In this document: piece by piece, positions 1-64,000 of the stretch
How the letters are laid out: each line of letters opens with the position of its first letter
Position numbering within the stretch: position 1 is the stretch's first letter
NCBI GenBank assembly: GCA_947450025.1
Contig: CANFTW010000006.1
Location: 62,001-126,000 of the forward strand
Source of the DNA: Bacteroidota bacterium
GTDB taxonomy: Bacteria > Bacteroidota > Bacteroidia > B-17B0 > Aurantibacillaceae
DNA length: 64,000 nt
Direction of reading: 5' to 3'
The notes under the pieces: generated by a model
What the model saw: the letters and a program-made list of their open reading frames with translations, nothing else
Databases searched by the model: none
Told to the model about the DNA's origin: nothing
Program-made: the position numbers and the translations under genes

Positions 1-123
1 GAACATTTTAAAATTTTATGGAACTCAGAGAAATATCAGGCATTTAGACAATCCTTATTAAAATCAAGGCAAGAAATCGATATTTGTAAAAATTGTAGTG
101 AGGGGACTAAAGTTTTGGCTTAA
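1..123 (+). CDS. C-terminal fragment of a radical SAM/SPASM-domain protein (truncated by window edge)
   Basis: An open frame enters from the window edge and stops at 121-123. It encodes about 40 residues, with a C-terminal ICKNCSEG motif preceded by FRQSLLKSRQEI. This CxxC after an R/K-rich helix is the usual end of SPASM/twitch domains, where the cysteines bind an auxiliary iron-sulfur cluster. The radical SAM core lies outside the window, so the substrate cannot be inferred. The fragment is too short for a firm family call. Confidence 0.55.
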   Translation, partial: EHFKILWNSEKYQAFRQSLLKSRQEIDICKNCSEGTKVLA

Positions 124-282
124 ATGTTAAAAAATTAGCATTGTTTCGAAATTTTTAAATATTTTCTGATAATTTTTCCATATTATGGTATTTCTATTTT
201 CTTTTTTATATATTTATCATTCAATTTTAATAACATTAAATTCACAATTAGTGAAATTAAAGAAACATTTTATAGAAATACT

Positions 283-3129
283 ATGAATAAAATTTTTACA
301 AAAGGTCTATTAGCATTGCTTTTAGGAAGCTTTATTTCTATTAAGGCACAACAAAAATCAACTCATATTGGACATAATCCAAAAAGTTGTGGGTTTAAAG
401 GACAAATGATTTTTGATAAAGATTCATTAGTTGGTTTTGATGAACTTATTGAGTGGGAAAAGGCTATCAAACAGGGTTATGATGTTTCTGATCAAAAAGT
501 CGTTATGGCTATTTTAAAAAGAAATTTTATTGATTTTAAATATGGTTATAAGCAAATGTATATGGGAGGCGCTAATCAAGTTCAAACTGGATGTACAAAT
601 GTTGATTTTGAAGCTGGAAATATTTCTGGATGGACAGCAGTTCAGGGGGATAATATCAATTCAAGTACCCATCAAATGGGAACGTTGTCAGCAACAACTC
701 AAACATTAATATGTAATCCAGGTTATGTTGATCCAAATGGTGTTCCTATTACAGGAACATCTCCATTAGGTGGAAAATTTCTTCGTTTAGGAAAAACATC
801 ACTTGGTGGCACTGCTTATAAAATATCTCAAACGTTTACAGTTACGGCTGCTAATTCAGTATTTATATATGCATATGCTGTGGTTTTAGAGGACGGAAGT
901 CATAGTTGTAGTCAACAGCCATATTTTAATATTGCCTTTAAGGATTGTAACGGTAACGCAATTCCTTGTGGTCAATATGATGTGATTGCGGGCGGGTCGG
1001 CTTGTAGTACGGGGGTTGATCCAACTTTTATTACTTCTGGATCATTTAGCTATAAACAATGGACAACTGCAGCCTTTGACTTGTCTTCTCAAATTGGTAG
1101 TTGCGTGACGATCGATTTTCAAGTTGCTGGATGCGTTATTGCTCAAGGGGCTCACGCTGGGTATTGTTATATTGATGCTTCTTGTCAGCCAATGAGTATG
1201 ACATTAAATGGTTCTCAAATCCCGGTTGGTCAAACTAATAATTCTTTTTGTGGTGCCTCAACCACTAATACTTTATGTGCACCTGCAGGATTTAATTATT
1301 CTTGGGTTGGGCCTGGAGTTACTGGTCAAACTGGGCAGTGTATCAATACCTCAAGTGTAGGAACATTCTCTGTTACATTAGCTCAAAGTGGGGCAAGTTG
1401 TTTTAGTCCTGTATTATATTCTACATTTAACTCAGTGCCAAACCCAACTGTAACAGCTTCTATTACTCAACCTGTGTGTGTAACACCAGTAGGAACGGCT
1501 ACAATTAATGTCAATGGTGGGACATCGCCATATACTTTTTCATGGACCCCTGCAGCTCCTTCAAACCAAGTGAATACCAATTTAACTCCAAGCACCAATT
1601 ATACTGTTTTAGTGGAAGATGATAATGGTTGTATAGGAACAACTTCTTTTTCTGTTAATGGTGTGCCAGGCGGCCCTTCATATACGCTTTCTACAGTTCC
1701 AGGCTTAAATTTATCTTGCGCTTCTCCTAGTACAACAATTACATTTGCTCCAACTAGCACCAATACTTCTGTTTTTTGGGGAGGTCCTCAAGGAGTCATC
1801 ACCGGAACTAACGTTGTTGTCACTTCTCCTGGCACCTACACCTATGCAGCTATCAATACGGTAAGTACTTGTTCATTAACTGGTTCAGTAGTCATAACAA
1901 GTGATGTTAATATACCTACGGCAACCTACTCAGTTGCTTGTAATACAAACACGGTTACATTATCTGCAGTTGCTGGAGCTTCAATTAACTTAAGTTGGGC
2001 TGAACCAGGAAATCCATCTGGGTCTTTAAGTAACCCACTAATATCTACAGCAGCGGGTGTCTTTACCTTAACAGTAACAGACCCTTCAAATGGATGCGTT
2101 CAAACATACACAACTTTAACCTCTGTACCACCTATTAGTATTGCTTCAACACCATCTTCAAATGTCATCACTTGTACTAATCAAACAGTTTCAGCAATAG
2201 CGTCATCGTCTCCTAATACTACAATTACATGGGATAATGGGTCATCCACTTCCACTAATAATCCTTATAGTATCGCATCGTCTGGTACTTATACAGTTAC
2301 TGCTCAAAATTCAATAGGCTGTTCAACACAATCAGTTGTGACAGTTACAACAAATACTGCGGTCAATGTTAATATTAATGCTCCAGTAACAATCATTCCT
2401 TGTTCTACGGGCTCAGTTGCACTTAATGCTTCTAGCACTGTTGGAGGACCATATACTTATGTATGGTCGCCAAGTACACCATCTTTTACAGGCGCTGTAT
2501 TTACAGCAACTTCAGCAGCAACGTACAGCGTTGTAGCTTTAAATACTGCAAATGGATGTACTGCCACAGCAACACAAGGGATAACTTATGATAATATTAC
2601 TGCTTCTTTTAATGCAAGTGTATACCAAGGGATAATACCTTTATCGGTTACATTTACTAATACAAGCCTTGGTGTTAACCCAGCTGGAACAAATTATAGT
2701 TGGGATTTTGGCAATGGTACAGTATTAGCATCAAATGCTGCTACCGTTTCTACCATATATAATCAACAAGGCTATTTTCCAGTTGTATTAACTGCGACGA
2801 GTGGTTTCTGTCAAGATACAGCCGTGAGATATATTAGAGTAGATGTCATTTCATCTTTTGCCGTGCCAAATGTATTTACTCCAAACGGCGATGGTAAAAA
2901 TGATTTCTTTACGTTTGATGCAGTGAATATGGGTGAAATTAATGTGACTATTTATGACCGTTGGGGATTAAAAATGTTCGAAACTACAGGGACAGGTAAT
3001 GTTAGCTGGGATGGTAAAAACAAAGGCGGTTCAATTGTTTCAGATGGAACGTATTTTTACATCATTAAAGCTACAGGCTTAGATGCTGTGAAATATGATT
3101 TAAAGGGAACAGTTAACGTCTTCCAATAA
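283..3129 (+). CDS. T9SS/gliding-associated surface protein with PKD domain and CHU_C C-terminus
   Basis: This is a 948-residue exported protein. It has an N-terminal signal peptide (about residues 1-22, ending in IKAQ), then a cysteine-containing beta-sandwich region (residues 100-300) starting CTNVDFEAGNISGW. A series of Ig/SprB-like beta repeats rich in Thr, Ser and Asn follows (residues 370-770), then a PKD-like domain (about 775-850, NYSWDFGNGT). The last 90 residues form a gliding motility-associated C-terminal domain (CHU_C, TIGR04131 type) beginning VPNVFTPNGDGKNDFF and containing YDRWG. In this family the CHU_C domain marks proteins secreted by the type IX system and kept at the surface. 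The actual ligand or adhesive role is unknown. It is a single gene ending at a bidirectional hairpin. Confidence 0.85.
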   Translation: MNKIFTKGLLALLLGSFISIKAQQKSTHIGHNPKSCGFKGQMIFDKDSLVGFDELIEWEKAIKQGYDVSDQKVVMAILKRNFIDFKYGYKQMYMGGANQVQTGCTNVDFEAGNISGWTAVQGDNINSSTHQMGTLSATTQTLICNPGYVDPNGVPITGTSPLGGKFLRLGKTSLGGTAYKISQTFTVTAANSVFIYAYAVVLEDGSHSCSQQPYFNIAFKDCNGNAIPCGQYDVIAGGSACSTGVDPTFITSGSFSYKQWTTAAFDLSSQIGSCVTIDFQVAGCVIAQGAHAGYCYIDASCQPMSMTLNGSQIPVGQTNNSFCGASTTNTLCAPAGFNYSWVGPGVTGQTGQCINTSSVGTFSVTLAQSGASCFSPVLYSTFNSVPNPTVTASITQPVCVTPVGTATINVNGGTSPYTFSWTPAAPSNQVNTNLTPSTNYTVLVEDDNGCIGTTSFSVNGVPGGPSYTLSTVPGLNLSCASPSTTITFAPTSTNTSVFWGGPQGVITGTNVVVTSPGTYTYAAINTVSTCSLTGSVVITSDVNIPTATYSVACNTNTVTLSAVAGASINLSWAEPGNPSGSLSNPLISTAAGVFTLTVTDPSNGCVQTYTTLTSVPPISIASTPSSNVITCTNQTVSAIASSSPNTTITWDNGSSTSTNNPYSIASSGTYTVTAQNSIGCSTQSVVTVTTNTAVNVNINAPVTIIPCSTGSVALNASSTVGGPYTYVWSPSTPSFTGAVFTATSAATYSVVALNTANGCTATATQGITYDNITASFNASVYQGIIPLSVTFTNTSLGVNPAGTNYSWDFGNGTVLASNAATVSTIYNQQGYFPVVLTATSGFCQDTAVRYIRVDVISSFAVPNVFTPNGDGKNDFFTFDAVNMGEINVTIYDRWGLKMFETTGTGNVSWDGKNKGGSIVSDGTYFYIIKATGLDAVKYDLKGTVNVFQ

Positions 3130-3145
3130 GAAATAATCAATATAT

Positions 3146-3186
3146 AAAAAAGCCATTTATGATATCATGAATGGCTTTTTTTATTT
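3146..3186. terminator. Bidirectional rho-independent terminator
   Basis: The hairpin AGCCATT / AATGGCT (3151-3157 with 3170-3176) is flanked by A-rich sequence on the left and T-rich on the right. It therefore works as a terminator on both strands, between the converging genes ending at 3129 and 3193. Confidence 0.75.
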
Positions 3187-3192
3187 TAAAGA

Positions 3193-4479
3193 CTAAAGGA
3201 TATCAGCAACAGTAAAGGTACTTCCTCCTACAAAAATTAAATCGCTGGATTTAGCTTGTTTTTTGGCAGCTACCAATGCTTCAGAAACGGTTTTATAGGC
3301 CTTTCCTAATAGTTTTACTTTTTTTGCTTGGCTAGCTAATTCATTTTCATCTAAAGCTCTTGGAATTGAGGCTTTGCAAAAATAGTAAGTAGCATCTTTT
3401 GGTAATAGTTTTAAAATCTTCGAAACATCTTTGTCATTGACAACCCCTAACACAAAATGCAATTTTTTGAATTCGTAACGTTTTAAATTTTCAAGTACTT
3501 CCGTAATTCCATCTTCATTGTGACCAGTATCAGCAATCACGAGTGGTTTTTCTTGAATAATTTGCCATCTTCCTTGAAGTCCAGTTGTTTTTTGCACTTG
3601 TTGTAGTGCTTGATCAATCATACTATCTTCAATTAAAAACCCCTTTTGTTTTAAATGTTCAATCGTATTTAAAACCCCCATTAAATTCTTTATTTGATAG
3701 CTTCCTTGTAAATCTAAATGATATTGATATTTAGTGTTAGTTTTTTTGTGAAGTATTTCAACACATAAAAACTGCTTTTGGTGAGAAGTAGAAATGATTT
3801 TATAGTTTTTATCAGCAAATTCAATAGGAGCCTTCAGTCCCTTTGCTGTATCATTAAATACGGAAATCACCTCTAACTGCGTTTGGCTAATTGTGACCGG
3901 TGTTTTGGTTTTTATAATACCAGCTTTTTCGGTGGCAATTTTCTGCAATGTATCACCTAATAAATTCATATGATCATAACCAATATTAGTGATTAAGCAA
4001 GCAACTGGATTAACCACGTTAGTCGAGTCTAATCTACCTCCTAAACCAACCTCAAGCACAACAACGTCTACTTCTTGTTGGGCAAAATAATGAAATGCCA
4101 GCCCAACAGTCCATTCAAAAAACGACGGTTCAATTTTTTCAAAGACATCTTTGTAATTCTCAACAAATTTTACAACATCTGCTTTCGCAATCATCTTCCC
4201 ATTGATTTTGATTCGCTCCCTAAAATCAACTAAGTGAGGAGATGTATATAAACCTGTTTTATAACCAGCTTGTTGTAAGACTGCTGCAAGCATATGCGAT
4301 GATGATCCTTTTCCGTTTGTGCCAGCAACATGAACATATTTTAATTTTTTTTCGGGATTACCCAAGGCATTACAAATAGCTATCGTATTATCTAAGTTCG
4401 CTTTATAAGCAGCCGAGCCAATTCTTTGATACATCGGCAATTTAGAAAATAAATAATCTAAAGTTTGAGGATACGTCAT
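3193..4479 (-). CDS. folC: Bifunctional dihydrofolate/folylpolyglutamate synthase
   Basis: This cytoplasmic Mur-ligase-family enzyme (428 residues, normal length) adds glutamate to dihydropteroate and to reduced folates using ATP. It shows the P-loop HVAGTNGKGSSSHML near residues 50-64, the LYTSPHL segment, the GLGGRLDSTN motif near residue 145 and the DTGHNEDG motif of the C-terminal ligase domain near residue 315. The ATG start at 4479 lies 46 bp after the TonB-like gene stop on the same strand. It may be co-transcribed with the exbB-exbD-tonB group, although its function is unrelated. Confidence 0.93.
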   Translation of the reverse strand: MTYPQTLDYLFSKLPMYQRIGSAAYKANLDNTIAICNALGNPEKKLKYVHVAGTNGKGSSSHMLAAVLQQAGYKTGLYTSPHLVDFRERIKINGKMIAKADVVKFVENYKDVFEKIEPSFFEWTVGLAFHYFAQQEVDVVVLEVGLGGRLDSTNVVNPVACLITNIGYDHMNLLGDTLQKIATEKAGIIKTKTPVTISQTQLEVISVFNDTAKGLKAPIEFADKNYKIISTSHQKQFLCVEILHKKTNTKYQYHLDLQGSYQIKNLMGVLNTIEHLKQKGFLIEDSMIDQALQQVQKTTGLQGRWQIIQEKPLVIADTGHNEDGITEVLENLKRYEFKKLHFVLGVVNDKDVSKILKLLPKDATYYFCKASIPRALDENELASQAKKVKLLGKAYKTVSEALVAAKKQAKSSDLIFVGGSTFTVADIL

Positions 4480-4525
4480 GCCCTATAGATTTTTAAAGGA
4501 TTATGACTATTTGAAAAGAACATGC

Positions 4526-5392
4526 TTAGAAACTAAAAGTAATAGTAATGGTTCCTTTTTGTTCTTCAAATTCACCGCTGACATTAAAAGTTGTGGCTAA
4601 TGCAGCTTGACGCGCTTTTGCTTTAAGCATTGGACTACTTGTGGTTGTTCCTCGACCATTAGGGTCTGCTTTAATTACTTTTCCGGTTTTATCGACAGTA
4701 ATTTCAACTACTACTTTCCCTTCTTCTTTGGTATCTTTTGATAAAGGAGGAGGCGATATAACTGCTCTTCCAGCTAAACTAAAACCCCAAGGTCCTTTGC
4801 CTTGTCCTTTACCCGGGCCATCTCCAGTTCCATCTCCACCACCTGTTCCTCCGCCAGTTCCACCATTACCATGAGTGTTTGGATTCCCATCTGGTCTTCC
4901 ATCATTCCCTTCATGCCCGCTATTTCCGTCGCCACCGCCATTATTGCCTTTGTTTTTATTAAATTTTTCAGCTAATAATTCGGCAGCTGTTTTTACTTTA
5001 GGCTTAATCGGAATAACAACTGTTTGTGTTGTCGTTTGATTCGTCGTAGTATTTTTTGTTTCGTTTTTAGTGATGTTTATGTCCTCACCTTGTTCTGACG
5101 TGACTAAATTCTCGGAACCATTTTCTTGATTTGTTGGAGGAGTTACTTCAGTACTTTCAATGACTTGAACAGCATCTCCAATTCCATTATTTTCCACATT
5201 ACCTGTTCCTTCAATTAAGTTCCCAATATTAAATTCAATACCTCCACCGCCTCCTGCGGTTACTGGAAATGGAGGGTTTGGCGTGATGATAATATATAAA
5301 AACAGAAATAATAGGAGCAAGGCAAATACTGCCAATGAAATCATCATGGATATGATTTTATTTTTATTTTCTTCAGCCTGTGATACAACCAT
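4526..5392 (-). CDS. TonB-family energy transducer with Gly/Asp/Asn-rich linker
   Basis: This 288-residue protein has an N-terminal membrane anchor (about residues 14-33). An acidic, Thr-rich stretch follows, then a glycine/asparagine/aspartate-rich linker (about residues 144-205). The C-terminal domain is TonB-like (about residues 225-288: VVVEITVDKTGKVIKADPNG). The design is the usual TonB one, with an inner-membrane anchor, a flexible periplasm-spanning linker and a C-terminal domain that contacts outer-membrane transporters. Here the linker is Gly-rich rather than Pro-rich. It lies 2 bp after exbD and below exbB, so the three form one ExbB-ExbD-TonB unit. The partner outer-membrane receptor is not in the window. 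Confidence 0.85.
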   Translation of the reverse strand: MVVSQAEENKNKIISMMISLAVFALLLLFLFLYIIITPNPPFPVTAGGGGGIEFNIGNLIEGTGNVENNGIGDAVQVIESTEVTPPTNQENGSENLVTSEQGEDINITKNETKNTTTNQTTTQTVVIPIKPKVKTAAELLAEKFNKNKGNNGGGDGNSGHEGNDGRPDGNPNTHGNGGTGGGTGGGDGTGDGPGKGQGKGPWGFSLAGRAVISPPPLSKDTKEEGKVVVEITVDKTGKVIKADPNGRGTTTSSPMLKAKARQAALATTFNVSGEFEEQKGTITITFSF

Positions 5393-5394
5393 GA

Positions 5395-5805
5395 TTATTT
5401 TCCATTTGAGGGTTTAGTAGCCCACACCATTTTGCATTTTAATTTGTCTACAATGATCATGACATCTACTGCATCTTGAATGCTTAAATCTTTATCCATC
5501 TGCAAGACAACGGTAGGTTCAGGATTTCCATTAATTTGAGAGACTAAGGTCGATTCTAAAACAGAATAATCTACTTCTGTACCTTCAACAAAATAATGCC
5601 TATTATTCGATACATCTAAGTGAATAGGTTTTTTATTGTTATCTACAGGCTTTGTTGGTTTAGAACTCGGTAAGTTTACTTTAATTGCATTTGGACTAAC
5701 CATAGTAGATAAAATAAGGAAGAACAGTAATAAGAAAAACATGATATCGTTTAATGATTCAGTGCTTACTTCGGCGTCTCTATGTGCTTTTTTACGTAAT
5801 CCCAT
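5395..5805 (-). CDS. exbD: ExbD/TolR-family biopolymer transport protein
   Basis: This 136-residue protein has a short cytoplasmic N-terminus, one transmembrane helix (about residues 20-38, DIMFFLLLFFLILSTMV) and a periplasmic domain ending in ALVLQMDKDL-like strands typical of ExbD. The aspartate at the start of the helix (NDIMFF) is the expected proton-path residue. It sits between the ExbB and TonB genes and works with them to turn proton motive force into movement of the TonB-like protein. Confidence 0.88.
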   Translation of the reverse strand: MGLRKKAHRDAEVSTESLNDIMFFLLLFFLILSTMVSPNAIKVNLPSSKPTKPVDNNKKPIHLDVSNNRHYFVEGTEVDYSVLESTLVSQINGNPEPTVVLQMDKDLSIQDAVDVMIIVDKLKCKMVWATKPSNGK

Positions 5806-5870
5806 TTTATTTAAGATTTAAGATTTTTGAAATTAGATTTATTTCTAAAATCTGATTTTTAACTTCTTAC

Positions 5871-6605
5871 TTATTTAGATGGTTCGTTTAAAATATCTAA
5901 AAAGGCAATTTGAGTTTCTTCCATGCGATGAGCTAATTTATCAATGCGCGCATTTAAAAAATGATATCCGATAAATGCAATAACCCCCACAACTAAACCA
6001 CCTCCAGAGGTAATCATCTTTTGGTATAATCCTGAAGAAATAACTTCTATTTCAACGGTTTTAGCAACTGAAATATCATAAAAGATTTTGATTACTCCAA
6101 TGATTGTTCCAATAAAACCAAACATAGGTGCTATACGTCCTGTAATATTTAAAATGCTCATGTTTTTTTCTAAGCGGGATAATTCTGAAGACCCGGCTTT
6201 ATCCATTGCTTCACGAATTTCTTGCATTGATTGTCCAATACGAGAAATACCTTGTTCAAGCATTATAGCTTCGGGCGTATTCACACTTTTACATAAGCTT
6301 CGGGCGTTAGTTAAATTCCCATTATTAATCATTTCTTTAATGCTTGCTAAAAGTGTTGCATTTTTTTTAGAAGCTTTTGAAATAGTTAATAAACGCTCTA
6401 CCATCACATAGATGGATAATAACAATAAAATTGCTAAAGGAATCATGATAACACCCCCTTTAGCTACCATACTAAACAAAGAGATTTCGTTTGGTGGAAG
6501 TTCTGGAGCTGTTTGAATGCCAGTTACCGCAGGTTGAATAGCAGCTACAGTTTCTGCAGCGGCAGCCGCAATGGTGTTGGTGGTTTGAAGAATAAATGAC
6601 ATCAT
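5871..6605 (-). CDS. exbB: MotA/TolQ/ExbB proton channel family protein
   Basis: This 244-residue inner-membrane protein has three predicted transmembrane segments, near residues 50-68, 155-178 and 195-215. It carries the conserved ExbB/TolQ signatures IAPMFGFIGTIIGVI and GGGLVVGVIAFIGYHFLN. It is the first gene of the exbB-exbD-tonB group, 65 bp before exbD. Two adjacent ATG codons (6605 and 6602) could serve as start. A hydrophobic N-terminal extension of about 45 residues before the first helix is common in Bacteroidota members. Confidence 0.9.
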   Translation of the reverse strand: MMSFILQTTNTIAAAAAETVAAIQPAVTGIQTAPELPPNEISLFSMVAKGGVIMIPLAILLLLSIYVMVERLLTISKASKKNATLLASIKEMINNGNLTNARSLCKSVNTPEAIMLEQGISRIGQSMQEIREAMDKAGSSELSRLEKNMSILNITGRIAPMFGFIGTIIGVIKIFYDISVAKTVEIEVISSGLYQKMITSGGGLVVGVIAFIGYHFLNARIDKLAHRMEETQIAFLDILNEPSK

Positions 6606-6761
6606 AGAGCTTATATTTTAATTATACGAAGTTACTTTAGAAAGACTCGAGTAAATTAAATCATAAGCGATGTTTTAAACAGATTTGTGTTAGTATAACT
6701 ATAAATAGGATAAAAAGTTACACAAATAAAAACCAGTAATCCCATATGGAATTACTGGTAG
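6606..6761. other. Intergenic region upstream of exbB and downstream of tRNA-Leu
   Basis: These 156 bp lie between the exbB start and the tRNA 3' end. A short inverted repeat, CCAGTAAT / ATTACTGG (6732-6758), sits just past the tRNA 3' end. It could be the tRNA terminator or processing hairpin. I see no good TAnnTTTG promoter for exbB here, and no ORF. Confidence 0.4.
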
Positions 6762-6842
6762 TATCCAGGAGGAGACTCGAACTCCCACGTCTTTCGACAT
6801 ACGCACCTCAAGCGTACTTGTATACCATTCCAACACCTGGAC
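6762..6842 (-). tRNA. tRNA-Leu (anticodon GAG)
   Basis: Read on the minus strand, GTCCAGG (6842-6836) pairs with CCTGGAT (6769-6763) as acceptor stem, with a G-T first pair. The anticodon stem TACGC/GCGTA encloses the loop TTGAGGT, giving anticodon GAG. A variable arm TGTC-GAAA-GACG marks a class II tRNA, and the T stem GGGAG/CTCCT encloses TTCGAGT. The discriminator base is A, as in leucine tRNAs. CCA is not encoded. Confidence 0.9.
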
Positions 6843-6961
6843 ATACGACTAGCAACAGCTAGAACAAACACTTGAGTAAACTAATTAGCTTAACTTATCT
6901 AAAAATTAAGAGACGCAAAATTGACAATTATTTTGATAATTGCACAAAAAATAAAAATTAA

Positions 6962-7546
6962 TTATAAGCCAATGTTAAAACCCATTTGGATAATAGGATT
7001 TTGATAGGGCGATAATGGGGTTTGATTAACGTTATAGTAAATTGCTATCACAAAGCCACCTCTTTCTGAAAATGATTGCCGGAATCCTCCTCCAACTAAG
7101 ATATTATCAACCCATGTTCGGCTATTAGGAATAATCGACCTAAAATCAGGAACATTTAATCTGTCCCAACCTACTTGAGCAAATAAATTTTCTAACACAA
7201 AATAGCGTGCGAATGCGTTTCCTCCATATATTGTTGAGACGTATTTCTTACCATTATAATTTTGACTATAATAATTGTAAGTAAATCCAGCACCAACAGA
7301 AATTTTTTTAGTTATGCGACATCCTATCAATGGAGAGGCATTAACATAGGTGGTGGTGCCAAACCAAGCTCCAAAATTTCCACCAAAAAACAAACGTTCT
7401 TTAAAAGAATCAAATTCTTTTGGTGCGGTAGGCCTCTGAGAAAAAGTTTGTGGGCTAGCAGGCGATGATCCAGGTGTATTTTCTTGAGAATACATCATGA
7501 ATGTATTGATACACATCAAAATAATATAGATATTTTTTTTAATCAT
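6962..7546 (-). CDS. Outer-membrane beta-barrel-like protein of unknown function
   Basis: This 194-residue protein has a signal peptide (about 1-20, ending MMYSQ), a short Pro/Ser-rich segment and then alternating amphipathic strands. It ends in a strand finishing IQMGFNIGL, typical of small porin-like barrels. The segment FFGGNFGAWFGTTTYVNASPLIGCRI resembles the start of many Bacteroidota 8-stranded barrels. Its ATG overlaps the stop of the preceding DUF4834 gene (ATGA), so the two are probably translated together. No substrate can be proposed. Confidence 0.7.
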   Translation of the reverse strand: MIKKNIYIILMCINTFMMYSQENTPGSSPASPQTFSQRPTAPKEFDSFKERLFFGGNFGAWFGTTTYVNASPLIGCRITKKISVGAGFTYNYYSQNYNGKKYVSTIYGGNAFARYFVLENLFAQVGWDRLNVPDFRSIIPNSRTWVDNILVGGGFRQSFSERGGFVIAIYYNVNQTPLSPYQNPIIQMGFNIGL

Positions 7547-7758
7547 TTTATTTCTTCATAGTCTACGTAGTCGGCATCATTAGGATTGAAGTGTGATTTT
7601 TGTTGAGCATTATGTTCAATCTTTACTTCACCCTCTTTGTTTTGTTTGGAATACTGTTGAGTAGAAGATGTTGTTTTTTTAGTAGATACACTTTTAAATG
7701 CACCGTATATTTTCCATACAACCCAAATCAGAATAATTGTCCAAACGATATCGCGCAC
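7543..7758 (-). CDS. DUF4834 family small membrane protein
   Basis: This 71-residue protein begins with one hydrophobic helix (about residues 4-20, IVWTIILIWVVWKIYGAF), followed by a polar Lys/Gln/Ser-rich region. It ends in YVDYEEIK, the conserved C-terminal signature of the DUF4834 family seen across Bacteroidota. Function is unknown. It overlaps the barrel gene by 4 bp (ATGA), which supports it being a real, co-translated gene despite its small size. Confidence 0.75.
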   Translation of the reverse strand: MRDIVWTIILIWVVWKIYGAFKSVSTKKTTSSTQQYSKQNKEGEVKIEHNAQQKSHFNPNDADYVDYEEIK

Positions 7759-7843
7759 AGCTAGTTTTTATAGATGATACAAAATTAAGGGATTTATTTA
7801 ATATGAGAGGTATTTAACATAAATTCATAACAGTCATATCAAT

Positions 7844-7877
7844 AAAAAAGCCCTTTCAGTTATGAAAGGGCTTTTTT
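7844..7877 (-). terminator. Rho-independent terminator of the PorE-like gene
   Basis: The 14-bp stem reads AAAAAAGCCCTTTC / GAAAGGGCTTTTTT with a 6-nt loop. It lies just past the stop of the minus-strand gene ending at 7891 and ends in a T-run on that strand. The mirror sequence could also act on the other strand. Confidence 0.85.
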
Positions 7878-7890
7878 ATAATTTATTGAA

Positions 7891-10011
7891 TTAGTTTGTT
7901 TCGTTGTCTTCAATACTTTCTGAATTTTCTTCTCCTTTTACTTGAGGTTTGTAAATAGGTTTTTCAGATTTAGGAGCATTTGGATCTACATAATCCCAAC
8001 TAACAATACGGAATACAGTACGACGATTTTTTTGGTGTAATGCATCTTTTTCTTCTTTAGTTTTTGCTTTATTAATAACATCATCTTTTACTAATAATTT
8101 TTTCTCACCCCATCCTTTAGATGTTAAACGAGCAGCAGGAATTTTTTTCTCATTTATTAAGTAGTCAACACAAGATTTAGCACGAGCTTCAGATAAAGTT
8201 TGGTTAGACTTGTCATCACCACGGCTATCAGTGTGAGATTGTAATTCAATAATAATGGTAGGGTTATCAATTAATGTTTGATATAAGAAGTTCAATGAAT
8301 CTTTAGAATTTAAAGGCTTATGAGTGTCATTTGATTTATCATTACCAATGGTATCAACTAATAAATCAGCTCTTGCTAAAGCATATAATACAGCAGGGAA
8401 ACGAATTTCGGCTTTAACTGGGATTAAAGAAAAATCTTTTACAAAATCTTTAGATTCATTTTCATCAACTGTTGTTAATTTCCCCATGTCCTTAGACGCA
8501 AGGAACCCTAATTTAAATGATTGAGACACTGTATTTTTATCAGTACCAACCGTTACTTCATAAGATGTATTTTCCTTTAACTTGAAATTATATTTACCAT
8601 CTGCTGCAGTTTTAAATTCAAATAAATCTCCATTAGAGCCTTTTAAGTGAATTAATGCATTAGTAACAGGCTCATTATTCTCTGCACTTACAACCGAACC
8701 TGTTAAGTTAAATAACAATGGAGGTAAAATAAATGAGTAAATATCATCACTTCCTTTTCCACCTTCGCGGTTTGAAGTGAAATATCCTTTTACTTTTTTA
8801 CCCTCGAAAATGATACCGAAATCATCACCAGCAGAGTTCATTGGGTATTTTAAATTTTCTGGTGCCTTTGTAAATTTACCACTCGCATCTTTAGAGGCTT
8901 TGAAAATATCTAAACCACCCATTCCTAAATGGTAGTTTGAAGAGAAATATAATGTTTTATCATCTTCAGCGATGTATGGATACATTTCATCTCCTTGAGT
9001 ATTGATTGCAGGCCCTAAATTCACAGGCTGACCCCATGATTTTCCTTTTTTATCGTAAGTACTCATCCAAATATCTTTTCCGCCGTAACCACCTGATAAT
9101 TTAGAAGTAAAATACAACACATCACCTGTTGCATTGATCGTTGGATGAGCAAATGCTACCGAATCAACACAAAATGGTAATAATTCAGGCTCAGCCCAAG
9201 ACGGACCTTGTTTTTTACAAACGTATAATTGACATTTTAATTGTTTATTTTTTCCTTCTGGACAACGAGTCATAAACATGACATCACCTTTTTTAGAAAC
9301 TGCTACAGAAGCTTCATTCATTTTAGAAACAATCGTGCTAGCTAAAGATGCGGGAGTACTCCATTTTCCGTTTTTATCTAATTTAGTTTCATATAAGTCA
9401 GAGTGATTTTGACCAGTTGTGACGTCAATTGAACCAGATGCACCTTGACGAGTAGAAGTGAAAATCAATGATGTATACTTTTTGTCTGCATAAGCTGGAC
9501 TAAAATCAGATTCTTTCGAATTGATTAAAGTCATTGGCTCTACTTTTAAACGAGTCTCAGGAGTGTTTTTAGCATCTTTCCATTGTTTCGCTAATTCACA
9601 AGATTTTACACCGTTTTCGCCACGAGCATCAGAAGGCGCTTGTTTTTTATAGTTATTGTATTCAACAATAGCTTCTTCGTATTTTTGTTGAGTTTTTAAA
9701 ACTTCAGCTAAATTTAATAAAGCAATTGGATCTGGATATTTAGCTTTGATTGCTTTATTGTAGTAAGTTTCAGCGCCTTTTAAATCATTAATTTCTTGGT
9801 ATGATTGCGCTGTTCTATATAAAATTTTTGCCTTCACATCAGATTTTTTAACCTTTGTGTAAGCCTGCTTATAAAGCTCAATCGCATTGAAGTATTGGTG
9901 ATTTTCGTATGCTAGGTCAGCATCTCTTAAATAGTTTTTCTGTGCAGTCGCAGAAAATACAAACGCAATAACGGCTGTGGTTATTAGAACTAGTTTTCTT
10001 AAGTTTTTCAT
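7891..10011 (-). CDS. PorE-like OmpA-family protein (TPR, beta-propeller, CRD and OmpA_C domains)
   Basis: This 706-residue envelope protein has four parts in order: signal peptide; TPR repeats (about residues 25-135); PD40/WD40-like beta-propeller (about 165-430, repeated SPAYADKKYTSLIFTS, DVLYFTSKLSGGYGGKDIW and KTLYFSSNYHLGMGGLDIF); carboxypeptidase-regulatory-like fold (about 435-500, NEPVTNALIHLKG); and an OmpA-like peptidoglycan-binding domain (about 580-680, LQSHTDSRGDDKSNQTLSEAR). This order matches T9SS component PorE of Porphyromonas gingivalis, which is thought to anchor the secretion machine to peptidoglycan. Paralogues with the same layout are common in the phylum, so this may be a relative and not the T9SS subunit. 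It ends in an acidic Glu/Asn-rich tail and has its own terminator. Confidence 0.8.
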   Translation of the reverse strand: MKNLRKLVLITTAVIAFVFSATAQKNYLRDADLAYENHQYFNAIELYKQAYTKVKKSDVKAKILYRTAQSYQEINDLKGAETYYNKAIKAKYPDPIALLNLAEVLKTQQKYEEAIVEYNNYKKQAPSDARGENGVKSCELAKQWKDAKNTPETRLKVEPMTLINSKESDFSPAYADKKYTSLIFTSTRQGASGSIDVTTGQNHSDLYETKLDKNGKWSTPASLASTIVSKMNEASVAVSKKGDVMFMTRCPEGKNKQLKCQLYVCKKQGPSWAEPELLPFCVDSVAFAHPTINATGDVLYFTSKLSGGYGGKDIWMSTYDKKGKSWGQPVNLGPAINTQGDEMYPYIAEDDKTLYFSSNYHLGMGGLDIFKASKDASGKFTKAPENLKYPMNSAGDDFGIIFEGKKVKGYFTSNREGGKGSDDIYSFILPPLLFNLTGSVVSAENNEPVTNALIHLKGSNGDLFEFKTAADGKYNFKLKENTSYEVTVGTDKNTVSQSFKLGFLASKDMGKLTTVDENESKDFVKDFSLIPVKAEIRFPAVLYALARADLLVDTIGNDKSNDTHKPLNSKDSLNFLYQTLIDNPTIIIELQSHTDSRGDDKSNQTLSEARAKSCVDYLINEKKIPAARLTSKGWGEKKLLVKDDVINKAKTKEEKDALHQKNRRTVFRIVSWDYVDPNAPKSEKPIYKPQVKGEENSESIEDNETN

Positions 10012-10076
10012 AGGTAAATTAAACTTTATAAGTTGCTAAGATATGTATATTTTTAAAACTTCAAAAATTTATTAAC

Positions 10077-10105
10077 AAAAATCCCCGTTATAAACGGGGA
10101 TTTTT
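10077..10105 (-). terminator. Rho-independent terminator of glnN
   Basis: The perfect stem AAAAATCCCCGTT / AACGGGGATTTTT with a 3-nt loop lies just downstream of the glutamine synthetase stop on the minus strand. Confidence 0.88.
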
Positions 10106-10113
10106 GAGATTTC

Positions 10114-12303
10114 CTATCTTAAATAAAGCATTTCTCTGTATTTTGGTAATGGCCATGTCGCATCATCAACAATTCCTTCTAATTTATCCACGTTGTAGCG
10201 TATTGAATCAAAATAAGGCTTAACTTTTTCGCAGTAGGCATGAGCTTGTTTTTTAGCGGTATCTAAATTATTTGCTTTTTTGCGTTCTTCAGTCATCAAA
10301 TGCGCTTCATTTTTAATGACAGTTACCCTTTCAGAAATTTCTTTAATAAGTTCTAATTGAGTTTTAGCTACTGTTTTAAATTCAGCTGCTGTCATAATAT
10401 CTTTCATTCCTCTCACTGATTCTACCAATCCTTTTTGGTAGTTTAAAGCCGAAGGAATAATTTGATTATTGACCATGTCAGCTATAATACGCGATTCGAT
10501 TTGAATTTTTTTAGTGTAAGTTTCTATACTGATTTCGTAGCGAGCTTCTTGTTCACGGTGATTTAAAATGCCTTGAGACTCAAACATATTTAATGTTTTC
10601 TTTGAAATCATTGCTTCTAAAGCACCAGGAGTAGTAGGGATATTGTTTAAGCCGCGCTTTTTAGCTTCTGCTTTCCAAGCGTCTCCATAACCATTTCCTT
10701 CAAATCGAATTTTTTTACTTTCGGTAATATATTTCTTTAATACTTGAAAAATTGCTTCGTCTTTTTCTACTTTTTTATGGATTAAGGCATCCACATCTTT
10801 TTTGAAAGAAACTAATTGCTCTGCCATAATTGCATTTAATACCGTCATTGGACCACCACAATTTGCAGATGAACCTACGGCACGGAATTCAAATTTATTT
10901 CCTGTAAAAGCAAATGGTGACGTTCTATTTCTGTCAGTATTATCTAATAAAATATCAGGAATACGCCCAATGTTCATTTTTAATGCTGTTTTTTCTTCAG
11001 GACTCATTTTACCATTGTGAACGGCTTTTTCTAACTCATCCAAAACATTCGACAGTTGTTCTCCTAAGAAAACAGACATGATTGCTGGAGGAGCTTCGTT
11101 AGCACCTAAACGGTGATCGTTGTTAGCAGATGCAATAGAGGCACGTAATAAATCACCATGTTCATACACTGCTTTTACGGTATTGACAAAGAAAGTTAAG
11201 AACTGTAAGTTGGTTTTTGGAGTTTTGCCCGGAGACAATAGGTTTTTACCAGTGTTAGTTGCTAAGCTCCAGTTGTTGTGCTTACCACTACCGTTAACGC
11301 CTGCGTATGGTTTTTCGTGCATTAATACACGGAAATTGTGACGAATAGCGACTTTTTCCATCACATCCATTAATAATAAGTTATGGTCAACGGCTAAGTT
11401 TGTTTCTTCAAACACCGGAGCACATTCAAATTGAGCTGGAGCTACCTCGTTGTGACGGGTACGAACTGGAATTCCTAATAAATGAGACTCATATTCGAAA
11501 TCACGCATAAACGCAGATACTCTTTCTGGAATTGAGCCCCAATAGTGATCTTCTAATTGCTGTCCTTTTGCTGGCGCGTGTCCAAATAAGGTACGACCCG
11601 TTTGCTGTAAATCGTAACGAATATTGTACAAGGCAGAATCCACTAAAAAGTATTCTTGCTCCCATCCTAAAGTGGCAATTACTTTAGTCACGTTTTTGTC
11701 GAAATATTGACAAACTTCTGTAGCCGCTTTATCAACTGCGTGTAATGATTTTAATAAAGGCGTTTTAAAATCTAAGGATTCTCCTGTATAAGAAATAAAG
11801 ATTGTTGGAATACACAATGTTTCTCCCCAAATAAAGGCAGGAGAAGTAGGATCCCATGCAGTATAACCACGAGCCTCGAAGGTGTTACGAATGCCTCCAT
11901 TAGGAAAAGAAGAAGCATCTGGTTCTTGCTGAACTAAAGCATTTCCACTAAAACGTTCAATTGCTCTTCCGCCTTCGATGGGTTCAAAAAATCCATCATG
12001 CTTTTCGGCGGTAGCACCAGATAATGGTTGAAACCAGTGAGTATAATGCGTCACACCTTTGCTTTGCGCCCATGCTTTCATGCAGGCTGCTACTTGATCA
12101 GCCATTTTACGTTCGACAATTGTTCCTTGATGCATTGAATTTTGTATACTATTGAATGCTTCTTCTGATAAGAACTCACGCATGGCATCTAAACCAAATA
12201 CATTCGATCCATAATATTGCGAAACTTGTTGATTGTTGTTGTTAAACTCTATTGGAGTTCTTTTTACAACATCTTGCATGGCTAAAACGCGTCTTGTGCT
12301 CAT
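10114..12303 (-). CDS. glnN: Glutamine synthetase type III
   Basis: This is an ATP-dependent glutamate-ammonia ligase of the GSIII class (GlnN), the usual form in Bacteroidota. The 729 residues match the classical Bacteroides enzyme in length. It shows the GSIII-specific N-terminal region (YYGSNVFGLDAMREFLS), the catalytic-domain segments RHNEVAPAQFECAP, NGSGKHNNWS and NDHRLGANEAPPAIMSVFLG, and the C-terminal extension ending WPLPKYREMLYLR. I chose the ATG at 12303 (MSTRRVLAMQDVVKR) over the in-frame TTG at 12357. That TTG overlaps a strong promoter -7 box, and translating from it would run through a poly-C tract. The upstream region carries three long C-tracts (see findings). It is a single-gene transcript with its own terminator. 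Confidence 0.95.
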   Translation of the reverse strand: MSTRRVLAMQDVVKRTPIEFNNNNQQVSQYYGSNVFGLDAMREFLSEEAFNSIQNSMHQGTIVERKMADQVAACMKAWAQSKGVTHYTHWFQPLSGATAEKHDGFFEPIEGGRAIERFSGNALVQQEPDASSFPNGGIRNTFEARGYTAWDPTSPAFIWGETLCIPTIFISYTGESLDFKTPLLKSLHAVDKAATEVCQYFDKNVTKVIATLGWEQEYFLVDSALYNIRYDLQQTGRTLFGHAPAKGQQLEDHYWGSIPERVSAFMRDFEYESHLLGIPVRTRHNEVAPAQFECAPVFEETNLAVDHNLLLMDVMEKVAIRHNFRVLMHEKPYAGVNGSGKHNNWSLATNTGKNLLSPGKTPKTNLQFLTFFVNTVKAVYEHGDLLRASIASANNDHRLGANEAPPAIMSVFLGEQLSNVLDELEKAVHNGKMSPEEKTALKMNIGRIPDILLDNTDRNRTSPFAFTGNKFEFRAVGSSANCGGPMTVLNAIMAEQLVSFKKDVDALIHKKVEKDEAIFQVLKKYITESKKIRFEGNGYGDAWKAEAKKRGLNNIPTTPGALEAMISKKTLNMFESQGILNHREQEARYEISIETYTKKIQIESRIIADMVNNQIIPSALNYQKGLVESVRGMKDIMTAAEFKTVAKTQLELIKEISERVTVIKNEAHLMTEERKKANNLDTAKKQAHAYCEKVKPYFDSIRYNVDKLEGIVDDATWPLPKYREMLYLR

Positions 12304-12322
12304 AATTTTTTTGGGTTTTATA

Positions 12323-12432
12323 GGGGGGGTGATTGAAAAATCATAATTATTTGACAAAATTATGTCAAAAAAAGGGGGGGTGCAAGAAAAAAAATAACTT
12401 TTTTTTAAATTTTTTTTAATAATGGGGGGGGG
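12323..12432. repeat. Three evenly spaced G/C homopolymer tracts upstream of glnN
   Basis: On the plus strand there are runs of G7 (12323-12329), G7 (12374-12380) and G9 (12424-12432). Their starts are 51 and 50 nt apart, in an otherwise very AT-rich intergenic region. They lie respectively in the glnN leader, in its promoter spacer, and upstream of the promoter. Confidence 0.9.
12355..12385 (-). promoter_or_regulatory. Predicted glnN promoter with poly-C/poly-T spacer
   Basis: On the minus strand, TTG (12385-12383) is followed by a 20-nt spacer and TAATTTTG (12362-12355), a full match to the Bacteroidota TAnnTTTG -7 box. The spacer contains seven consecutive C and seven consecutive T residues. 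The transcript would start about 45 nt before the ATG at 12303. Another 7-C tract then lies in the 5' leader (12323-12329). Confidence 0.6.
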
Positions 12433-12559
12433 TATTGATAAAAATCATGATTTTTTTAATTATATAATATGATACTTGAATTTAATCTTGCTAAATCGAG
12501 TTTAAATAGATTAAAGTACGATTGTGCTCATTGGGATCAATTGCTTTAAAGGTAAAATG

Positions 12560-12567
12560 TATGTTTG
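12560..12567 (+). promoter_or_regulatory. Predicted -7 box for the exported protein gene at 12585
   Basis: TATGTTTG matches TAnnTTTG exactly. TTG at 12541-12543 lies 16 nt upstream as a possible -33 element, a little closer than usual. The ATG at 12585 follows 17 nt later. Confidence 0.45.
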
Positions 12568-12584
12568 CCGAAACTTATTATTAC

Positions 12585-14759
12585 ATGAAAAAACTATTAT
12601 TCTTTTTGTTGTTGTTTAGCTCATTATCAAAAGCGCAAAATGACTCTATTACTTATTTCGCCTACACGGATTACAATAACAATTGTTTATATGAGCCTGG
12701 CATGGGAGAAGAACCTTTAACTCATTTCACATTTGATTTTTCATATAAATTTAATACTGGATTTATTCAATTAAATACAAAAACAACAGATGATTATGGC
12801 TATGCGAAGTTTTATGCTCCAAGTGCTTTTTCACCTGCTACCAATACTGTTTCCATTGCATCATGTATGTTTACAGCACTTCCTCAACTTTCAACTTGCT
12901 TTATAAATCAAAATTTAAACTACAATACAACCTATTCTGTTGGAATATATAGTCCAGCTGGGCCGCCAGCCTTTAACTTTTTTATGATTTCTGATTTTAA
13001 CATTTCAACTGGTGGCATGGGCTATAATACAGGCATAAGCACCCCTGGCTATAAGTTTTTTTGTATAGGGCGATCAAGTTTAACGGCTAGTTTTTTTGGA
13101 TATAATTATACTGGTAATAACATGTCCGTTTCTCCAATGACTCTTTCGTTTCAAGGCGGAAGCACAGATACGCAGCCATTTACACATTTTACGAATTATA
13201 ATTCTACAGCCTGTGCTTCGGGTGCAGGTGGTTACAGTGGTTTTACAAATGCTGAACTTCACATTGCTGGAATTTATACAGTTACTCTCAATGCTATAGG
13301 AGTGAATGCAGCAGCATATTCAAATACATTTGTATTGGTAGTTGATAGTTGCGAAGCTTATAATGGAAATGTATTTGTTGATTGTAATTCAAATTGCTAT
13401 CAAGATGCGAATGAATATAATTGTGATGAAGAAGTGATTTCAGCAACCAACGGCACATATTCAACCACTGTTATCCCTGATTACAATGGTAATTATAGCA
13501 TTATGTCGCCCTATAGTGCGTCACAATATTCTGCTACTATAGTTCCTAATACCGATTTTGCTTTAGCATGTTCCACACCTTCTTTAGTAACGTATTCAGC
13601 AAACACGTTTAATAGTGCATTTTTCTATAATACCTTAAATCAAACTGCAGTTAATAATATTAATTATTCATCTTATCTGGAACATCCATATAGTGGAAGT
13701 TCTGTTCCAGGAGGTAATTTTAAATTCAGATCGTATTATGATGTAGCAAAACCAGATTTTTGTTCAACAATTAATAATGCTGGAATTTATTATGTGAAAC
13801 TAGATTTAAATTCACAATTAATTTCGGTTGAGCCAGGCACTCCAAATTATACAGCAGTTTATCCAACGTCAACAGGAGATAGTATTGTCTGGACTTTAAC
13901 TGATTTAAGAGCACAAGCTATGAATTTAGGCGGACATAATTTTGTGTTAAACATACACATGTTGCCTACAGCAACGATGGGATTACCATACACTATTGCA
14001 TCTGGAGTTGAATCAAATGCTACGGAAACAACTTTATTAGATAATAGAAAAGTAGGAACTTGGTTAATTGGCGGTCCGTTTGATCCAAATTATATTGAAG
14101 TTACACCTAAAGGAACTGGTGCACAAGGATATATTCCAACTACAACAACTGAATTATATTACACTATTAATTTTCAAAATGTAGGAACAGCACCTGCTAT
14201 TGATGTAAAAGTAAAGAATTTACTAGACGCTCATTTAGATCCAAGTTCTATTAAAATTCTTGGCTCAAGTGCGCCAGTTCAAACTAATATTGATGGCAAT
14301 GGTATGGCAACTTTTATGTTTAATCATATCATGTTAGCAGATAGCACACATGACGAGCCAAACAGTCATGGTTTTGTAAGCTATAAAATTAATTTAAAAC
14401 CAAGTTTAGCAGCTGGCACTCAAATTCATAATACTGCAGCTATTTACTTTGATTATAATGCAGCGGTGTTGACTAATACTGTGTTAAATACTTTACAAAC
14501 TTCTACAGGAGTTCAGGAATTACATTCTGGTTCATTTGAAGTATATCCTAACCCAAGTAATGGTATTGTAACTGTTAATTCTAGTAATGTGATTTCAAAA
14601 ATTACCATTATTAATGTTTTAGGGGAAGTTGTAAAATCAATCACAGTTGACTCTAAGCAAGTAATAGTAGATTTGACTGATTTAAAATCAAACGTGTATT
14701 TCTTACAAATAAAAGATGCTAAAAATCAAACAAGCATTAAAAAGATCGTGAAAGAGTAA
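12585..14759 (+). CDS. T9SS cargo protein with DUF7619-type domain and type A sorting domain
   Basis: This exported protein of 724 residues begins MKKLLFFLLLFSSLSKAQ, a clear signal peptide. I chose the ATG at 12585 because the in-frame upstream codons lie over the promoter. The middle contains a cysteine-rich repeat region (NVFVDCNSNCYQDANEYNCD), like the 'prealbumin-like' segments of such proteins. Residues of about 500-645 hold the conserved domain with IEVTPKGTGAQGYI, YYTINFQNVGTAPA and NTAAIYFDYNAAV that precedes many Bacteroidota sorting domains. The last 75 residues (EVYPNPSNGIVTVNS ... IKKIVKE) are a type A T9SS sorting domain, which directs export through PorU-type attachment. Function at the surface is unknown. 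Confidence 0.85.
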   Translation: MKKLLFFLLLFSSLSKAQNDSITYFAYTDYNNNCLYEPGMGEEPLTHFTFDFSYKFNTGFIQLNTKTTDDYGYAKFYAPSAFSPATNTVSIASCMFTALPQLSTCFINQNLNYNTTYSVGIYSPAGPPAFNFFMISDFNISTGGMGYNTGISTPGYKFFCIGRSSLTASFFGYNYTGNNMSVSPMTLSFQGGSTDTQPFTHFTNYNSTACASGAGGYSGFTNAELHIAGIYTVTLNAIGVNAAAYSNTFVLVVDSCEAYNGNVFVDCNSNCYQDANEYNCDEEVISATNGTYSTTVIPDYNGNYSIMSPYSASQYSATIVPNTDFALACSTPSLVTYSANTFNSAFFYNTLNQTAVNNINYSSYLEHPYSGSSVPGGNFKFRSYYDVAKPDFCSTINNAGIYYVKLDLNSQLISVEPGTPNYTAVYPTSTGDSIVWTLTDLRAQAMNLGGHNFVLNIHMLPTATMGLPYTIASGVESNATETTLLDNRKVGTWLIGGPFDPNYIEVTPKGTGAQGYIPTTTTELYYTINFQNVGTAPAIDVKVKNLLDAHLDPSSIKILGSSAPVQTNIDGNGMATFMFNHIMLADSTHDEPNSHGFVSYKINLKPSLAAGTQIHNTAAIYFDYNAAVLTNTVLNTLQTSTGVQELHSGSFEVYPNPSNGIVTVNSSNVISKITIINVLGEVVKSITVDSKQVIVDLTDLKSNVYFLQIKDAKNQTSIKKIVKE

Positions 14760-14774
14760 ATAAGTATTATAAAT

Positions 14775-14812
14775 AAAAAAAGCTCTGATCATAATATGAT
14801 CAGGGCTTTTTT
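14775..14812. terminator. Bidirectional rho-independent terminator
   Basis: A long hairpin, AAAAAAAGCTCTGATCATA with its near-complement TGATCAGGGCTTTTTTT, lies between two converging genes. A-rich and T-rich flanks let it serve both strands. Confidence 0.82.
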
Positions 14813-14823
14813 TATTTTATAGA

Positions 14824-15876
14824 TTAATTAATCACTAGTTTTTTAACCACTTTCCCTTTATCTGTATTTACGTGTAAAAAGTAAATACCTTTTGCAGTGT
14901 TGCTTAATTGAATGGTGTTTGTGTTTTTATCGAAGGTAATATTTTCAATAAGTTTTCCTTGGTAGGAGTATAATTCAAGTGTTTGCACAAAATCGTCCAT
15001 CACTTCAATGTGTACAATTGATGATGAAGTTGGGTTAGGGAAAATTAATAAATTACTTTCTTTTTCAGTCTCTAAAATACCCGTTGGTATGGTTGGAATA
15101 GACTTAAAAGAATTAGCAAGAAACATTACACATGAATCATAAAAACCATCTCCAGCGTCGGCAATTGCTATTTTTAGATGATAAGTTTGGCCGATTGCTA
15201 CTTGAACTTGTCCTTGAAGTCCAGAGGTAAATCCGTCATAAGCTATTGACGTCCCATTTGTATTATCTACATAATATGAGCAGTTGTAACAAGGGCCAGC
15301 TCCTGATGAAGTGCCATTATTAATTGAATTAACAGAAATCATAGGTGTTGTTGTTCCAGGAACAAAAGCAATATTGGTATTATTATAATTTCCTCCAACA
15401 GGATTTGGACCCGAAATGACTATAGCAAAAGCATCATTAAATGGAGATCCTACATACTCATTATACTCTTCCGACCCAAATGCATAATCAAAAAATAAAG
15501 TTGAATTCGTAGGCACACAATCAAACTCAATCACACAGCCATCGAAACTCGAAGTACCTGTTATGACGTCAATTAAAGGGTCTCCTGGCGCATGGTTGTC
15601 AGCAGTATAAAGTGCAGAGGGGGGATTGTTAATTGAATTATTTATTTGGCCAGTACTCATAATAATTCCGTTACCGAATGCCATATTGGAAATTCCAGAG
15701 TAAAAACCATAAGACCCAGGTGCAGCAGTAACAGTCAAATTAGAAATAGTTAGACCTATGCCTTGAAAATAATTAGTAAGATCTCCAATGCTTGGATTAA
15801 CTGTAGTGGTTAATTGGCTATAACTGTTAGTTAATAATGAAATTAACAACAGAAAGGATAAATATTTTTTTTTCAT
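14824..15876 (-). CDS. Choice-of-anchor L domain protein with T9SS type A sorting domain
   Basis: This 350-residue exported protein has a signal peptide (about 1-20, ending TNSYS). One choice-of-anchor L domain fills residues 22-270, with the typical landmarks MAFGNGIIMSTGQI, LFFDYAFGSEEYNEYVG, NDAFAIVISGP and YHLKIAIADAGDGFYDSCV. The C-terminal 75 residues are a type A T9SS sorting domain (LLIFPNPTSSSIVHIEV ... KVVKKLVIN). The family name reflects the variety of sorting signals that follow this domain. Its biochemical role is not known. It is transcribed alone and converges with the previous cargo gene. Confidence 0.85.
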   Translation of the reverse strand: MKKKYLSFLLLISLLTNSYSQLTTTVNPSIGDLTNYFQGIGLTISNLTVTAAPGSYGFYSGISNMAFGNGIIMSTGQINNSINNPPSALYTADNHAPGDPLIDVITGTSSFDGCVIEFDCVPTNSTLFFDYAFGSEEYNEYVGSPFNDAFAIVISGPNPVGGNYNNTNIAFVPGTTTPMISVNSINNGTSSGAGPCYNCSYYVDNTNGTSIAYDGFTSGLQGQVQVAIGQTYHLKIAIADAGDGFYDSCVMFLANSFKSIPTIPTGILETEKESNLLIFPNPTSSSIVHIEVMDDFVQTLELYSYQGKLIENITFDKNTNTIQLSNTAKGIYFLHVNTDKGKVVKKLVIN

Positions 15877-15995
15877 ATCTATTATTTGTTATAAAGTTAA
15901 AAAAAATCGCTTTGAATCCAAATCAAGTTTTAAAATAATCAAAAGCCATTCAAATTCATCTGTTATTTATATTAAAAAATGTATTTTTACACTTG

Positions 15996-18059
15996 ATGAA
16001 TTTTTTGTTTCCCACATTTTTAATTGGTTTAGCGGCAATTGCCATTCCCATTATTATTCATCTTTTCAATTTCAGGAAATACAAAAAAGTGTATTTCACG
16101 AATGTTCAGTTTCTAAAAGAATTAAAGCAAGAAAGTGATAGCAAGTCCAAGCTTAAAGAATTACTGATTTTAGCGATGCGTGTTTTGGCCATTGCTTGTT
16201 TAGTATTTGCTTTCGCTCAGCCATTTATTCCTAGTAAAACAAAAACGGTGCAAGGCGAAAAAGCCATCAGTATTTATATTGACAATTCATTTAGTATGGA
16301 GAGTAATAATAAAAAAGGGACATTATTAGAAAATGCTAAAGAGTATGCAACTGAAATTGTTAACACGTTTCATGCGAGCGATAAATTTCAACTATTAACC
16401 AATGATTTTGAAGGAAAGCATCAACGACTTCTTTCCAAAGAAGAATTCATGGAGCAATTAGATGAGGTAAAAATTTCTTCAGCAACAAAAAATTTAAACG
16501 ATGTAATAAAACGCCAACAAGATTTTTTACAGAATAATTCTCCAAAAAACAACCGTATTTTTTTATTAAGTGATTTTCAAAAAAACACCACTGTATTTAA
16601 TAAAGCAGATGTGGATACTTCTTTAACGGTAAGTTTTATCCCCATTGCCTCATCAGAAATTAGTAATGTATATATTGATAGTGTTTGGTTTGAAACCCCT
16701 GTTCAGCAATTTGGTACTCAGCAAATTATTCATGCGGTGATAATCAATAAGAGCGAAAAAGATATTGAGAATGGAACTTTAAAATTATATGTCAATGGCG
16801 CACAAGTGTCCTTAAGTTCGTTTGACATTAGCGGAGGTAATAAGAAAGATGTTAGCATATCGTTTACAGTAAAAGATAAAGGAGTAAATAAAGGTATTTT
16901 GAAAATTGAAGATTATCCTATTACTTACGATGATAATTTTTATTTTAGTTTTAATGCTCAAACAACTATTCATGCCTTAGTAATTAATGGTAAAGAATGT
17001 AAGACAGAAGGGAACTTTAGGTCATTAATGCAGAATGATAGCTTATTCGATTATCATGAAAATAGTGAGCTATCTGTTGATTATGGCATCTTTTCTAAAA
17101 CAAATATGATTGTTCTGAATGAGTTAATCTCCCTTACATCTGGTTTAGTATCTGAGCTTCAAAAATTTATTGATCATGGAGGCAGTGTTGTGATATTCCC
17201 AAGTGTAAAAGCAGATTTAGAATCTTATAATACAGCATTTAAATTATTACAATTGCCGCAAATTATAAAATTAGATACAGTTAACACCAAAACACAAAGT
17301 ATAAATTTTGAGCAAGGACTATATGAAGGAGTGTTTGATAAAATAGATCAACGAATGGATCTTCCTAAGGTATTTGAGCATTTTGAATGGACTAAATCGA
17401 CTAATAATGCTATACAGGATCTAGTGTTATTACAAAATGGCCATGCGCTCCTTTCTTTAAATACTATAAGCTCAGGAAAAGTTTATCTATTTTCTATCCC
17501 TTCTGATTTTAGTTCTTCAAATTTATTAAAACATGCCTTATTTGTTCCAACGTTAATCAAAATGTCCATTTTAAGTTTAAAGCCTTCGCCGATTTCGTAT
17601 AAAACTTCGGTTAATGAAGCCGTCCTTTTAAATATCTCGGATAATTTTTCAGATAAACCATTACACATTACTAAAGCAGATAGTCTAGCAAGTTCACCAA
17701 CAAAAATCGATATCATTCCCGAACATCGTTTAATCAATAATACCACCACATTATATACTCAAAATCAAATTAAGGAAGCTGGATTTTATAATGTTATTGA
17801 AGATCAGATACCAGTTAAAGATTTAGCCTTTAATTTCGATAGAAAAGAATCGGATATGAATTTTATGTCAAAAGATGAATTACAAAAACAAATTGATGAA
17901 AAGGGATTGAACAACTTCGATATTATTGAACCAAACGAAAAAACATTAACAAATGCTCTGCAAGAAGTTAACGATGGCAAAAAATTATGGAAATTGTTCT
18001 TAATTTTGGCCTTGATTTTCTTAGCCGCTGAAATATTAATCATTAGATTATTTAAATAA
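15996..18059 (+). CDS. BatA/VWA-domain membrane protein
   Basis: This 687-residue protein starts MNFLFPTFLIGLAAIAIPIIIHLF, the BatA (aerotolerance regulator N-terminal) signature, with a second helix near residues 58-77. A von Willebrand A-like domain follows, with the MIDAS motif DNSFS (IYIDNSFSMESN, about residues 95-105). A long periplasmic region comes next, and the protein ends in a C-terminal transmembrane helix (about 665-684). Related Bacteroidota proteins sit in the inner membrane with VWA domains exposed. Their role is unproven despite the aerotolerance label. The ATG at 15996 fits the family start. It lies 4 bp upstream of the dihydroorotase-like gene. Confidence 0.85.
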   Translation: MNFLFPTFLIGLAAIAIPIIIHLFNFRKYKKVYFTNVQFLKELKQESDSKSKLKELLILAMRVLAIACLVFAFAQPFIPSKTKTVQGEKAISIYIDNSFSMESNNKKGTLLENAKEYATEIVNTFHASDKFQLLTNDFEGKHQRLLSKEEFMEQLDEVKISSATKNLNDVIKRQQDFLQNNSPKNNRIFLLSDFQKNTTVFNKADVDTSLTVSFIPIASSEISNVYIDSVWFETPVQQFGTQQIIHAVIINKSEKDIENGTLKLYVNGAQVSLSSFDISGGNKKDVSISFTVKDKGVNKGILKIEDYPITYDDNFYFSFNAQTTIHALVINGKECKTEGNFRSLMQNDSLFDYHENSELSVDYGIFSKTNMIVLNELISLTSGLVSELQKFIDHGGSVVIFPSVKADLESYNTAFKLLQLPQIIKLDTVNTKTQSINFEQGLYEGVFDKIDQRMDLPKVFEHFEWTKSTNNAIQDLVLLQNGHALLSLNTISSGKVYLFSIPSDFSSSNLLKHALFVPTLIKMSILSLKPSPISYKTSVNEAVLLNISDNFSDKPLHITKADSLASSPTKIDIIPEHRLINNTTTLYTQNQIKEAGFYNVIEDQIPVKDLAFNFDRKESDMNFMSKDELQKQIDEKGLNNFDIIEPNEKTLTNALQEVNDGKKLWKLFLILALIFLAAEILIIRLFK

Positions 18060-18063
18060 CGAT

Positions 18064-19329
18064 ATGAACCTTTTAATTAAACAAGCCACGATAGTAGATT
18101 CTAACAGCAGCCATAACGGTAAGGTTGTCGATATCTTAATTGAAAAAGGAGTAATCACACAAATTAAAAAAAGTATTACACCCGGAAAAGGCATTAAAAC
18201 AATTGAAGGAAATAATTTACACGTATCAGCTGGTTGGTTAGATATGCAAGTGAATTTTTGTGATCCAGGAAACGAACATAAAGAAACTTTAGAAAAAGGT
18301 TTAAAAGCCGCTGCTAAAGGTGGGTTTACAGGTGTAGCAGTCATGAGCGGAACTAACCCTCCTTTGCACAATAAGGCGCAAATTGATTATGTGGTTAATA
18401 AAGCAAAATCTAATGCAGTCGATGTGTATCCTGTTGGGACTTTAAGTTATAATCAAGAAGGCAAAGATTTATCGGAAATGTACGATATGCAATTATCGGG
18501 TGCCGTTGCATTTAGCGATTATAAGAAACCAATTAAAGATGCTGGATTAATTTTAAGAGCCCTTCAATATTCAAACAACATTAATAGTTTTATAATTACG
18601 CATTGCGATGATAAAACCATTTCTCATGGTGGATTAATGAATGAAGGAGTTACCTCTACGCGTCTTGGTTTAAAAGGTATGCCAGTATTAGCCGAAGAAA
18701 TTATGCTGCAACGTAACATTCAAATTTTAGAATATACCGGCGGTAAAATACATATCCCCACAATTAGCACTAAAGGTAGCGTTGACATAATTAAAAAAGC
18801 AAAAGCAAAAAAACTAAATATTACTTGTGGTGTTGCGGCTTACAATTTATTGTTAGATGAAACAGAAGTAGAAGGTTTTGATACTAACTTTAAAGTCAAT
18901 CCTCCGTTAAGAACCAAAGAAGATGTAGAAGCTTTGAAAAAAGGAGTGGCTGATGGTATTATTGATGTGATTGTAAGCGATCATAATCCACAAGATATTG
19001 AAAGTAAAGATTTGGAATTTGATTTAGCCGATAATGGGATGGTTGGTTTAGAAAGTTGTTTTGGTGTGGCAAATGCAGCTCTTTCTTCAAAAGCATCTTT
19101 AGAAACTTTGATTGATACATTAACTAAGAATCCGCGCACTATTTTAGGCTTAAAAGAAGTTTCAGTAAAACAAGGTGAAGAGGCTAACTTAACTATTTTT
19201 AATCCTGGAACAAAATACGTCTTTGAAAAGTCACATATTATATCTTCTAATAAAAACTCTGGGTTTATTGGAAAGGAATTAAAGGGTGAGGTAATAGGTG
19301 TTATTAATAAAGATAAGTTTTTATCCTAA
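18064..19329 (+). CDS. pyrC: Dihydroorotase homologue lacking canonical metal ligands (pseudo-DHOase)
   Basis: This 421-residue amidohydrolase-fold protein matches dihydroorotase over its full length (GWLDMQVNFCDPGNEHKETLEKG, GLKGMPVLAEEIM, YTGGKIHIPTIST, VSDHNPQDIE). Key residues differ from active enzymes. The HxHxR motif after the first strand reads QVNFC (residues 62-66), and the histidine expected in the HxxH segment is replaced in HIPTIS (about 230-235). The catalytic-type aspartate in SDHN (D306) is kept. Such proteins are usually annotated pyrC in Bacteroidota but resemble the non-catalytic DHOase-like partners of aspartate transcarbamoylase. A true dihydroorotase would have to lie elsewhere in the genome. 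carB follows about 700 bp downstream on the same strand. Confidence 0.85.
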   Translation: MNLLIKQATIVDSNSSHNGKVVDILIEKGVITQIKKSITPGKGIKTIEGNNLHVSAGWLDMQVNFCDPGNEHKETLEKGLKAAAKGGFTGVAVMSGTNPPLHNKAQIDYVVNKAKSNAVDVYPVGTLSYNQEGKDLSEMYDMQLSGAVAFSDYKKPIKDAGLILRALQYSNNINSFIITHCDDKTISHGGLMNEGVTSTRLGLKGMPVLAEEIMLQRNIQILEYTGGKIHIPTISTKGSVDIIKKAKAKKLNITCGVAAYNLLLDETEVEGFDTNFKVNPPLRTKEDVEALKKGVADGIIDVIVSDHNPQDIESKDLEFDLADNGMVGLESCFGVANAALSSKASLETLIDTLTKNPRTILGLKEVSVKQGEEANLTIFNPGTKYVFEKSHIISSNKNSGFIGKELKGEVIGVINKDKFLS

Positions 19330-19883
19330 AAGTTCAGTCCTGCGCTGATTCCAGCCCAAAATTGAAAATACTTTGCATGATAACCTTCAGCGTCATGACT
19401 CATGATGACAGGGGTTAATCCAACTCTAAAGAAAAATCCATCTTCTTGTCTTTGGTATCTGTATCCGCCACGCCAAACACTAAATAGGATATTCTCCCAA
19501 AAATACTGATCAATTTCGTTTGGTTTTTCGTTGTATCTGCGCTGCAGAGTCCCTCCAATTCCTAATTCTAAATGGTGTGGATTTTTAAACAGAATGAAAT
19601 TGTTTTCTAAAACATATTGCTGTTCTATATAAATCCCATTAAAATGGGGTGCAAATCCAACTCTGGCGCTTATTTTTAATTTATCTTTGTAGTAATAGAT
19701 TCTGTCATAATTTAATGAATAGAGCCCGGCATTCCCACCCAATTCAATAAATGCTGCGTTTTTAGCAGGATGTTTTGTATAATCTTTTGGAGATAAAATG
19801 ATATAATCTCCTTGCCCCTTTATGGTATTAGCCATAAGAGAGAAAAAACAATAAACGAGTATGCTTTTTCTTGAAATCAACAC
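19326..19883 (-). CDS. Outer-membrane beta-barrel-like protein of unknown function
   Basis: This protein of about 185 residues has a signal peptide (LVYCFFSLMANTIKG), then alternating amphipathic strands ending FWAGISAGLNF, the aromatic C-terminal signature of an outer-membrane barrel. The GTG at 19883 and TTG at 19880 are both possible starts. A perfect -7 box on the minus strand (TATGTTTG, 19892-19885) abuts them, so the mRNA may be leaderless or start at a later codon. Its end overlaps the convergent dihydroorotase-like gene by 4 bp. No family is recognised. Confidence 0.65.
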   Translation of the reverse strand: MLISRKSILVYCFFSLMANTIKGQGDYIILSPKDYTKHPAKNAAFIELGGNAGLYSLNYDRIYYYKDKLKISARVGFAPHFNGIYIEQQYVLENNFILFKNPHHLELGIGGTLQRRYNEKPNEIDQYFWENILFSVWRGGYRYQRQEDGFFFRVGLTPVIMSHDAEGYHAKYFQFWAGISAGLNF

Positions 19884-19940
19884 TCAAACATACAAATTAA
19901 TATAAAAAGGGACGTTATTAATTAAATGTTAAAATCTTAA

Positions 19941-19973
19941 TTGAGTTAAAGTCTAACGAAAGCACTATCTTTA
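19941..19973 (+). promoter_or_regulatory. Predicted carB promoter
   Basis: TTG (19941-19943), a 22-nt spacer and TATCTTTA (19966-19973, one mismatch from TAnnTTTG) lie 62 nt before the carB ATG. Confidence 0.4.
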
Positions 19974-20034
19974 CAAAGTTTGTTTTTTTGTTTCTTAACA
20001 TCTAAAAAACATTAAAATTTGCTCATTAAAATAT

Positions 20035-22845
20035 ATGAAAGATACATCTATAAAATCCGTTTTAATTATTGGTTCAGGTCCCATTATTATTGGGCAAGCT
20101 TGCGAGTTTGATTATTCAGGCTCTCAATCTGCAAAAAGTCTCCGTGAAGAAGGAATTGAGGTAACCTTGATTAACTCAAATCCTGCGACTATTATGACAG
20201 ATAAAGTCACTGCAGATCATATTTATTTGTTGCCATTAGAGGTTAAATCAATTGTCAAAATATTAGAGGAACGTCAGATTGATGCTGTGTTACCAACGAT
20301 GGGTGGACAAACAGCCTTGAATTTAGCTTTGAAATGTGATGATTTAGGGATTTGGGAAAAGTATGGTGTGAAAATGATTGGTGTTGACATTGATGCCATT
20401 AAAGTTACTGAAGACAGAGATTTATTCAGAATACGAATGAATGAAATTGGAGTAGGTATGGCTCCAAGTAAAATTGCCAAATCGTTTTTAGAAGGCAAAT
20501 CTATTGCGCAAGAGTTTGGATTTCCTTTAGTAATTCGTCCTTCGTTTACCCTTGGTGGAAGTGGTGGTTCAGTAGTTTATAAAAAAGAAGATTATGATCA
20601 TTTATTAAATAGAGGTTTACAAACTTCGCCAATACATGAAGTATTAATTGATAAAGCCGTATTAGGATGGAAAGAATATGAATTAGAATTGTTACGTGAT
20701 AAAAATGACAACGTAGCGATTATTTGTTCTATTGAAAACTTTGATCCAATGGGTGTGCATACAGGCGATAGTATTACTGTAGCTCCTGCGCAAACATTAA
20801 GTGATAGTACGTATCAAAAAATGCGTACGATGGCTATTAAAATGATGCGTAGTATTGGTAATTTTTCTGGTGGTTGTAACGTACAGTTTGCTGTAAGTGA
20901 TGATGAAAAAGAAGAAATCATTGCGATTGAAATTAATCCTCGCGTATCTCGCTCATCTGCATTAGCAAGTAAAGCAACAGGTTACCCAATTGCTCGTATT
21001 GCAAGTAAATTAGCTATTGGTTATACATTAGATGAATTACAAAATCAAATTACTAAACAAACATCGGCATACTTTGAACCTACATTGGATTATGTGATTG
21101 TAAAAATTCCTCGTTGGAACTTTGATAAATTTAAAGGATGCAATCGCGAGTTAGGTTTCCAAATGAAATCGGTTGGAGAGGTAATGGCTATTGGTCGTTC
21201 TTTCCAGGAAGCCTTACAAAAAGCTTGTCAATCATTGGAAATTAAACGTAATGGTTTAGGTGCTGATGGAAAAGAAAGTACGAATCAAGCTGAATTATTA
21301 GCAGGTTTAGAGCGTCCAAGTTGGAATCGTTTGTTTATGATTTATGATGCCATGAAATTAGGTATCTCTATCAAAACGATTCAAAAATTAACCCGCATTG
21401 ATATGTGGTTCTTAGAGCAAATCGAACAAATGATTGCTTTAGAGCATGAAGTAAGTAAATACCGCTTAGCAGATATCCCAAGAGATTTATTATACGAAGT
21501 AAAACAAATGGGATATGCAGATAGACAAGTGGCGCATTTATTACGTTGTTTGGAAAGTGAAGTCTATAATAAACGCAAGGAAATGAATATCAACCGTGTG
21601 TTTAAAATGGTTGATACCTGTGCGGCTGAGTTTGAAGCCAAAACACCTTATTACTATTCAACCTTTGAAGACGAAAACGAAAGTATTAGAACGGATAAAA
21701 AGAAAGTGATTATTTTAGGTTCTGGTCCTAACCGCATTGGACAAGGCATTGAGTTTGATTACAGTTGTGTGCACGGTGTGTTAGCCGCTAAAGAAATGGG
21801 TTACGAAACGATTATGATTAACTGTAATCCCGAAACCGTTAGTACGGATTTTAGTACAGCTGATAAATTATATTTCGAGCCGGTTTTTTGGGAGCACATT
21901 TACGACATTATTTTACATGAAAAGCCAGAAGGCGTTATTGTGCAATTAGGTGGACAAACCGCTTTAAAACTTGCGGAAAAATTAGAACGTTACGGAATTA
22001 AAATTATTGGCACAGATTTCAAATCATTGGATTTGGCTGAAGATAGAGGAAGATTCTCAAACTTATTAAAAGAAAATAATATTCCTTATCCAAAATTTGG
22101 TGTGATTACTGATGCTGAAGAAGCAATCACTTTATCTAAAGAGTTAGGTTTCCCTTTATTAGTTCGTCCGAGTTATGTATTAGGTGGGCAATCGATGAAG
22201 ATTGTCATCAATGAAGAAGAATTAGAACAACACGTGGTAAAATTATTACATGATTTACCAGGAAATCAAGTGTTATTAGATCATTTCTTGCAAGGTGCTA
22301 TCGAAGCAGAATCTGATTCGATTTGTGATGGTAAAGATGTTTACACGATTGGGATGATGGAGCATATTGAGCCTGCAGGTATTCATAGTGGAGATAGTTA
22401 CGCGGTATTGCCAACATTTGATTTGTCTGAAAATGTGCTGAAACAAATGGAAGAATATACCAAAACCATTGCAGTTGCATTAAACACGGTTGGATTATTA
22501 AATATACAATTCGCTATTAAAGATGAGGTAGTATATATCATCGAAGCAAATCCTCGTGCTTCTCGTACGGTTCCATTTATTGCAAAAGCATATGATGAGC
22601 CATATGTAAACTATGCTACTAAAGTTATGTTAGGGGCTAAAGTCAAAGATTTTGATTTTAAACCTAAGAAAAAAGGTTATGCGATTAAAATCCCAGTATT
22701 TAGCTACGAGAAATTCCCTGAGATTCAAAAAGAATTAGGCCCTGAAATGAAATCAACGGGTGAAGCCATTTACTTTATTGATAGCTTACAGGATGAGTAT
22801 TTTCAAAATATTTATAGCGAACGTAATTTATATTTAAGTAAATAA
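20035..22845 (+). CDS. carB: Carbamoyl-phosphate synthase large subunit, lacking the C-terminal allosteric domain
   Basis: This large subunit makes carbamoyl phosphate from glutamine-derived ammonia, bicarbonate and two ATP, for pyrimidine and arginine synthesis. The two ATP-grasp halves are both present, starting at GSGPIIIGQACEFDYSG (about residue 13) and GSGPNRIGQGIEFDYSC (about residue 563). The conserved MGGQTALNLAL and QLGGQTALKLAE segments and the HTGDS/HSGDS loops are intact. The protein is 936 residues and stops at the end of the second synthetase half (GPEMKSTGEAIYFIDS). The roughly 130-residue MGS-like allosteric domain of the E. coli enzyme is missing. Shorter CarB proteins of this kind are common in Bacteroidota as far as I recall. 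carA is not in the window. Confidence 0.95.
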   Translation: MKDTSIKSVLIIGSGPIIIGQACEFDYSGSQSAKSLREEGIEVTLINSNPATIMTDKVTADHIYLLPLEVKSIVKILEERQIDAVLPTMGGQTALNLALKCDDLGIWEKYGVKMIGVDIDAIKVTEDRDLFRIRMNEIGVGMAPSKIAKSFLEGKSIAQEFGFPLVIRPSFTLGGSGGSVVYKKEDYDHLLNRGLQTSPIHEVLIDKAVLGWKEYELELLRDKNDNVAIICSIENFDPMGVHTGDSITVAPAQTLSDSTYQKMRTMAIKMMRSIGNFSGGCNVQFAVSDDEKEEIIAIEINPRVSRSSALASKATGYPIARIASKLAIGYTLDELQNQITKQTSAYFEPTLDYVIVKIPRWNFDKFKGCNRELGFQMKSVGEVMAIGRSFQEALQKACQSLEIKRNGLGADGKESTNQAELLAGLERPSWNRLFMIYDAMKLGISIKTIQKLTRIDMWFLEQIEQMIALEHEVSKYRLADIPRDLLYEVKQMGYADRQVAHLLRCLESEVYNKRKEMNINRVFKMVDTCAAEFEAKTPYYYSTFEDENESIRTDKKKVIILGSGPNRIGQGIEFDYSCVHGVLAAKEMGYETIMINCNPETVSTDFSTADKLYFEPVFWEHIYDIILHEKPEGVIVQLGGQTALKLAEKLERYGIKIIGTDFKSLDLAEDRGRFSNLLKENNIPYPKFGVITDAEEAITLSKELGFPLLVRPSYVLGGQSMKIVINEEELEQHVVKLLHDLPGNQVLLDHFLQGAIEAESDSICDGKDVYTIGMMEHIEPAGIHSGDSYAVLPTFDLSENVLKQMEEYTKTIAVALNTVGLLNIQFAIKDEVVYIIEANPRASRTVPFIAKAYDEPYVNYATKVMLGAKVKDFDFKPKKKGYAIKIPVFSYEKFPEIQKELGPEMKSTGEAIYFIDSLQDEYFQNIYSERNLYLSK

Positions 22846-22862
22846 TTTTGGACTTTACTTTT

Positions 22863-22890
22863 TAAAACGCGTCATTGGCGCGTTTTTTTA
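22863..22890 (+). terminator. Rho-independent terminator of carB
   Basis: AAAACGCG / CGCGTTTTTTT with a 7-nt loop lies 18 nt past the carB stop. Confidence 0.82.
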
Positions 22891-22919
22891 TGCAACAAAA
22901 ATTTTTGGGCACAAAAAAA

Positions 22920-23014
22920 GGGTAAGCTACTTTCATCGCACCGCTCAACCATCTACCCTTGCTATGTTCCCATCCTGGGGGATTTGACAGGAGCTGGTCG
23001 TGAAAGACTTACCC
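22920..23014 (-). ncRNA. ffs: Signal recognition particle RNA, small bacterial type (4.5S-like)
   Basis: Read on the minus strand, the ends GGGTAAG (23014-23008) and CTTACCC (22926-22920) pair. The apical region holds the conserved SRP core GGGAACATAGCAAGGGTAGATG, with the matching CAGCTCCTGTCAAATCCCCCAGGATG segment on the 5' side of the loop. A T-run (complement of the A-run 22913-22919) ends the transcript. The RNA binds Ffh and directs nascent membrane and secreted proteins to FtsY. Length and layout fit the small SRP RNA found in this phylum. Confidence 0.93.
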
Positions 23015-23054
23015 GCGACAAAAGTATATAATTTATTCCATTATTTACATAATT

Positions 23055-23084
23055 TTGATAAAAATTATATCTTACCTATATTTA
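23055..23084 (+). promoter_or_regulatory. Predicted promoter of the glycosyltransferase gene
   Basis: TTG (23055-23057), a 19-nt spacer and TATATTTA (23077-23084, one mismatch from TAnnTTTG) lie 21 nt before the ATG at 23106. An overlapping TAATTTTG at 23050-23057 is an alternative -7 box. Confidence 0.5.
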
Positions 23085-23105
23085 TCCTTTCATTAACTAC
23101 ATTCT

Positions 23106-24062
23106 ATGAATATTTCAGTTGTCATTCCCTTATTTAACGAAGAAGAATCTTTACCCGAACTTCACGACTGGATTAAGCGTGTGATGGATGAAAATAAATT
23201 TACCTACGAAATTTTATTTATAGATGATGGCAGTAAAGATAAATCATGGCAAGTGATTGAATCTATCGCGGCAAAAAATCACTGTGTAAGAGCGATTAAA
23301 TTTCGACGTAATTATGGCAAATCTCCTGGACTTCATGTTGGATTTGAGGCAGCCCAAGGGGATGTGGTGATAACCATGGATGCTGATTTACAAGATTCTC
23401 CGGATGAAATCCCTGAACTATATAAAATGATGACTACAGGTAATTATGATTTAGTTAGTGGTTGGAAACAAAAACGTTTTGATAATACATTCACCAAAAA
23501 TATTCCTTCAAAATTATATAACTGGACTAATCGAAAAATATCAGGTATTAAATTGCATGATATGAATTGTGGATTAAAAGCATATCGCAAAGAAGTTGTA
23601 AAGAGTATTGAAGTGTACGGAGAAATGCATCGCTTTATCCCTGTTTTGGCCAAGAATGCAGGTTTTTATAATATAGGTGAAAAAGTGGTTCAACATCAAG
23701 CACGCAAATATGGCGTTAGTAAATTTGGTTGGGAACGATTTATTAATGGTTTCTTAGATTTACTAACCATTACATTTTTATCCAAGTTTGGTAAACGTCC
23801 CATGCACTTTTTTGGATTAATAGGAACATTAATGTTTGTTGTAGGATTATTTGCTACGGTATATTTAGGAGTGGACAAATTATATCATGTATTAAATCAT
23901 ATGCCAGCTCGTTTATTAACACAACGTCCTTCTTTCTTTATAGCTCTAACATCTATGGTTTTAGGCACTATGTTGTTTTTAGCAGGATTTATTGGAGAGT
24001 TAATTTTAAGAAATTCTCCGGATAGAAATAATTATCTATTAGAGCGAAAAATTAATTTATAA
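23106..24062 (+). CDS. GT2-family polyprenyl-phosphate glycosyltransferase (DPM1/GtrB-like)
   Basis: This 318-residue membrane protein has an N-terminal GT-A catalytic domain (VVIPLFNEEESLPEL; FIDDGSKDKSW; the DxD-like MDADLQDSPDEIPEL near residues 93-103; GWKQKRFDN). Two C-terminal transmembrane helices follow, near residues 230-252 and 275-297. The layout matches enzymes such as GtrB or ArnC that transfer a sugar from a nucleotide donor to a lipid carrier at the inner membrane. The sugar is not predictable. The next gene starts 8 bp downstream and is probably co-transcribed. Confidence 0.88.
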   Translation: MNISVVIPLFNEEESLPELHDWIKRVMDENKFTYEILFIDDGSKDKSWQVIESIAAKNHCVRAIKFRRNYGKSPGLHVGFEAAQGDVVITMDADLQDSPDEIPELYKMMTTGNYDLVSGWKQKRFDNTFTKNIPSKLYNWTNRKISGIKLHDMNCGLKAYRKEVVKSIEVYGEMHRFIPVLAKNAGFYNIGEKVVQHQARKYGVSKFGWERFINGFLDLLTITFLSKFGKRPMHFFGLIGTLMFVVGLFATVYLGVDKLYHVLNHMPARLLTQRPSFFIALTSMVLGTMLFLAGFIGELILRNSPDRNNYLLERKINL

Positions 24063-24069
24063 TTTTTTA

Positions 24070-24669
24070 ATGCAAGACGAACAAACAAAGAGAAAGCCTC
24101 GAATTCCGCTCTCTAAAGAAGAGTTATTTTACGTCAAAGAAATTAAAAAATTCAAAGAACAGCATAAGGTTGAAGTTTTTAAAAAAACAAACTTCTATAA
24201 AATATTAAATACAACGAATGTTGTATTAGCTGGATTTCTGTCTTATTGTTTATTAAGCATCTTAATTTGTTGCCATTGGAATGAAACAAAAATTATTAAT
24301 GCCGAATGTCATTATGGCCCATATAATCGATTGTTAAACGCAAGAGAAATTATAGAAATAGAGCTTCATACTTTAAACAATAATGATGGTGTTACTATTA
24401 AAACGAGTGATTTATTTCAGGTCCCAAAACAAAATGATATAGCTTTTATTGGAACCGATTTTGTTTTTAATAAAATTATTAAAGTGAAATTAGCTAATCA
24501 AAATCAAACGTATTGGCATATCTACACTTACCCTAAATTTATTGTATGCCTATTTGCGATGTGTTTTGGGTTTTTCATTTATAAGGTCAATAAACACTTA
24601 AGTATAAACGGATTGTTAACCGTATTTGGTTTATTTACTTTAGCAAGTTTATATTTTATATTGATATAG
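24070..24669 (+). CDS. Membrane protein of unknown function
   Basis: This 199-residue protein has a charged, Lys-rich cytoplasmic N-terminus (1-45), a transmembrane segment (about 49-70, NVVLAGFLSYCLLSILICC) and an extracytoplasmic domain of about 85 residues. Two close helices finish the protein (about 155-195). I recognise no family. It follows the glycosyltransferase by 8 bp, so it may be a partner in the same pathway, but that rests only on position. Its 3' end overlaps the convergent MATE gene by 14 bp. Confidence 0.65.
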   Translation: MQDEQTKRKPRIPLSKEELFYVKEIKKFKEQHKVEVFKKTNFYKILNTTNVVLAGFLSYCLLSILICCHWNETKIINAECHYGPYNRLLNAREIIEIELHTLNNNDGVTIKTSDLFQVPKQNDIAFIGTDFVFNKIIKVKLANQNQTYWHIYTYPKFIVCLFAMCFGFFIYKVNKHLSINGLLTVFGLFTLASLYFILI

Positions 24670-26038
24670 ACTTTAAGTGAATTAAATTTCTGATACGGAT
24701 TGATAAAGCAATTGCCACAAAACCTAATCCTATACTTAAGGCTAGCCATACGCCATACACTTTATATCCTAAAGTAAATGCAAATAGATAACTTAATGGA
24801 AGGGCAATAATCCAATACCCAATAAATGCGATATAAGTTGGATATTTATAGTCCTCAAGTCCTCGTAAAGCTCCTATCGCTACAACTTGCGTTCCATCAA
24901 ATAATTGAAAAAGAGCAGCAAATAATAGGAGTTTAGAAGCAATCAAAATAATTTCGGAGTCGTTACTAAATACTGTTGGTAAAATCCTATTTAAACAAAT
25001 AAATAAAATCGCCATACAACCCATAGTAACAAGGACTGATTTATAGGATGTTTTTATGGCTAATTTCAAATTTTCTAAATCATTTTTCGAATAATAGTTG
25101 CCTACTCTAATTGTGGTGGCACTTCCTATACCACTAGCAAACATATATGTAAATGCTGCTAAACTTAGTGCAATACCATGCGCATCTATTTGCTCTTTGC
25201 CAAAAACACCTGCCAGTAAACCTGCAATGGCAAAAGCGGCTACTTCAAAAGTAAATTGCATGGCTGATGCTAACCCGTCTTTAAATAATGGCCAAAAGTG
25301 TTGAGCATTAATTTTAGCCTCTTTAAAATAAACGGTAAAAGAGTTAATGCTTTTATGTTTAAACATAAATATTAAAAAGCCTACTCCCATAAATACACGA
25401 GCAATAAAAGTAGCCCAGCACGATCCCATATATCCTAATTCTGGCAACCCTGCTTTCCCATAAATGAGTAAATAATTTAAAACGATGTTTAATAAATTTC
25501 CACCTACACTAATATACATGGCAGCTTTAGTGTTACTTAAGCCTTCTGTATATTGTTTACAAACAAAAAATGCTGCCACTGGAATAATCGAGAAAATAAG
25601 AACATCAAAAAATGGAATTGCCAATTTCACCACATCTTCGGGTTGTTGCATATAGCCTAATAGTGGCGAAGCGAAAAATAAGATGATGAATAAGCCAACG
25701 GCTACCACCATATTTATAAATAAAGAGTTTTTTAGCAAAGAGGCCTTTTCTTTTTCGTTCTGATTGACATGAGCATCAGTAATAGCGGGCGTCAGCACAT
25801 AGCTCATACCAATGCTAAAAACTAATAAAATAACAAATAAATTGTTCGATAAAATACCTGCAGCTTGCTCCGTTTTGCCCAATCTACCTAAAAATATATT
25901 ATCGACCATTCCTGTAATAATATGCCCAATTTGGGTTAAAATCAGCGGAATGGATAATGAAATAGTTTCTTTGAGATGAGTATGTTTAAGTGTGTTTTTC
26001 AAAAGCGCTACAAATGTAGAAGAATTTTGCGGTATCAA
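24656..26038 (-). CDS. MATE-family multidrug/metabolite efflux transporter
   Basis: This inner-membrane antiporter has about 12 transmembrane helices over 460 residues. Its N-terminal part reads LSIPLILTQIGHIITGMVDNIFLGRLGKTEQAA, a clear MATE first-helix signature, and the second half repeats the pattern around FEVAAFAIAGLLAGVFG. It likely exports cationic compounds with Na+ or H+ exchange; the substrate is unknown. The start is uncertain. TTG at 26038 gives the longest form, while TTG at 26002 (MKNTLKHTHLKETISL) fits related proteins better. It is divergent from hpt. Confidence 0.88.
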   Translation of the reverse strand: MIPQNSSTFVALLKNTLKHTHLKETISLSIPLILTQIGHIITGMVDNIFLGRLGKTEQAAGILSNNLFVILLVFSIGMSYVLTPAITDAHVNQNEKEKASLLKNSLFINMVVAVGLFIILFFASPLLGYMQQPEDVVKLAIPFFDVLIFSIIPVAAFFVCKQYTEGLSNTKAAMYISVGGNLLNIVLNYLLIYGKAGLPELGYMGSCWATFIARVFMGVGFLIFMFKHKSINSFTVYFKEAKINAQHFWPLFKDGLASAMQFTFEVAAFAIAGLLAGVFGKEQIDAHGIALSLAAFTYMFASGIGSATTIRVGNYYSKNDLENLKLAIKTSYKSVLVTMGCMAILFICLNRILPTVFSNDSEIILIASKLLLFAALFQLFDGTQVVAIGALRGLEDYKYPTYIAFIGYWIIALPLSYLFAFTLGYKVYGVWLALSIGLGFVAIALSIRIRNLIHLKSISI

Positions 26039-26104
26039 TAAAATAAAGACTTCATTTTGCTCTAAAACATGGCGATAAAGGGTTTTTTACAACCAAATAG
26101 TTAT

Positions 26105-26112
26105 TATATTTG
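26105..26112 (+). promoter_or_regulatory. Predicted -7 box of hpt
   Basis: TATATTTG matches TAnnTTTG exactly, 21 nt before the hpt ATG. No clear TTG lies at the expected -33 distance. Confidence 0.45.
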
Positions 26113-26133
26113 TGACTATTCAAAAACGATTTA

Positions 26134-26670
26134 ATGCAGCAAGTTACTTTAAAAGATAAAACGTTTGTTCCATATATTACTGCTGATAAAATTTCAGTGA
26201 GTGTAAACAACTTGGCACAAAAAATCAATACCGATTTGGTAAATGATATGCCATTGTTTTTAGTGGTTTTAAATGGATCATTTATGTTTGCAGCTGATCT
26301 GTTAAAAGAAGTAACTATCCCTTGTGAAATATCATTTATAAAATTAGCATCTTATCATGGAACCAGCAGTTCTGGAACCGTTACGGAGATGATTGGCTTA
26401 ACAGATGAGATTAAAGGTAGAACAGTAGTTGTGGTTGAGGATATTGTGGACACAGGCGTTACTCTTGAGAAATTAGTTTCTCTTTTAAACAAAAAAGAGG
26501 TCAAGCAAATTAAAGTCGCTTCCTTTTTATTAAAACCAGATGCCTATAAAAAAGATATTCCCGTAGATTATGTGGGAATGGAAATTCCTAACGACTTTGT
26601 GGTAGGGTATGGATTAGATTATGATGGGCTAGGAAGAAATATGAAAGAAATTTATGTTTTACATAAATAA
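26134..26670 (+). CDS. hpt: Hypoxanthine phosphoribosyltransferase
   Basis: This 178-residue cytoplasmic purine-salvage enzyme converts hypoxanthine or guanine plus PRPP to IMP or GMP. The type I PRTase PRPP loop VVVVEDIVDTGVTLEKL lies near residues 105-121. The hood-side segments VVLNGSFMFAADL and FIKLASYHGTSSSGTV and the C-terminal VVGYGLDYDGLGRNMKEIY are typical of bacterial Hpt. It is followed after 37 bp by adk, another purine-nucleotide enzyme, and probably shares its transcript. Confidence 0.94.
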   Translation: MQQVTLKDKTFVPYITADKISVSVNNLAQKINTDLVNDMPLFLVVLNGSFMFAADLLKEVTIPCEISFIKLASYHGTSSSGTVTEMIGLTDEIKGRTVVVVEDIVDTGVTLEKLVSLLNKKEVKQIKVASFLLKPDAYKKDIPVDYVGMEIPNDFVVGYGLDYDGLGRNMKEIYVLHK

Positions 26671-26707
26671 TTGAAAAAATAAAAACAAACATTTAAATAC
26701 ATCAACA

Positions 26708-27874
26708 ATGAAAAGCATGTTAAACATCGTTTTATTTGGTCCTCCAGGAGCAGGAAAAGGCACACAGTCAGAAAAATTAATTGATAAATATGGCTTAGTT
26801 CATTTATCTACTGGAGATATTTTACGTAGTGAAATTTCAAGAGGTACAGCCCTTGGATTGGAAGCAAAGCAAGTGATGGACCGTGGTGATTTAGTAAGTG
26901 ATGAGATAGTAATCGGAATGATTGAATCTAAATTAGATGCTAACCCAAATGCTAATGGATTTATATTTGATGGATTTCCTCGTACACAAGCCCAAGCGGT
27001 TGCATTAGATGATTTGTTGCAAAAAAAAGGCACAGCAATTAGTGCAATGTTAGCTTTAGAGGTTGATAATGAAGAATTAGTAAAGCGCCTATTGTTACGT
27101 GGTAAAGATTCTGGCAGAGCTGATGATCAAAATGAAGATATTATTAGAAATCGTGTAAACGAGTATAATAACAAAACATTACCCCTTAAAAAATATTATT
27201 CAGAACAAGCTAAATTTCATTCTATTCATGGAATTGGGTCTATCGAATCTATCTTTAATCAATTAACAGAACGTATTACCTTTGTAAAAGCTGAAATTGA
27301 GTTGACGATGTTAGAAAATGACATTGAACATTTAGATTTGACTATTAATGATTTTGAAGTTGCCACTGAAATTTCGGATGAATTAAAAAAAGATATTGAG
27401 GATGTGAGAAGTGCAGAGCCTGCTAAAAAATTGTCTGGTGCTAAACCAGTAGTTAAAAAAACAGCCTCAAAAAAAATTTCTAAGCCTGCATCAAAAGTAG
27501 CTGCTAAAAAAACAGTTACCAAATCAGCACCTAAAAAAGCTGTTAAAAAAGCAACAGTAAAAAAAGCGGTTAAAAAGGCAGCGCCTAAAAAAGTTGTAAA
27601 AAAGACGACTCCTAAAAAAGCATCTCCAAAGAAATCAGTAGTTAAGAAAGTGGCAAAAAAGATATCGGCTAAAAAGGTTGTTAAGAAAGTTACTACTAAG
27701 AAAGTAGCGTCTAAAAAACCGGTAGTAAAAAAAGTGATAAAAAAGACAGCTCCTAAAAAAGTAGCTAAAAAAATTGTTGCCAAAAAACCATTAAAAAAAG
27801 TAGCTTCAAAAAAAGTAGCGAAAAAAATCGCTCCCAAAAAGGCGGTTAAAAAAGCAGTTAAAAAGAAAAAATAA
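26708..27874 (+). CDS. adk: Adenylate kinase fused to a histone-H1-like Lys/Ala-rich tail
   Basis: The first 190 residues are a normal short-lid adenylate kinase (ATP + AMP to 2 ADP): P-loop FGPPGAGKGTQ (about residues 9-19), STGDILR, GFIFDGFPRTQAQA, and the compact lid RGKDSGRADDQNEDIIRNR. A linker (195-240) follows, then about 150 residues of repeated KKxxxKK / KKVAKK / KKAVKK units (241-388). This tail is like the C-terminal tails of eukaryotic H1 and bacterial AlgP/HctA-type proteins, and would bind DNA or RNA. Adenylate kinases of this phylum normally end near residue 190. ATG at 26708 or 26717 could be the start; the second fits the family better. It is followed by a strong hairpin. Confidence 0.9.
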   Translation: MKSMLNIVLFGPPGAGKGTQSEKLIDKYGLVHLSTGDILRSEISRGTALGLEAKQVMDRGDLVSDEIVIGMIESKLDANPNANGFIFDGFPRTQAQAVALDDLLQKKGTAISAMLALEVDNEELVKRLLLRGKDSGRADDQNEDIIRNRVNEYNNKTLPLKKYYSEQAKFHSIHGIGSIESIFNQLTERITFVKAEIELTMLENDIEHLDLTINDFEVATEISDELKKDIEDVRSAEPAKKLSGAKPVVKKTASKKISKPASKVAAKKTVTKSAPKKAVKKATVKKAVKKAAPKKVVKKTTPKKASPKKSVVKKVAKKISAKKVVKKVTTKKVASKKPVVKKVIKKTAPKKVAKKIVAKKPLKKVASKKVAKKIAPKKAVKKAVKKKK

Positions 27875-27890
27875 TATCATTGGGTTTAGG

Positions 27891-27932
27891 ACAAAAGATT
27901 TAAGATGATCAACTTCTCTTAAATCTTTTGTC
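27891..27932 (+). terminator. Terminator hairpin between adk and obg
   Basis: A 15-bp perfect inverted repeat, ACAAAAGATTTAAGA / TCTTAAATCTTTTGT, encloses an 11-nt loop. It ends 22 bp before the obg GTG, which argues against any obg start further upstream. Confidence 0.7.
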
Positions 27933-27954
27933 GTTTATCTTTAATCTAAATAAA

Positions 27955-28959
27955 GTGGATACTAATTTTGTTGATTACGTAAGAATTTGTTGCCGAAGTG
28001 GCAAAGGTGGTAAGGGCTCTACGCATTTACATCGCGATAAGCTAACTGCCTTTGGTGGTCCTGATGGAGGAGATGGCGGAAGAGGTGGTCATATCATTTT
28101 ACGTGGTAACAAACAATTTTGGACACTCATCCATTTAAAATATCGAAAACATATTATTGCTAAGCAAGGAGGTGATGGAGGATCTTCTCACAAATCTGGT
28201 AAAGAGGGTGAGGATGAAATATTAGATGTGCCACTAGGGACGATTGCTCGTGATTTAGAAACTGGAGAATTTATTTGTGAAATAACAGAAGATGGCCAAG
28301 AAATTGTTTTATTGCCAGGAGGAATGGGGGGTAGAGGCAATGCCCATTTTAAATCTCCAACCAATCAAACACCACGTTATTCTCAGCCAGGTGAAGAAGG
28401 AAAAGAAGAATGGAAAATTTTAGAATTAAAAGTACTTGCAGATGTTGGTTTAGTTGGTTTTCCTAATGCAGGAAAATCCACATTGCTTTCTGTGGTTTCT
28501 GCTGCTAAACCAGAAATTGCTAATTATCCATTTACAACCCTCGTCCCTAATTTAGGAATCGTTCCTTATCGCGATTACAAAAGCTTTGTCATGGCTGATA
28601 TTCCAGGGATTATAGAAGGCGCTAGTGAAGGAAAAGGATTAGGTACTCGATTCTTGAGACATATTGAACGTAACTCTACTTTGTTATTTATGGTGAGTTG
28701 CCAAAGTGATAATATTTATGAAGAATATAAAATTCTTTTAAATGAACTAAAAGAGTATAATCCTGAATTAATGGATAAGCAGCGTATTTTAGCCATTACT
28801 AAATGCGATACGATTGACGATGAATTAATCGAAGAATTAGAAAAGGATTTAAAAAAACGGATGAAAGGAAAGTTCAAAATTCCTTATTTGTTTATTTCTG
28901 CTCAATCTGGATACCATATTCAGGAGTTGAAAGATATGTTGTGGGAACAATTAAATTAA
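27955..28959 (+). CDS. obgE: GTPase Obg
   Basis: This essential ribosome-associated GTPase takes part in 50S assembly and the stringent response. The glycine-rich Obg fold (about residues 1-158: [59 protein letters not shown]) is followed by the G domain with [25 protein letters not shown] and TKCD. I chose the GTG at 27955 (MDTNFVDYV). An in-frame TTG at 27928 lies inside the adk terminator hairpin, and Obg proteins normally begin shortly before the FVDYV strand. The length is 334 residues, without the extra C-terminal OCT domain. Confidence 0.95.
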
Positions 28960-28963
28960 TTCA

Positions 28964-29341
28964 TTGAAAAAACGCTTACACATATTTTTCTCTTTTATAC
29001 TTTTAGTAAGTTTTAGCTGGCAATGTGCTGCTAAGTCTATTATTTATTTAAGCTTTAAAAACAAACAAACACAATTATCTAAAACAGTTTGTATTAATAG
29101 GAATAAACCTAAAAGTTGTTGTGCCGCTAAATGTTATTTAGCAAAAGAATTAAAAAAAGAAGACAAGCGACAATCAAATTCTGCGTCATTAAAAGATAAA
29201 ACTGAAAAAACTGAATTACGAACTGGAACCATAACCTTCCTCTTTTCGACTCATACTTTAAATCAAGATTATAAAATTATTGAAACTAAAAGCTTACCTA
29301 ATAACTTTTTGTCTTCGGTCTTTCATCCGCCTAGTTTATAG
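28964..29341 (+). CDS. Small exported cysteine-rich protein, possibly copper-related
   Basis: This is a 125-residue product with a TTG start. A hydrophobic N-terminus (about residues 5-22, HIFFSFILLVSFSWQCAAK) acts as signal peptide or anchor. It is followed by a short cluster CINRNKPKSCCAAKCYLAKEL, with four cysteines in the C-x8-CC-x3-C pattern. Similar small proteins with a C...C..KCYL motif occur next to MbnP-type and other copper-linked loci in Bacteroidota, as far as I recall. The rest is Lys/Ser/Thr-rich. It begins 4 bp after obg, but function points to the MbnP gene downstream. Confidence 0.55.
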   Translation: MKKRLHIFFSFILLVSFSWQCAAKSIIYLSFKNKQTQLSKTVCINRNKPKSCCAAKCYLAKELKKEDKRQSNSASLKDKTEKTELRTGTITFLFSTHTLNQDYKIIETKSLPNNFLSSVFHPPSL

Positions 29342-29646
29342 TTTTTTTACATTTTCAGGCATGCTCTTATAGAGCTGAAGCTCTTGTCACAGTATACATT
29401 GTGTCAAATGATGTATATATATATTCCATTCATTTATACTGTAAATTTTTGTAGCAATGATAGTGATATTAAATGTGTATCGATTTAAAACTATATATCA
29501 GCTATCAATCATCGAGTAAGCTTGAAAGAACTCATATACCCGAGTATATGAAAAAATAAATATATAAACTATTTATGATCGTTAATCATTGGATTAATCA
29601 TCAACGTTTAAAGGACAAATTAAAAATGACTCATCTAACCAGTAAT
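29342..29646. other. Intergenic region upstream of the MbnP-family gene
   Basis: These 305 bp contain no convincing gene. They hold two small dyads: TTGTCACA-N8-TGTGTCAA (29384-29407), and a perfect CATATAC-CCGA-GTATATG hairpin (29533-29550) followed by an A-run. Either may be an operator or hairpin controlling the downstream locus. In-frame codons upstream of the ATG at 29647 are not conserved-looking and were left out. Confidence 0.4.
29384..29407. promoter_or_regulatory. Dyad-symmetric element, possible operator of the MbnP locus
   Basis: The half-sites TTGTCACA and TGTGTCAA match in 7 of 8 positions as inverted repeats around an 8-nt AT-rich centre. Position in the long intergenic region before the MbnP gene suggests a metal-responsive operator. 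The regulator is unknown. Confidence 0.3.
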
Positions 29647-30438
29647 ATGAAAACTATATTTAAAATAAGCATCATAATCGTATTAATTATACCATTCACT
29701 AATTGTAAAAAAGATAAATCGTCACCAGAGCCTGTGTCTCCATTACCAGAACAGGTAACGTCTGGAAATTTAAAAATACTTTTTGAAGGGATGGTCGATA
29801 CCAACGCCTTGGTTTTAGGCGCCCAAACCTATACTAATCAAGCCGGTAATGCATTTAATATCACAAGCTATGAATTTTTTATCAGTAATATAAAATTAAC
29901 TAAACTTGATGGAACTGTTTGGAGCGAAATAAATAGCTATCATTTAATTGATTATTCAAATGACCCATCTACTTTAATCTCAATTACTGATGTTCCTTTT
30001 GGTAATTACAAATCTATTGAATTTACCTTAGGTGTTGATAGTGCAAGAAATGTATCAGGTGCCCAAGTTGGTGCGCTGGACCCTTCTTCAGGAATGTTTT
30101 GGACATGGAATCAAGGATATATTATGGCTAAATTTGAAGGAACTTCGCCACAATCATCTTTAGCTGGTAATCAATTAAAATTTCATATTGGAGGGTTTTC
30201 AGGAAATAACTCCGTTTTAAAAACTATCAGCCCTTCTTTTAATGGAGATACAGCTAAAGTGTCTAGCACAGTGGTTCCTCAAATTCATCTTTCTAATAAT
30301 GTATTAGAGTGGTTTCAAACACCTACCATGATAGATTTCACGACTGTGAATAATATTACGATGCCTGGAGCTAGTGCTAAAATGATAGCAGATAATTACT
30401 CAGACATGTTTACTGTAGAGCATATTCATAATAATTAA
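29647..30438 (+). CDS. mbnP: MbnP-family copper-associated lipoprotein
   Basis: This 263-residue lipoprotein starts MKTIFKISIIIVLIIPFTNC with the lipobox FTNC, so it is lipid-anchored after Lsp cleavage. The mature part matches the MbnP family over its length: QTYTNQAGNAFNITSYEFFISNIKLTKLDGT, YHLIDYSND, SIEFTLGVDSARNVSGAQVGALDPSSGMFWTWNQGYIMAKFEG, ending MFTVEHIHNN. MbnP is a periplasmic copper-binding partner encoded with the di-haem enzyme MbnH in methanobactin-type and related copper operons. No MbnH gene is in the window. I chose the ATG at 29647 because it gives a proper lipoprotein signal; the longer in-frame form has none. The next gene is a barrel protein. Confidence 0.85.
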   Translation: MKTIFKISIIIVLIIPFTNCKKDKSSPEPVSPLPEQVTSGNLKILFEGMVDTNALVLGAQTYTNQAGNAFNITSYEFFISNIKLTKLDGTVWSEINSYHLIDYSNDPSTLISITDVPFGNYKSIEFTLGVDSARNVSGAQVGALDPSSGMFWTWNQGYIMAKFEGTSPQSSLAGNQLKFHIGGFSGNNSVLKTISPSFNGDTAKVSSTVVPQIHLSNNVLEWFQTPTMIDFTTVNNITMPGASAKMIADNYSDMFTVEHIHNN

Positions 30439-30458
30439 TTATCATTAAAATAGTCAGA

Positions 30459-30490
30459 TTAAGCGGAGTCATTTTTTTGATTCCGCTTAT
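30459..30490 (+). terminator. Hairpin between MbnP gene and barrel gene
   Basis: TAAGCGGA / TCCGCTTA (30460-30467 with 30482-30489) enclose a 14-nt loop containing a T-run. It may be a partial terminator or mRNA-stability element within the operon. Confidence 0.4.
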
Positions 30491-30517
30491 TAATAAAGTT
30501 TAATAACTAATAACATT

Positions 30518-31510
30518 ATGAAAAAACTAATAACATTTTTTATTTGCTTTGGTTTTATGTTTGCCTTAAACTCATTAGCTTGTGACGTCTGCGGCAACTA
30601 CATGGGTATTACGCCTTATGATAACAAGAATAGTATTTCATTTCTACATCGTTACCGCGTGTTTAATGGCTATAGAGATTATCAATCTCAAAGTCATTTT
30701 TTTCCGCATTCAGCTTATAAAGTAATGCATGGAAGTGATCCAAGCTTAGATTCAATTAACGCGGCAAATCAACATTATTCTAGTAAGGATTTTGAATCGT
30801 ATAAAATTTTTGAATTACGACTAAAATATTTTGTTTTAAAACGATTAGAATTAAATGTATTCCTGCCATTATTAAATAATAAATCAAAAACAGGTGATGA
30901 TTATAACTCACATACTGGATTAGGGGATATTTCAATTAATTCAGGTTTTCATGTTATCACTCCAAAAGCAAATCAAACAGTTCGTCATAAGTTAATTATA
31001 GGAGGCGGCATTAAACTGCCAACAGGCAATTATTATGCACACGATGAACATAGCGACCGATTACCTTTTGAAATGCAGCCAGGTACAGGTAGTGTAGACG
31101 GTTTTGGATATCTGAATTATGTAGTGATGACAACACAATTAGGACTAAGTGTAAATGTTAATTATAAAGTCAATGGTACAAATTTGTATCACGAAAAATT
31201 ATGCAATAGTCATAATGATTTTTTATCGTTATTTTATAAATGCAATTTTAAAAATTTAGCTTTTTATCCATCTCTTCAAGCTAACTATGAAAACACTAAA
31301 GGATTGAAAATTAAAAATGAAATACAAAAAAACACAGATGTTAATTCTATATTAATAGGGCCAGGTTTAGATTTGTATTATAAATCTTTTTCTATCAACT
31401 TAGCCTGGCAATTCACAGCTTATGAAGAGGTAAAAGAAGGTAATCTAAAAAGTGCTGGTAGATTAAGCTTTGGATTGAACTATAATTTTAGCAGAAAAGA
31501 GAAAGGCTAA
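30518..31510 (+). CDS. Outer-membrane transporter-like beta-barrel of the MbnP locus
   Basis: This 330-residue protein has a signal peptide (about 1-20) followed at once by CDVCGNYMGITPYDNKN. This CxxC start is seen in barrel proteins encoded beside MbnP genes. The rest is made of amphipathic beta strands (FELRLKYFVLKRLELNVFLPL, KLIIGGGIKLPTGNYYAHDEH, LSFGLNYNF), so an outer-membrane barrel is likely. I infer copper or copper-ligand uptake from the neighbour and the N-terminal CxxC; this is not shown. It ends just before a convergent gldH. Confidence 0.7.
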   Translation: MKKLITFFICFGFMFALNSLACDVCGNYMGITPYDNKNSISFLHRYRVFNGYRDYQSQSHFFPHSAYKVMHGSDPSLDSINAANQHYSSKDFESYKIFELRLKYFVLKRLELNVFLPLLNNKSKTGDDYNSHTGLGDISINSGFHVITPKANQTVRHKLIIGGGIKLPTGNYYAHDEHSDRLPFEMQPGTGSVDGFGYLNYVVMTTQLGLSVNVNYKVNGTNLYHEKLCNSHNDFLSLFYKCNFKNLAFYPSLQANYENTKGLKIKNEIQKNTDVNSILIGPGLDLYYKSFSINLAWQFTAYEEVKEGNLKSAGRLSFGLNYNFSRKEKG

Positions 31511-31591
31511 TTATTTATCTTTTATTTATTTGAAAAGATAATAGGAACCCAAATATGAAGTTAATATTCACTTTATTTGAATTAGTAGAAT

Positions 31592-32080
31592 TTACTTCGC
31601 CAATTCAACAGTCATTCCAAAATCCATGATTAATGGAAGCGGATTACTGCGCATGCCTTGTTCGAATGTAAATTTGTATTTACCTGTTTGCGGAAAAATT
31701 AAATTTTGTTTCAAAGGGATTTTATTATCCCAAATATCTCCTGCGCCATCACCCTGCCATTCACCTTTTTTATTTGCTAACACACACTCCAAAGTATCTA
31801 TAGATGTTTTACCATCTGGATAAGTAGTTGTTAAAAACACAAATAAATTACTGTATGGGTAAGCATCGGCATGACGCACGTTTAAAAATACATTATGGTA
31901 GGGCTTGTTGTCTTTAATATCTACTTCAAAACTTAACTTGTTTTCAGTTTTCCAACCTTCATCAGGTAATTTTGTATACTCGCTAAACACCACATTTTTA
32001 TTACATGATGTCATTATTATACTTAATATCATAACGCTAACCGTTAGGATGTTTTTTTTAAGCGCTAGGAGGATTGTCAT
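31592..32080 (-). CDS. gldH: Gliding motility lipoprotein GldH
   Basis: This lipoprotein of about 162 residues has signal and lipobox SIIMTSCNK. The mature part has the GldH pattern VFSEYTKLPDEGWKTENKLSFEVDI, NVFLNVRHADAYPYSNLFVFLTT, LECVLANKKGEWQGDGAGDIWDNKIPLKQ and YKFTFEQGMRSNPLPLIMDFGM. GldH is required for gliding and for GldK-type complex function in Flavobacterium. I chose the ATG at 32080, which leaves a 23-bp overlap with the upstream ricT gene. A longer in-frame reading would run inside ricT. GldH next to RicT is a recurrent arrangement in the phylum. Confidence 0.88.
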   Translation of the reverse strand: MTILLALKKNILTVSVMILSIIMTSCNKNVVFSEYTKLPDEGWKTENKLSFEVDIKDNKPYHNVFLNVRHADAYPYSNLFVFLTTTYPDGKTSIDTLECVLANKKGEWQGDGAGDIWDNKIPLKQNLIFPQTGKYKFTFEQGMRSNPLPLIMDFGMTVELAK

Positions 32081-33557
32081 TTTTTGGTTTTGGTTTATGA
32101 TTATGCACTGGTTTTTTGTGATTCGGATTTTGTGGTTTATTTTGGTTTGGATTGTTTGGCTTATTGCCAGTATTATCTGATGCCCCAGCATTTTGAGGTT
32201 TAGGTCCTTGATTTGGATTTTTAGGTTTATGGTTATGAACTGGTTTTTTTGGAGCTGAGTCTGCTGCCGAAGCTTGATTAGGATTGGCAGGCTTATTTTG
32301 ATTTGGCTTATGCTGTGGTTTTTGTTGTTGAATCGGTCTTTCTTTATTTTGTGCGCCGTCTACTTGAGGTTTTTGAGTTGCTTCACCTTGGCGCGCTGGT
32401 TTGCGATGATTATTGTGGTGTTTTGGTTTGTTATTTTTCTTTTTCAAACTATCAAAACGCGTTAACGAATCCTGCCCAACCACATTCTCATAATCAGGTT
32501 GTTTCACCACTTCTAATTCTTTGAATTGCTTAGGCTCTAATAAATCAGCAGGTTTTTGACCTTCAGCATTTAATTTAAAAATCTCTTTTGTACGAGCAAT
32601 TGATAACGGAATAAATACATCAGGCTCACTTGTATAACTCCACCAGATAATGCGTTTAAAAATATCCGTCTTTTGATGAAAGGCAAAACCTTTTTCGGTA
32701 GCTAATCTTCTATTATCTATTTCTGGAAATTCTTTTAAGGCATCCTGATAACTATCTAATTCATAGTTTAAGCAACATTTTAGTTTACCACATTGTCCGG
32801 CTAATTTTAGTGGGTTTAATGATAGCTGTTGGTAACGAGCTGCAGAGGTTGAAACAGTTCTAAAATCGTTTAACCATGTTGAACAACACAACTCTCTTCC
32901 ACAAGAACCAATGGCACCTAAACGCGCTGCTTCTTGTCTTGCTCCAATTTGGCGCATTTCAATTCGCACTTTAAATTCATCAGCCATTACTTTAATCAAT
33001 TCTCTAAAGTCAACACGGCCATCAGCAGTATAATAAAATATGGCTTTACTTTTATCGCCTTGATATTCCACATCACTAATTTTCATTTGTAAGCCTAATT
33101 TTAAAGCTAGAGTTCTGGCTTTAAACATCGTTTCAACTTCTAAGGCTTGAGCTTCGCGCCATTTATCAACATCTTGTTGCTTAGCTTTGCGATATACTTT
33201 TTTAATTTCTTCGCTTTGGTAATTAATGTTTTTCTTTTTTAACTGTAATCGAACTAATTCACCTGTAATAGACACGACGCCTATATCATGGCCAGGCGAA
33301 GATTCTGTAGCAACAATATCTCCAACATTTAAAGTTAAGTTATGAATGTTTCTGTAAAATTCTTTGCGTGAATTTTTAAATCTAATTTCAACCACATCAC
33401 ATGGGGCTTGCCCTTCAGGCAAACGCATGTTTCCTAACCAATCAAATACGTTTAGTTTATTACATCCTCCACCAGTTCCACACGAACCGTTGTTATTACA
33501 TCCTGCGGGGATTCCGCTATTTTTATCTTGCCCAGTTGAGCAACTACCACATGCCAT
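32058..33557 (-). CDS. ricT: RicT/YaaT-like PSP1-domain protein with a long low-complexity tail
   Basis: This 499-residue protein has an N-terminal Cys/Gly-rich tract (MACGSCSTGQ...CNNNGSCGTGGGC, residues 1-33). The PSP1 domain follows, with the cysteine motifs GSCGRELCCSTWLNDF (near residue 218) and GQCGKLKCCLNYE (near residue 253) that bind an iron-sulfur cluster in B. subtilis RicT. RicT helps RNase Y process mRNA there; the Bacteroidota role is unproven. From about residue 373 to the end the sequence is an Asn/Pro/Lys/Gln/His-rich tail with NPNQNKP- and HNHKPK-type repeats. The gene overlaps gldH by 23 bp. Confidence 0.85.
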   Translation of the reverse strand: MACGSCSTGQDKNSGIPAGCNNNGSCGTGGGCNKLNVFDWLGNMRLPEGQAPCDVVEIRFKNSRKEFYRNIHNLTLNVGDIVATESSPGHDIGVVSITGELVRLQLKKKNINYQSEEIKKVYRKAKQQDVDKWREAQALEVETMFKARTLALKLGLQMKISDVEYQGDKSKAIFYYTADGRVDFRELIKVMADEFKVRIEMRQIGARQEAARLGAIGSCGRELCCSTWLNDFRTVSTSAARYQQLSLNPLKLAGQCGKLKCCLNYELDSYQDALKEFPEIDNRRLATEKGFAFHQKTDIFKRIIWWSYTSEPDVFIPLSIARTKEIFKLNAEGQKPADLLEPKQFKELEVVKQPDYENVVGQDSLTRFDSLKKKNNKPKHHNNHRKPARQGEATQKPQVDGAQNKERPIQQQKPQHKPNQNKPANPNQASAADSAPKKPVHNHKPKNPNQGPKPQNAGASDNTGNKPNNPNQNKPQNPNHKKPVHNHKPKPKNDNPPSA

Positions 33558-33582
33558 ACTTTATATATATTAAGTCAACCAG

Positions 33583-33590
33583 CAAAATTA
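33583..33590 (-). promoter_or_regulatory. Predicted -7 box of ricT
   Basis: On the minus strand, TAATTTTG matches TAnnTTTG exactly. It lies about 26 nt upstream of the ricT ATG. No TTG is seen at the usual -33 distance. Confidence 0.35.
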
Positions 33591-33748
33591 ATATTACCTA
33601 TTAATTTGAGCGAAGTCGAGAACATTTAAAATCTTCCTCTAAAAAAGAGTTGCATAAATATACTTATTATTTTATTTCAATTTTTTACGCATTTAAACTT
33701 TTATAAACGATGAATGTTTTATATTTAAACTCTTTAGTTTTTAAATTT

Positions 33749-34498
33749 ATGATAGCATTTATTACAGGCGCCACTTCGGGTATAGGAAAATCGACAGCCA
33801 TTGAATTCGCAAAACATGGGTATGATTTAATTATTACAGGCAGAAGGCAAGAGCGTTTAACAGAATTAAAATCTAGTTTAATAAAAGATTATGCTATTAA
33901 AGTAATAGACCTTTGTTTTGATGTGCGAGATGAGCAACAAGTTGCAAAAGCGATAGAGGCTCTGCCATTAGAATTTAAAAACATCGATGTTTTGGTTAAT
34001 AACGCAGGTTTAGCCGCTGGATTATCTCCTATTCAAGATGGAAATTTAAATCACTGGGAACAGATGATTGATACTAATATAAAAGGGTTGTTATATATTA
34101 CTAAACATATTTCTAAGATTTTAATTGACAATAAAAAAGGGCATATTATTAATGTCGGTTCAATTGCTGGCAAAGAAGTGTATGCGAACGGGAGTGTCTA
34201 TTGCGCTACAAAGCATGCTGTGGATGCATTAAATAAAGGGATGCGAATTGATTTATTGCCTCATGGTATTCGTGTTTCGGCAGTTAATCCAGGAATGGTT
34301 GAAACCGAATTTAGTATTGTGCGCTTTGATGGCGATGAAGACCGAGCTAAAAAGGTTTATGAAAACATCGTGCCTTTAAAACCAGAAGATATTGCGGAAA
34401 CCATCTATTGGATAGCCTCTCGCCCTGCCCATGTTAATATTAATGATGTGATTATTATGCCTACGATTCAAGCTAATTCAACCACTGTCTTGCGTTAA
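33749..34498 (+). CDS. SDR-family short-chain dehydrogenase (YdfG-like)
   Basis: This 249-residue Rossmann-fold oxidoreductase has the cofactor motif FITGATSGIGKSTA and the NNAGLAAG motif. Its catalytic residues are Ser in NVGSIAGKE and Tyr-Lys in YCATKHA. The Arg in ITGRRQERL suggests NADP preference. The sequence resembles YdfG-type 3-hydroxy acid / malonic semialdehyde dehydrogenases, but the substrate cannot be fixed from sequence. I chose the ATG at 33749 (MIAFITGATSG) because the fold starts there. Confidence 0.9.
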   Translation: MIAFITGATSGIGKSTAIEFAKHGYDLIITGRRQERLTELKSSLIKDYAIKVIDLCFDVRDEQQVAKAIEALPLEFKNIDVLVNNAGLAAGLSPIQDGNLNHWEQMIDTNIKGLLYITKHISKILIDNKKGHIINVGSIAGKEVYANGSVYCATKHAVDALNKGMRIDLLPHGIRVSAVNPGMVETEFSIVRFDGDEDRAKKVYENIVPLKPEDIAETIYWIASRPAHVNINDVIIMPTIQANSTTVLR

Positions 34499-34549
34499 TC
34501 TAACTTTTAGCTTGTTAATTTTAGGGAAGTTACAGGGCAACTATGGAAA

Positions 34550-35113
34550 TCACTTTCCTTCAATCCACTTCGTTATTTTTGAAGATAGGGGGCCTTTAAA
34601 CGATAAGGCATAGTCAACTAAATAGCCATTTTCATCAATCATGTATTTTTGAAAATTCCATTTCACAGAACTACTCATCACGCCGTTTTTATCTTTACTA
34701 GTCAGCCATTTGTATATGTCGCATATACTATCGCCTTTCACATTCACTTTGTCCATCATGATAAATGAGACACCATAATTTTTAGTACAAAAGCTTTTAA
34801 TATCAGAACTATTACCAGGTTCTTGTTGCCCAAATTGGTTACATGGAAAACCAATAATCATGAAATTGCGGTCTTTGTAAGTCTCAAATAAGGTTTCTAA
34901 TTCTTTGTATTGAGGAGTGAATCCACATTTGCTTGCGGTATTGACTATCAGAAGTTTTTTGCCCTTAAAATTAGTGAAGTCTATTTCTTCGCCATCAATC
35001 GATTTAGCTTTAAATTGGTGTATTGAAGAGCTTGGTTTGCCCTTTTTATTTATAAAAGCGTAAACTAATATAGCAGAGCTTATTAAAACAAGGATAAAAA
35101 AGAATTTATTCAT
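34550..35113 (-). CDS. Glutathione peroxidase-family protein (BsaA/Gpx-like), membrane-anchored
   Basis: This 187-residue protein has an N-terminal hydrophobic segment (about residues 4-20), which may be a membrane anchor or signal. The thioredoxin-fold Gpx motifs follow: NTASKCGFTPQY with the peroxidatic Cys, GFPCNQFGQQEPG with the Gln, and VKWNFQKYMID with the Trp. It uses cysteine, not selenocysteine. Such enzymes usually reduce peroxides with thioredoxin or a related thiol. The location is probably periplasmic or inner-membrane because of the anchor. It is a single gene between convergent and divergent neighbours. Confidence 0.88.
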   Translation of the reverse strand: MNKFFFILVLISSAILVYAFINKKGKPSSSIHQFKAKSIDGEEIDFTNFKGKKLLIVNTASKCGFTPQYKELETLFETYKDRNFMIIGFPCNQFGQQEPGNSSDIKSFCTKNYGVSFIMMDKVNVKGDSICDIYKWLTSKDKNGVMSSSVKWNFQKYMIDENGYLVDYALSFKGPLSSKITKWIEGK

Positions 35114-35139
35114 AGGGTATATATATTGAGTGAATGAGT

Positions 35140-35169
35140 TTGATATTTAATTAATTAGTCTTACGTTTA
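35140..35169 (+). promoter_or_regulatory. Predicted promoter of the CHU_C surface protein gene at 35193
   Basis: TTG (35140-35142), a 19-nt spacer and TACGTTTA (35162-35169, one mismatch from TAnnTTTG). The -7 box overlaps an in-frame upstream ATG at 35169, which supports the ATG at 35193 as the start. Confidence 0.5.
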
Positions 35170-35192
35170 TGTACTTAATAAACATTAACTAT

Positions 35193-38100
35193 ATGACAAA
35201 GTTTAAATTACTTTTTGTGATGATCATGTCTTGCATTTTTGCGTCAGCACAAACAATCTTAATTACTGAACAAAATTACCAAAATTTAAAAGCAACTGGG
35301 CAATTAATGCCAAAAGCTAATTATAAATTTATAAATAGTCAAAGTAATATTAGTCAAGGCAATACCCAAGAAATTAGCCATAGCCCTGTTTTTAATGTAT
35401 CTTCAGCTAAAACTAACACAACAAATTCTTGTCAGTGTATGATGCCAGTTGATCCTACGTTTACAATTGTGCCTATTACATCAGGAACTGCTCCTCAATA
35501 CAGAAATGATGATGGTTCCACAGCAGTTATTCCACTAGGATTTAACTTTTGTTTTTATGGAACAACTTATACGTCTTGTTATATTAATAACAATGGTAAT
35601 ATCTCATTTGGAAGTCCATATTCAACTTTTAGTTCTAATCCTTTCCCTGATCCTAGTTTTGTGATGGTTGCACCATTTTGGGGTGATGTTGATACACGCA
35701 ATACATCCAGTGGTTTGCCATATTATAAGAAAACAGCAACCTCTTTAATAGTAAAATGGAGCAACGTCGGATATTATAGCTCCATGGCCGATAAATTAAA
35801 TGATTTCCAATTAATCATTACCGATGGTACAGACCCTATTTTGCCTAATGGAAATAATATAGCATTTTGTTATGGAGATATGCAATGGACAACAGGCTCT
35901 GCTTCTCAAGGTGTCAATGGTTTTGGAGGTATTCCTTCAACAGTTGGTGTAAATAAAGGCGATGGAACAAACTTCATTCAAATTGGCCGTTTTGATCAAG
36001 CAGGAGCATCTTATGATGGACCTTATGGATTAAATGATGGTGTATCTTTTTTAGATTACAAATCTTATTTCTTTAACACTTGTGGTACAAATAATAATCT
36101 ACCTCCAATCGTTCAAGATGCTACAGGTGGTGGATCTGCTTGTGGGGATACTATTAAGATATGTGCTTTGGGAGATACGTTAGTTTATACAACAACATTT
36201 TTAGCTCCAGAGAGTAATCAAACCATATCTATTAATGGAAGCGCTCCAACTTTAGGAGGCAGTTTCCAACCTTTAGGAGTTACAACAAGTACAGCGGGCA
36301 CAACAACTTATGCTTGGATGGTCGTAGCAAGTCCTTCTGTAACTGGAGTTCATACAGTGATTGTAACCGGAACAGATAATGGAACACCACCTTTATCTTC
36401 TTCTGCCACTTATTATATACAAATTTTAAATTTAGCGGTGCCTCAGCCTACATTAGTAACTTCTCCATCAGGAACGGTTTGTGCAACGCCAGGAGCTACA
36501 TTAACATTAGCAAATTGCTCAGCTTATGACAATGTTTATTGGAGTAATGGTTCGAGTGGCTGCTCAACAATAGCCAACTCAACAGGCGTTTACTTTGTAA
36601 CTGTTAAAAAAACAGGGTGTTTTAAATCTTCATCAGATACGATTCAAGTATTTCCTAATCCGGTTCCAGTAGTATTTGGCCCTTTAAATTATTGTTCTCC
36701 GGCAACTAGCACAACTTTATCACTAAATGCTCCAGCGGCAGGTATGGCAGCATATTCAAGCTATACTTGGTCTCCAAGTGCTATAAATACGCCTACAGCA
36801 TCTATTACAAGTGGTGTTAATACCGTTACAGTTACAGATGTGAATGGTTGTTCAGGATCTACCACATTTACTGTTTCGTCTTCGGCTCCTACAGTTAGTA
36901 TTGCAGCGTCACCCTCGTCTATTTGTGGGGCAGGCTCGTCAACTCTTACAGCTTCTATCTCAGGAGCTACTAGTTATAGTTGGTCAAATGGGGCAACCAC
37001 TCAAACTACATCGGTTAATGTTAGCGGGGTATACTCTGTCACGGTTACGGCTAATAGTTGTGTCGCAACAAAATCAATTAATGTTGTGATTAGTCCCACA
37101 CCCACTGTAACAATTCCATCTTCTGCAGGGATGTGTTCAGGGGCTAGTGCAATCGTTGGCGTGACTTCATTCTCACCAACAGGTGCATACACTTATACAT
37201 GGAGTAATGGTTCAAATGCAAGTTCAGTAAGTATTTCAACTACGACTGTTTTAACTTTGCAAGTGACTAATGTCGCTTCAGGTTGCGTGAGTTCGATTTC
37301 TAATTCATGTTCAGTAGTTGCAGCTGCTAATCCAACGGTGTCATTATCAAGTACAGCTATTATCTTTTGTAATGGAGCCAATGCTACTTTAACACCAACT
37401 GTTTCGGGAGGCACGCCAAGCTATTCCTATTCTTGGACACCATCTGTTTTAGGAACGTCGTCAACAGCAACAACTTCTACTGCAGCTGTTTACACGGTAT
37501 TAGTGACTGATCAAAATTTATGCAAGGGTACAGCAACAGTTACCACAGTAAAATCAAGTCCTTCGGTTAGTTTATCATCACCAGATTATACTATTTGTCC
37601 AGGTGAATGCTCAGAAATTACAGCTGCAGCAATTTCTTCATATACGCCATTTGCTTATGTTTGGTCAAATAGTGGAAATTATGTAAGTGATTCAACTTTA
37701 GCTTGCATTGCAGGCCCAGTTTCAGTCATCTTTACAGATGCGGCAGGATGCGCTGCTTCATCTACGGTGACTGTTTATAACGATATTGTTCCAGTAGCAA
37801 GTTACACAGCAACGCCTCCTTCTCCAGTTACTCCTGGTCAACTGATTGATTTTACGAATACTTCAACCATTTCGTCAGGTACAATTACTAGTGCGGTTTG
37901 GTATTTCGGAGATGGTAATGGTGCAAGCGGAAACAATGTAAATCATAGTTACTCAACTTCTGGAACTTATCCTGTGGTTTTAGTTGTAACTGGATCAAAT
38001 GGTTGTATGGATACAATTTCCACAAATTATGTGGTAGATGCTATAATTGAGTTGCCAAATGTATTTACTCCTAACGGTGATAACGCAAATGATTATCTAA

Positions 38101-38297
38101 AATTCAAGAATTTAGAGGTGTTTAAGAGTAATAACTTAACAATTTTTAACCGTTGGGGTAAGAAGATATACGAACAAGAAAATTACAAAAATGATTGGAA
38201 CGGTTCCGGATTCAATGATGGCACGTATTTTTTTATTTTAGAGGTTCCTGATGCAACACCAAAAACCTATAAAGGCTACGTTCAATTAATACGATAA
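35193..38297 (+). CDS. Large T9SS/gliding-associated surface protein (nidogen-like, PKD and CHU_C domains)
   Basis: This protein of about 1034 residues begins with the signal peptide MTKFKLLFVMIMSCIFASAQT. A nidogen-like segment follows (about residues 95-280: FNFCFYGTTYTSCYINNNGNISFG, VMVAPFWGDVDTRN). Several Ig/SprB-like repeats come next (about 420-870, with the SYSWSNGATTQTT and YTYTWSNGSN pattern), then a PKD domain (near 875-950, WYFGDGNGASGNN). The last 85 residues are a CHU_C domain (LPNVFTPNGDNANDYL, NRWGKKIYEQENY). It is likely an exported adhesin or envelope protein. Its partner is unknown, and no PorP/SprF gene is adjacent. Confidence 0.85.
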   Translation: MTKFKLLFVMIMSCIFASAQTILITEQNYQNLKATGQLMPKANYKFINSQSNISQGNTQEISHSPVFNVSSAKTNTTNSCQCMMPVDPTFTIVPITSGTAPQYRNDDGSTAVIPLGFNFCFYGTTYTSCYINNNGNISFGSPYSTFSSNPFPDPSFVMVAPFWGDVDTRNTSSGLPYYKKTATSLIVKWSNVGYYSSMADKLNDFQLIITDGTDPILPNGNNIAFCYGDMQWTTGSASQGVNGFGGIPSTVGVNKGDGTNFIQIGRFDQAGASYDGPYGLNDGVSFLDYKSYFFNTCGTNNNLPPIVQDATGGGSACGDTIKICALGDTLVYTTTFLAPESNQTISINGSAPTLGGSFQPLGVTTSTAGTTTYAWMVVASPSVTGVHTVIVTGTDNGTPPLSSSATYYIQILNLAVPQPTLVTSPSGTVCATPGATLTLANCSAYDNVYWSNGSSGCSTIANSTGVYFVTVKKTGCFKSSSDTIQVFPNPVPVVFGPLNYCSPATSTTLSLNAPAAGMAAYSSYTWSPSAINTPTASITSGVNTVTVTDVNGCSGSTTFTVSSSAPTVSIAASPSSICGAGSSTLTASISGATSYSWSNGATTQTTSVNVSGVYSVTVTANSCVATKSINVVISPTPTVTIPSSAGMCSGASAIVGVTSFSPTGAYTYTWSNGSNASSVSISTTTVLTLQVTNVASGCVSSISNSCSVVAAANPTVSLSSTAIIFCNGANATLTPTVSGGTPSYSYSWTPSVLGTSSTATTSTAAVYTVLVTDQNLCKGTATVTTVKSSPSVSLSSPDYTICPGECSEITAAAISSYTPFAYVWSNSGNYVSDSTLACIAGPVSVIFTDAAGCAASSTVTVYNDIVPVASYTATPPSPVTPGQLIDFTNTSTISSGTITSAVWYFGDGNGASGNNVNHSYSTSGTYPVVLVVTGSNGCMDTISTNYVVDAIIELPNVFTPNGDNANDYLKFKNLEVFKSNNLTIFNRWGKKIYEQENYKNDWNGSGFNDGTYFFILEVPDATPKTYKGYVQLIR

Positions 38298-38299
38298 AA

Positions 38300-38330
38300 T
38301 TGTGATTTTCAGTTATAGAGCGTAAATTTA
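38300..38330 (+). promoter_or_regulatory. Predicted ccmB-cluster promoter with palindromic -7 region
   Basis: TTG (38300-38302), a 20-nt spacer and TAAATTTA (38323-38330). The -7 box sits inside a perfect 12-bp palindrome, CGTAAATTTACG (38321-38332). The ATG at 38338 follows within 8 nt of it, so the mRNA would be nearly leaderless. Confidence 0.45.
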
Positions 38331-38337
38331 CGCCTTC

Positions 38338-38997
38338 ATGAAAAGCCAATTACTATCTCAGTTAATCAAGAAAGAATTTTTATTAGAATTCCGGCAAAAA
38401 TCAACCCTTGCCGGAATTTTAGTTTATATTGTGGCTACAGTTTTTATTTCAGCATTATCTTTTAAAAAAATTATTCATCCTACAGTATGGAATGCCTTAT
38501 TTTGGACCATCTTCATGTTTATTTCCGTTAATGTATCCAGTAAAAGTTTTATGCAGGAAACTAAAGGAAAAGGCTTGTATAATTATTTGTACTACAATCC
38601 TCGTCAATTTATTTTAAGTAAAATCATTTATAATATGATGTTAATGGCCGTTTTAAGCCTATTAACGTTTTTCTTTTATTCTTGGTTTGTGGGAAACATG
38701 GTGCAAGATATCGCTATGTTTTTATTGGCCTTGATTTTTAGTTCTTCAGCATTTTCGGGTGTTTTAAGTTTAATGAGTGCTATTGCTTCAAAGGCAAACA
38801 ATAATATTAGTTTAATGGCTATCTTAAGTTTTCCTGTTTTAATGCCCTTGCTACTAGTTTCTGTCAAGTTAAGTAAACATGCAATCGATGGATTAGCTTG
38901 GAGTGTTAGCTATAAGTATTTGTTAATTTTAATTATGCTTAATTTTATAGTGGTTGCATTGGCTACATTATTATTTAATTACCTTTGGAAAGAATAA
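38338..38997 (+). CDS. ccmB: Cytochrome c maturation protein CcmB (haem-exporter membrane subunit)
   Basis: This 219-residue protein has six predicted transmembrane helices and the CcmB-like segments KKEFLLEFRQKSTLAG and MQETKGKGLYNYLYYNPRQFILSK. In System I cytochrome c maturation, CcmB with the ATPase CcmA drives release of haem-loaded CcmE from CcmC. It is the first gene of a ccmB-ccmC-ccmD-ccmE-ccmF run. No CcmA gene lies next to it in this window. Confidence 0.88.
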   Translation: MKSQLLSQLIKKEFLLEFRQKSTLAGILVYIVATVFISALSFKKIIHPTVWNALFWTIFMFISVNVSSKSFMQETKGKGLYNYLYYNPRQFILSKIIYNMMLMAVLSLLTFFFYSWFVGNMVQDIAMFLLALIFSSSAFSGVLSLMSAIASKANNNISLMAILSFPVLMPLLLVSVKLSKHAIDGLAWSVSYKYLLILIMLNFIVVALATLLFNYLWKE

Positions 38998-39004
38998 AAT
39001 TGAT

Positions 39005-39667
39005 ATGATTAAATGGTGGAAAATACTCTCGGCACTTTTAATCCTTTACACGTTAGTGTTAGGAATGTTAGGCCCTGTTCCTCATTTAAATATTTTACAT
39101 GAGACTATTCGTAATGTGTATTATCATGTGCCTATTTGGTTTGCTATGTTGTTTCAAATGGGATATTCTGTAGTTTATGCTATTAAAAATTTATCTAAAA
39201 ACGATATTGAAACAGATATTATCAGTAACCAAGCCGCGCAAACAGGATTATTTTTTGCCTTACCAGGATTGTTAACAGGTTGCATGTGGGCGAAGTTTAC
39301 CTGGGGTACTTGGTGGACTTTCCAAGACCCTAAACTAAATGGTGTGGCGATAGCTGTATTAATTTATTTGGCTTATTTTATTTTAAGAAGTTCAATTGAC
39401 GATGAGCAAAAGAGAGCTCGAATAGCAGGAGTATATAATATTTTTGCATTTGTTATGATGTTTGTATTTATTATGATTTTACCTCGTTTAACAGATTCAT
39501 TACACCCTGGAAATGGCGGTAATCCTGCGTTTGCCAAATATGATTTAGATAGTCATATGCGGATGGTGTTTTATCCAGCTGTCATTGGTTGGGTGTTATT
39601 AAGCCTTTGGATATTAGACATCAAAAAACGTTTAGCCATTTTAACTCATAAAGAAAATGAACAATAA
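39005..39667 (+). CDS. ccmC: CcmC/CcsA-type haem-handling protein
   Basis: This membrane protein of about 220 residues has six helices and the tryptophan-rich haem-binding motif FTWGTWWTFQDPK. Likely axial histidines lie in NVYYHVPIWF and DSLHPGNGG, as in CcmC, the haem donor to CcmE. I chose the ATG at 39005 (MIKWWKILSALL), just after the ccmB stop (38997). In-frame upstream codons lie inside ccmB. The gene is followed by ccmD with an 11-bp overlap. Confidence 0.88.
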   Translation: MIKWWKILSALLILYTLVLGMLGPVPHLNILHETIRNVYYHVPIWFAMLFQMGYSVVYAIKNLSKNDIETDIISNQAAQTGLFFALPGLLTGCMWAKFTWGTWWTFQDPKLNGVAIAVLIYLAYFILRSSIDDEQKRARIAGVYNIFAFVMMFVFIMILPRLTDSLHPGNGGNPAFAKYDLDSHMRMVFYPAVIGWVLLSLWILDIKKRLAILTHKENEQ

Positions 39668-39869
39668 AATAATTTTATTCTTAGTTAGTTTTTTAATTCC
39701 ATTTTTGGGTCAAGCACAAGATATGGTTGCACCAGAGATGGCAGATACCTTTAGAAGTGAAGGAAAAATTTATGTTGTGATTGCCGTATTAGCTATTGCA
39801 TTTACGTGTATTATTGGATACCTTATTTATATCGATATCAAATTGAAAAAATTAGAGAATAAAAAATAA
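39657..39869 (+). CDS. ccmD: CcmD-family small protein
   Basis: This 70-residue protein has a signal-like hydrophobic N-terminus, the PEMADTFRSEGKIYVVIAVLAIA segment and one transmembrane helix (about residues 35-57), followed by a charged tail DIKLKKLENKK. This matches Bacteroidota CcmD, a small helper that holds CcmC/CcmE together. It overlaps ccmC by 11 bp. Confidence 0.8.
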   Translation: MNNKIILFLVSFLIPFLGQAQDMVAPEMADTFRSEGKIYVVIAVLAIAFTCIIGYLIYIDIKLKKLENKK

Positions 39870-39876
39870 AAAAAGT

Positions 39877-39908
39877 TTTTCCCTTTCTTTTTTATTTGAA
39901 GGGAAAGG
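39877..39908 (+). terminator. Weak hairpin between ccmD and ccmE
   Basis: TTCCCTT / AAGGGAA (39879-39885 with 39899-39905) with a 13-nt loop lies between ccmD and ccmE. It may tune readthrough, and is too weak to be called a full terminator. Confidence 0.3.
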
Positions 39909-39926
39909 AATTTGAAAAAAAATACC

Positions 39927-40310
39927 ATGAAAAAAATACATATATTAGGAATAGTTGTAATTGCAGTAGCCATTGGAGTGATTTTTACATCGCTTCAAAG
40001 TAGCGCAACCTATTCGGATTTTGCAGAAGCTTCTGCAAATCCAGATACGGAGTATCATGTGGTGGGTAAATTAAATAAAACAGCACCGATTCAATATGAT
40101 CCAAAAATCAACGCCGATGAATGTTCATTTATGATGATTGATAATAAAGGTATTGAAAAGAAAGTGGTTCTTCATAAAAGTGTTCCTCAAGATTTTGCAA
40201 AGTCTGAACAGATTGTGTTAATCGGAAAAATGGAAGGAAATGAATTTCATGCAGATGAAATTTTAATGAAATGTCCTAGTAAATACAATGATGGGAAACC
40301 ACAAGCTTAA
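39927..40310 (+). CDS. ccmE: Cytochrome c maturation haem chaperone CcmE, CxxxY type
   Basis: This protein of about 127 residues has a transmembrane anchor (about residues 5-22), then the OB-fold domain of CcmE (AEASANPDTEYHVVGKLNKT, CSFMMIDNKGIEKKVVLHKSVPQDF, IVLIGKMEGNEFHADEIL). Canonical CcmE binds haem covalently through a His in an HxxxY motif. Here the equivalent segment reads KCPSKY, giving C116xxxY120. CcmE proteins with cysteine at this position are known from Desulfovibrio and archaea. I chose the ATG at 39927 over a TTG 15 bp upstream. Confidence 0.88.
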   Translation: MKKIHILGIVVIAVAIGVIFTSLQSSATYSDFAEASANPDTEYHVVGKLNKTAPIQYDPKINADECSFMMIDNKGIEKKVVLHKSVPQDFAKSEQIVLIGKMEGNEFHADEILMKCPSKYNDGKPQA

Positions 40311-40339
40311 TCAAACGATAACTACTTAATTTAAAATCA

Positions 40340-42934
40340 TTGGATACTACTACAGTCAATATTGCGGAACGTTTGTGGATAGGCCAAATTGGTCATGCCT
40401 TTATTGTTTTATCTTTGGTAGCAGCTTTAGTTTCAGCTATCAGTTATTATTTTTATTCTAAAGAAGAATTAACTTCTGAATGGAAAAAAATTGCGAATTA
40501 TAGCTTCACAATTCATTCTATTTCTATTATTGGTATAGCAGCAACCTTGTTTTTCATGCTGTTTAATCACTATTACGAGTATTCATATGTTTACCAACAT
40601 AGTAATAATGAAATGCCAATGCAATACATTATGTCTTGTTTTTGGGAAGGACAAGAAGGTAGTTTTTTATTATGGGCATTTTGGAATGTGGTATTAGGTA
40701 ATATTTTACGCAAAACAATTGATGCTAAATGGGAAGCACCTACCATGGCTATTTTTGCTTTAGTGCAAGTCTTTATTGCAAGTATGTTGTTGGGTGTTTT
40801 TATTGGTGATTATAAGTTAGGGTCTAATCCATTTATATTATTAAAAGAAAATCCTCAATATGCCAATTTACCGTTTTTGCAAGTCGAAAATTATATAGCT
40901 AAAATAGATGGAAGAGGTTTAAATCCATTATTAATGAATTATTGGATGACCATTCATCCACCTACTTTATTTTTAGGATTCTCATCAACATTAGTTCCTT
41001 TTGTCTTTGCCATTGCTGGTTTATGGAAAAGAGATTTTACAACTTGGCAAAAGCCTGCATTAACGTGGACGTTTTTTAGTATCATGATCTTGGGAACTGG
41101 AATTTTAATGGGAGGCGCTTGGGCTTATGAAGCCTTAAGTTTTGGCGGTTTTTGGGCATGGGATCCAGTTGAAAATTCTTCCCTAGTGCCTTGGTTAGTA
41201 ATGGTTGGAGCAGGGCATGTGATGATTGTCAATAAAAACAAAGGAGGCTCTTTATTTATGACTCATTTATTAGCGATTGCTTCCTTTTTATTAGTCCTAT
41301 ATTCTACTTTTTTAACACGCAGTGGTATTTTAGGAACAAGTTCGGTGCATGCGTTTACAGATTTAGGAATGCAAGGGCAATTGGTGATTTATGTATTAAC
41401 CTTTTTATTGATTTGCGTGGTGCTTTTAATTCATGATAAACTCATTCGTGTATCATATATCATGTTGTCTTTTTTAATGTTGTTTTTTGGAATTGTATTC
41501 GGCTATAAAATCATCTTATTACTAATTTGGTTAGCTGTCAGTTTTGTATTAACGATTTATTCATACATGAAATTTTTCCCAAAAGAAGATGACGAGGAAA
41601 GTTTATATTCTAGAGAGTTTTGGATGTTTGTTGGTTCATTGGTTTTCTTGTTATCCTCTTTAGTAATTACCTATTTCACATCGATCCCAGTACTTAATAA
41701 ATTATTTTCTTTAGAAAAAGCACCAATCAAAGTTGCTGATTATAATTTGTGGCAAGTGCCTTTTGCGATTGTTGCGTTATTGCTTGTGGCTGTGACTCAA
41801 TATTTTAAATATAAAAAAACGGATCCTAAACAATTTTTAAAACACATTAGGATTTCGGCATTGTTGGCATTTATATTCGGTTTATCGGCAGTGATTCCAT
41901 TGTATTTTTTAAAAGATTATTCATCTTCAAGCTCTGTTGATAAATGGAATTTAATATCATACGCTTTATTATTTATTTCAGCATTATTCGCAGTTTTCTG
42001 TAATTTGGATTATTGGATGCGTGTTTTAAAAGGTAAGCTTCGTCATGCAGGCGCATCTATTGCTCATATTGGTTTTGCTTTAATCTTGCTAGGCGCATTA
42101 ATATCAACTTCTAAAAAACAAACTATTTCTCAAAACACTTCGCAAAAAAATGTGGCTAGTTTAGGAGAAAATTTTAATGCCCAAAAAAGTTTGGTGTTAA
42201 CCATTGGTGATACCTTGCCAATGGGCAATTACTTAGTTACTTATAAAGGCAAGGAAAGAAAAGGTATTGATGTGTTTTTTAACATGGACTACTTTACTAA
42301 AGATAAAGATGGCAAACTAGTAAAAGCTTTTGAGTTAAGTCCATTAATTCAAGATAATCCTCGCATGGGGCAAGCGTCTCATCCCGATACTAAGCACTTT
42401 TTAGGAAGTGACATTTATACCCATGTTACCTATGGTGTATTATCTGATACAAAGGAAGTCAAGGATGATGCCTATAAAACGCCAACTAATTTTGTGGGTC
42501 ATATGCGCGATACGATTTTTGCAGATAATGCAATTATTTTGATAGATAGTATTATGACTAACTTAACAGAAGAACAGTATACAAAAAATGATAGTTTATT
42601 AATTGTGACAGCCGTTTTAAAAGCAACAGATATTAACGGAAATATTTATAGAGCTACTCCTAAATACATTTTAAAAAACAACATGGTCTTGCCCGATGAA
42701 TTTGAATTAAAGGAATTAGGCTTAAAATTTATATTCTGGAAAATAAATCCTAACGAAGGAAGCATCGAAATTCAAATGAGTGAAAAAGTAAATAATACAA
42801 AAGATTTTGTGGTCTTAGAAGCTTATATGTTTCCATTTATAAATGTTTTATGGATTGGTTGCATCGTGATGGTGATAGGTACTATAGTAGCTATTATTGA
42901 GAGACGACGCATAAATAAATTAAAAGCTCAGTAA
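40340..42934 (+). CDS. ccmF: CcmF/CcsA-type cytochrome c haem lyase
   Basis: This 864-residue polytopic membrane protein has the WWD haem-handling motif WAYEALSFGGFWAWDPVENSS and conserved histidines (for example NYWMTIHPPTLFLGFSS and GILGTSSVHAF), typical of CcmF-type haem lyases. The second half holds a large extracytoplasmic domain (about 610-815, LTIGDTLPMGNYLVTYKGKER) and a final transmembrane helix. With ccmB-ccmC-ccmD-ccmE it joins haem to apocytochrome c outside the cytoplasm. It starts at a TTG, and the gene ends just before the DUF2520 gene. Confidence 0.92.
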   Translation: MDTTTVNIAERLWIGQIGHAFIVLSLVAALVSAISYYFYSKEELTSEWKKIANYSFTIHSISIIGIAATLFFMLFNHYYEYSYVYQHSNNEMPMQYIMSCFWEGQEGSFLLWAFWNVVLGNILRKTIDAKWEAPTMAIFALVQVFIASMLLGVFIGDYKLGSNPFILLKENPQYANLPFLQVENYIAKIDGRGLNPLLMNYWMTIHPPTLFLGFSSTLVPFVFAIAGLWKRDFTTWQKPALTWTFFSIMILGTGILMGGAWAYEALSFGGFWAWDPVENSSLVPWLVMVGAGHVMIVNKNKGGSLFMTHLLAIASFLLVLYSTFLTRSGILGTSSVHAFTDLGMQGQLVIYVLTFLLICVVLLIHDKLIRVSYIMLSFLMLFFGIVFGYKIILLLIWLAVSFVLTIYSYMKFFPKEDDEESLYSREFWMFVGSLVFLLSSLVITYFTSIPVLNKLFSLEKAPIKVADYNLWQVPFAIVALLLVAVTQYFKYKKTDPKQFLKHIRISALLAFIFGLSAVIPLYFLKDYSSSSSVDKWNLISYALLFISALFAVFCNLDYWMRVLKGKLRHAGASIAHIGFALILLGALISTSKKQTISQNTSQKNVASLGENFNAQKSLVLTIGDTLPMGNYLVTYKGKERKGIDVFFNMDYFTKDKDGKLVKAFELSPLIQDNPRMGQASHPDTKHFLGSDIYTHVTYGVLSDTKEVKDDAYKTPTNFVGHMRDTIFADNAIILIDSIMTNLTEEQYTKNDSLLIVTAVLKATDINGNIYRATPKYILKNNMVLPDEFELKELGLKFIFWKINPNEGSIEIQMSEKVNNTKDFVVLEAYMFPFINVLWIGCIVMVIGTIVAIIERRRINKLKAQ

Positions 42935-42937
42935 GCT

Positions 42938-43750
42938 CTGAAAAAATCTTTAAATATAGTATTGATTGGTGTTGGCAATTTATCGCATCATCTTGCCGAT
43001 TCTTTTTACTCTTTAAAAGGCGTTCATTTGCTTCAAGTTTTTAATCACAGAAATACCAAAGAAGCTAAACAATTTTCTAAAAAATTTGGCTGTAGTTTAG
43101 CAACAAACTATGCTGATATAAATACTCAAGCAGATATTTATATTTTAGCTGTGAAAGACGATGCTATTTCAGAAGTGGCCAAAAATTTAACGTCTTTAAA
43201 GTTAAATGGCATTATTGCCCATACTTCGGGAAGTACAGATGTTTCTGTTTTAAAAAGGTCGTCTAAATATATTGGCGTTTACTATCCATTGCAAACCTTT
43301 TACAAAGATGCTTTGATCGAATGGTCATCAACTCCGATCTTAATTCAAGGAAACACAATTGAATCTGAAAATAAATTGAAACAACTAGCGAAATTAGTTT
43401 CTAAAAAAGTAAAATTAGTTGATTCTAAAAAAAGATTGCAAATTCATTTAGCAGCAGTGTTTGCTTGTAATTTTACAAATGCGATGTATGTGGCTGCATT
43501 TCAAATTATTGAAAACAGTTTGAGTAAAAAAGATACGGATTTATTGTTGCCACTCATGACTCATTCCTTTCATAAATTAGAAAGTGTTCACCCTAAGGAT
43601 GCACAAACAGGACCAGCTAAAAGACATGATGAGTTGGTTATGAAAAAACATTTACAACTCATAAAATCTAACCAACAATTAACTCAAGTGTATAAAATGT
43701 TGTCTGATTTAATTGTATCACAGCAAAAATTAAATGATGGAAAATTTTAA
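42938..43750 (+). CDS. DUF2520 / Rossmann-fold protein with unclear start codon
   Basis: This NAD(P)-binding Rossmann-type protein of about 270 residues has the DUF2520 C-terminal helical domain (IHLAAVFACNFTNAMYVAAFQI, LLLPLMTHSFHKLESVHPKDAQTGPAKRHD). The first beta strand and glycine motif read NIVLIGVGNLSHHLAD. If translation began at the only ordinary start, the TTG at 42962, this first strand would be cut off. The full strand is only made if it starts at CTG 42938, 4 nt after the ccmF stop. Enzyme activity and substrate are unknown. It overlaps the following phosphatase gene by 17 bp. Confidence 0.75.
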   Translation: MKKSLNIVLIGVGNLSHHLADSFYSLKGVHLLQVFNHRNTKEAKQFSKKFGCSLATNYADINTQADIYILAVKDDAISEVAKNLTSLKLNGIIAHTSGSTDVSVLKRSSKYIGVYYPLQTFYKDALIEWSSTPILIQGNTIESENKLKQLAKLVSKKVKLVDSKKRLQIHLAAVFACNFTNAMYVAAFQIIENSLSKKDTDLLLPLMTHSFHKLESVHPKDAQTGPAKRHDELVMKKHLQLIKSNQQLTQVYKMLSDLIVSQQKLNDGKF

Positions 43751-44249
43751 GCAAAAATTAACACGCATAAAAACATTTTTATTTGATGTAGATGGTGTCC
43801 TTACTAATGGTCAAGTGTTTTTAATGGCTAGTGGCGAATTTGTTAGAAGTTTAAATTCTAAAGATGGGTATGCTTTGCAGTTGGCTATTAAAAAAGGCTA
43901 CCGTATAGCAATTATCACAGGCGGGAATAGCCAAATAGTCAAAAGTGCTTTGCATGGATTGGGAATTGAAGACGTGTTCTTATCTCAACATGATAAGCTA
44001 CAATGTTATAAAGATTATATTAATGAGCATGATTTAAACGAAGAGGAGATCTTATATATGGGCGATGATTTGCCGGATTATGAGGTCATGTCTAGAGTTG
44101 GTTTGGCAACATGCCCTCATAATGCGGCACATGAAATAAAAGATATTTGTTTATATATCTCTAGCAGAAATGGAGGCGAAGCTTGTGTACGTGATATTAT
44201 AGAGCAAGTGATGCGATCTCAAGGAACTTGGGAAATTACCGGCTGGTAA
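43734..44249 (+). CDS. kdsC: KdsC-like HAD phosphatase
   Basis: This 171-residue HAD-superfamily protein has the nucleophile motif FLFDVDGVLTNGQV and the acid motif in ILYMGDDLPDYEVMSRVGLATC. The length and cap-less layout are those of KdsC, which removes phosphate from Kdo-8-phosphate in lipopolysaccharide synthesis. DUF2520 beside a KdsC-type phosphatase is a common pair in Bacteroidota. It overlaps the DUF2520 gene by 17 bp and the convergent Nudix gene by 14 bp. Confidence 0.87.
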   Translation: MMENFKQKLTRIKTFLFDVDGVLTNGQVFLMASGEFVRSLNSKDGYALQLAIKKGYRIAIITGGNSQIVKSALHGLGIEDVFLSQHDKLQCYKDYINEHDLNEEEILYMGDDLPDYEVMSRVGLATCPHNAAHEIKDICLYISSRNGGEACVRDIIEQVMRSQGTWEITGW

Positions 44250-44814
44250 TTTTCAATTCTCCCGTATCGATTAAATGTTTGGTTTTATAAATTGCAGCTA
44301 CACTAATCCCGTCAGTTATTTCTCCTTTCATCACCATTTCAAATGCGTCATTGAAGTGTATTTTTTTTACTTTTAAATCTTCGCTTTCTTCCGGTTCAGC
44401 TTCTTCAAAACTTAACTGAGTTGCTAAAAACACAAAAGCATGTTCATCTGTTGCCGAATTACTTAAATGTAATTGCATAATTTCTTTAAAGTTTTTTGCA
44501 ACAATACCGGTTTCTTCTTTTAACTCTCTTCTCGCTGTTTCAATAGGAGCTTCTCCCAAGGGGCCACCTCCTTCTGGAATCTCCCAGCTATAGGCATTTA
44601 AAGGGTATCGCCACTGACCAACTAACCAAGTATATCCATCATCGCTTAACGGCAAAATACCAATAGCTAAATTTTTAAAATTCACTACGCTATAAATAGC
44701 AGGATTTCCTGCTGGATTTATGGTTTGATGTTTATGAACAGCTATCCATGCAGACTCATATACTAGTTCACTTGTTAATGTTTTCCAGGTGTTTAGAGGG
44801 TCTTGATGATTCAT
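44236..44814 (-). CDS. Nudix hydrolase (ADP-ribose pyrophosphatase-like)
   Basis: This 192-residue protein has a complete Nudix box, GGGPLGEAPIETARRELKEETG (residues about 80-100), which binds the metal and cleaves X-linked nucleoside diphosphates. Strands before and after (VNFKNLAIGILPL, WRYPLNAYSWEIPEG) fit the ADP-ribose pyrophosphatase branch. The precise substrate is not settled by sequence. It is transcribed alone, converging on the kdsC-like gene. Confidence 0.88.
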   Translation of the reverse strand: MNHQDPLNTWKTLTSELVYESAWIAVHKHQTINPAGNPAIYSVVNFKNLAIGILPLSDDGYTWLVGQWRYPLNAYSWEIPEGGGPLGEAPIETARRELKEETGIVAKNFKEIMQLHLSNSATDEHAFVFLATQLSFEEAEPEESEDLKVKKIHFNDAFEMVMKGEITDGISVAAIYKTKHLIDTGELKITSR

Positions 44815-44866
44815 ATAATACTAGTTTGTGTTATCATAATTTCAACATAGGTTTCACACAGTTGAA

Positions 44867-44898
44867 TTGTTAATATTAGGCTTATTTTCTTATATTTA
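44867..44898 (+). promoter_or_regulatory. Predicted promoter of the SprB-repeat gene
   Basis: TTG (44867-44869), a 21-nt spacer and TATATTTA (44891-44898, one mismatch from TAnnTTTG) lie 42 nt before the ATG at 44940. Confidence 0.5.
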
Positions 44899-44939
44899 GA
44901 AACCTAAACAGCGTTAAATTCGTAAAACTGAAAATTGTT

Positions 44940-47900
44940 ATGTTCAAAAGACGTCTTTTTTTTATTGTCCTATTGGCGACTGGTTATTTAAATGCCCAGA
45001 CGTTTTATTGGGTAGGCGGTTCAGGGTATTGGAACGATATTAATCATTGGTCTTTTGTTAGCGGAGGAGCTCCTGCAACAACTATTCCTAATTCAAGTTC
45101 AACGGTTGTTTTTGATAATGCCTCTTCAATCTCTAGTTTTACGATTCATGCGCTACATGATGTTAGCTTCCATTCTATAATAGCTCAAAACACTCAATTT
45201 AAGATAGATGTTATTGGTTCCCCAACAGTTGATTTAAGAATCAGTGGGCAAGTTACTTTAAATCCTAATTTTCAATTTAACTTAAATGGTAAAATCTACT
45301 TATCACCACAAAATTCTGTAAATTATCAATTTTCACATCAAAAGTTTCATAATGATATTGTATTAAATGCATCGTCTGATGTTGATTTAGGAGTTTTGTC
45401 TACGTCCAAATCAATTCTAATCTCTGGTAATTTTAAATTAAAAAACTCGGTAGTTTTTGCAGATGATATACAAATCTCTAATGCTCGATTAGTTTTTGAT
45501 AATAACTTGTTTCAAGCAACAACGCGAGTTGATGTTAATAATTCTCAGATTACAAATCCTACTGCGACTAAAAGTAAAATTATTTGTCCGTTAAATAATT
45601 TGCAGCCTTCTGTATTACAAACATTACACTCAGTTTCTAATTTATCTGTTAATCCTATTATGCCTCAGGCATGTGTGGTTCCTAATCCTACAGTGGTGTT
45701 TCCAACATGTCAAGGCTTATGTAATGGCGTTGCCATATTTAATTTATCTGGTTGTACAAATCCTCCATATCTCATTCAATGGATTAATCCAGTTTGTTCT
45801 TCGTCATTACCACCTGCTCAACCGGCATTTAGTGGAACCACCTATTCCGTAAATACTTTATGTGGATGTTCTAGTCAGTACTTAGTTATTTTTGAAAATG
45901 CACTTGGAGAGCAAGCGGCAGTTTCAGTTGGTGTTGTAGATCCGCCAGCAACTATTTTGAATTTTTCTCAAACGCAACCAACTTGTAATAATTTATGTAA
46001 TGGACAGATTCGAGCCTCTGTTTTAACAGGTGCAGTGCCAATGGTCATTAATTGGAATCCGCCAAATGTGAGTCATACTAATATTATTTCCAAGGATACA
46101 TTGAAGAACGCTTGTGCAGGAACATATACAATCACTGCGACTAATGTTAATGGATGCACGAATACATTTACAACGGTCTTAGTTCAACCCTCAGTATTAT
46201 TAGCAAATGGCTCTAGTAGCAGCGTCACTTGTAATGCTTCGTGTGATGGTTCTGCATTAGTAGCTCCTTCAGGTGGAACAGGACCATACAGCTATTCGTG
46301 GTCTTCTCCAAGTTCTTCTCCTTCAACATCAACATTATCAAATTTTGGTGGTTTATGTCCAGGTGTCGTAACAGCAACCGTTACCGATACTAAATCTTGT
46401 TCGGCAACATATTCTGCAAATATTACTCAACCACCTGCTATTACCTTAACAGTTACTAAAACTAACTTAATATGTGCTAATATTTGTAACGGAACAGCTT
46501 CTGTTACGGCTACAGGAGGAATAGGCAGCTATACTTATTCTTGGACCCCTAGCGGAGGAACAGGAGCCAGTGCTACTGGCTTATGCTCTGGAAATTATAC
46601 TGTAACAGTGACCAATAATGTTACTTGTATTAAAACAATCACAGTAGATATTTTATCTCCTCCAACGTTAACCGCTAGTCCAACACAATCAAATATATTA
46701 TGTAACGCAGCATGTAATGGTTCAGTTAATTTAAATCCTACAGGAGGAACTTCTTCCTATACCTATTCTTGGTCGCCGGTTGTATCTAACACTGTGACAG
46801 CTTCTGGTTTGTGTGCTGGAATATATTCTTATTCAGTAACAGATGTGTTAGGTTGTCAATATACAAATACAGTATCAATAACCCAGCCTCCAGCGTCTAC
46901 TTTATCAATTTCAAGTGCTAGCATAACTTGTAATGCTGCTTGTAATGGATCAGCAATTGGTAATATGAGTGGAGGAACAAGTCCTTATACCTATAGTTGG
47001 TCGCCAGGAAATCCTTTAGGACAAACAACACCAACAATTACAAACTTATGTCCAAATACGTACACCTTAAAAGTAACTGATGTTAATGGCTGTATGGTTA
47101 CCAAAACCGTCACGATTTCTCAACCCACACCCATAACTGCAAATATTACAACAGTAACGCCTAGTTGTAATGGAACTTGTGATGGATCTATTAATACTAT
47201 TCCATCTGGAGGGGTTGCTCCTTATTCTTATACCTTGCAAACGTCATCAACATCAATTACGTCAAATCCGCCGTTTACTAATTTATGTGCGGGTTCTTAT
47301 TCCGTAATTATTAAAGACGCTTTAGGTTGTGTAAAAATTCAAACGGTCAGTTTAACTCAACCAAATCCTATCACCTTAACATTGAATGCCACGTCTATTA
47401 ATTGCTTTAACCAATGTAATGCATCTGTATCTGCAGTTGTCAATGGAGGGTCGCCTATCTATACTTTTACATGGAGCACAGGAGGCACTTCCAATTCATT
47501 AGTTAATCAGTGTGCAGGGGTAAGATCGGCTACGGTGACAGATGTTAATGGCTGCTCAGCATCAGCAACAGTCACGATTACCTCTAAGCCAGATTTAACA
47601 ATCAGCATTACGCCAACTAATCCAAATTGTAACTCGCAATGCACTGGAATTCTCACTACTTCAGTTAGCGGTGGCACTCCAAATTACACTATAAATTGGA
47701 ATAATGGGGCAGTAGGTAATATCGTTAATAATTTATGTCAAGGTGTATATACGGTAACTGTTACTGATTTCTTAGGCTGTATTAAGACACAAACAGCTTC
47801 TATAATAACTCCTCCCGCAATAACCTTAACTCCTGCAAATGGAACTGTAAGTTGTTCTGGTGTTTGCGATGGAACAATATCTGTAACCGCATCCGGAGGG

Positions 47901-50900
47901 ACTCCAGGTTATTTTTATAATTGGAATACAATACCAGTTCAAACTAGTCAATTAGCTAGTGGATTGTGTGCTGGGAATTATTTTGTGACTGTGACTGATT
48001 CAAAAGGCTGCATTGCTTCAGTAGGCGCAAATGTTATACAGCCAGCTGTATTAACGGCTTCAATGAGTAATGTTCAAGCAAGTTGTAATGTGTGTATTGG
48101 CTCTGCCACGGCAAATGGAATTGGCGGAACACCACCCTATACTTATTTATGGGTTCCGGGTGGACAAACTACACAAACTGCAAGTAACCTTTGTGTAGGA
48201 CCTCAAACAATTACGATTACCGATAGTAAGGGATGTTTAACTACTCAAACTGTGCAAATAAACCAATTGGTTATTGTATTGGTAACTTCAAATGGTAATA
48301 CATTAGCTTGTAACGGAGCTTGCTCTGGAGTTGCAATAGCAAATGCTTCAGGAGGCATTGCGCCATACAGTTATACTTGGACTCCAGTGCCTACTCAAAA
48401 CACACAGATTGCTTCAGGCTTATGTGCCGGAACTCATACGGTTATGGTTTCAGATGTTAATGGTTGCTCAAATATGGGTACTGTTAATTTTGTGAATCCC
48501 CCCGCTATCACATTAACGGTTAATAAAACAGATGTTACTTGTAATGGCTCATGCAATGGGTCGGCTAGTGCCATTGCAAATGGAGGAACAGGTGTGTTAT
48601 CTTATTTATGGCAACCTGGAGGTATGACCACTTCATCTGTTTCTGGCCTATGTCCTGGTAGTTATTCAGTAACAGTATCTGATATTAATAATTGTTCGCA
48701 AGTTCAAGTGATTACTATTACACAATCTAATTCTATAACGGCTACGTTTACTTTTACAAATCCAACGTCTTGTGTGACTGCTAATGGCGCAATAGCGACT
48801 TCGATTACCGGCGGACTAGCACCTTATACTTATACCTGGTTGCCAGGTAATTCATCAGCTAATCCATACACAAATCTTTCTGCAGGAAATTATTCATTAA
48901 ATATTAATGATGCTGCAGGATGCACTAGAACAGTAGTAGCTTCTTTAAGCAGTCCTACAGGGGCAACGGTTTCGGTCGTATCTAATTCTATTTCTTGTTT
49001 TGGTCTATGCAGTGGATCAGCTACTTTATCTATATCAGGTGTAGGACCATTTAGTGTGAATGGTTCTGCTATTCCTTCGAATACAACTACCTTACTTGGG
49101 TTATGTTCAGGAATTACAAACGCTGTCGTATTGGATGCCAATGGTTGTGTAACTAATCAAACCATTAGTATTTCCCAACCTCCTCAGCATACTGCTACTG
49201 GTATCATTACAAACGCAACATGTCATTCAGTTTGTTCAGGCTCTATAAATTTAACGCCTAACGGTGGTACCCCTGCTTATACCTATTCATGGTTTCCTAC
49301 GGGAGGTAATGTTCAAGATCCAATTAATTTATGCTCAGGAAATTATTCAGTGATTACAACTGATGCAAATGGGTGTTCTTTAACGAATACATTCGTCATA
49401 GTCCAGCCTACCTCATTAACTCTTAGTTTTAATAAAAAGGATGTGCTATGTCATGGAAATTGTGACGGAGGTGTAAGAGCGATTGTTGGTGGAGGAACTA
49501 CACCATATTCATATACCTGGACTCCCTTAGGTTCTTTTTTAGGTTCAACAATCGATACGTTAGTAAACTTATGCTCAGGTATTTACTCGGTTACGGTTCA
49601 GGATTTAAATGGATGTTCTATTTCAGGAACTGTAAATATTGGACAACCTACACTATTAACATCCACATTGACTAGCATTAATGCTAAATGTAATAATCAA
49701 TGCAATGGATCAGCTATAATTAATGTAAGTGGCGGAACGCTGCCATATTCATTTTCTTATAATACCTCGCCAGCAGTCACCACACAAACTATAAATAATT
49801 TATGTGACGGTTCTTATATAGGGCAAGTGATTGATGCCAATGGGTGTAGTAATACTTTGAATTTTAATATTACAGAGCCGTTGCCAATTGTTATTACAAG
49901 CACTCTTAGTCATCCAAAGTGTCATGCGGTTTGTGATGGCAGTGTGGCAACTACAGTTACCGGTGGCAACCCTAGTTATCATTATTCATGGATAACTAGT
50001 GGAGGTACTGTTCCAAACCCTACGGGATTATGCGCAGGAAATTATACCGTAGTGGTTACAGATGATAGTTTGTGTTCTGCTCAAGCACTAGTTGTTTTAA
50101 TAGATCCTGTTGCACTCATTGCAAACACAACCTTTACTAATCCTACTTGTAATTTAGCTTGTAATGGTATTGTTTCAGCAAGTCCAATTGGAGGAACAGC
50201 TCCTTATTCTTATTCATGGATATCTCCTAGTAATAACAATCAAACTGTTTCTAATTTATGTTCAGGAGCGTATACAGTAACCGTTAGTGATGCTAATTCT
50301 TGTCAAAGTATTCAGTCAGTGACGTTAACCGATCCATCTGCAATTACCTTGAACCCTGCTGTAACACCAGCTACTTGTGGTTCTAGTAATGGATCTATCA
50401 ATGCGGTGGCATCATCTGGTGTAGCTCCATATACTTATCAGTGGCTACCTCCTGTTTCTGCAGCGCAATCTACCAATACGCTAGTAACCAGTATTCCTGC
50501 TGGAATTTATACGGTAATTGTTACAGATGCTAGCGCGTGCTCAGCTACCTTAACCATACCGCTTAGTAATTCCAATGGTCCAAATGGAGCGACTATTACT
50601 TCAACCAATGTAGCTTGTAACGGACAGTGTAATGGTGCGGCAGATGTTTCTAATCCTATAGGAGGAGCAGCGCCTTATGTCCTGAGTTGGGTTACTCCAG
50701 TATCTTTAAGCCCATCTATTTCAGGTCTCTGCGCGGGGACCTATACTGCACAAATTCAGGATGCTAATAATTGTATTTTTTATAAAGCAGTGACAATTCT
50801 GCAGCCACAATTAATAGATGATAATGAAACGATTTTGAGTGCAACATGTTTTGGCAATTGTAATGGAAGTATTACTTTAAATCCAAGCGGCGGAAATGGA

Positions 50901-52475
50901 ACTTATTCATATGTATGGAGCAATGGAAGTAATTTGCAAACCGTTAGTGGCCTATGCCCAGGTTCAATTTCTGTGATAATCACCGATAATTTAAACTGTA
51001 ACTTTGCCGCTACCTATACGGTTCCTAGTTTAACAACAATTACTAGTAGTACCTTTGCCACTAATAATAACTGTTTTGGAGATTGTAATGGTACTTTATT
51101 AGCTACAAATGTTGCAGGAGGATTGCCTCCTTATTCTTTCAATTGGTCAGACTCTTTTGGACAATCGACATCTTTAGCTGTTGGATTATGTAATGGATCC
51201 TACTCTGTAACTATTACAGACGCTAATGGTTGTTTTAATTCAGTGCCAGCTATCATTTCATCGCCTTCTCAAGTTGCAATCACACAAGTGAGTACCCAGC
51301 CTATTTGTTATAATGATTGTAATGGTTCCTTTACAGTTACACCAATTGGAGGAACAATGCCATATACCTATACATGGACTCCAACTAATGTTAATAATAA
51401 CTCGATTACGAATTTATGTTCAGGATCTTATTCAATACTTGTCAATGATGCCAATGGGTGCTCTGCAACTGATACTTACTCATTAACAAATCCTCCTTTG
51501 TTGACATTATCCGCTATCATAACATCTGCTAGTTGTAATACAACATTAGATGGCGCAATTGATGTAACCGTTAGTGGAGGTGTTCCCAATTATTCCTATA
51601 CTTGGACTCCTACAGGAGCCATCACTCAAGATATTTCAAATGTTCTATCAGGAGTGCATTCGTTAACCTTAACAGATAATTATGGTTGTAATCTTGACAC
51701 GTCATTTGTACTCACACCAGCTATTACTGTGAATGCTGTTGCTGGACAAGACACGATGCTATGTCAAAATATAACTTTACTATTAGATGGTTCGGCGTCA
51801 AACGGAGGCGTTTCTTATCAATGGTTTGAAATACCTGGAACTTCAGCGATTGCTAATTCAATTACAACTTCGGTAACTCCAGCAGTCGGAACAAATACGT
51901 ACGTGTTACTAGCGACTAATGGAGCTTGTAATGATCAAGATACTATTTTGGTGACCACTCATGCATTGCCTATTGTTGATGCAGGACCTATGGTTAATAT
52001 CCCGATATTTTCTTCTTCTAGTATTGGAGGAAATCCAACAGCAGCTTCAGGCAGTATATTTAGTTGGTTCCCAATAACAGGTTTAAATAATCCAAACTCT
52101 GCAAATCCCGTTTCTGGCACAACAGTGACGACTATTTATACTGTGTCGGTGGTTGATGTTAATGGATGTATAGGTTCTGATACCGTTACGGTTTATATCT
52201 ATCCTGAAATTACAATTCCAAATGGGTTTTCACCAAACGGTGATGGAAAAAATGATGTTTGGCAAATTGATTTTATTAATTTATTCCCTGATTGTGAGGT
52301 GGAAGTATATAATCGATGGGGCGAGCAATTGTTTTATTCAGTAGGATATTCTGTGCCATTTAATGGACAATATAAAGGAAAAGATTTACCAGTAGGAACT
52401 TATTATTATGTTATCAAATTAAATCATCCAGCCTATCCTAACGCCTATACAAGTCCATTAACCATATTTAGATAA
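44940..52475 (+). CDS. Giant SprB-repeat cell-surface adhesin with CHU_C C-terminus
   Basis: This 2511-residue exported protein has the signal peptide MFKRRLFFIVLLATGYLNAQ and an N-terminal WVGGSGYWNDINHWS segment with a right-handed beta region up to about residue 240. About 26 SprB-type repeats (residues about 250-2260) follow. Each is about 75-80 residues with the pattern C-N-x-x-C-N-G ... GG-x-x-P-Y-x-Y-x-W ... L-C-x-G-x-Y-x-V-x-V-T-D-x-x-G-C. Ig-like segments precede the final 85-residue CHU_C domain (IPNGFSPNGDGKNDVW). SprB of Flavobacterium johnsoniae is a mobile surface adhesin of gliding secreted through T9SS. This gene is followed after 2 bp by a SprF/PorP gene, the matching export partner, so it is most likely a SprB-type adhesin. 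Confidence 0.9.
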   Translation: MFKRRLFFIVLLATGYLNAQTFYWVGGSGYWNDINHWSFVSGGAPATTIPNSSSTVVFDNASSISSFTIHALHDVSFHSIIAQNTQFKIDVIGSPTVDLRISGQVTLNPNFQFNLNGKIYLSPQNSVNYQFSHQKFHNDIVLNASSDVDLGVLSTSKSILISGNFKLKNSVVFADDIQISNARLVFDNNLFQATTRVDVNNSQITNPTATKSKIICPLNNLQPSVLQTLHSVSNLSVNPIMPQACVVPNPTVVFPTCQGLCNGVAIFNLSGCTNPPYLIQWINPVCSSSLPPAQPAFSGTTYSVNTLCGCSSQYLVIFENALGEQAAVSVGVVDPPATILNFSQTQPTCNNLCNGQIRASVLTGAVPMVINWNPPNVSHTNIISKDTLKNACAGTYTITATNVNGCTNTFTTVLVQPSVLLANGSSSSVTCNASCDGSALVAPSGGTGPYSYSWSSPSSSPSTSTLSNFGGLCPGVVTATVTDTKSCSATYSANITQPPAITLTVTKTNLICANICNGTASVTATGGIGSYTYSWTPSGGTGASATGLCSGNYTVTVTNNVTCIKTITVDILSPPTLTASPTQSNILCNAACNGSVNLNPTGGTSSYTYSWSPVVSNTVTASGLCAGIYSYSVTDVLGCQYTNTVSITQPPASTLSISSASITCNAACNGSAIGNMSGGTSPYTYSWSPGNPLGQTTPTITNLCPNTYTLKVTDVNGCMVTKTVTISQPTPITANITTVTPSCNGTCDGSINTIPSGGVAPYSYTLQTSSTSITSNPPFTNLCAGSYSVIIKDALGCVKIQTVSLTQPNPITLTLNATSINCFNQCNASVSAVVNGGSPIYTFTWSTGGTSNSLVNQCAGVRSATVTDVNGCSASATVTITSKPDLTISITPTNPNCNSQCTGILTTSVSGGTPNYTINWNNGAVGNIVNNLCQGVYTVTVTDFLGCIKTQTASIITPPAITLTPANGTVSCSGVCDGTISVTASGGTPGYFYNWNTIPVQTSQLASGLCAGNYFVTVTDSKGCIASVGANVIQPAVLTASMSNVQASCNVCIGSATANGIGGTPPYTYLWVPGGQTTQTASNLCVGPQTITITDSKGCLTTQTVQINQLVIVLVTSNGNTLACNGACSGVAIANASGGIAPYSYTWTPVPTQNTQIASGLCAGTHTVMVSDVNGCSNMGTVNFVNPPAITLTVNKTDVTCNGSCNGSASAIANGGTGVLSYLWQPGGMTTSSVSGLCPGSYSVTVSDINNCSQVQVITITQSNSITATFTFTNPTSCVTANGAIATSITGGLAPYTYTWLPGNSSANPYTNLSAGNYSLNINDAAGCTRTVVASLSSPTGATVSVVSNSISCFGLCSGSATLSISGVGPFSVNGSAIPSNTTTLLGLCSGITNAVVLDANGCVTNQTISISQPPQHTATGIITNATCHSVCSGSINLTPNGGTPAYTYSWFPTGGNVQDPINLCSGNYSVITTDANGCSLTNTFVIVQPTSLTLSFNKKDVLCHGNCDGGVRAIVGGGTTPYSYTWTPLGSFLGSTIDTLVNLCSGIYSVTVQDLNGCSISGTVNIGQPTLLTSTLTSINAKCNNQCNGSAIINVSGGTLPYSFSYNTSPAVTTQTINNLCDGSYIGQVIDANGCSNTLNFNITEPLPIVITSTLSHPKCHAVCDGSVATTVTGGNPSYHYSWITSGGTVPNPTGLCAGNYTVVVTDDSLCSAQALVVLIDPVALIANTTFTNPTCNLACNGIVSASPIGGTAPYSYSWISPSNNNQTVSNLCSGAYTVTVSDANSCQSIQSVTLTDPSAITLNPAVTPATCGSSNGSINAVASSGVAPYTYQWLPPVSAAQSTNTLVTSIPAGIYTVIVTDASACSATLTIPLSNSNGPNGATITSTNVACNGQCNGAADVSNPIGGAAPYVLSWVTPVSLSPSISGLCAGTYTAQIQDANNCIFYKAVTILQPQLIDDNETILSATCFGNCNGSITLNPSGGNGTYSYVWSNGSNLQTVSGLCPGSISVIITDNLNCNFAATYTVPSLTTITSSTFATNNNCFGDCNGTLLATNVAGGLPPYSFNWSDSFGQSTSLAVGLCNGSYSVTITDANGCFNSVPAIISSPSQVAITQVSTQPICYNDCNGSFTVTPIGGTMPYTYTWTPTNVNNNSITNLCSGSYSILVNDANGCSATDTYSLTNPPLLTLSAIITSASCNTTLDGAIDVTVSGGVPNYSYTWTPTGAITQDISNVLSGVHSLTLTDNYGCNLDTSFVLTPAITVNAVAGQDTMLCQNITLLLDGSASNGGVSYQWFEIPGTSAIANSITTSVTPAVGTNTYVLLATNGACNDQDTILVTTHALPIVDAGPMVNIPIFSSSSIGGNPTAASGSIFSWFPITGLNNPNSANPVSGTTVTTIYTVSVVDVNGCIGSDTVTVYIYPEITIPNGFSPNGDGKNDVWQIDFINLFPDCEVEVYNRWGEQLFYSVGYSVPFNGQYKGKDLPVGTYYYVIKLNHPAYPNAYTSPLTIFR
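45690..51715 (+). repeat. Coding SprB repeat array (about 26 units)
   Basis: About 26 tandem units of roughly 230 bp each lie in frame inside the adhesin gene. They share the translated motif C-N-x-x-C-[ND]-G and GGTxPYxYxW but are strongly diverged at DNA level, so the array is old. Three units lack the usual second cysteine: near 48770 (CVTANGAIATS), 50370 (CGSSNGSINAV) and 51530 (CNTTLDGAIDV). Confidence 0.85.
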
Positions 52476-52477
52476 AG

Positions 52478-53401
52478 ATGAATAAGATTTTATACATAAC
52501 GGTAATGGTGTTGCTTACAAGTAAGTTTCTGGCACAACAGTTACCTCAGTATACTCAGTATATGCTAAATGAAATGGCAATTAATCCTGCAGTTGCAGGC
52601 AAAGATAATTACGCGGATGTTAGATCAAATAATCGTTACCAATGGGTTGGAATAACGGATGCACCTCGAACTTATATGTTAACCTTGCATAGTCCTTTAA
52701 AAAATAAACGTATGGGCTTAGGTACGCAAATTTATACCGATATTGTTGGTCCAACAAGAAGAGTAGGAATTAGTTTAGCCTATGCGTATCACATTAAACT
52801 TTCTGAAAAAATTAAACTGTCGTTAGGTTTAAGTGCCGGAATACAGCAGTGGGGGATTGATGGACATAAATTACATTTGCATGATTCGGGGGATGAAAAT
52901 TTATTGACGCAATATCAAACTAAGGTAGTTCCTGATTTTGGAGCAGGCCTATATGTGCATCATGAAAATTGGTATATTGGTTTTAGTGCTCCTCAGTTAT
53001 ATCAAAGTCCCATTAAATTATATGATGGCGGAGATAATAAGGGAACGTTAGTGACTCATTTTTTATTAAATGGCGCCTATAAGTTTAAAGTAAATGATGA
53101 ATTTAAAATAGAGCCATCATTTTTAGCTAAATATGCCAGTCCCGCTCCTATTAAGGTGGATGTTGGAGCTCGCGTCATTTATCAAGAACAAATTTGGTTA
53201 GGCGTTGGATACAGACACCATGATGCATTTACAGCTATACTTGGATTTATGTATAAAAATTATTTAATGATTGGGTATTCTTACGATTTCACAACAACTA
53301 ATTTGAAAAAGTATTCTACTGGAACCCATGAGTTAATGCTAGGGTTAAAGTTTTCTAAACAGCAAACTAAACATTGGACTGATGATAATACAACTAATTA
53401 A
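52478..53401 (+). CDS. PorP/SprF family T9SS outer-membrane protein
   Basis: This 307-residue protein has a signal peptide (about residues 1-19) and the family start QQLPQYTQYMLNEMAINPAVAGKDNYADVRSNNRYQWVGI. Beta strands and the aromatic barrel ending follow (GYSYDFTTTNLKKYSTGTHELMLGLKF). SprF of F. johnsoniae is needed for surface delivery of SprB, and PorP is its P. gingivalis relative. The gene lies 2 bp after the SprB-repeat gene, repeating the known adhesin-SprF pair, so it is probably dedicated to that protein. Confidence 0.92.
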   Translation: MNKILYITVMVLLTSKFLAQQLPQYTQYMLNEMAINPAVAGKDNYADVRSNNRYQWVGITDAPRTYMLTLHSPLKNKRMGLGTQIYTDIVGPTRRVGISLAYAYHIKLSEKIKLSLGLSAGIQQWGIDGHKLHLHDSGDENLLTQYQTKVVPDFGAGLYVHHENWYIGFSAPQLYQSPIKLYDGGDNKGTLVTHFLLNGAYKFKVNDEFKIEPSFLAKYASPAPIKVDVGARVIYQEQIWLGVGYRHHDAFTAILGFMYKNYLMIGYSYDFTTTNLKKYSTGTHELMLGLKFSKQQTKHWTDDNTTN

Positions 53402-53409
53402 TTTTTTAG

Positions 53410-53438
53410 TTGTTTTTAGTCAATTTATCTTATTTTTG
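53410..53438 (+). promoter_or_regulatory. Predicted psd promoter
   Basis: TTG (53410-53412), an 18-nt spacer and TATTTTTG (53431-53438), a full TAnnTTTG match. The ATG at 53519 follows after an 80-nt leader. Confidence 0.6.
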
Positions 53439-53518
53439 ACAAAATTTTAAACGTAAACCATACAGGAAATAGATTAATTAATGGTTTTCAACCATATAAA
53501 TAAACAAATATTAAAACT

Positions 53519-54178
53519 ATGAAATTTCATAAAGAAGGATATCCAACATTATTAGTCACTATTTTATTTAGTGCCATTATGATTAGTATAGCAAAATTAG
53601 TTTTCCCTGATTTTGCTATAGCGCTTTGGTTTGCTTATGCGTTATCAGGATTTTTATTGATTGTCGTGCTTCAGTTTTTTAGACATCCGTCTCGTGTGCA
53701 TACCATTAATGATCATGCTATTGTAGCTCCAGCAGATGGCGAAGTGGTTGTGATTGAAGAAACAGAAGAGGGGGAATATTTTAAAGATAAACGTATTCAG
53801 GTGTCTATATTTATGTCTCCAATAAATGTGCATGTTAATCGCTATCCAATTGCTGGTGAAGTGACTTACGCTAAGTATCATCCTGGAAAATTTTTAGTTG
53901 CAAGTTTGCCTAAAGCAAGTACAGAGAATGAACGAACGTCAGTTGTTGTCAAGCATCCTTCAAACGGTCAATCGGTTTTATTTAGACAAGTTGCTGGAGC
54001 TTTAGCGCGTCGTATTGTGATGTACAGTAAAGAAGGAGATAAAGCCACTCAGTGTGGTGAAATGGGTTTTATTAAGTTTGGTTCTCGTGTAGATTTATAT
54101 TTGCCTTTAGACGCTAAACTTAAAGTTAAAATGGGAGATGTTGTTAAAGGCTCTCAATCAGTTATTGCTGAGTTTTAG
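53519..54178 (+). CDS. psd: Phosphatidylserine decarboxylase-family protein
   Basis: This 219-residue protein has an N-terminal membrane region (two hydrophobic segments within residues 9-58). The decarboxylase domain follows (IVAPADGEVVVIEE, VSIFMSPINVHVNRYPIAGEV) and ends in the FIKFGSRVDLYLP motif, where cleavage before Ser forms the pyruvoyl cofactor. It makes phosphatidylethanolamine from phosphatidylserine at the inner membrane. This short form of Psd is usual in Bacteroidota. Its end overlaps the convergent CHAT gene by 17 bp. Confidence 0.9.
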   Translation: MKFHKEGYPTLLVTILFSAIMISIAKLVFPDFAIALWFAYALSGFLLIVVLQFFRHPSRVHTINDHAIVAPADGEVVVIEETEEGEYFKDKRIQVSIFMSPINVHVNRYPIAGEVTYAKYHPGKFLVASLPKASTENERTSVVVKHPSNGQSVLFRQVAGALARRIVMYSKEGDKATQCGEMGFIKFGSRVDLYLPLDAKLKVKMGDVVKGSQSVIAEF

Positions 54179-56456
54179 CATTTTGTTTCCGTTGTTTATA
54201 GATTAAAAACAGGAATAAAAGTAAAAGGACAAAAACACTGATAGCCAAGTATAAAAATATATTTTCGTGATGATTTTTACTTAAATAAAAATCGCTACCA
54301 TAATATACATAAGCTCCCCACATAGATGGTGAATAGTTTTGTTTTGCAAAATAAAGTTTTGTTTCATATAATGCATCTGATGAAGCTAATCCTTGAGCCA
54401 TAAAAGAATAAAATTTTTCTAAAAACTCAGCGTTTTCTTTGTCGTCAATAGGCCATATGCTACAAATTACTGCATGAGCATGTTGATTCATTAAAATGTA
54501 AGGAAAACTATTTATTTTATCAAATCTAACTTCTCGGCCGATGCCACTGCCACAACCATTTAGTAAATAACTACTACCGTCTAAATTTTTATTTAAAACA
54601 CAATTGCTATTTATCACAATCGTATCATTTAAAATTAACTCCTGTTCAACAGACTTGTCATTTGAGTTTATATGACCAATATATTCAAATAATTGATTCG
54701 GTTTTAAAAAGCATTGATTCGATGAAGCATCGCATTTTTGGATGTTAAAAAGTACTTTTAATTTATTTATTAAAGTTTCGCTAAATAATAATTTTGGATA
54801 TTTATGAGATGCAAAATTTGGCACTAAGATATTCAAATACTTATATTTTATGACTTGTCTACTCTTTTTTAAAAGGATATATCCACTTATAGTATATGTA
54901 AAATTATATCTATTAATAAGGGCTGAACTGGAAAATGAATGATGTTTGACGGAATCTGTTTGAAGCATATCGAAATTAAGAGAATTTAAAAATCCATCGT
55001 TAATGATAGTTACTTTTTTAATATTCCTTTTAGTAAGTATGCTGTCTATTTTTTTAAAATAAGCTTCATACATTAAATAATTTGTTTTTTTAAAATAGGA
55101 AGTGTTACTTCTTATACTATCTCTTTGGAAAATTTTATTGCTTTTTTGGAGTGGAATATAATCACTATTAATAGAGCAATTAATCATCAATGTAGTATCA
55201 GGTAACGAAATAATAGCTATTGTTAAAACTGGATTATGTGTGATTAAATAATTTATTACAGAGCAGTTTTCTTTTTTACAAAAAAAAGAGATGCTGTCTA
55301 ACATTTTTGATTTATGGTTAATTAATTCGTTAGCATAGGGCTCCTTATTTAATTTCTTAATAAACTCAATAAGGTTATAGCATTTATAGATATAAATTTG
55401 ATTTTTTGTTGCTTGAAATAACTCAAAATATACCGCTAATAATTTTTGATAGGGATTAATATTATATTGGTCGTCAAATCCATTATAGTGATTTTCAACT
55501 TCTATTTTATAAAAATTTTCCCAAATAGGAATGGACTTTAATAATGATGTTTCATTTTTATACAAATACTTAATATCATGAGTTTTATAATACAAACTCA
55601 TATTAATACTTGATTCCCAAGTTATGATAGCAGAATAGTCTGAATAATTTAAAACAGTGTTGTCAACTACTAAAGCTTCTTTTGTTTTATCCGCTAAAAC
55701 CAAACTTGCGTCATCTAGCTTTCTGTATTTTAAAATAATAGACCATATTTTATAAATACTGCTATGTAAGGAACTTTTTTTATTTGGATAAATAGATGTT
55801 GCTAATGCTTCTGCTTTAGTTAAATAAGTAATACTCCGATGATACATATTTAAATTTTCACTTAATGTCCATTGCTGTTCACTTAAATTTAATAGATCAC
55901 TTAAAAATGTGCCATACCTTCTATAATGCAATGCTTTTAAAAAGGGAATATCAGATAATGCAATCGCTGAGTCTAAGAATTTAACATCTCTATATTTTGT
56001 GTTTCTAGCTCCATTTCCAATATAAGAGTAGTATCTCGAATAACTTATTTTATCTCGTTTTTTAAATGAATAATGTAATAACGTTTTTGTTGCCTTAGCT
56101 ATAAAATAGGTACTAGAATCATGCATTAAATAACAATGATAGTAATTAGCTAAACGGCCATAAAATAAAGCACTATCCAAGGAATTATTTTTGTTAATAC
56201 GAAATTGTAAGGCTATGTATTTTAAATTATTTTCAAAATGTCCTTGTTCTAAATTATATTCAGCTAAAAAATCGTAAGCGTTGGTAAGATAGCTAGCAGA
56301 AACTATTTTTTTGTTTGCTACTATTTTATTCGCTAATACCAGAGCACTATCTGTTTTTCCACTCCAATACAAATTAAGAGGCAAATTCTGGCTAAACAAA
56401 TTAGCAGAAAAAAAGCAAAAAATAATTAAATAAGTTTTGATGATGCGAATAATCAT
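54162..56456 (-). CDS. CHAT-domain (caspase-like) protein, extracytoplasmic, C-terminally anchored
   Basis: This 764-residue protein has an N-terminal signal peptide (about residues 1-22, FFSANLFSQ) and a long helical, TPR-like region (about residues 30-400). The C-terminal CHAT domain (about residues 470-725) carries the likely dyad His in FEYIGHINSN and Cys in LLNGCGSGIGREV. It also has the CHAT signatures NQHAHAVICSIWPIDDKENAEFLEKFYSFM and SPSMWGAYVYYG. A final transmembrane helix (about residues 733-753) plus a basic tail place the domain outside the inner membrane. Its start ATG shares an A with the stop of the upstream TPR gene (TAATG). It is likely a periplasmic protease controlled by the operon's membrane TPR protein. 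Substrates are unknown. Confidence 0.85.
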   Translation of the reverse strand: MIIRIIKTYLIIFCFFSANLFSQNLPLNLYWSGKTDSALVLANKIVANKKIVSASYLTNAYDFLAEYNLEQGHFENNLKYIALQFRINKNNSLDSALFYGRLANYYHCYLMHDSSTYFIAKATKTLLHYSFKKRDKISYSRYYSYIGNGARNTKYRDVKFLDSAIALSDIPFLKALHYRRYGTFLSDLLNLSEQQWTLSENLNMYHRSITYLTKAEALATSIYPNKKSSLHSSIYKIWSIILKYRKLDDASLVLADKTKEALVVDNTVLNYSDYSAIITWESSINMSLYYKTHDIKYLYKNETSLLKSIPIWENFYKIEVENHYNGFDDQYNINPYQKLLAVYFELFQATKNQIYIYKCYNLIEFIKKLNKEPYANELINHKSKMLDSISFFCKKENCSVINYLITHNPVLTIAIISLPDTTLMINCSINSDYIPLQKSNKIFQRDSIRSNTSYFKKTNYLMYEAYFKKIDSILTKRNIKKVTIINDGFLNSLNFDMLQTDSVKHHSFSSSALINRYNFTYTISGYILLKKSRQVIKYKYLNILVPNFASHKYPKLLFSETLINKLKVLFNIQKCDASSNQCFLKPNQLFEYIGHINSNDKSVEQELILNDTIVINSNCVLNKNLDGSSYLLNGCGSGIGREVRFDKINSFPYILMNQHAHAVICSIWPIDDKENAEFLEKFYSFMAQGLASSDALYETKLYFAKQNYSPSMWGAYVYYGSDFYLSKNHHENIFLYLAISVFVLLLLFLFLIYKQRKQNAKTQQ

Positions 56457-57160
56457 TATTTAGTACTATACTCTTTTAAAATTAATTTCTTTTTAAATGC
56501 CATTTCATTAGTATTAAAAATGGTGGTATTCAAAATGTTTAACGCTTCATTTGTTTTATTATTATACAAATAACTAAGTACTAAATAATACATGGATTTG
56601 TTTTTATAGACAGACGTTTGAGGTAGAAGTAGTAAATGATTTATGGCACTATCCATTTTATTTAATTTAATAAAACAAATACCACTATAATACATGGCTG
56701 TATCATTTTGCGCAATACTTACAAATTGGTCAAGTGCTGCTTTATAATCTTTGGCACGATAATAACTCATGCCATTTTGCAAAAACATACTTTTATCAGT
56801 AGGGCCCATCCAAACTTTAAAACCAGGATCTTCTATCCAGTAATGGTTAATGGCTGATGCTTTATTGCTCAAAGAAAATTTCACCAAAAGCCCTACGGAG
56901 ATAATCAATACAATTCCTGCTGCTATTTTATAGTAATTACCAATATGTTTTTGTTTTGAAGGCTTTAAAGTAAGCGGCGGTGGTTCGGTAAATTGTTTTA
57001 ATAATTGTATATTATACTTATTGTTTTCTAAAAACAGTTTCAACCCTGCCAATGCATCGTCATCAAAATCAGTTGATTTGATGTAGTCCAAAAAATAGGA
57101 TTGATTATTTAATAAACCATCAAGCACTTCTGCATAAGTATGTTTTTGTTTTGATTCCAT
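56456..57160 (-). CDS. Membrane TPR protein, possible anti-sigma-like partner
   Basis: This 234-residue protein starts at the ATG at 57160 (MESKQKHTYAEVLDGL), which overlaps the sigma-factor stop as TAATG. An ATG at 57178 is a less likely alternative. About 80 cytoplasmic residues are followed by one transmembrane helix (about residues 82-102, KIAAGIVLIISVGLLVKFSL). A periplasmic region with TPR-like repeats (KDYKAALDQFVSIAQNDTAMYYSGICFIKL) completes the protein. This layout (small cytoplasmic domain, one helix, extracytoplasmic TPR) fits an anti-sigma factor or regulator for the sigma gene in front of it. No known anti-sigma domain is recognised, so this is inference from topology and gene order. 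Confidence 0.75.
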   Translation of the reverse strand: MESKQKHTYAEVLDGLLNNQSYFLDYIKSTDFDDDALAGLKLFLENNKYNIQLLKQFTEPPPLTLKPSKQKHIGNYYKIAAGIVLIISVGLLVKFSLSNKASAINHYWIEDPGFKVWMGPTDKSMFLQNGMSYYRAKDYKAALDQFVSIAQNDTAMYYSGICFIKLNKMDSAINHLLLLPQTSVYKNKSMYYLVLSYLYNNKTNEALNILNTTIFNTNEMAFKKKLILKEYSTK

Positions 57161-57720
57161 TACATAAAAAGTTGCCATAATTTTTTAATACGTTGTTTGG
57201 CATTGTGCAGCGTATTGCGAACGGTATTATAACTTATATTTAATTGAGTAGCAATTTCTTCGTTTTTGTAACCTTGCAAATGCAGTTCAATCATTTCTCT
57301 TTCTCTATTTGGTAAGTTATCAAGTAATTGTTTAATAGCTTCTGATTCAAAACGATTAAAAGAAGTGTTTATACTATTCACTGATATTAAAGTTACCAAA
57401 TGTTTTTTTATTTCACCGTGTAATTTGTTTGTTTTTATACCATCCAAACATTTATTTTTTACTACAGTTACTAAAAAAGGATAGAGTCCTTTTTGTGGAT
57501 GAAGTATGATTTGCTCGCGCTTAGGTTGTTGAATATGTAATAGTTTTTCGAAAACAGCACCCACTACATCTCTGCTTTTTTCAGTATCAGCGGTGTATTT
57601 ATAGGCAATCATCACCAGCGATTGGTAATAGTGTTCGTATAGCTTGCCTAACGCTTCATTATTTCCATTTAAGTAATGAGCACTAAATAGATATTCATTA
57701 AATGAGAGCATTTTATCCAT
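57160..57720 (-). CDS. RNA polymerase ECF-type sigma-70 factor
   Basis: This sigma factor of 186 residues has region 2 (ALGKLYEHYYQSLVMIAYKYTADTEKSRDVVGAVFEKLLH) and region 4 with a helix-turn-helix (LPNREREMIELHLQGYKNEEIATQLNISYNTVRNTLHNAKQRI). It is of ECF type. I chose the ATG at 57720 (MDKMLSFNEYLF); an in-frame TTG 30 bp upstream is less likely. Its stop overlaps the TPR gene start as TAATG, and a second TAATG joins the TPR gene to the CHAT gene. All three are probably co-translated. The cognate promoters are unknown. Confidence 0.9.
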   Translation of the reverse strand: MDKMLSFNEYLFSAHYLNGNNEALGKLYEHYYQSLVMIAYKYTADTEKSRDVVGAVFEKLLHIQQPKREQIILHPQKGLYPFLVTVVKNKCLDGIKTNKLHGEIKKHLVTLISVNSINTSFNRFESEAIKQLLDNLPNREREMIELHLQGYKNEEIATQLNISYNTVRNTLHNAKQRIKKLWQLFM

Positions 57721-57828
57721 GAGTTGCCAAAAATATATTTTTTTAAACAATTATTAGTACAAAGTAAAATATTAATCGTTTTACTTATACTGCAAGCTCA
57801 TTTCATTAGCAGCTATTTATTTTGTAGT
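57721..57828. other. Divergent promoter region between the sigma operon and the HTH gene
   Basis: This 108-bp AT-rich region serves divergent genes. On the minus strand TTACTTTG (57767-57760) is one mismatch from TAnnTTTG. A TTG about 25 nt upstream of it is longer than the usual spacing. No regulator site can be named. Confidence 0.3.
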
Positions 57829-58050
57829 GTGGATATAAGAAAAATTATACGTATTAATAAGCTCATTAAAGGGCAACGAACGGGCTCTCCCAAAACACTG
57901 AGCATAAACCTGGGAGTAAGCGAACGCACGGCGCACAATTATTTACGTTATATGCGCAAAGAATTAAAAGCCCCCATAAAGTGGAATCCTTATAAAAGAA
58001 CTTATACCTACGAAAATGATGGTGAACTAAAATTTGAATGGCAACAATAA
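57829..58050 (+). CDS. Small HTH DNA-binding protein
   Basis: This 73-residue protein starts at GTG 57829 (MDIRKIIRINKLIK). It has a helix-turn-helix near residues 16-45, TGSPKTLSINLGVSERTAHNYLRYMRKEL, and a short C-terminal winged part (IKWNPYKRTYTYE). Small HTH proteins of this shape are common in Bacteroidota and usually of unknown role. It faces the sigma operon divergently and precedes a PD-(D/E)XK-like gene by about 130 bp. Confidence 0.65.
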   Translation: MDIRKIIRINKLIKGQRTGSPKTLSINLGVSERTAHNYLRYMRKELKAPIKWNPYKRTYTYENDGELKFEWQQ

Positions 58051-58184
58051 AAACAAACTGCAACCTCATTTCAGTGTAATGGTTTTTATTTGCCAATAGT
58101 TATCAAACCTTTTTTGTTATAGGTAAAATAACAAAGGCGAAAACCGAAAAGCCAGATGAGTAGGGAAATAAAAAATATAAAAGC

Positions 58185-58733
58185 ATGTTAAAATTACTAA
58201 GGATAGCGTTAAGCAATATTAATACTAAATATTTTGAGAGAAATGAGCGAGATTTTTCTTACGAACTCTATCACCAAATCCGGATACTCAAGCTACCAAA
58301 AGAAACAGAAGTAACATGTGAATCGTCCAAAAAAAGATTTGCTATGAATGACACTATTCTAAATAATAAATTAATAAAAAGGTGTTTTTTTTCTAATGGA
58401 ATTAATGAAAATAGCAGGATTTATAGATATCCGGACTTGTTGATTCATGAATATGATAATATGAATCAGCAGTTGATCGCTGTGGAAATTAAAAAAAGAG
58501 TTGATCCAACTTTAATAAAACGGGACTTGGCCAAATTAGTTGTTTATTGCAAAGGGCGCCTAAACTACAAGAGTGGGGTTCTTATCATTATAAATCCAAA
58601 TGATATAAGTCGAATTATTGAGATGCCTGATATTCGCGCGATGTTAAAGCTATATCCTGAAGTACAAATTTGGATAGCAAAACCCAATAAACCAATAGAA
58701 ATAATTTGTAAAGAAACTTTAAATAAATATTAA
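58185..58733 (+). CDS. PD-(D/E)XK-like nuclease-fold protein of unknown function
   Basis: This 182-residue protein has a plausible PD-(D/E)XK core. A glutamate helix, ERDFSYELYHQIRIL, lies near residues 20-34. The motif YRYPDLLIHEYDN follows, and 13 residues after the Asp comes VEIKKR, giving the D...E-x-K pattern. The strand after that is VLIIINP. The overall order fits nuclease-fold families such as Holliday-junction-resolvase-like or restriction-type enzymes. I recognise no specific family. It stands alone between a small HTH gene and a T9SS cargo gene. Confidence 0.6.
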   Translation: MLKLLRIALSNINTKYFERNERDFSYELYHQIRILKLPKETEVTCESSKKRFAMNDTILNNKLIKRCFFSNGINENSRIYRYPDLLIHEYDNMNQQLIAVEIKKRVDPTLIKRDLAKLVVYCKGRLNYKSGVLIIINPNDISRIIEMPDIRAMLKLYPEVQIWIAKPNKPIEIICKETLNKY

Positions 58734-58792
58734 AGCAAATAATCTAAATAGTTCTTGAATATTAATAACAACTCTCTAAAACCAAAAAAACC

Positions 58793-60109
58793 ATGAAAAA
58801 AACAATTACACTTTTTATTGCTGCTTTAATAATTACAGCAACAACTATGGCACAAACAGTGCCTAATTATGTACCCAACAACGGCCTAGTTGGCTGGTGG
58901 CCTTTTAATGGCAATGCCATTGACGAAAGTATTAATACCAATGATGGGACAGTAAATGGAGCAACCTTAACAACGGATAGATTTGGTAATGTAAATAGTG
59001 CTTACAGTTTTAATGGTACTAACAATAAAATTGTTGTTAATGATGCAACTCCTCTTCGTCTTAATAATACAGATTTTACTATTTCGTTTTGGACATATAT
59101 CAACGCATACAGCACTGGTGGAGGAACTGCATTCATATACAAAAGAGGCGTAGGTGTTCAAAATGGCTGGGCTTTAGGAGCAGACCAAGGGACGCAAAAC
59201 AAATTGTTTTTGGGTTTATCAGGTGGAGCAGACCCAAGAGGGTATTCGAACTCTACCTTGGGTTTAAATGGGTGGCATCATGTAACAATTGTTTATACAC
59301 TAACAATACATACATTAGAATGTTATATTGACGGATTACTTGACAATACTACAACTGGGGTGGATGGTAATAACCTTCCTGTTGCAGGTGGTCTGCCAAC
59401 ACCAAATGCTAGTTGTACTTCTTCTATGTATTTTGGACAAGATACAGGAAACAACAATTATTGGTTAAATGGCAAACTAGATGACATTGGCATTTGGAAC
59501 AGAGCTTTTCTTTCATGTGAAATTAAGGATTTATATTTTGGCAGCCTTGGCAATTGTTGCAATAATGCAGTAACAAACCAGCCAACAAATCAAACTTTAT
59601 CTTCGGGTAGCACGGCTATATTCACGGTATCTGCAACAGCTGGTTCAACATTACAATGGCAAACTAATTTAGGGGTAGGGTTTCAAAATTTAAGTAACGC
59701 TGGGCAGTATAGTGGTGTTACTACACAAACTTTAACGGTAAGTAGTATTGGAGTTAACAACAACAATCAAACCTTCAGATGTATAGTAGGTTCAGGCTCT
59801 TGCAGCGATACCAGCAATGTTGCTACTTTAAGTTTATCAACGGTTGGGTTTGAAGATGTAAGTCTCTTAAAAAATGTGGAGCTATATCCAAATCCTGCAA
59901 TAACTGTCATTAATGTTAAGATGAGCACAGCATTAATAAACAATGCTATCATTGAGTTATATGACGCAACTGGTAAATTAATTATGCAACAAAAAGTAAC
60001 TAATGAATTTACTTCGCTTAATATAAATGGTTTATCAAATGGTATTTATTCAGTGCGTGTGATTACAGATAATGAACAAACTATTAAACGAATAGTTAAA
60101 CAACAATAA
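58793..60109 (+). CDS. LamG-domain T9SS cargo protein
   Basis: This 438-residue exported protein has a signal peptide (about residues 1-20, ATTMAQ). A concanavalin A-like LamG domain follows (about residues 30-250: GLVGWWPFNGNAIDES, YSFNGTNNKIVV, WHHVTIVYTL, DIGIWNRAFLSCEI). An Ig-like segment covers about residues 262-350, and a type A T9SS sorting domain ends the protein (ELYPNPAITVINVKM ... IKRIVKQQ). LamG domains bind carbohydrates or other surfaces in this setting, but the ligand here is unknown. It ends with a strong terminator. Confidence 0.88.
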   Translation: MKKTITLFIAALIITATTMAQTVPNYVPNNGLVGWWPFNGNAIDESINTNDGTVNGATLTTDRFGNVNSAYSFNGTNNKIVVNDATPLRLNNTDFTISFWTYINAYSTGGGTAFIYKRGVGVQNGWALGADQGTQNKLFLGLSGGADPRGYSNSTLGLNGWHHVTIVYTLTIHTLECYIDGLLDNTTTGVDGNNLPVAGGLPTPNASCTSSMYFGQDTGNNNYWLNGKLDDIGIWNRAFLSCEIKDLYFGSLGNCCNNAVTNQPTNQTLSSGSTAIFTVSATAGSTLQWQTNLGVGFQNLSNAGQYSGVTTQTLTVSSIGVNNNNQTFRCIVGSGSCSDTSNVATLSLSTVGFEDVSLLKNVELYPNPAITVINVKMSTALINNAIIELYDATGKLIMQQKVTNEFTSLNINGLSNGIYSVRVITDNEQTIKRIVKQQ

Positions 60110-60134
60110 AATCGAATAATTTGTTTGTTTTAAG

Positions 60135-60170
60135 CAAGCTGCATTATTTATAATGCAGCTTGTTTTGTTT
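60135..60170 (+). terminator. Rho-independent terminator of the LamG gene
   Basis: The perfect 12-bp stem CAAGCTGCATTA / TAATGCAGCTTG with a TTTA loop is followed by TTTTGTTTT. It lies 26 nt past the stop. Confidence 0.85.
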
Positions 60171-60198
60171 TGATAATTGGCTTATTTAGAATTTTTAG

Positions 60199-60942
60199 TT
60201 AATACACAAACTCTTTTAGTTCGGCAGGCATTACAAAAGAACTGTTCTTCGTGTAAAAATCTTCTAGTTCCTTATTGAATTTTTTGACAAATTCTGGATA
60301 TTTTTTGATAGCATATCCTTGCTGGTAATAAGGGAATGGTTTATGAAGTTGAATAAAGTATCGGTTTTTTACAACAATTGCTACCTCTTTTGAAGCTGTG
60401 CCTTTTTCAATGGCCATTGGAGCTTGAGCTTCAGATACGATTCCTAAAGATGAGTCGTAAATAGAACCTTGCTCCGCAATTAAATAAAAAGACGCTTTGC
60501 AAACAATAGATGAATTGATTGATAAAGTGCTATCCACAAAAATAGTTTCTAAATGTTGATGCTTCACTGAATCAGAATAATCAGAATAAAAAAAGAAAAC
60601 CGGGCAAAATTTAAACTCTTTGTTGTAGGCTCTAATAATGGCTTTATTTGTGAGCTGCGTTTCGCGTTCAACTTGTGTGGCCAAATCTATGTTGCCAGCA
60701 TTTTTTAAACGCTGAATGGTATTAGTATTTGTTTTTAATCGCACTAATAAAGCCCCATCTTTTTTTAATAAGGTAATTTGTGCTTTAGCCACATTAAATC
60801 TTAAAGTATTAAAATTAGTAAAGGATGAGTCTGTTTTATAATTATTTACTTTAGGAGGTTTGGCACCGTCTTCTTGAGATACGCCATTTAATCCGCCTAG
60901 TATAGCAAGTATAAATATAAATTTATTTAATTTCAGAACCAT
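60199..60942 (-). CDS. Exported protein of unknown function downstream of metG
   Basis: This 247-residue protein has a signal peptide (about residues 1-22, LGGLNGVSQ). Helical and beta segments follow, for example [29 protein letters not shown] and [30 protein letters not shown]. It has no recognised domain. Its ATG lies 20 bp inside the metG end on the same strand, so the two are probably co-transcribed. That does not imply a shared function. Confidence 0.65.
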
Positions 60943-62962
60943 TGTTAAAATCTGGTTTTGTAGCTGTTATAAAACTTAATTCTCCAGCACTATTAGAAGC
61001 CATTAAAATCATTCCCTGACTTTCAATGCCTTTAATTTTTCTAGGCGCTAAGTTTACCAAAATACTCACTTGTTGTCCAATAATATCTTCTGGTTTATAC
61101 CACTCAGCAATGCCACTTACCACAGTACGTTGATCAATTCCTGTGTCAATTTTTAATTTTAATAATTTATCTGTTTTGGGAACACGTTCTGCCTCTAAAA
61201 TGGTTCCAGTACGAATATCCATTTTACTAAAATCATCAAAACTTGTTTCTGGTTTGCTAGGCGCAATTACAGTGGTAACATTAGCCGCTTTGCTAGCTGA
61301 AAGTTTATCAATTTGTGCCTGAATTTCTGCGTCTTCTATTTTCGCAAATAATAATTCATCTTTATTAATCACATGCCCTGCTGCCATATTGGATGTTTGT
61401 TTAGCCGCATGCCATTTTAGAATGGGCATATTTAACATGCCAAATAATTTAGAAGAGGTAAATGGAATAAACGGTTCGCAAACAATTGCCAGATTACAAG
61501 TAATTTGTAAGGCAATATTCATAATAGTTTTAACACGTTGCTCATCTATTTTAATTAATTTCCAAGGCTCTGTTTCTGCTAAATACTTGTTCCCTAAACG
61601 AGCTAAATTCATCATTTCCGATAGAGCTTCTCTGAACTTAAATTGTTCAATGGCTGCCGAAATTTTATCAGGAAAAGCTGATAATTGCTCTAAAATGAGT
61701 AAATCTTCTTTTGTATAGGTGTCTGCAGAAGGTACTGAACCGTTATAATATTTATGTGTTAATACTAAGGTGCGATTGACGAAATTCCCTAAAATAGCTA
61801 CTAATTCGCTATTGTTTTTGGTTTGAAAATCAGCCCAAGTAAAATCATTATCTTTTGTTTCTGGTGCATTTGAGCATAATGTATAACGCAAGACATCTTG
61901 CTTATCTTTAAAGTCAATTAAATATTCATGCAACCAAACCGCCCAATTACGAGACGTTGAAATTTTATCACCCTCTAAATTTAAAAACTCATTTGCAGGA
62001 ACATTATCCGCTAAAATAAAATCACCATGCTCCATTAACATGGCTGGAAAAATGATGCAATGAAAAACAATGTTATCTTTCCCAATAAAATGAATTAAGC
62101 GAGTTTCTTTATCTTTCCAATATAATTCCCAATCATTTGGTCGTAATTCTTTAGTAGCAGAAATATAACCAATAGGTGCATCAAACCACACATACAACAC
62201 TTTTCCTTCAGCTCCTTTTACAGGTACAGGTACGCCCCAATCTAAATCACGAGTCATGGCACGTGGTTGCAAACCATCTCCACTATCTAACCAACTTTTA
62301 CATTGGCCATAAACATTCGTCTTCCAGTCTTTATGTTGATCTAGGTAAGCTTGAATTTTAGGTTGTAATTTATCTAATGGTAAAAACCAATTTTTTGTTT
62401 CTTTTAAAATAGGCTTACTGCCACTAAGCGTTGATTTAGGATCAATTAATTCGGTAGCATTTAATGTCGAACCACACTTTTCACATTGGTCGCCGTAGGC
62501 ATTTGGATTCGCACATTTAGGACAAGTTCCAGTAATATAACGATCAGCTAAAAACTGTTTAGCTTCAGCATCATAATATTGTTCAGTGATTTCTTCTGTA
62601 AAAACACCTTTATCATACAATGTTTTAAAGAAGTCGGAAGCTGTTTCGTGATGAGTTTTACTGGAGGTACGAGAATAAACATCAAATGAAATCCCAAATT
62701 CTTTAAAAGAATCTCCCATCATTTTATGGTATTTATTTACCACATCTTGAGGGGTGATACCTTCTTTTTTAGCTTTAATGGTAATAGGCACGCCATGTTC
62801 ATCGCTACCGCATATAAACATCACGTCTTCCCCTTTGCTTCTTTTGTATCTGACAAAGATATCGGAAGGTAAGTAACAACCCGCTAAATGACCAATGTGA
62901 ACAGGTCCATTAGCATAAGGTAAAGCGGAAGTAACAAGTGTTCGTTTATAAGTAGCTGACAT
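60923..62962 (-). CDS. metG: Methionyl-tRNA synthetase
   Basis: This 679-residue class I synthetase charges tRNA-Met. It has the HIGH motif [16 protein letters not shown], a zinc knuckle with four cysteines in [18 protein letters not shown], and the KMSKS-equivalent loop [17 protein letters not shown]. An anticodon-binding domain follows, then a C-terminal tRNA-binding OB domain (about residues 575-679: [29 protein letters not shown]). The KMSKS loop reads KISTS, an accepted variant. Its 3' end overlaps the next gene by 20 bp. Confidence 0.96.
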
Positions 62963-63040
62963 AGTGTTTATTAAATAGCTAAAATGTTGTAAAATTGTGT
63001 AAAGATAACATTAAACTTTATTCATTAAAAATCAAATCTT

Positions 63041-63946
63041 ATGGCATCAAATGACAAAGAAATTTGGAAGCAAGTTACCCATATTAAAGGGAAAACGAGT
63101 AAAAAATACGCCGTGTCTAATAAGGCACAATTAGCGTCCTATGATCTTAAAATAGAGGATAAGTATATCTTAAAGCAGCATTTAAATGGAGGTTTTCCGA
63201 TGGTAACCATTCATTCTAATGATAAAACGCAGGCTCTTTTTACACATCATGCTGTTGCCAATGCATTTTTAAAGAAACCGAGTTCAAAACATAAGTTTGT
63301 TCTTCATTTAGACTATAATAAAGCTAATAATGAGCCTTCAAATTTAAAATGGGCTACTAAAAAAGAACAAGTAGAACATAGTAAAAAAAGTCCTTATGTA
63401 TTGGCTGCCGCTGCGCATAAGGTATATACTGGAGCAACTTCCAAGAAATTGAATGAGAAGAAAGTCATTGCTCTTAAAACCGAGATATGGAATCCTAAAC
63501 GTAAATTAACCTTTAAGCAATTAGCGGCAAAATATGGTATTGCCGAAATGAATTTATATCGCATTAAGAATGGAGAACTATGGTTCCATGTACATGTTGA
63601 GGGCGAACCAATTTTTGATAAATACAAGGAACAATTAAAGAATATAGCTTTCCATGCTAAAAAAGAAGCAAAATTGAAATTGTCTGATGACAAACGCAAA
63701 CAACAAGAAGCTGCTAAAAAAGTGATTTTGGCGAAATTAGCTAAAAATAAAAAGCGTATTGAAGTTGAGCGCGCAGCAGTGAAACAGAAAATTGCTGTCA
63801 AAGCAAAAGAAGCAGAAAAACTGAAGAAAGAAAAAAGTCAATCTAAAAATGATTCTAAAAAGAAAACTAAAAAGAAAGACACCTTAGTTGTAAAATCAAA
63901 GAAAGACAAGAAATCAAAAAAGTCTAAAAAGAAAAATAAAAAATAA
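63041..63946 (+). CDS. NUMOD4/HNH-like DNA-binding protein with lysine-rich tail
   Basis: This 301-residue protein begins with a NUMOD4-like unit (IWKQVTHIKGKTSKKYAVSNKAQLASY). An HNH_3-like segment follows (HHAVANAFLKK ... HLDYNKANNEPSNLKWATKKEQ), in which the first His and the NN/N residues of the motif are kept. A helical unit, FKQLAAKYGIAEMNLYRIKNGELW, resembles a DNA-binding HTH. The last 110 residues are a coiled and Lys-rich tail (KKTKKKDTLVVKSKKDKKS). NUMOD/HNH domains come from homing endonucleases. A chromosomal, tail-bearing single-copy form could be domesticated. The tail suggests DNA or RNA binding; no target is known. Confidence 0.6.
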   Translation: MASNDKEIWKQVTHIKGKTSKKYAVSNKAQLASYDLKIEDKYILKQHLNGGFPMVTIHSNDKTQALFTHHAVANAFLKKPSSKHKFVLHLDYNKANNEPSNLKWATKKEQVEHSKKSPYVLAAAAHKVYTGATSKKLNEKKVIALKTEIWNPKRKLTFKQLAAKYGIAEMNLYRIKNGELWFHVHVEGEPIFDKYKEQLKNIAFHAKKEAKLKLSDDKRKQQEAAKKVILAKLAKNKKRIEVERAAVKQKIAVKAKEAEKLKKEKSQSKNDSKKKTKKKDTLVVKSKKDKKSKKSKKKNKK

Positions 63947-63947
63947 T

Positions 63948-64000
63948 ATGATTTTACCTTCCTATTTAAAAAAAGGGGATACTGTTGCCATCATTGCAAC
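63948..64000 (+). CDS. LD-carboxypeptidase (S66 family), N-terminus only
   Basis: The last 53 bp open with ATG and encode MILPSYLKKGDTVAIIAT, then run off the window. LKKGDxVAIIA is the N-terminal strand of the S66 LD-carboxypeptidase/MccF family, which trims peptidoglycan tetrapeptides. Only 17 residues are visible, so the call is tentative. Confidence 0.5.
   Translation, partial: MILPSYLKKGDTVAIIA

Follow-up and report, generated by a model that had tools for sequence, protein, structure and literature searches.

What does a caspase-like CHAT protease with predicted export signals do beside a sigma factor and a membrane-anchored TPR protein? The question is raised by three genes in a 64,000-nucleotide stretch of Bacteroidota DNA (the window), where all features described here lie on the minus strand: an ECF-type sigma-70 factor (57160..57720, ATG at 57720 and stop at 57160; 186 aa), a single-pass anti-sigma-like TPR protein (56456..57160; 234 aa, with TPR_6 and ANAPC3 matches) and a CHAT protease (54162..56456; 764 aa, with N-terminal helical repeats and a PF12770 match of 7.6e-14). 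To our knowledge, few bacterial CHAT proteases outside CRISPR have a known substrate. The evidence, which is computational, points to a protease that would read a site on the anti-sigma-like protein.

A preliminary description of this DNA proposed a relay of sigma factor, anti-sigma-like protein and periplasmic protease, and placed weight on two identical TAATG junctions coupling the genes. Genes, strands and junctions are as it described them, judged from ORF coordinates, Pfam domains and hydropathy, with the overlaps at 57162-57158 and 56458-56454 being the only stop/start junctions in the window in a scan of ORFs of at least 150 aa. One-base stop/start overlaps are ordinary in operons. The sigma/TPR TAATG junction is kept in 6/6 family members (the window and five relatives); the TPR/CHAT junction varies among the five relatives (TGATG in L037, a short gap in four), so the identical pair is a detail of this genome, and the paired junctions were rejected as a signal. 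Loss of the three-gene order in relatives had been set beforehand as grounds for refutation, and the order is retained in 7/7 relatives with identity of at least 41%; in an eighth (L012, 24% identity), the CHAT gene is convergent to the sigma and TPR genes.

The sigma factor matches Sigma70_r4_2 (5.9e-15) and Sigma70_r2 (3.1e-6) in Pfam, and NCBIfam TIGR02985 at 1.6e-27, under the cut-off of that model; region 3 is matched only weakly (0.09), likewise under cut-off, and the ECF criteria of regions 2 and 4 in a short protein are met by its 186 residues. No membrane segment was detected by hydropathy, in keeping with the cytoplasmic location first ascribed to it. Upstream of the gene, the conserved element AAAACGATT-N11-TTGTAC (57757..57782) is a candidate autoregulated promoter, its spacing identical by eye in 6/6 family members and its exact match found only upstream of the sigma gene in the 3.2-Mb genome. 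A regulon could not be discerned from this pattern, which is not enriched over its reverse (58 versus 79 genome sites at up to two mismatches) and has 2 matches within the window alone versus 0.92 by chance. On this weak evidence, the sigma factor probably drives its own operon.

An anti-sigma layout is met by the TPR protein, which directly follows an ECF gene and combines one membrane helix with an N-terminal helical domain, its membrane sidedness being inferred. The single helix of the preliminary description corresponds to the one hydropathy segment (peak 2.4 at residue 79), placing a transmembrane helix at residues 79-97 (56870..56926), which AF2 also models as a helix at low confidence. 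Residues 1-60 (56981..57160) constitute a putative cytoplasmic sigma-binding domain without binding data, modelled as four helices (AF2 block pLDDT 64-84) and located where relatives carry a zinc motif or a 'YLxGxLSxEE' segment; residues 125-233 (56462..56788) constitute the predicted extracytoplasmic TPR domain (AF2 block pLDDT mostly 83-92), with TPR matches in the PDB. The window protein reaches 75.6 bits against a profile built from 25 CHAT-linked partners in other genomes, with residues 1-65 left uncovered. The zinc motif HxxxCxxC of the ZAS subgroup is absent from the window TPR sequence and present in six partners (L067, L070, L071, L078, L112 and L198); no Pfam anti-sigma domain is matched in the window protein, and among partners zf-HC2 is weak and under cut-off in L067, L086, L118 and L081, and not matched in L112. 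Whole-model comparison of the TPR protein gave no anti-sigma fold among the matches listed, which are filled by TPR domains and say nothing about residues 1-60. The protein is termed anti-sigma-like, with sigma binding and inhibition inferred in the absence of contact data.

The CHAT protein exceeds the PF12770 cut-off (52.3 bits versus 24), and its catalytic dyad H595/C635 (codons 54672..54674 and 54552..54554) is intact, with His and Cys aligned in 125/127 CHAT rows and the two exceptions, L094 and L154, unaligned there; loss of the dyad in homologues was a second ground for refutation set beforehand, and it is not borne out. Hydropathy segments at residues 2 and 733 bear out the signal peptide (about residues 1-23, 56388..56456, its end placed by eye) and the C-terminal transmembrane anchor (about residues 733-755, 54192..54260, hydropathy 3.1) previously assigned to the protein, and such an anchor is present in 34/43 partner-linked versus 18/82 other CHATs. 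In the AF2 model of the CHAT protein, the CHAT domain is of low confidence; the best Foldseek match of the model is the Craspase TPR-CHAT structure 7xsr (E 1.4e-8), a VIA comparison gave coverage mainly of residues 13-481, and a PDB sequence search with the CHAT alignment of the window's family found no CHAT chain. Proteolytic activity is inferred from sequence alone.

In the wider sample, a relative of the TPR protein lies within three genes (in one case at four) of 43/125 CHAT genes from 10/19 families, at +1 of the CHAT in 28 cases, and a sigma gene is also near in 35 of these 43. A sigma factor accompanying all CHATs is ruled out: 82/125 lack a nearby partner, and within the window's own family a sigma neighbour is missing from most of the CHATs fetched. 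The proposed recurrence of sigma genes beside CHAT genes in Bacteroidota is real for part of the CHATs only. Sigma genes three genes from a CHAT fill 20/221 slots, 16 of them at +3, and mostly represent a single f22 neighbourhood on the far side of ScpA, at a distance of about 2.5 kb, whose sigma/partner pair was excluded from the linked set. Among newly fetched partner loci, 16/40 have no CHAT in the stretch. Between genomes, the partner is nearly confined to those bearing a CHAT, occurring in 33/74 CHAT-bearing versus 1/74 CHAT-less genomes and, in a second comparison, in 29/85 versus 4/162 (22/63 versus 1/74 and 23/79 versus 4/162 with profile-row genomes removed).

The extracytoplasmic linkers of these partners contain a conserved Arg/Lys/Met-small site, with [RK][SGNAD] found in 30/33 dereplicated linkers versus a mean of 8.75 in shuffles (0/2000 as high). 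The window linker carries the motif D111-x-G-F-K-V-W-M118-G119 (56804..56830), in which D111, G113, F114, K115 and M118 are invariant in 6/6 family members; if a two-residue gap is allowed, other partners have their R-S/G site at the equivalent place. The linker residue covaries with one position on CHAT alpha-1 (L562 in the window, codon 54771..54773): linker Arg accompanies Glu, and other residues accompany its absence, in 73/73 pairs, with linker sites assigned by eye and the CHAT column in view. Glu was present in 39/39 Arg-type and 0/10 other CHATs of the first set, and the column had been picked before 24 further pairs were fetched, of which 24/24 follow the rule after realignment; in the first alignment of this later set, L230 showed Ser beside a Glu and both L233 and L255 a gap, which became Glu, gap and Leu, respectively. 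A fixed site rule, written after that first alignment, agrees in 69/73 pairs. In a partner from a CHAT-less genome (L260), an Arg-Gly falls within the range of the rule, apparently in the first TPR. Two Lys-type CHATs, alone among the rows compared, have Asp at Cys-2, where MALT1 has Asp462 relative to Cys464. The covarying alpha-1 position is the one at which gingipain and MALT1 bind P1-Arg, through an acidic residue (PMC4626109, PMC4357240). We infer that CHAT would cut the anti-sigma-like TPR protein, in the window at the predicted M118/G119 bond, the choice of site resting on covariation and the cutting itself remaining inferential; protease pocket and predicted cut site change together in relatives, making the exact cut testable.

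Order, dyad and linker covariation give the proposed relay computational support; cutting, place in the pathway and sigma binding are inference. We judge it likely that the locus encodes regulated anti-sigma proteolysis in a transmembrane, caspase-like form, for which there are no cleavage, binding or expression data. The N-terminal domain of the TPR protein would tether the ECF sigma factor to the membrane, and the CHAT protein, exported and anchored by its C-terminal helix according to predicted topology, would meet the TPR protein outside the inner membrane. Upon an unknown signal, the CHAT dyad would cut the linker that joins the membrane helix to the TPRs, at M118/G119 in the window and after Arg in most relatives; RseP-type and cytoplasmic proteases (an M50 protease is encoded in the genome) would then clear the stump and free the sigma factor, which would probably transcribe its own operon, as the weak promoter evidence suggests.

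The best-surviving alternative, unlikely in our estimation, is that the linker fills the S1 pocket of CHAT without being cut, a pseudosubstrate like securin in separase, with CHAT either held or itself holding the anti-sigma factor until a signal parts the two uncut. Covariation shows contact or shared specificity rather than cutting, and the low-confidence AF2 model places the site where a weak hairpin ends; however, by our own reading the residue after the site is small (S/G/N/A/D) in 21/21 rows of A1, as at a cut, the dyad is conserved in all but two of the CHAT rows, and the type III-E CRISPR TPR-CHAT does cut the sigma inhibitor (PMC10028731). Less plausible still is a CHAT that is the output of the sigma factor, an effector protease with other targets under the control of the neighbouring sigma/anti-sigma pair. 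Sigma operons often adjoin genes under their control, and CHAT is convergent or divergent, outside the operon, in many loci, but this arrangement does not predict that a CHAT specificity residue should track a residue of the anti-sigma linker. That tracking could in turn reflect shared ancestry alone, with a few lineages differing in both residues by chance, an explanation we regard as improbable. In its favour, only 2 independent contrasts fall on starred branches, the tree program warned of long branches and uneven composition, family f22 (17/43 linked places) dominates the Arg-type pairs, and a single genus group (g100) supplies five of the later non-Arg pairs. Against this, the best tree contains 8 contrasts, all concordant (because all 73 pairs agree), one supported contrast separates L117 (R/E) from L096 and L142 (K/V,M), and the alpha-1 position is the unique top column in the CHAT alignment, with no other near it (next 0.79 versus 1.0; 0.72 after thinning to 50). 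Mere chance clustering of common genes, to which the mostly sigma-free CHATs of the window's own family might lend colour, is rejected as scarcely credible by the conserved order in relatives, the partner linkage at +1 and the co-occurrence between genomes.

Several known systems resemble the reading preferred here, cleavage of the anti-sigma-like linker by CHAT. In the sigma-E pathway (RseA/DegS/RseP), an extracytoplasmic site-1 cut in a single-pass anti-sigma factor is followed by further proteolysis; at the window locus, a caspase-like CHAT would stand in for the trypsin-like PDZ protease at site 1. An RseA-type parallel has been drawn for CASP (PMC10028731). In type III CRISPR CalpL/CalpT/CalpS, an anti-sigma factor in complex with an ECF sigma is likewise cut by a protease (PMC11417357), here one of Lon type that is activated by a cyclic oligoadenylate. 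DdvA of the DdvA/DdvS system (PDB 8rot, 8rw5; taken as Myxococcus DdvA by name) is a transmembrane anti-sigma factor by title, matches the window CHAT model (Foldseek E 2.9e-7) and has a 991-aa chain described as 'CHAT domain-containing protein' (E 6.2e-9 to CHAT profile A4); its Glu region is unaligned, and CHAT and anti-sigma are fused in one polypeptide, in contrast to the two separate genes of the window.

Craspase, the best structural match, is cytoplasmic and RNA-triggered with Cas7-11, whereas the window protease has a signal peptide and membrane anchor; the export-free TPR-CHAT criterion of type III-E is unmet, given the signal-peptide-like segment and C-terminal helix of the window CHAT, and no gRAMP-sized (Cas7-11) gene was found among ORFs at 50000-62000 of the window, the only interval scanned. 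In the PDB sequence alignment, the position that is Glu in Arg-type CHATs falls in a gap of the Craspase chains listed, which may come from a species other than D. ishimotonii, namely Scalindua brodae. The likeness lies in the combination of TPR-CHAT protease (Csx29), sigma-inhibitor substrate (Csx30) and ECF sigma (CASP-sigma), and in the D. ishimotonii system the cut falls between substrate residues 427 and 429 and is blocked by deletion of M427 (PMC10028731). No title among the matches listed, from open-licence PMC papers only, concerned an extracytoplasmic CHAT/anti-sigma pair. The present reading proposes a substrate, and the exact bond within it, for 43/125 of the CHATs sampled (about one in three), and may offer natural protease/substrate pairs with distinct specificities; if true, it would connect signalling across the membrane with the CHAT proteolysis of sigma inhibitors known from type III-E CRISPR. 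We lean towards a widespread, CRISPR-independent family of transmembrane switches in Bacteroidota, in which a periplasmic CHAT is matched to its own anti-sigma substrate and specificity has co-switched several times (alpha-1 Glu with Arg, non-Glu with Met, Asp at Cys-2 with Lys), with Craspase and DdvA as the soluble and fused relatives of this logic.

Three minus-strand genes make up the putative relay, with the extents and domains assigned to them in the preliminary description: an ECF-type sigma factor of 186 aa (57720-57160), a TPR protein of 234 aa (57160-56456) bearing a single membrane helix, and a CHAT protein of 764 aa (56456-54162), encoded by the only CHAT gene in the source genome. 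Hydropathy predicts no membrane segment in the sigma factor, one in the TPR protein (residue 79) and two in the CHAT protein (residues 2 and 733). The junctions, described as identical, do both read TAATG in the window, and the first (sigma/TPR) is TAATG in 6/6 family members compared, but the second (TPR/CHAT) is TAATG in the window only, L037 having TGATG there and the remaining four of the five relatives compared a short gap. A small HTH gene (57724-58050, plus strand) lies divergent from the sigma gene, with a look-alike at the corresponding position in L032 and L037; at 44940-53401 (plus strand) are what we take, from the sequence alone, to be a 2511-aa repetitive surface-type protein and then a 307-aa PorP/SprF-like protein.

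Among the other genomes of the window's family that were searched, 6/86 carry a CHAT relative (41-55% identity across almost the full length). The three-gene order, on whose conservation the initial proposal depended, is retained on one strand in all seven distinct relative contigs (four records that equal family contigs in length being counted as duplicates), comprising the six family genomes and L034 (42% identity), and the catalytic dyad (H595/C635) is aligned in 125/127 rows. Sigma and TPR genes are convergent to CHAT in L012/L041, from the same genus, with 24% CHAT identity.

CHAT is present in 74/148 genomes of a phylum sample, and 120 loci with 125 CHAT places were fetched, 20 from the window's family and 100 hand-picked from the phylum-sample places. 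At a distance of one or two genes from CHAT, sigma genes are common (32/481 slots), and they become rarer between four and seven genes away (8/444), those exactly three genes away (20/221) reflecting mostly one vertically kept neighbourhood of genome family f22. Membrane proteins adjoining many such sigma genes share a common plan, with an N-terminal segment carrying a YLxGxLSxEE pattern or an HxxxCxxC motif, the latter a mark of zinc-binding anti-sigma factors, followed by one membrane helix and then TPRs; Pfam zf-HC2 matches to these partners are weak, under its cut-off, and the partners in L067, L070, L071 and L112 have another domain in place of the TPRs. A profile of 25 partners, containing no rows from the window's close family but including L041, gives the TPR protein of the window 75.6 bits across its juxtamembrane, helix and TPR parts, leaving the first 65 residues outside. 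By this profile, together with the partners in L071 and L112 that were recognised by eye, which define the linked set, a partner lies within three genes (in one case four) of 43/125 CHATs, in 10/19 families, with a detected sigma gene too in 35 of the 43, arranged as one operon, convergently, divergently, or with CHAT between sigma and partner. A C-terminal membrane anchor is present in 34/43 CHATs with a partner versus 18/82 without (Fisher 8e-10, uncorrected for relatedness).

A second recurrent CHAT neighbourhood, in which CHAT is preceded by genes resembling those of a phosphatidyltransferase and of the GTPase FtsY (names by eye), was read in L066, L072, L074 and L085 and is matched in gene sizes by L068, L079 and L091; in f22 it features a separate sigma/partner pair beyond ScpA. 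A subtilase lies between sigma and CHAT at L142:2893-4206 (Peptidase_S8, 3.3e-24), and the gene so placed in L096 is alike by eye.

Between genomes, the partner follows CHAT, being present in 33/74 genomes with CHAT versus 1/74 without in the 148-genome sample, and in 29/85 versus 4/162 in a 247-genome class sample that overlaps it in some genomes; with the profile-row genomes left out, the values are 22/63 versus 1/74 and 23/79 versus 4/162. Two of the four CHAT-less exceptions (G314, G365) match the TPR part only, and in the other two, G162 (L158, a 3.6 kb stretch) and G298 (L260), no sigma gene adjoins the partner. Arg or Met before Ser/Gly was not found in the L158 linker; L260 has no such site at the usual place, and an Arg-Gly further on falls apparently within the first TPR. 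Sigma/partner pairs with CHAT absent from the fetched stretch were also seen (L222, L226-L229, L240, L244-L246, L251 and others), several of them from partner-rich genomes (G234, G305), and many of their linkers retain an Arg or Met next to a small residue that follows it.

The extracytoplasmic linker of the partner carries a conserved site ahead of the first TPR. Assigned by eye in an alignment of 21 partners, it is Arg in 16, Lys in 2 and Met in 3, each time with a small residue right after it; the window Met (M118-G119) is aligned via a two-residue gap, as in L012. The pattern [RK][SGNAD] occurs about 17-30 residues past the helix in 30/33 dereplicated linkers, where 2000 shuffles gave 8.75 on average and 17 at most, and in the window's family five positions of D-x-G-F-K-[VI]-x-M-[GS] are invariant (6/6). 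Much of the linker is of low confidence in an AF2 model of the TPR protein (6 sequences).

The site residue covaries with one CHAT column. The 49 linked CHATs were labelled Met (L041, L156 and six of the window's family), Lys (L096, L142) or, by default, Arg; seven columns are mostly acidic in Arg-type CHATs, and one of these, at window L562, separates the groups fully, being Glu in 39/39 CHATs of the Arg type, while 10/10 others have Leu, Ala, Val or Met. Partnerless CHATs mostly have Glu there too (77/82; two of the remaining five are unaligned), so it is a general feature of CHATs that the exceptions lack through loss. Both genes were present in 24 of 40 further partner loci fetched from the class sample, and a fixed rule (an Arg located 12-46 residues past the helix, with S, G, N or D next) agrees with the column in 24/24, 13 being Arg/Glu and 11 neither (Fisher 4e-7); the column was chosen before these pairs, and the rule was written after their linkers had been seen. 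In the first alignment of this set L230 has Ser with an adjacent Glu and L233 and L255 have gaps, and in a joint alignment these become Glu, gap and Leu, respectively. By eye, the 11 later non-Arg pairs have Met in ten and Leu in one. The rule agrees in 69 of all 73 pairs, its exceptions being matches inside the TPR part (L034, L096), an Arg-Ala (L110) and a site past its range (L112); with sites assigned by eye, 73/73 agree. A scan of well-filled CHAT columns scores this column alone at 1.0, the runner-up (0.79) lying two residues ahead of the catalytic His; in the later set, high places also go to the residue just after Cys (0.78) and to the one two positions ahead of it (0.77). When the 73 CHAT domains are placed on a tree with the column left out, each trait requires eight changes, giving eight independent contrasts on the best tree and only two on starred branches; with the tree program's warning of long branches, phylogeny therefore limits the covariation statistics.

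The position of the column makes sense structurally in an AF2 CHAT model, albeit of low confidence here, which places L562 in a helix (558-566) after a strand (541-544), and puts H595 and C635 close to where later strands end. In gingipain and MALT1, P1-Arg is bound by an acidic residue on alpha-1 (PMC4626109, PMC4357240). The two Lys-site CHATs (L096, L142) lack the Glu and have an Asp two before Cys, unique among the CHAT rows compared, at the position of Asp462 in MALT1 as counted from its Cys464. Craspase chains from the PDB, which may be from species other than D. ishimotonii, leave the Glu column empty when aligned.

In the proposed mechanism, the anti-sigma-like TPR protein would hold sigma at the inner face of the membrane, CHAT would read the linker on the outer side, and a cut there would start a release cascade of the kind known for RseA/DegS/RseP, which begins with a cut outside the membrane; an M50 protease gene is present in the genome, and its product could make the second cut. 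Computed support consists of gene order, predicted topology, the dyad, co-occurrence, linker conservation and covariation, with sigma binding, cutting, the signal and later steps inferred. A linker acting as an uncut pseudosubstrate of CHAT could also yield the covariation, and is rated lower than cutting. Upstream of sigma, AAAACGAWT-N11-TTGTAC was identified by eye at constant spacing in 6/6 family members, the window copy being the sole exact match in its genome; because near matches genome-wide are no more frequent than those to the reversed pattern, no regulon can be drawn. By eye, another protease/anti-sigma pairing is encoded in the source genome at L217:922-2595, where a sigma gene precedes that of a 364-aa protein whose N-terminus is anti-sigma-like and which also has a hydrophobic segment and, in the same chain, a serine protease part of trypsin-like type (GNSGGP); at L206:288-1923 a sigma gene overlaps that of a 348-aa protein that has a hydrophobic segment and ends in a TPR-like part, CHAT being absent from the 3.4-kb stretch.

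No description of a system of the window type was among the matches listed in the literature searched, subscription papers being outside its scope. Myxococcus DdvS controls an antiphage island (PMC12288465), which hints at a possible defence role for the window system. In type III-E CRISPR, the inhibitor of an ECF sigma factor is the substrate of a TPR-CHAT protease, and in D. ishimotonii is cut between residues 427 and 429 with M427 needed (PMC10028731); the window system differs in having no Cas7-11-sized neighbour gene among the ORFs listed at 50000-62000. DdvA, a transmembrane anti-sigma factor, includes TPR-CHAT in its own chain, whereas the window system has two separate membrane proteins and would represent a two-membrane-protein version of the known CHAT/sigma-inhibitor logic.
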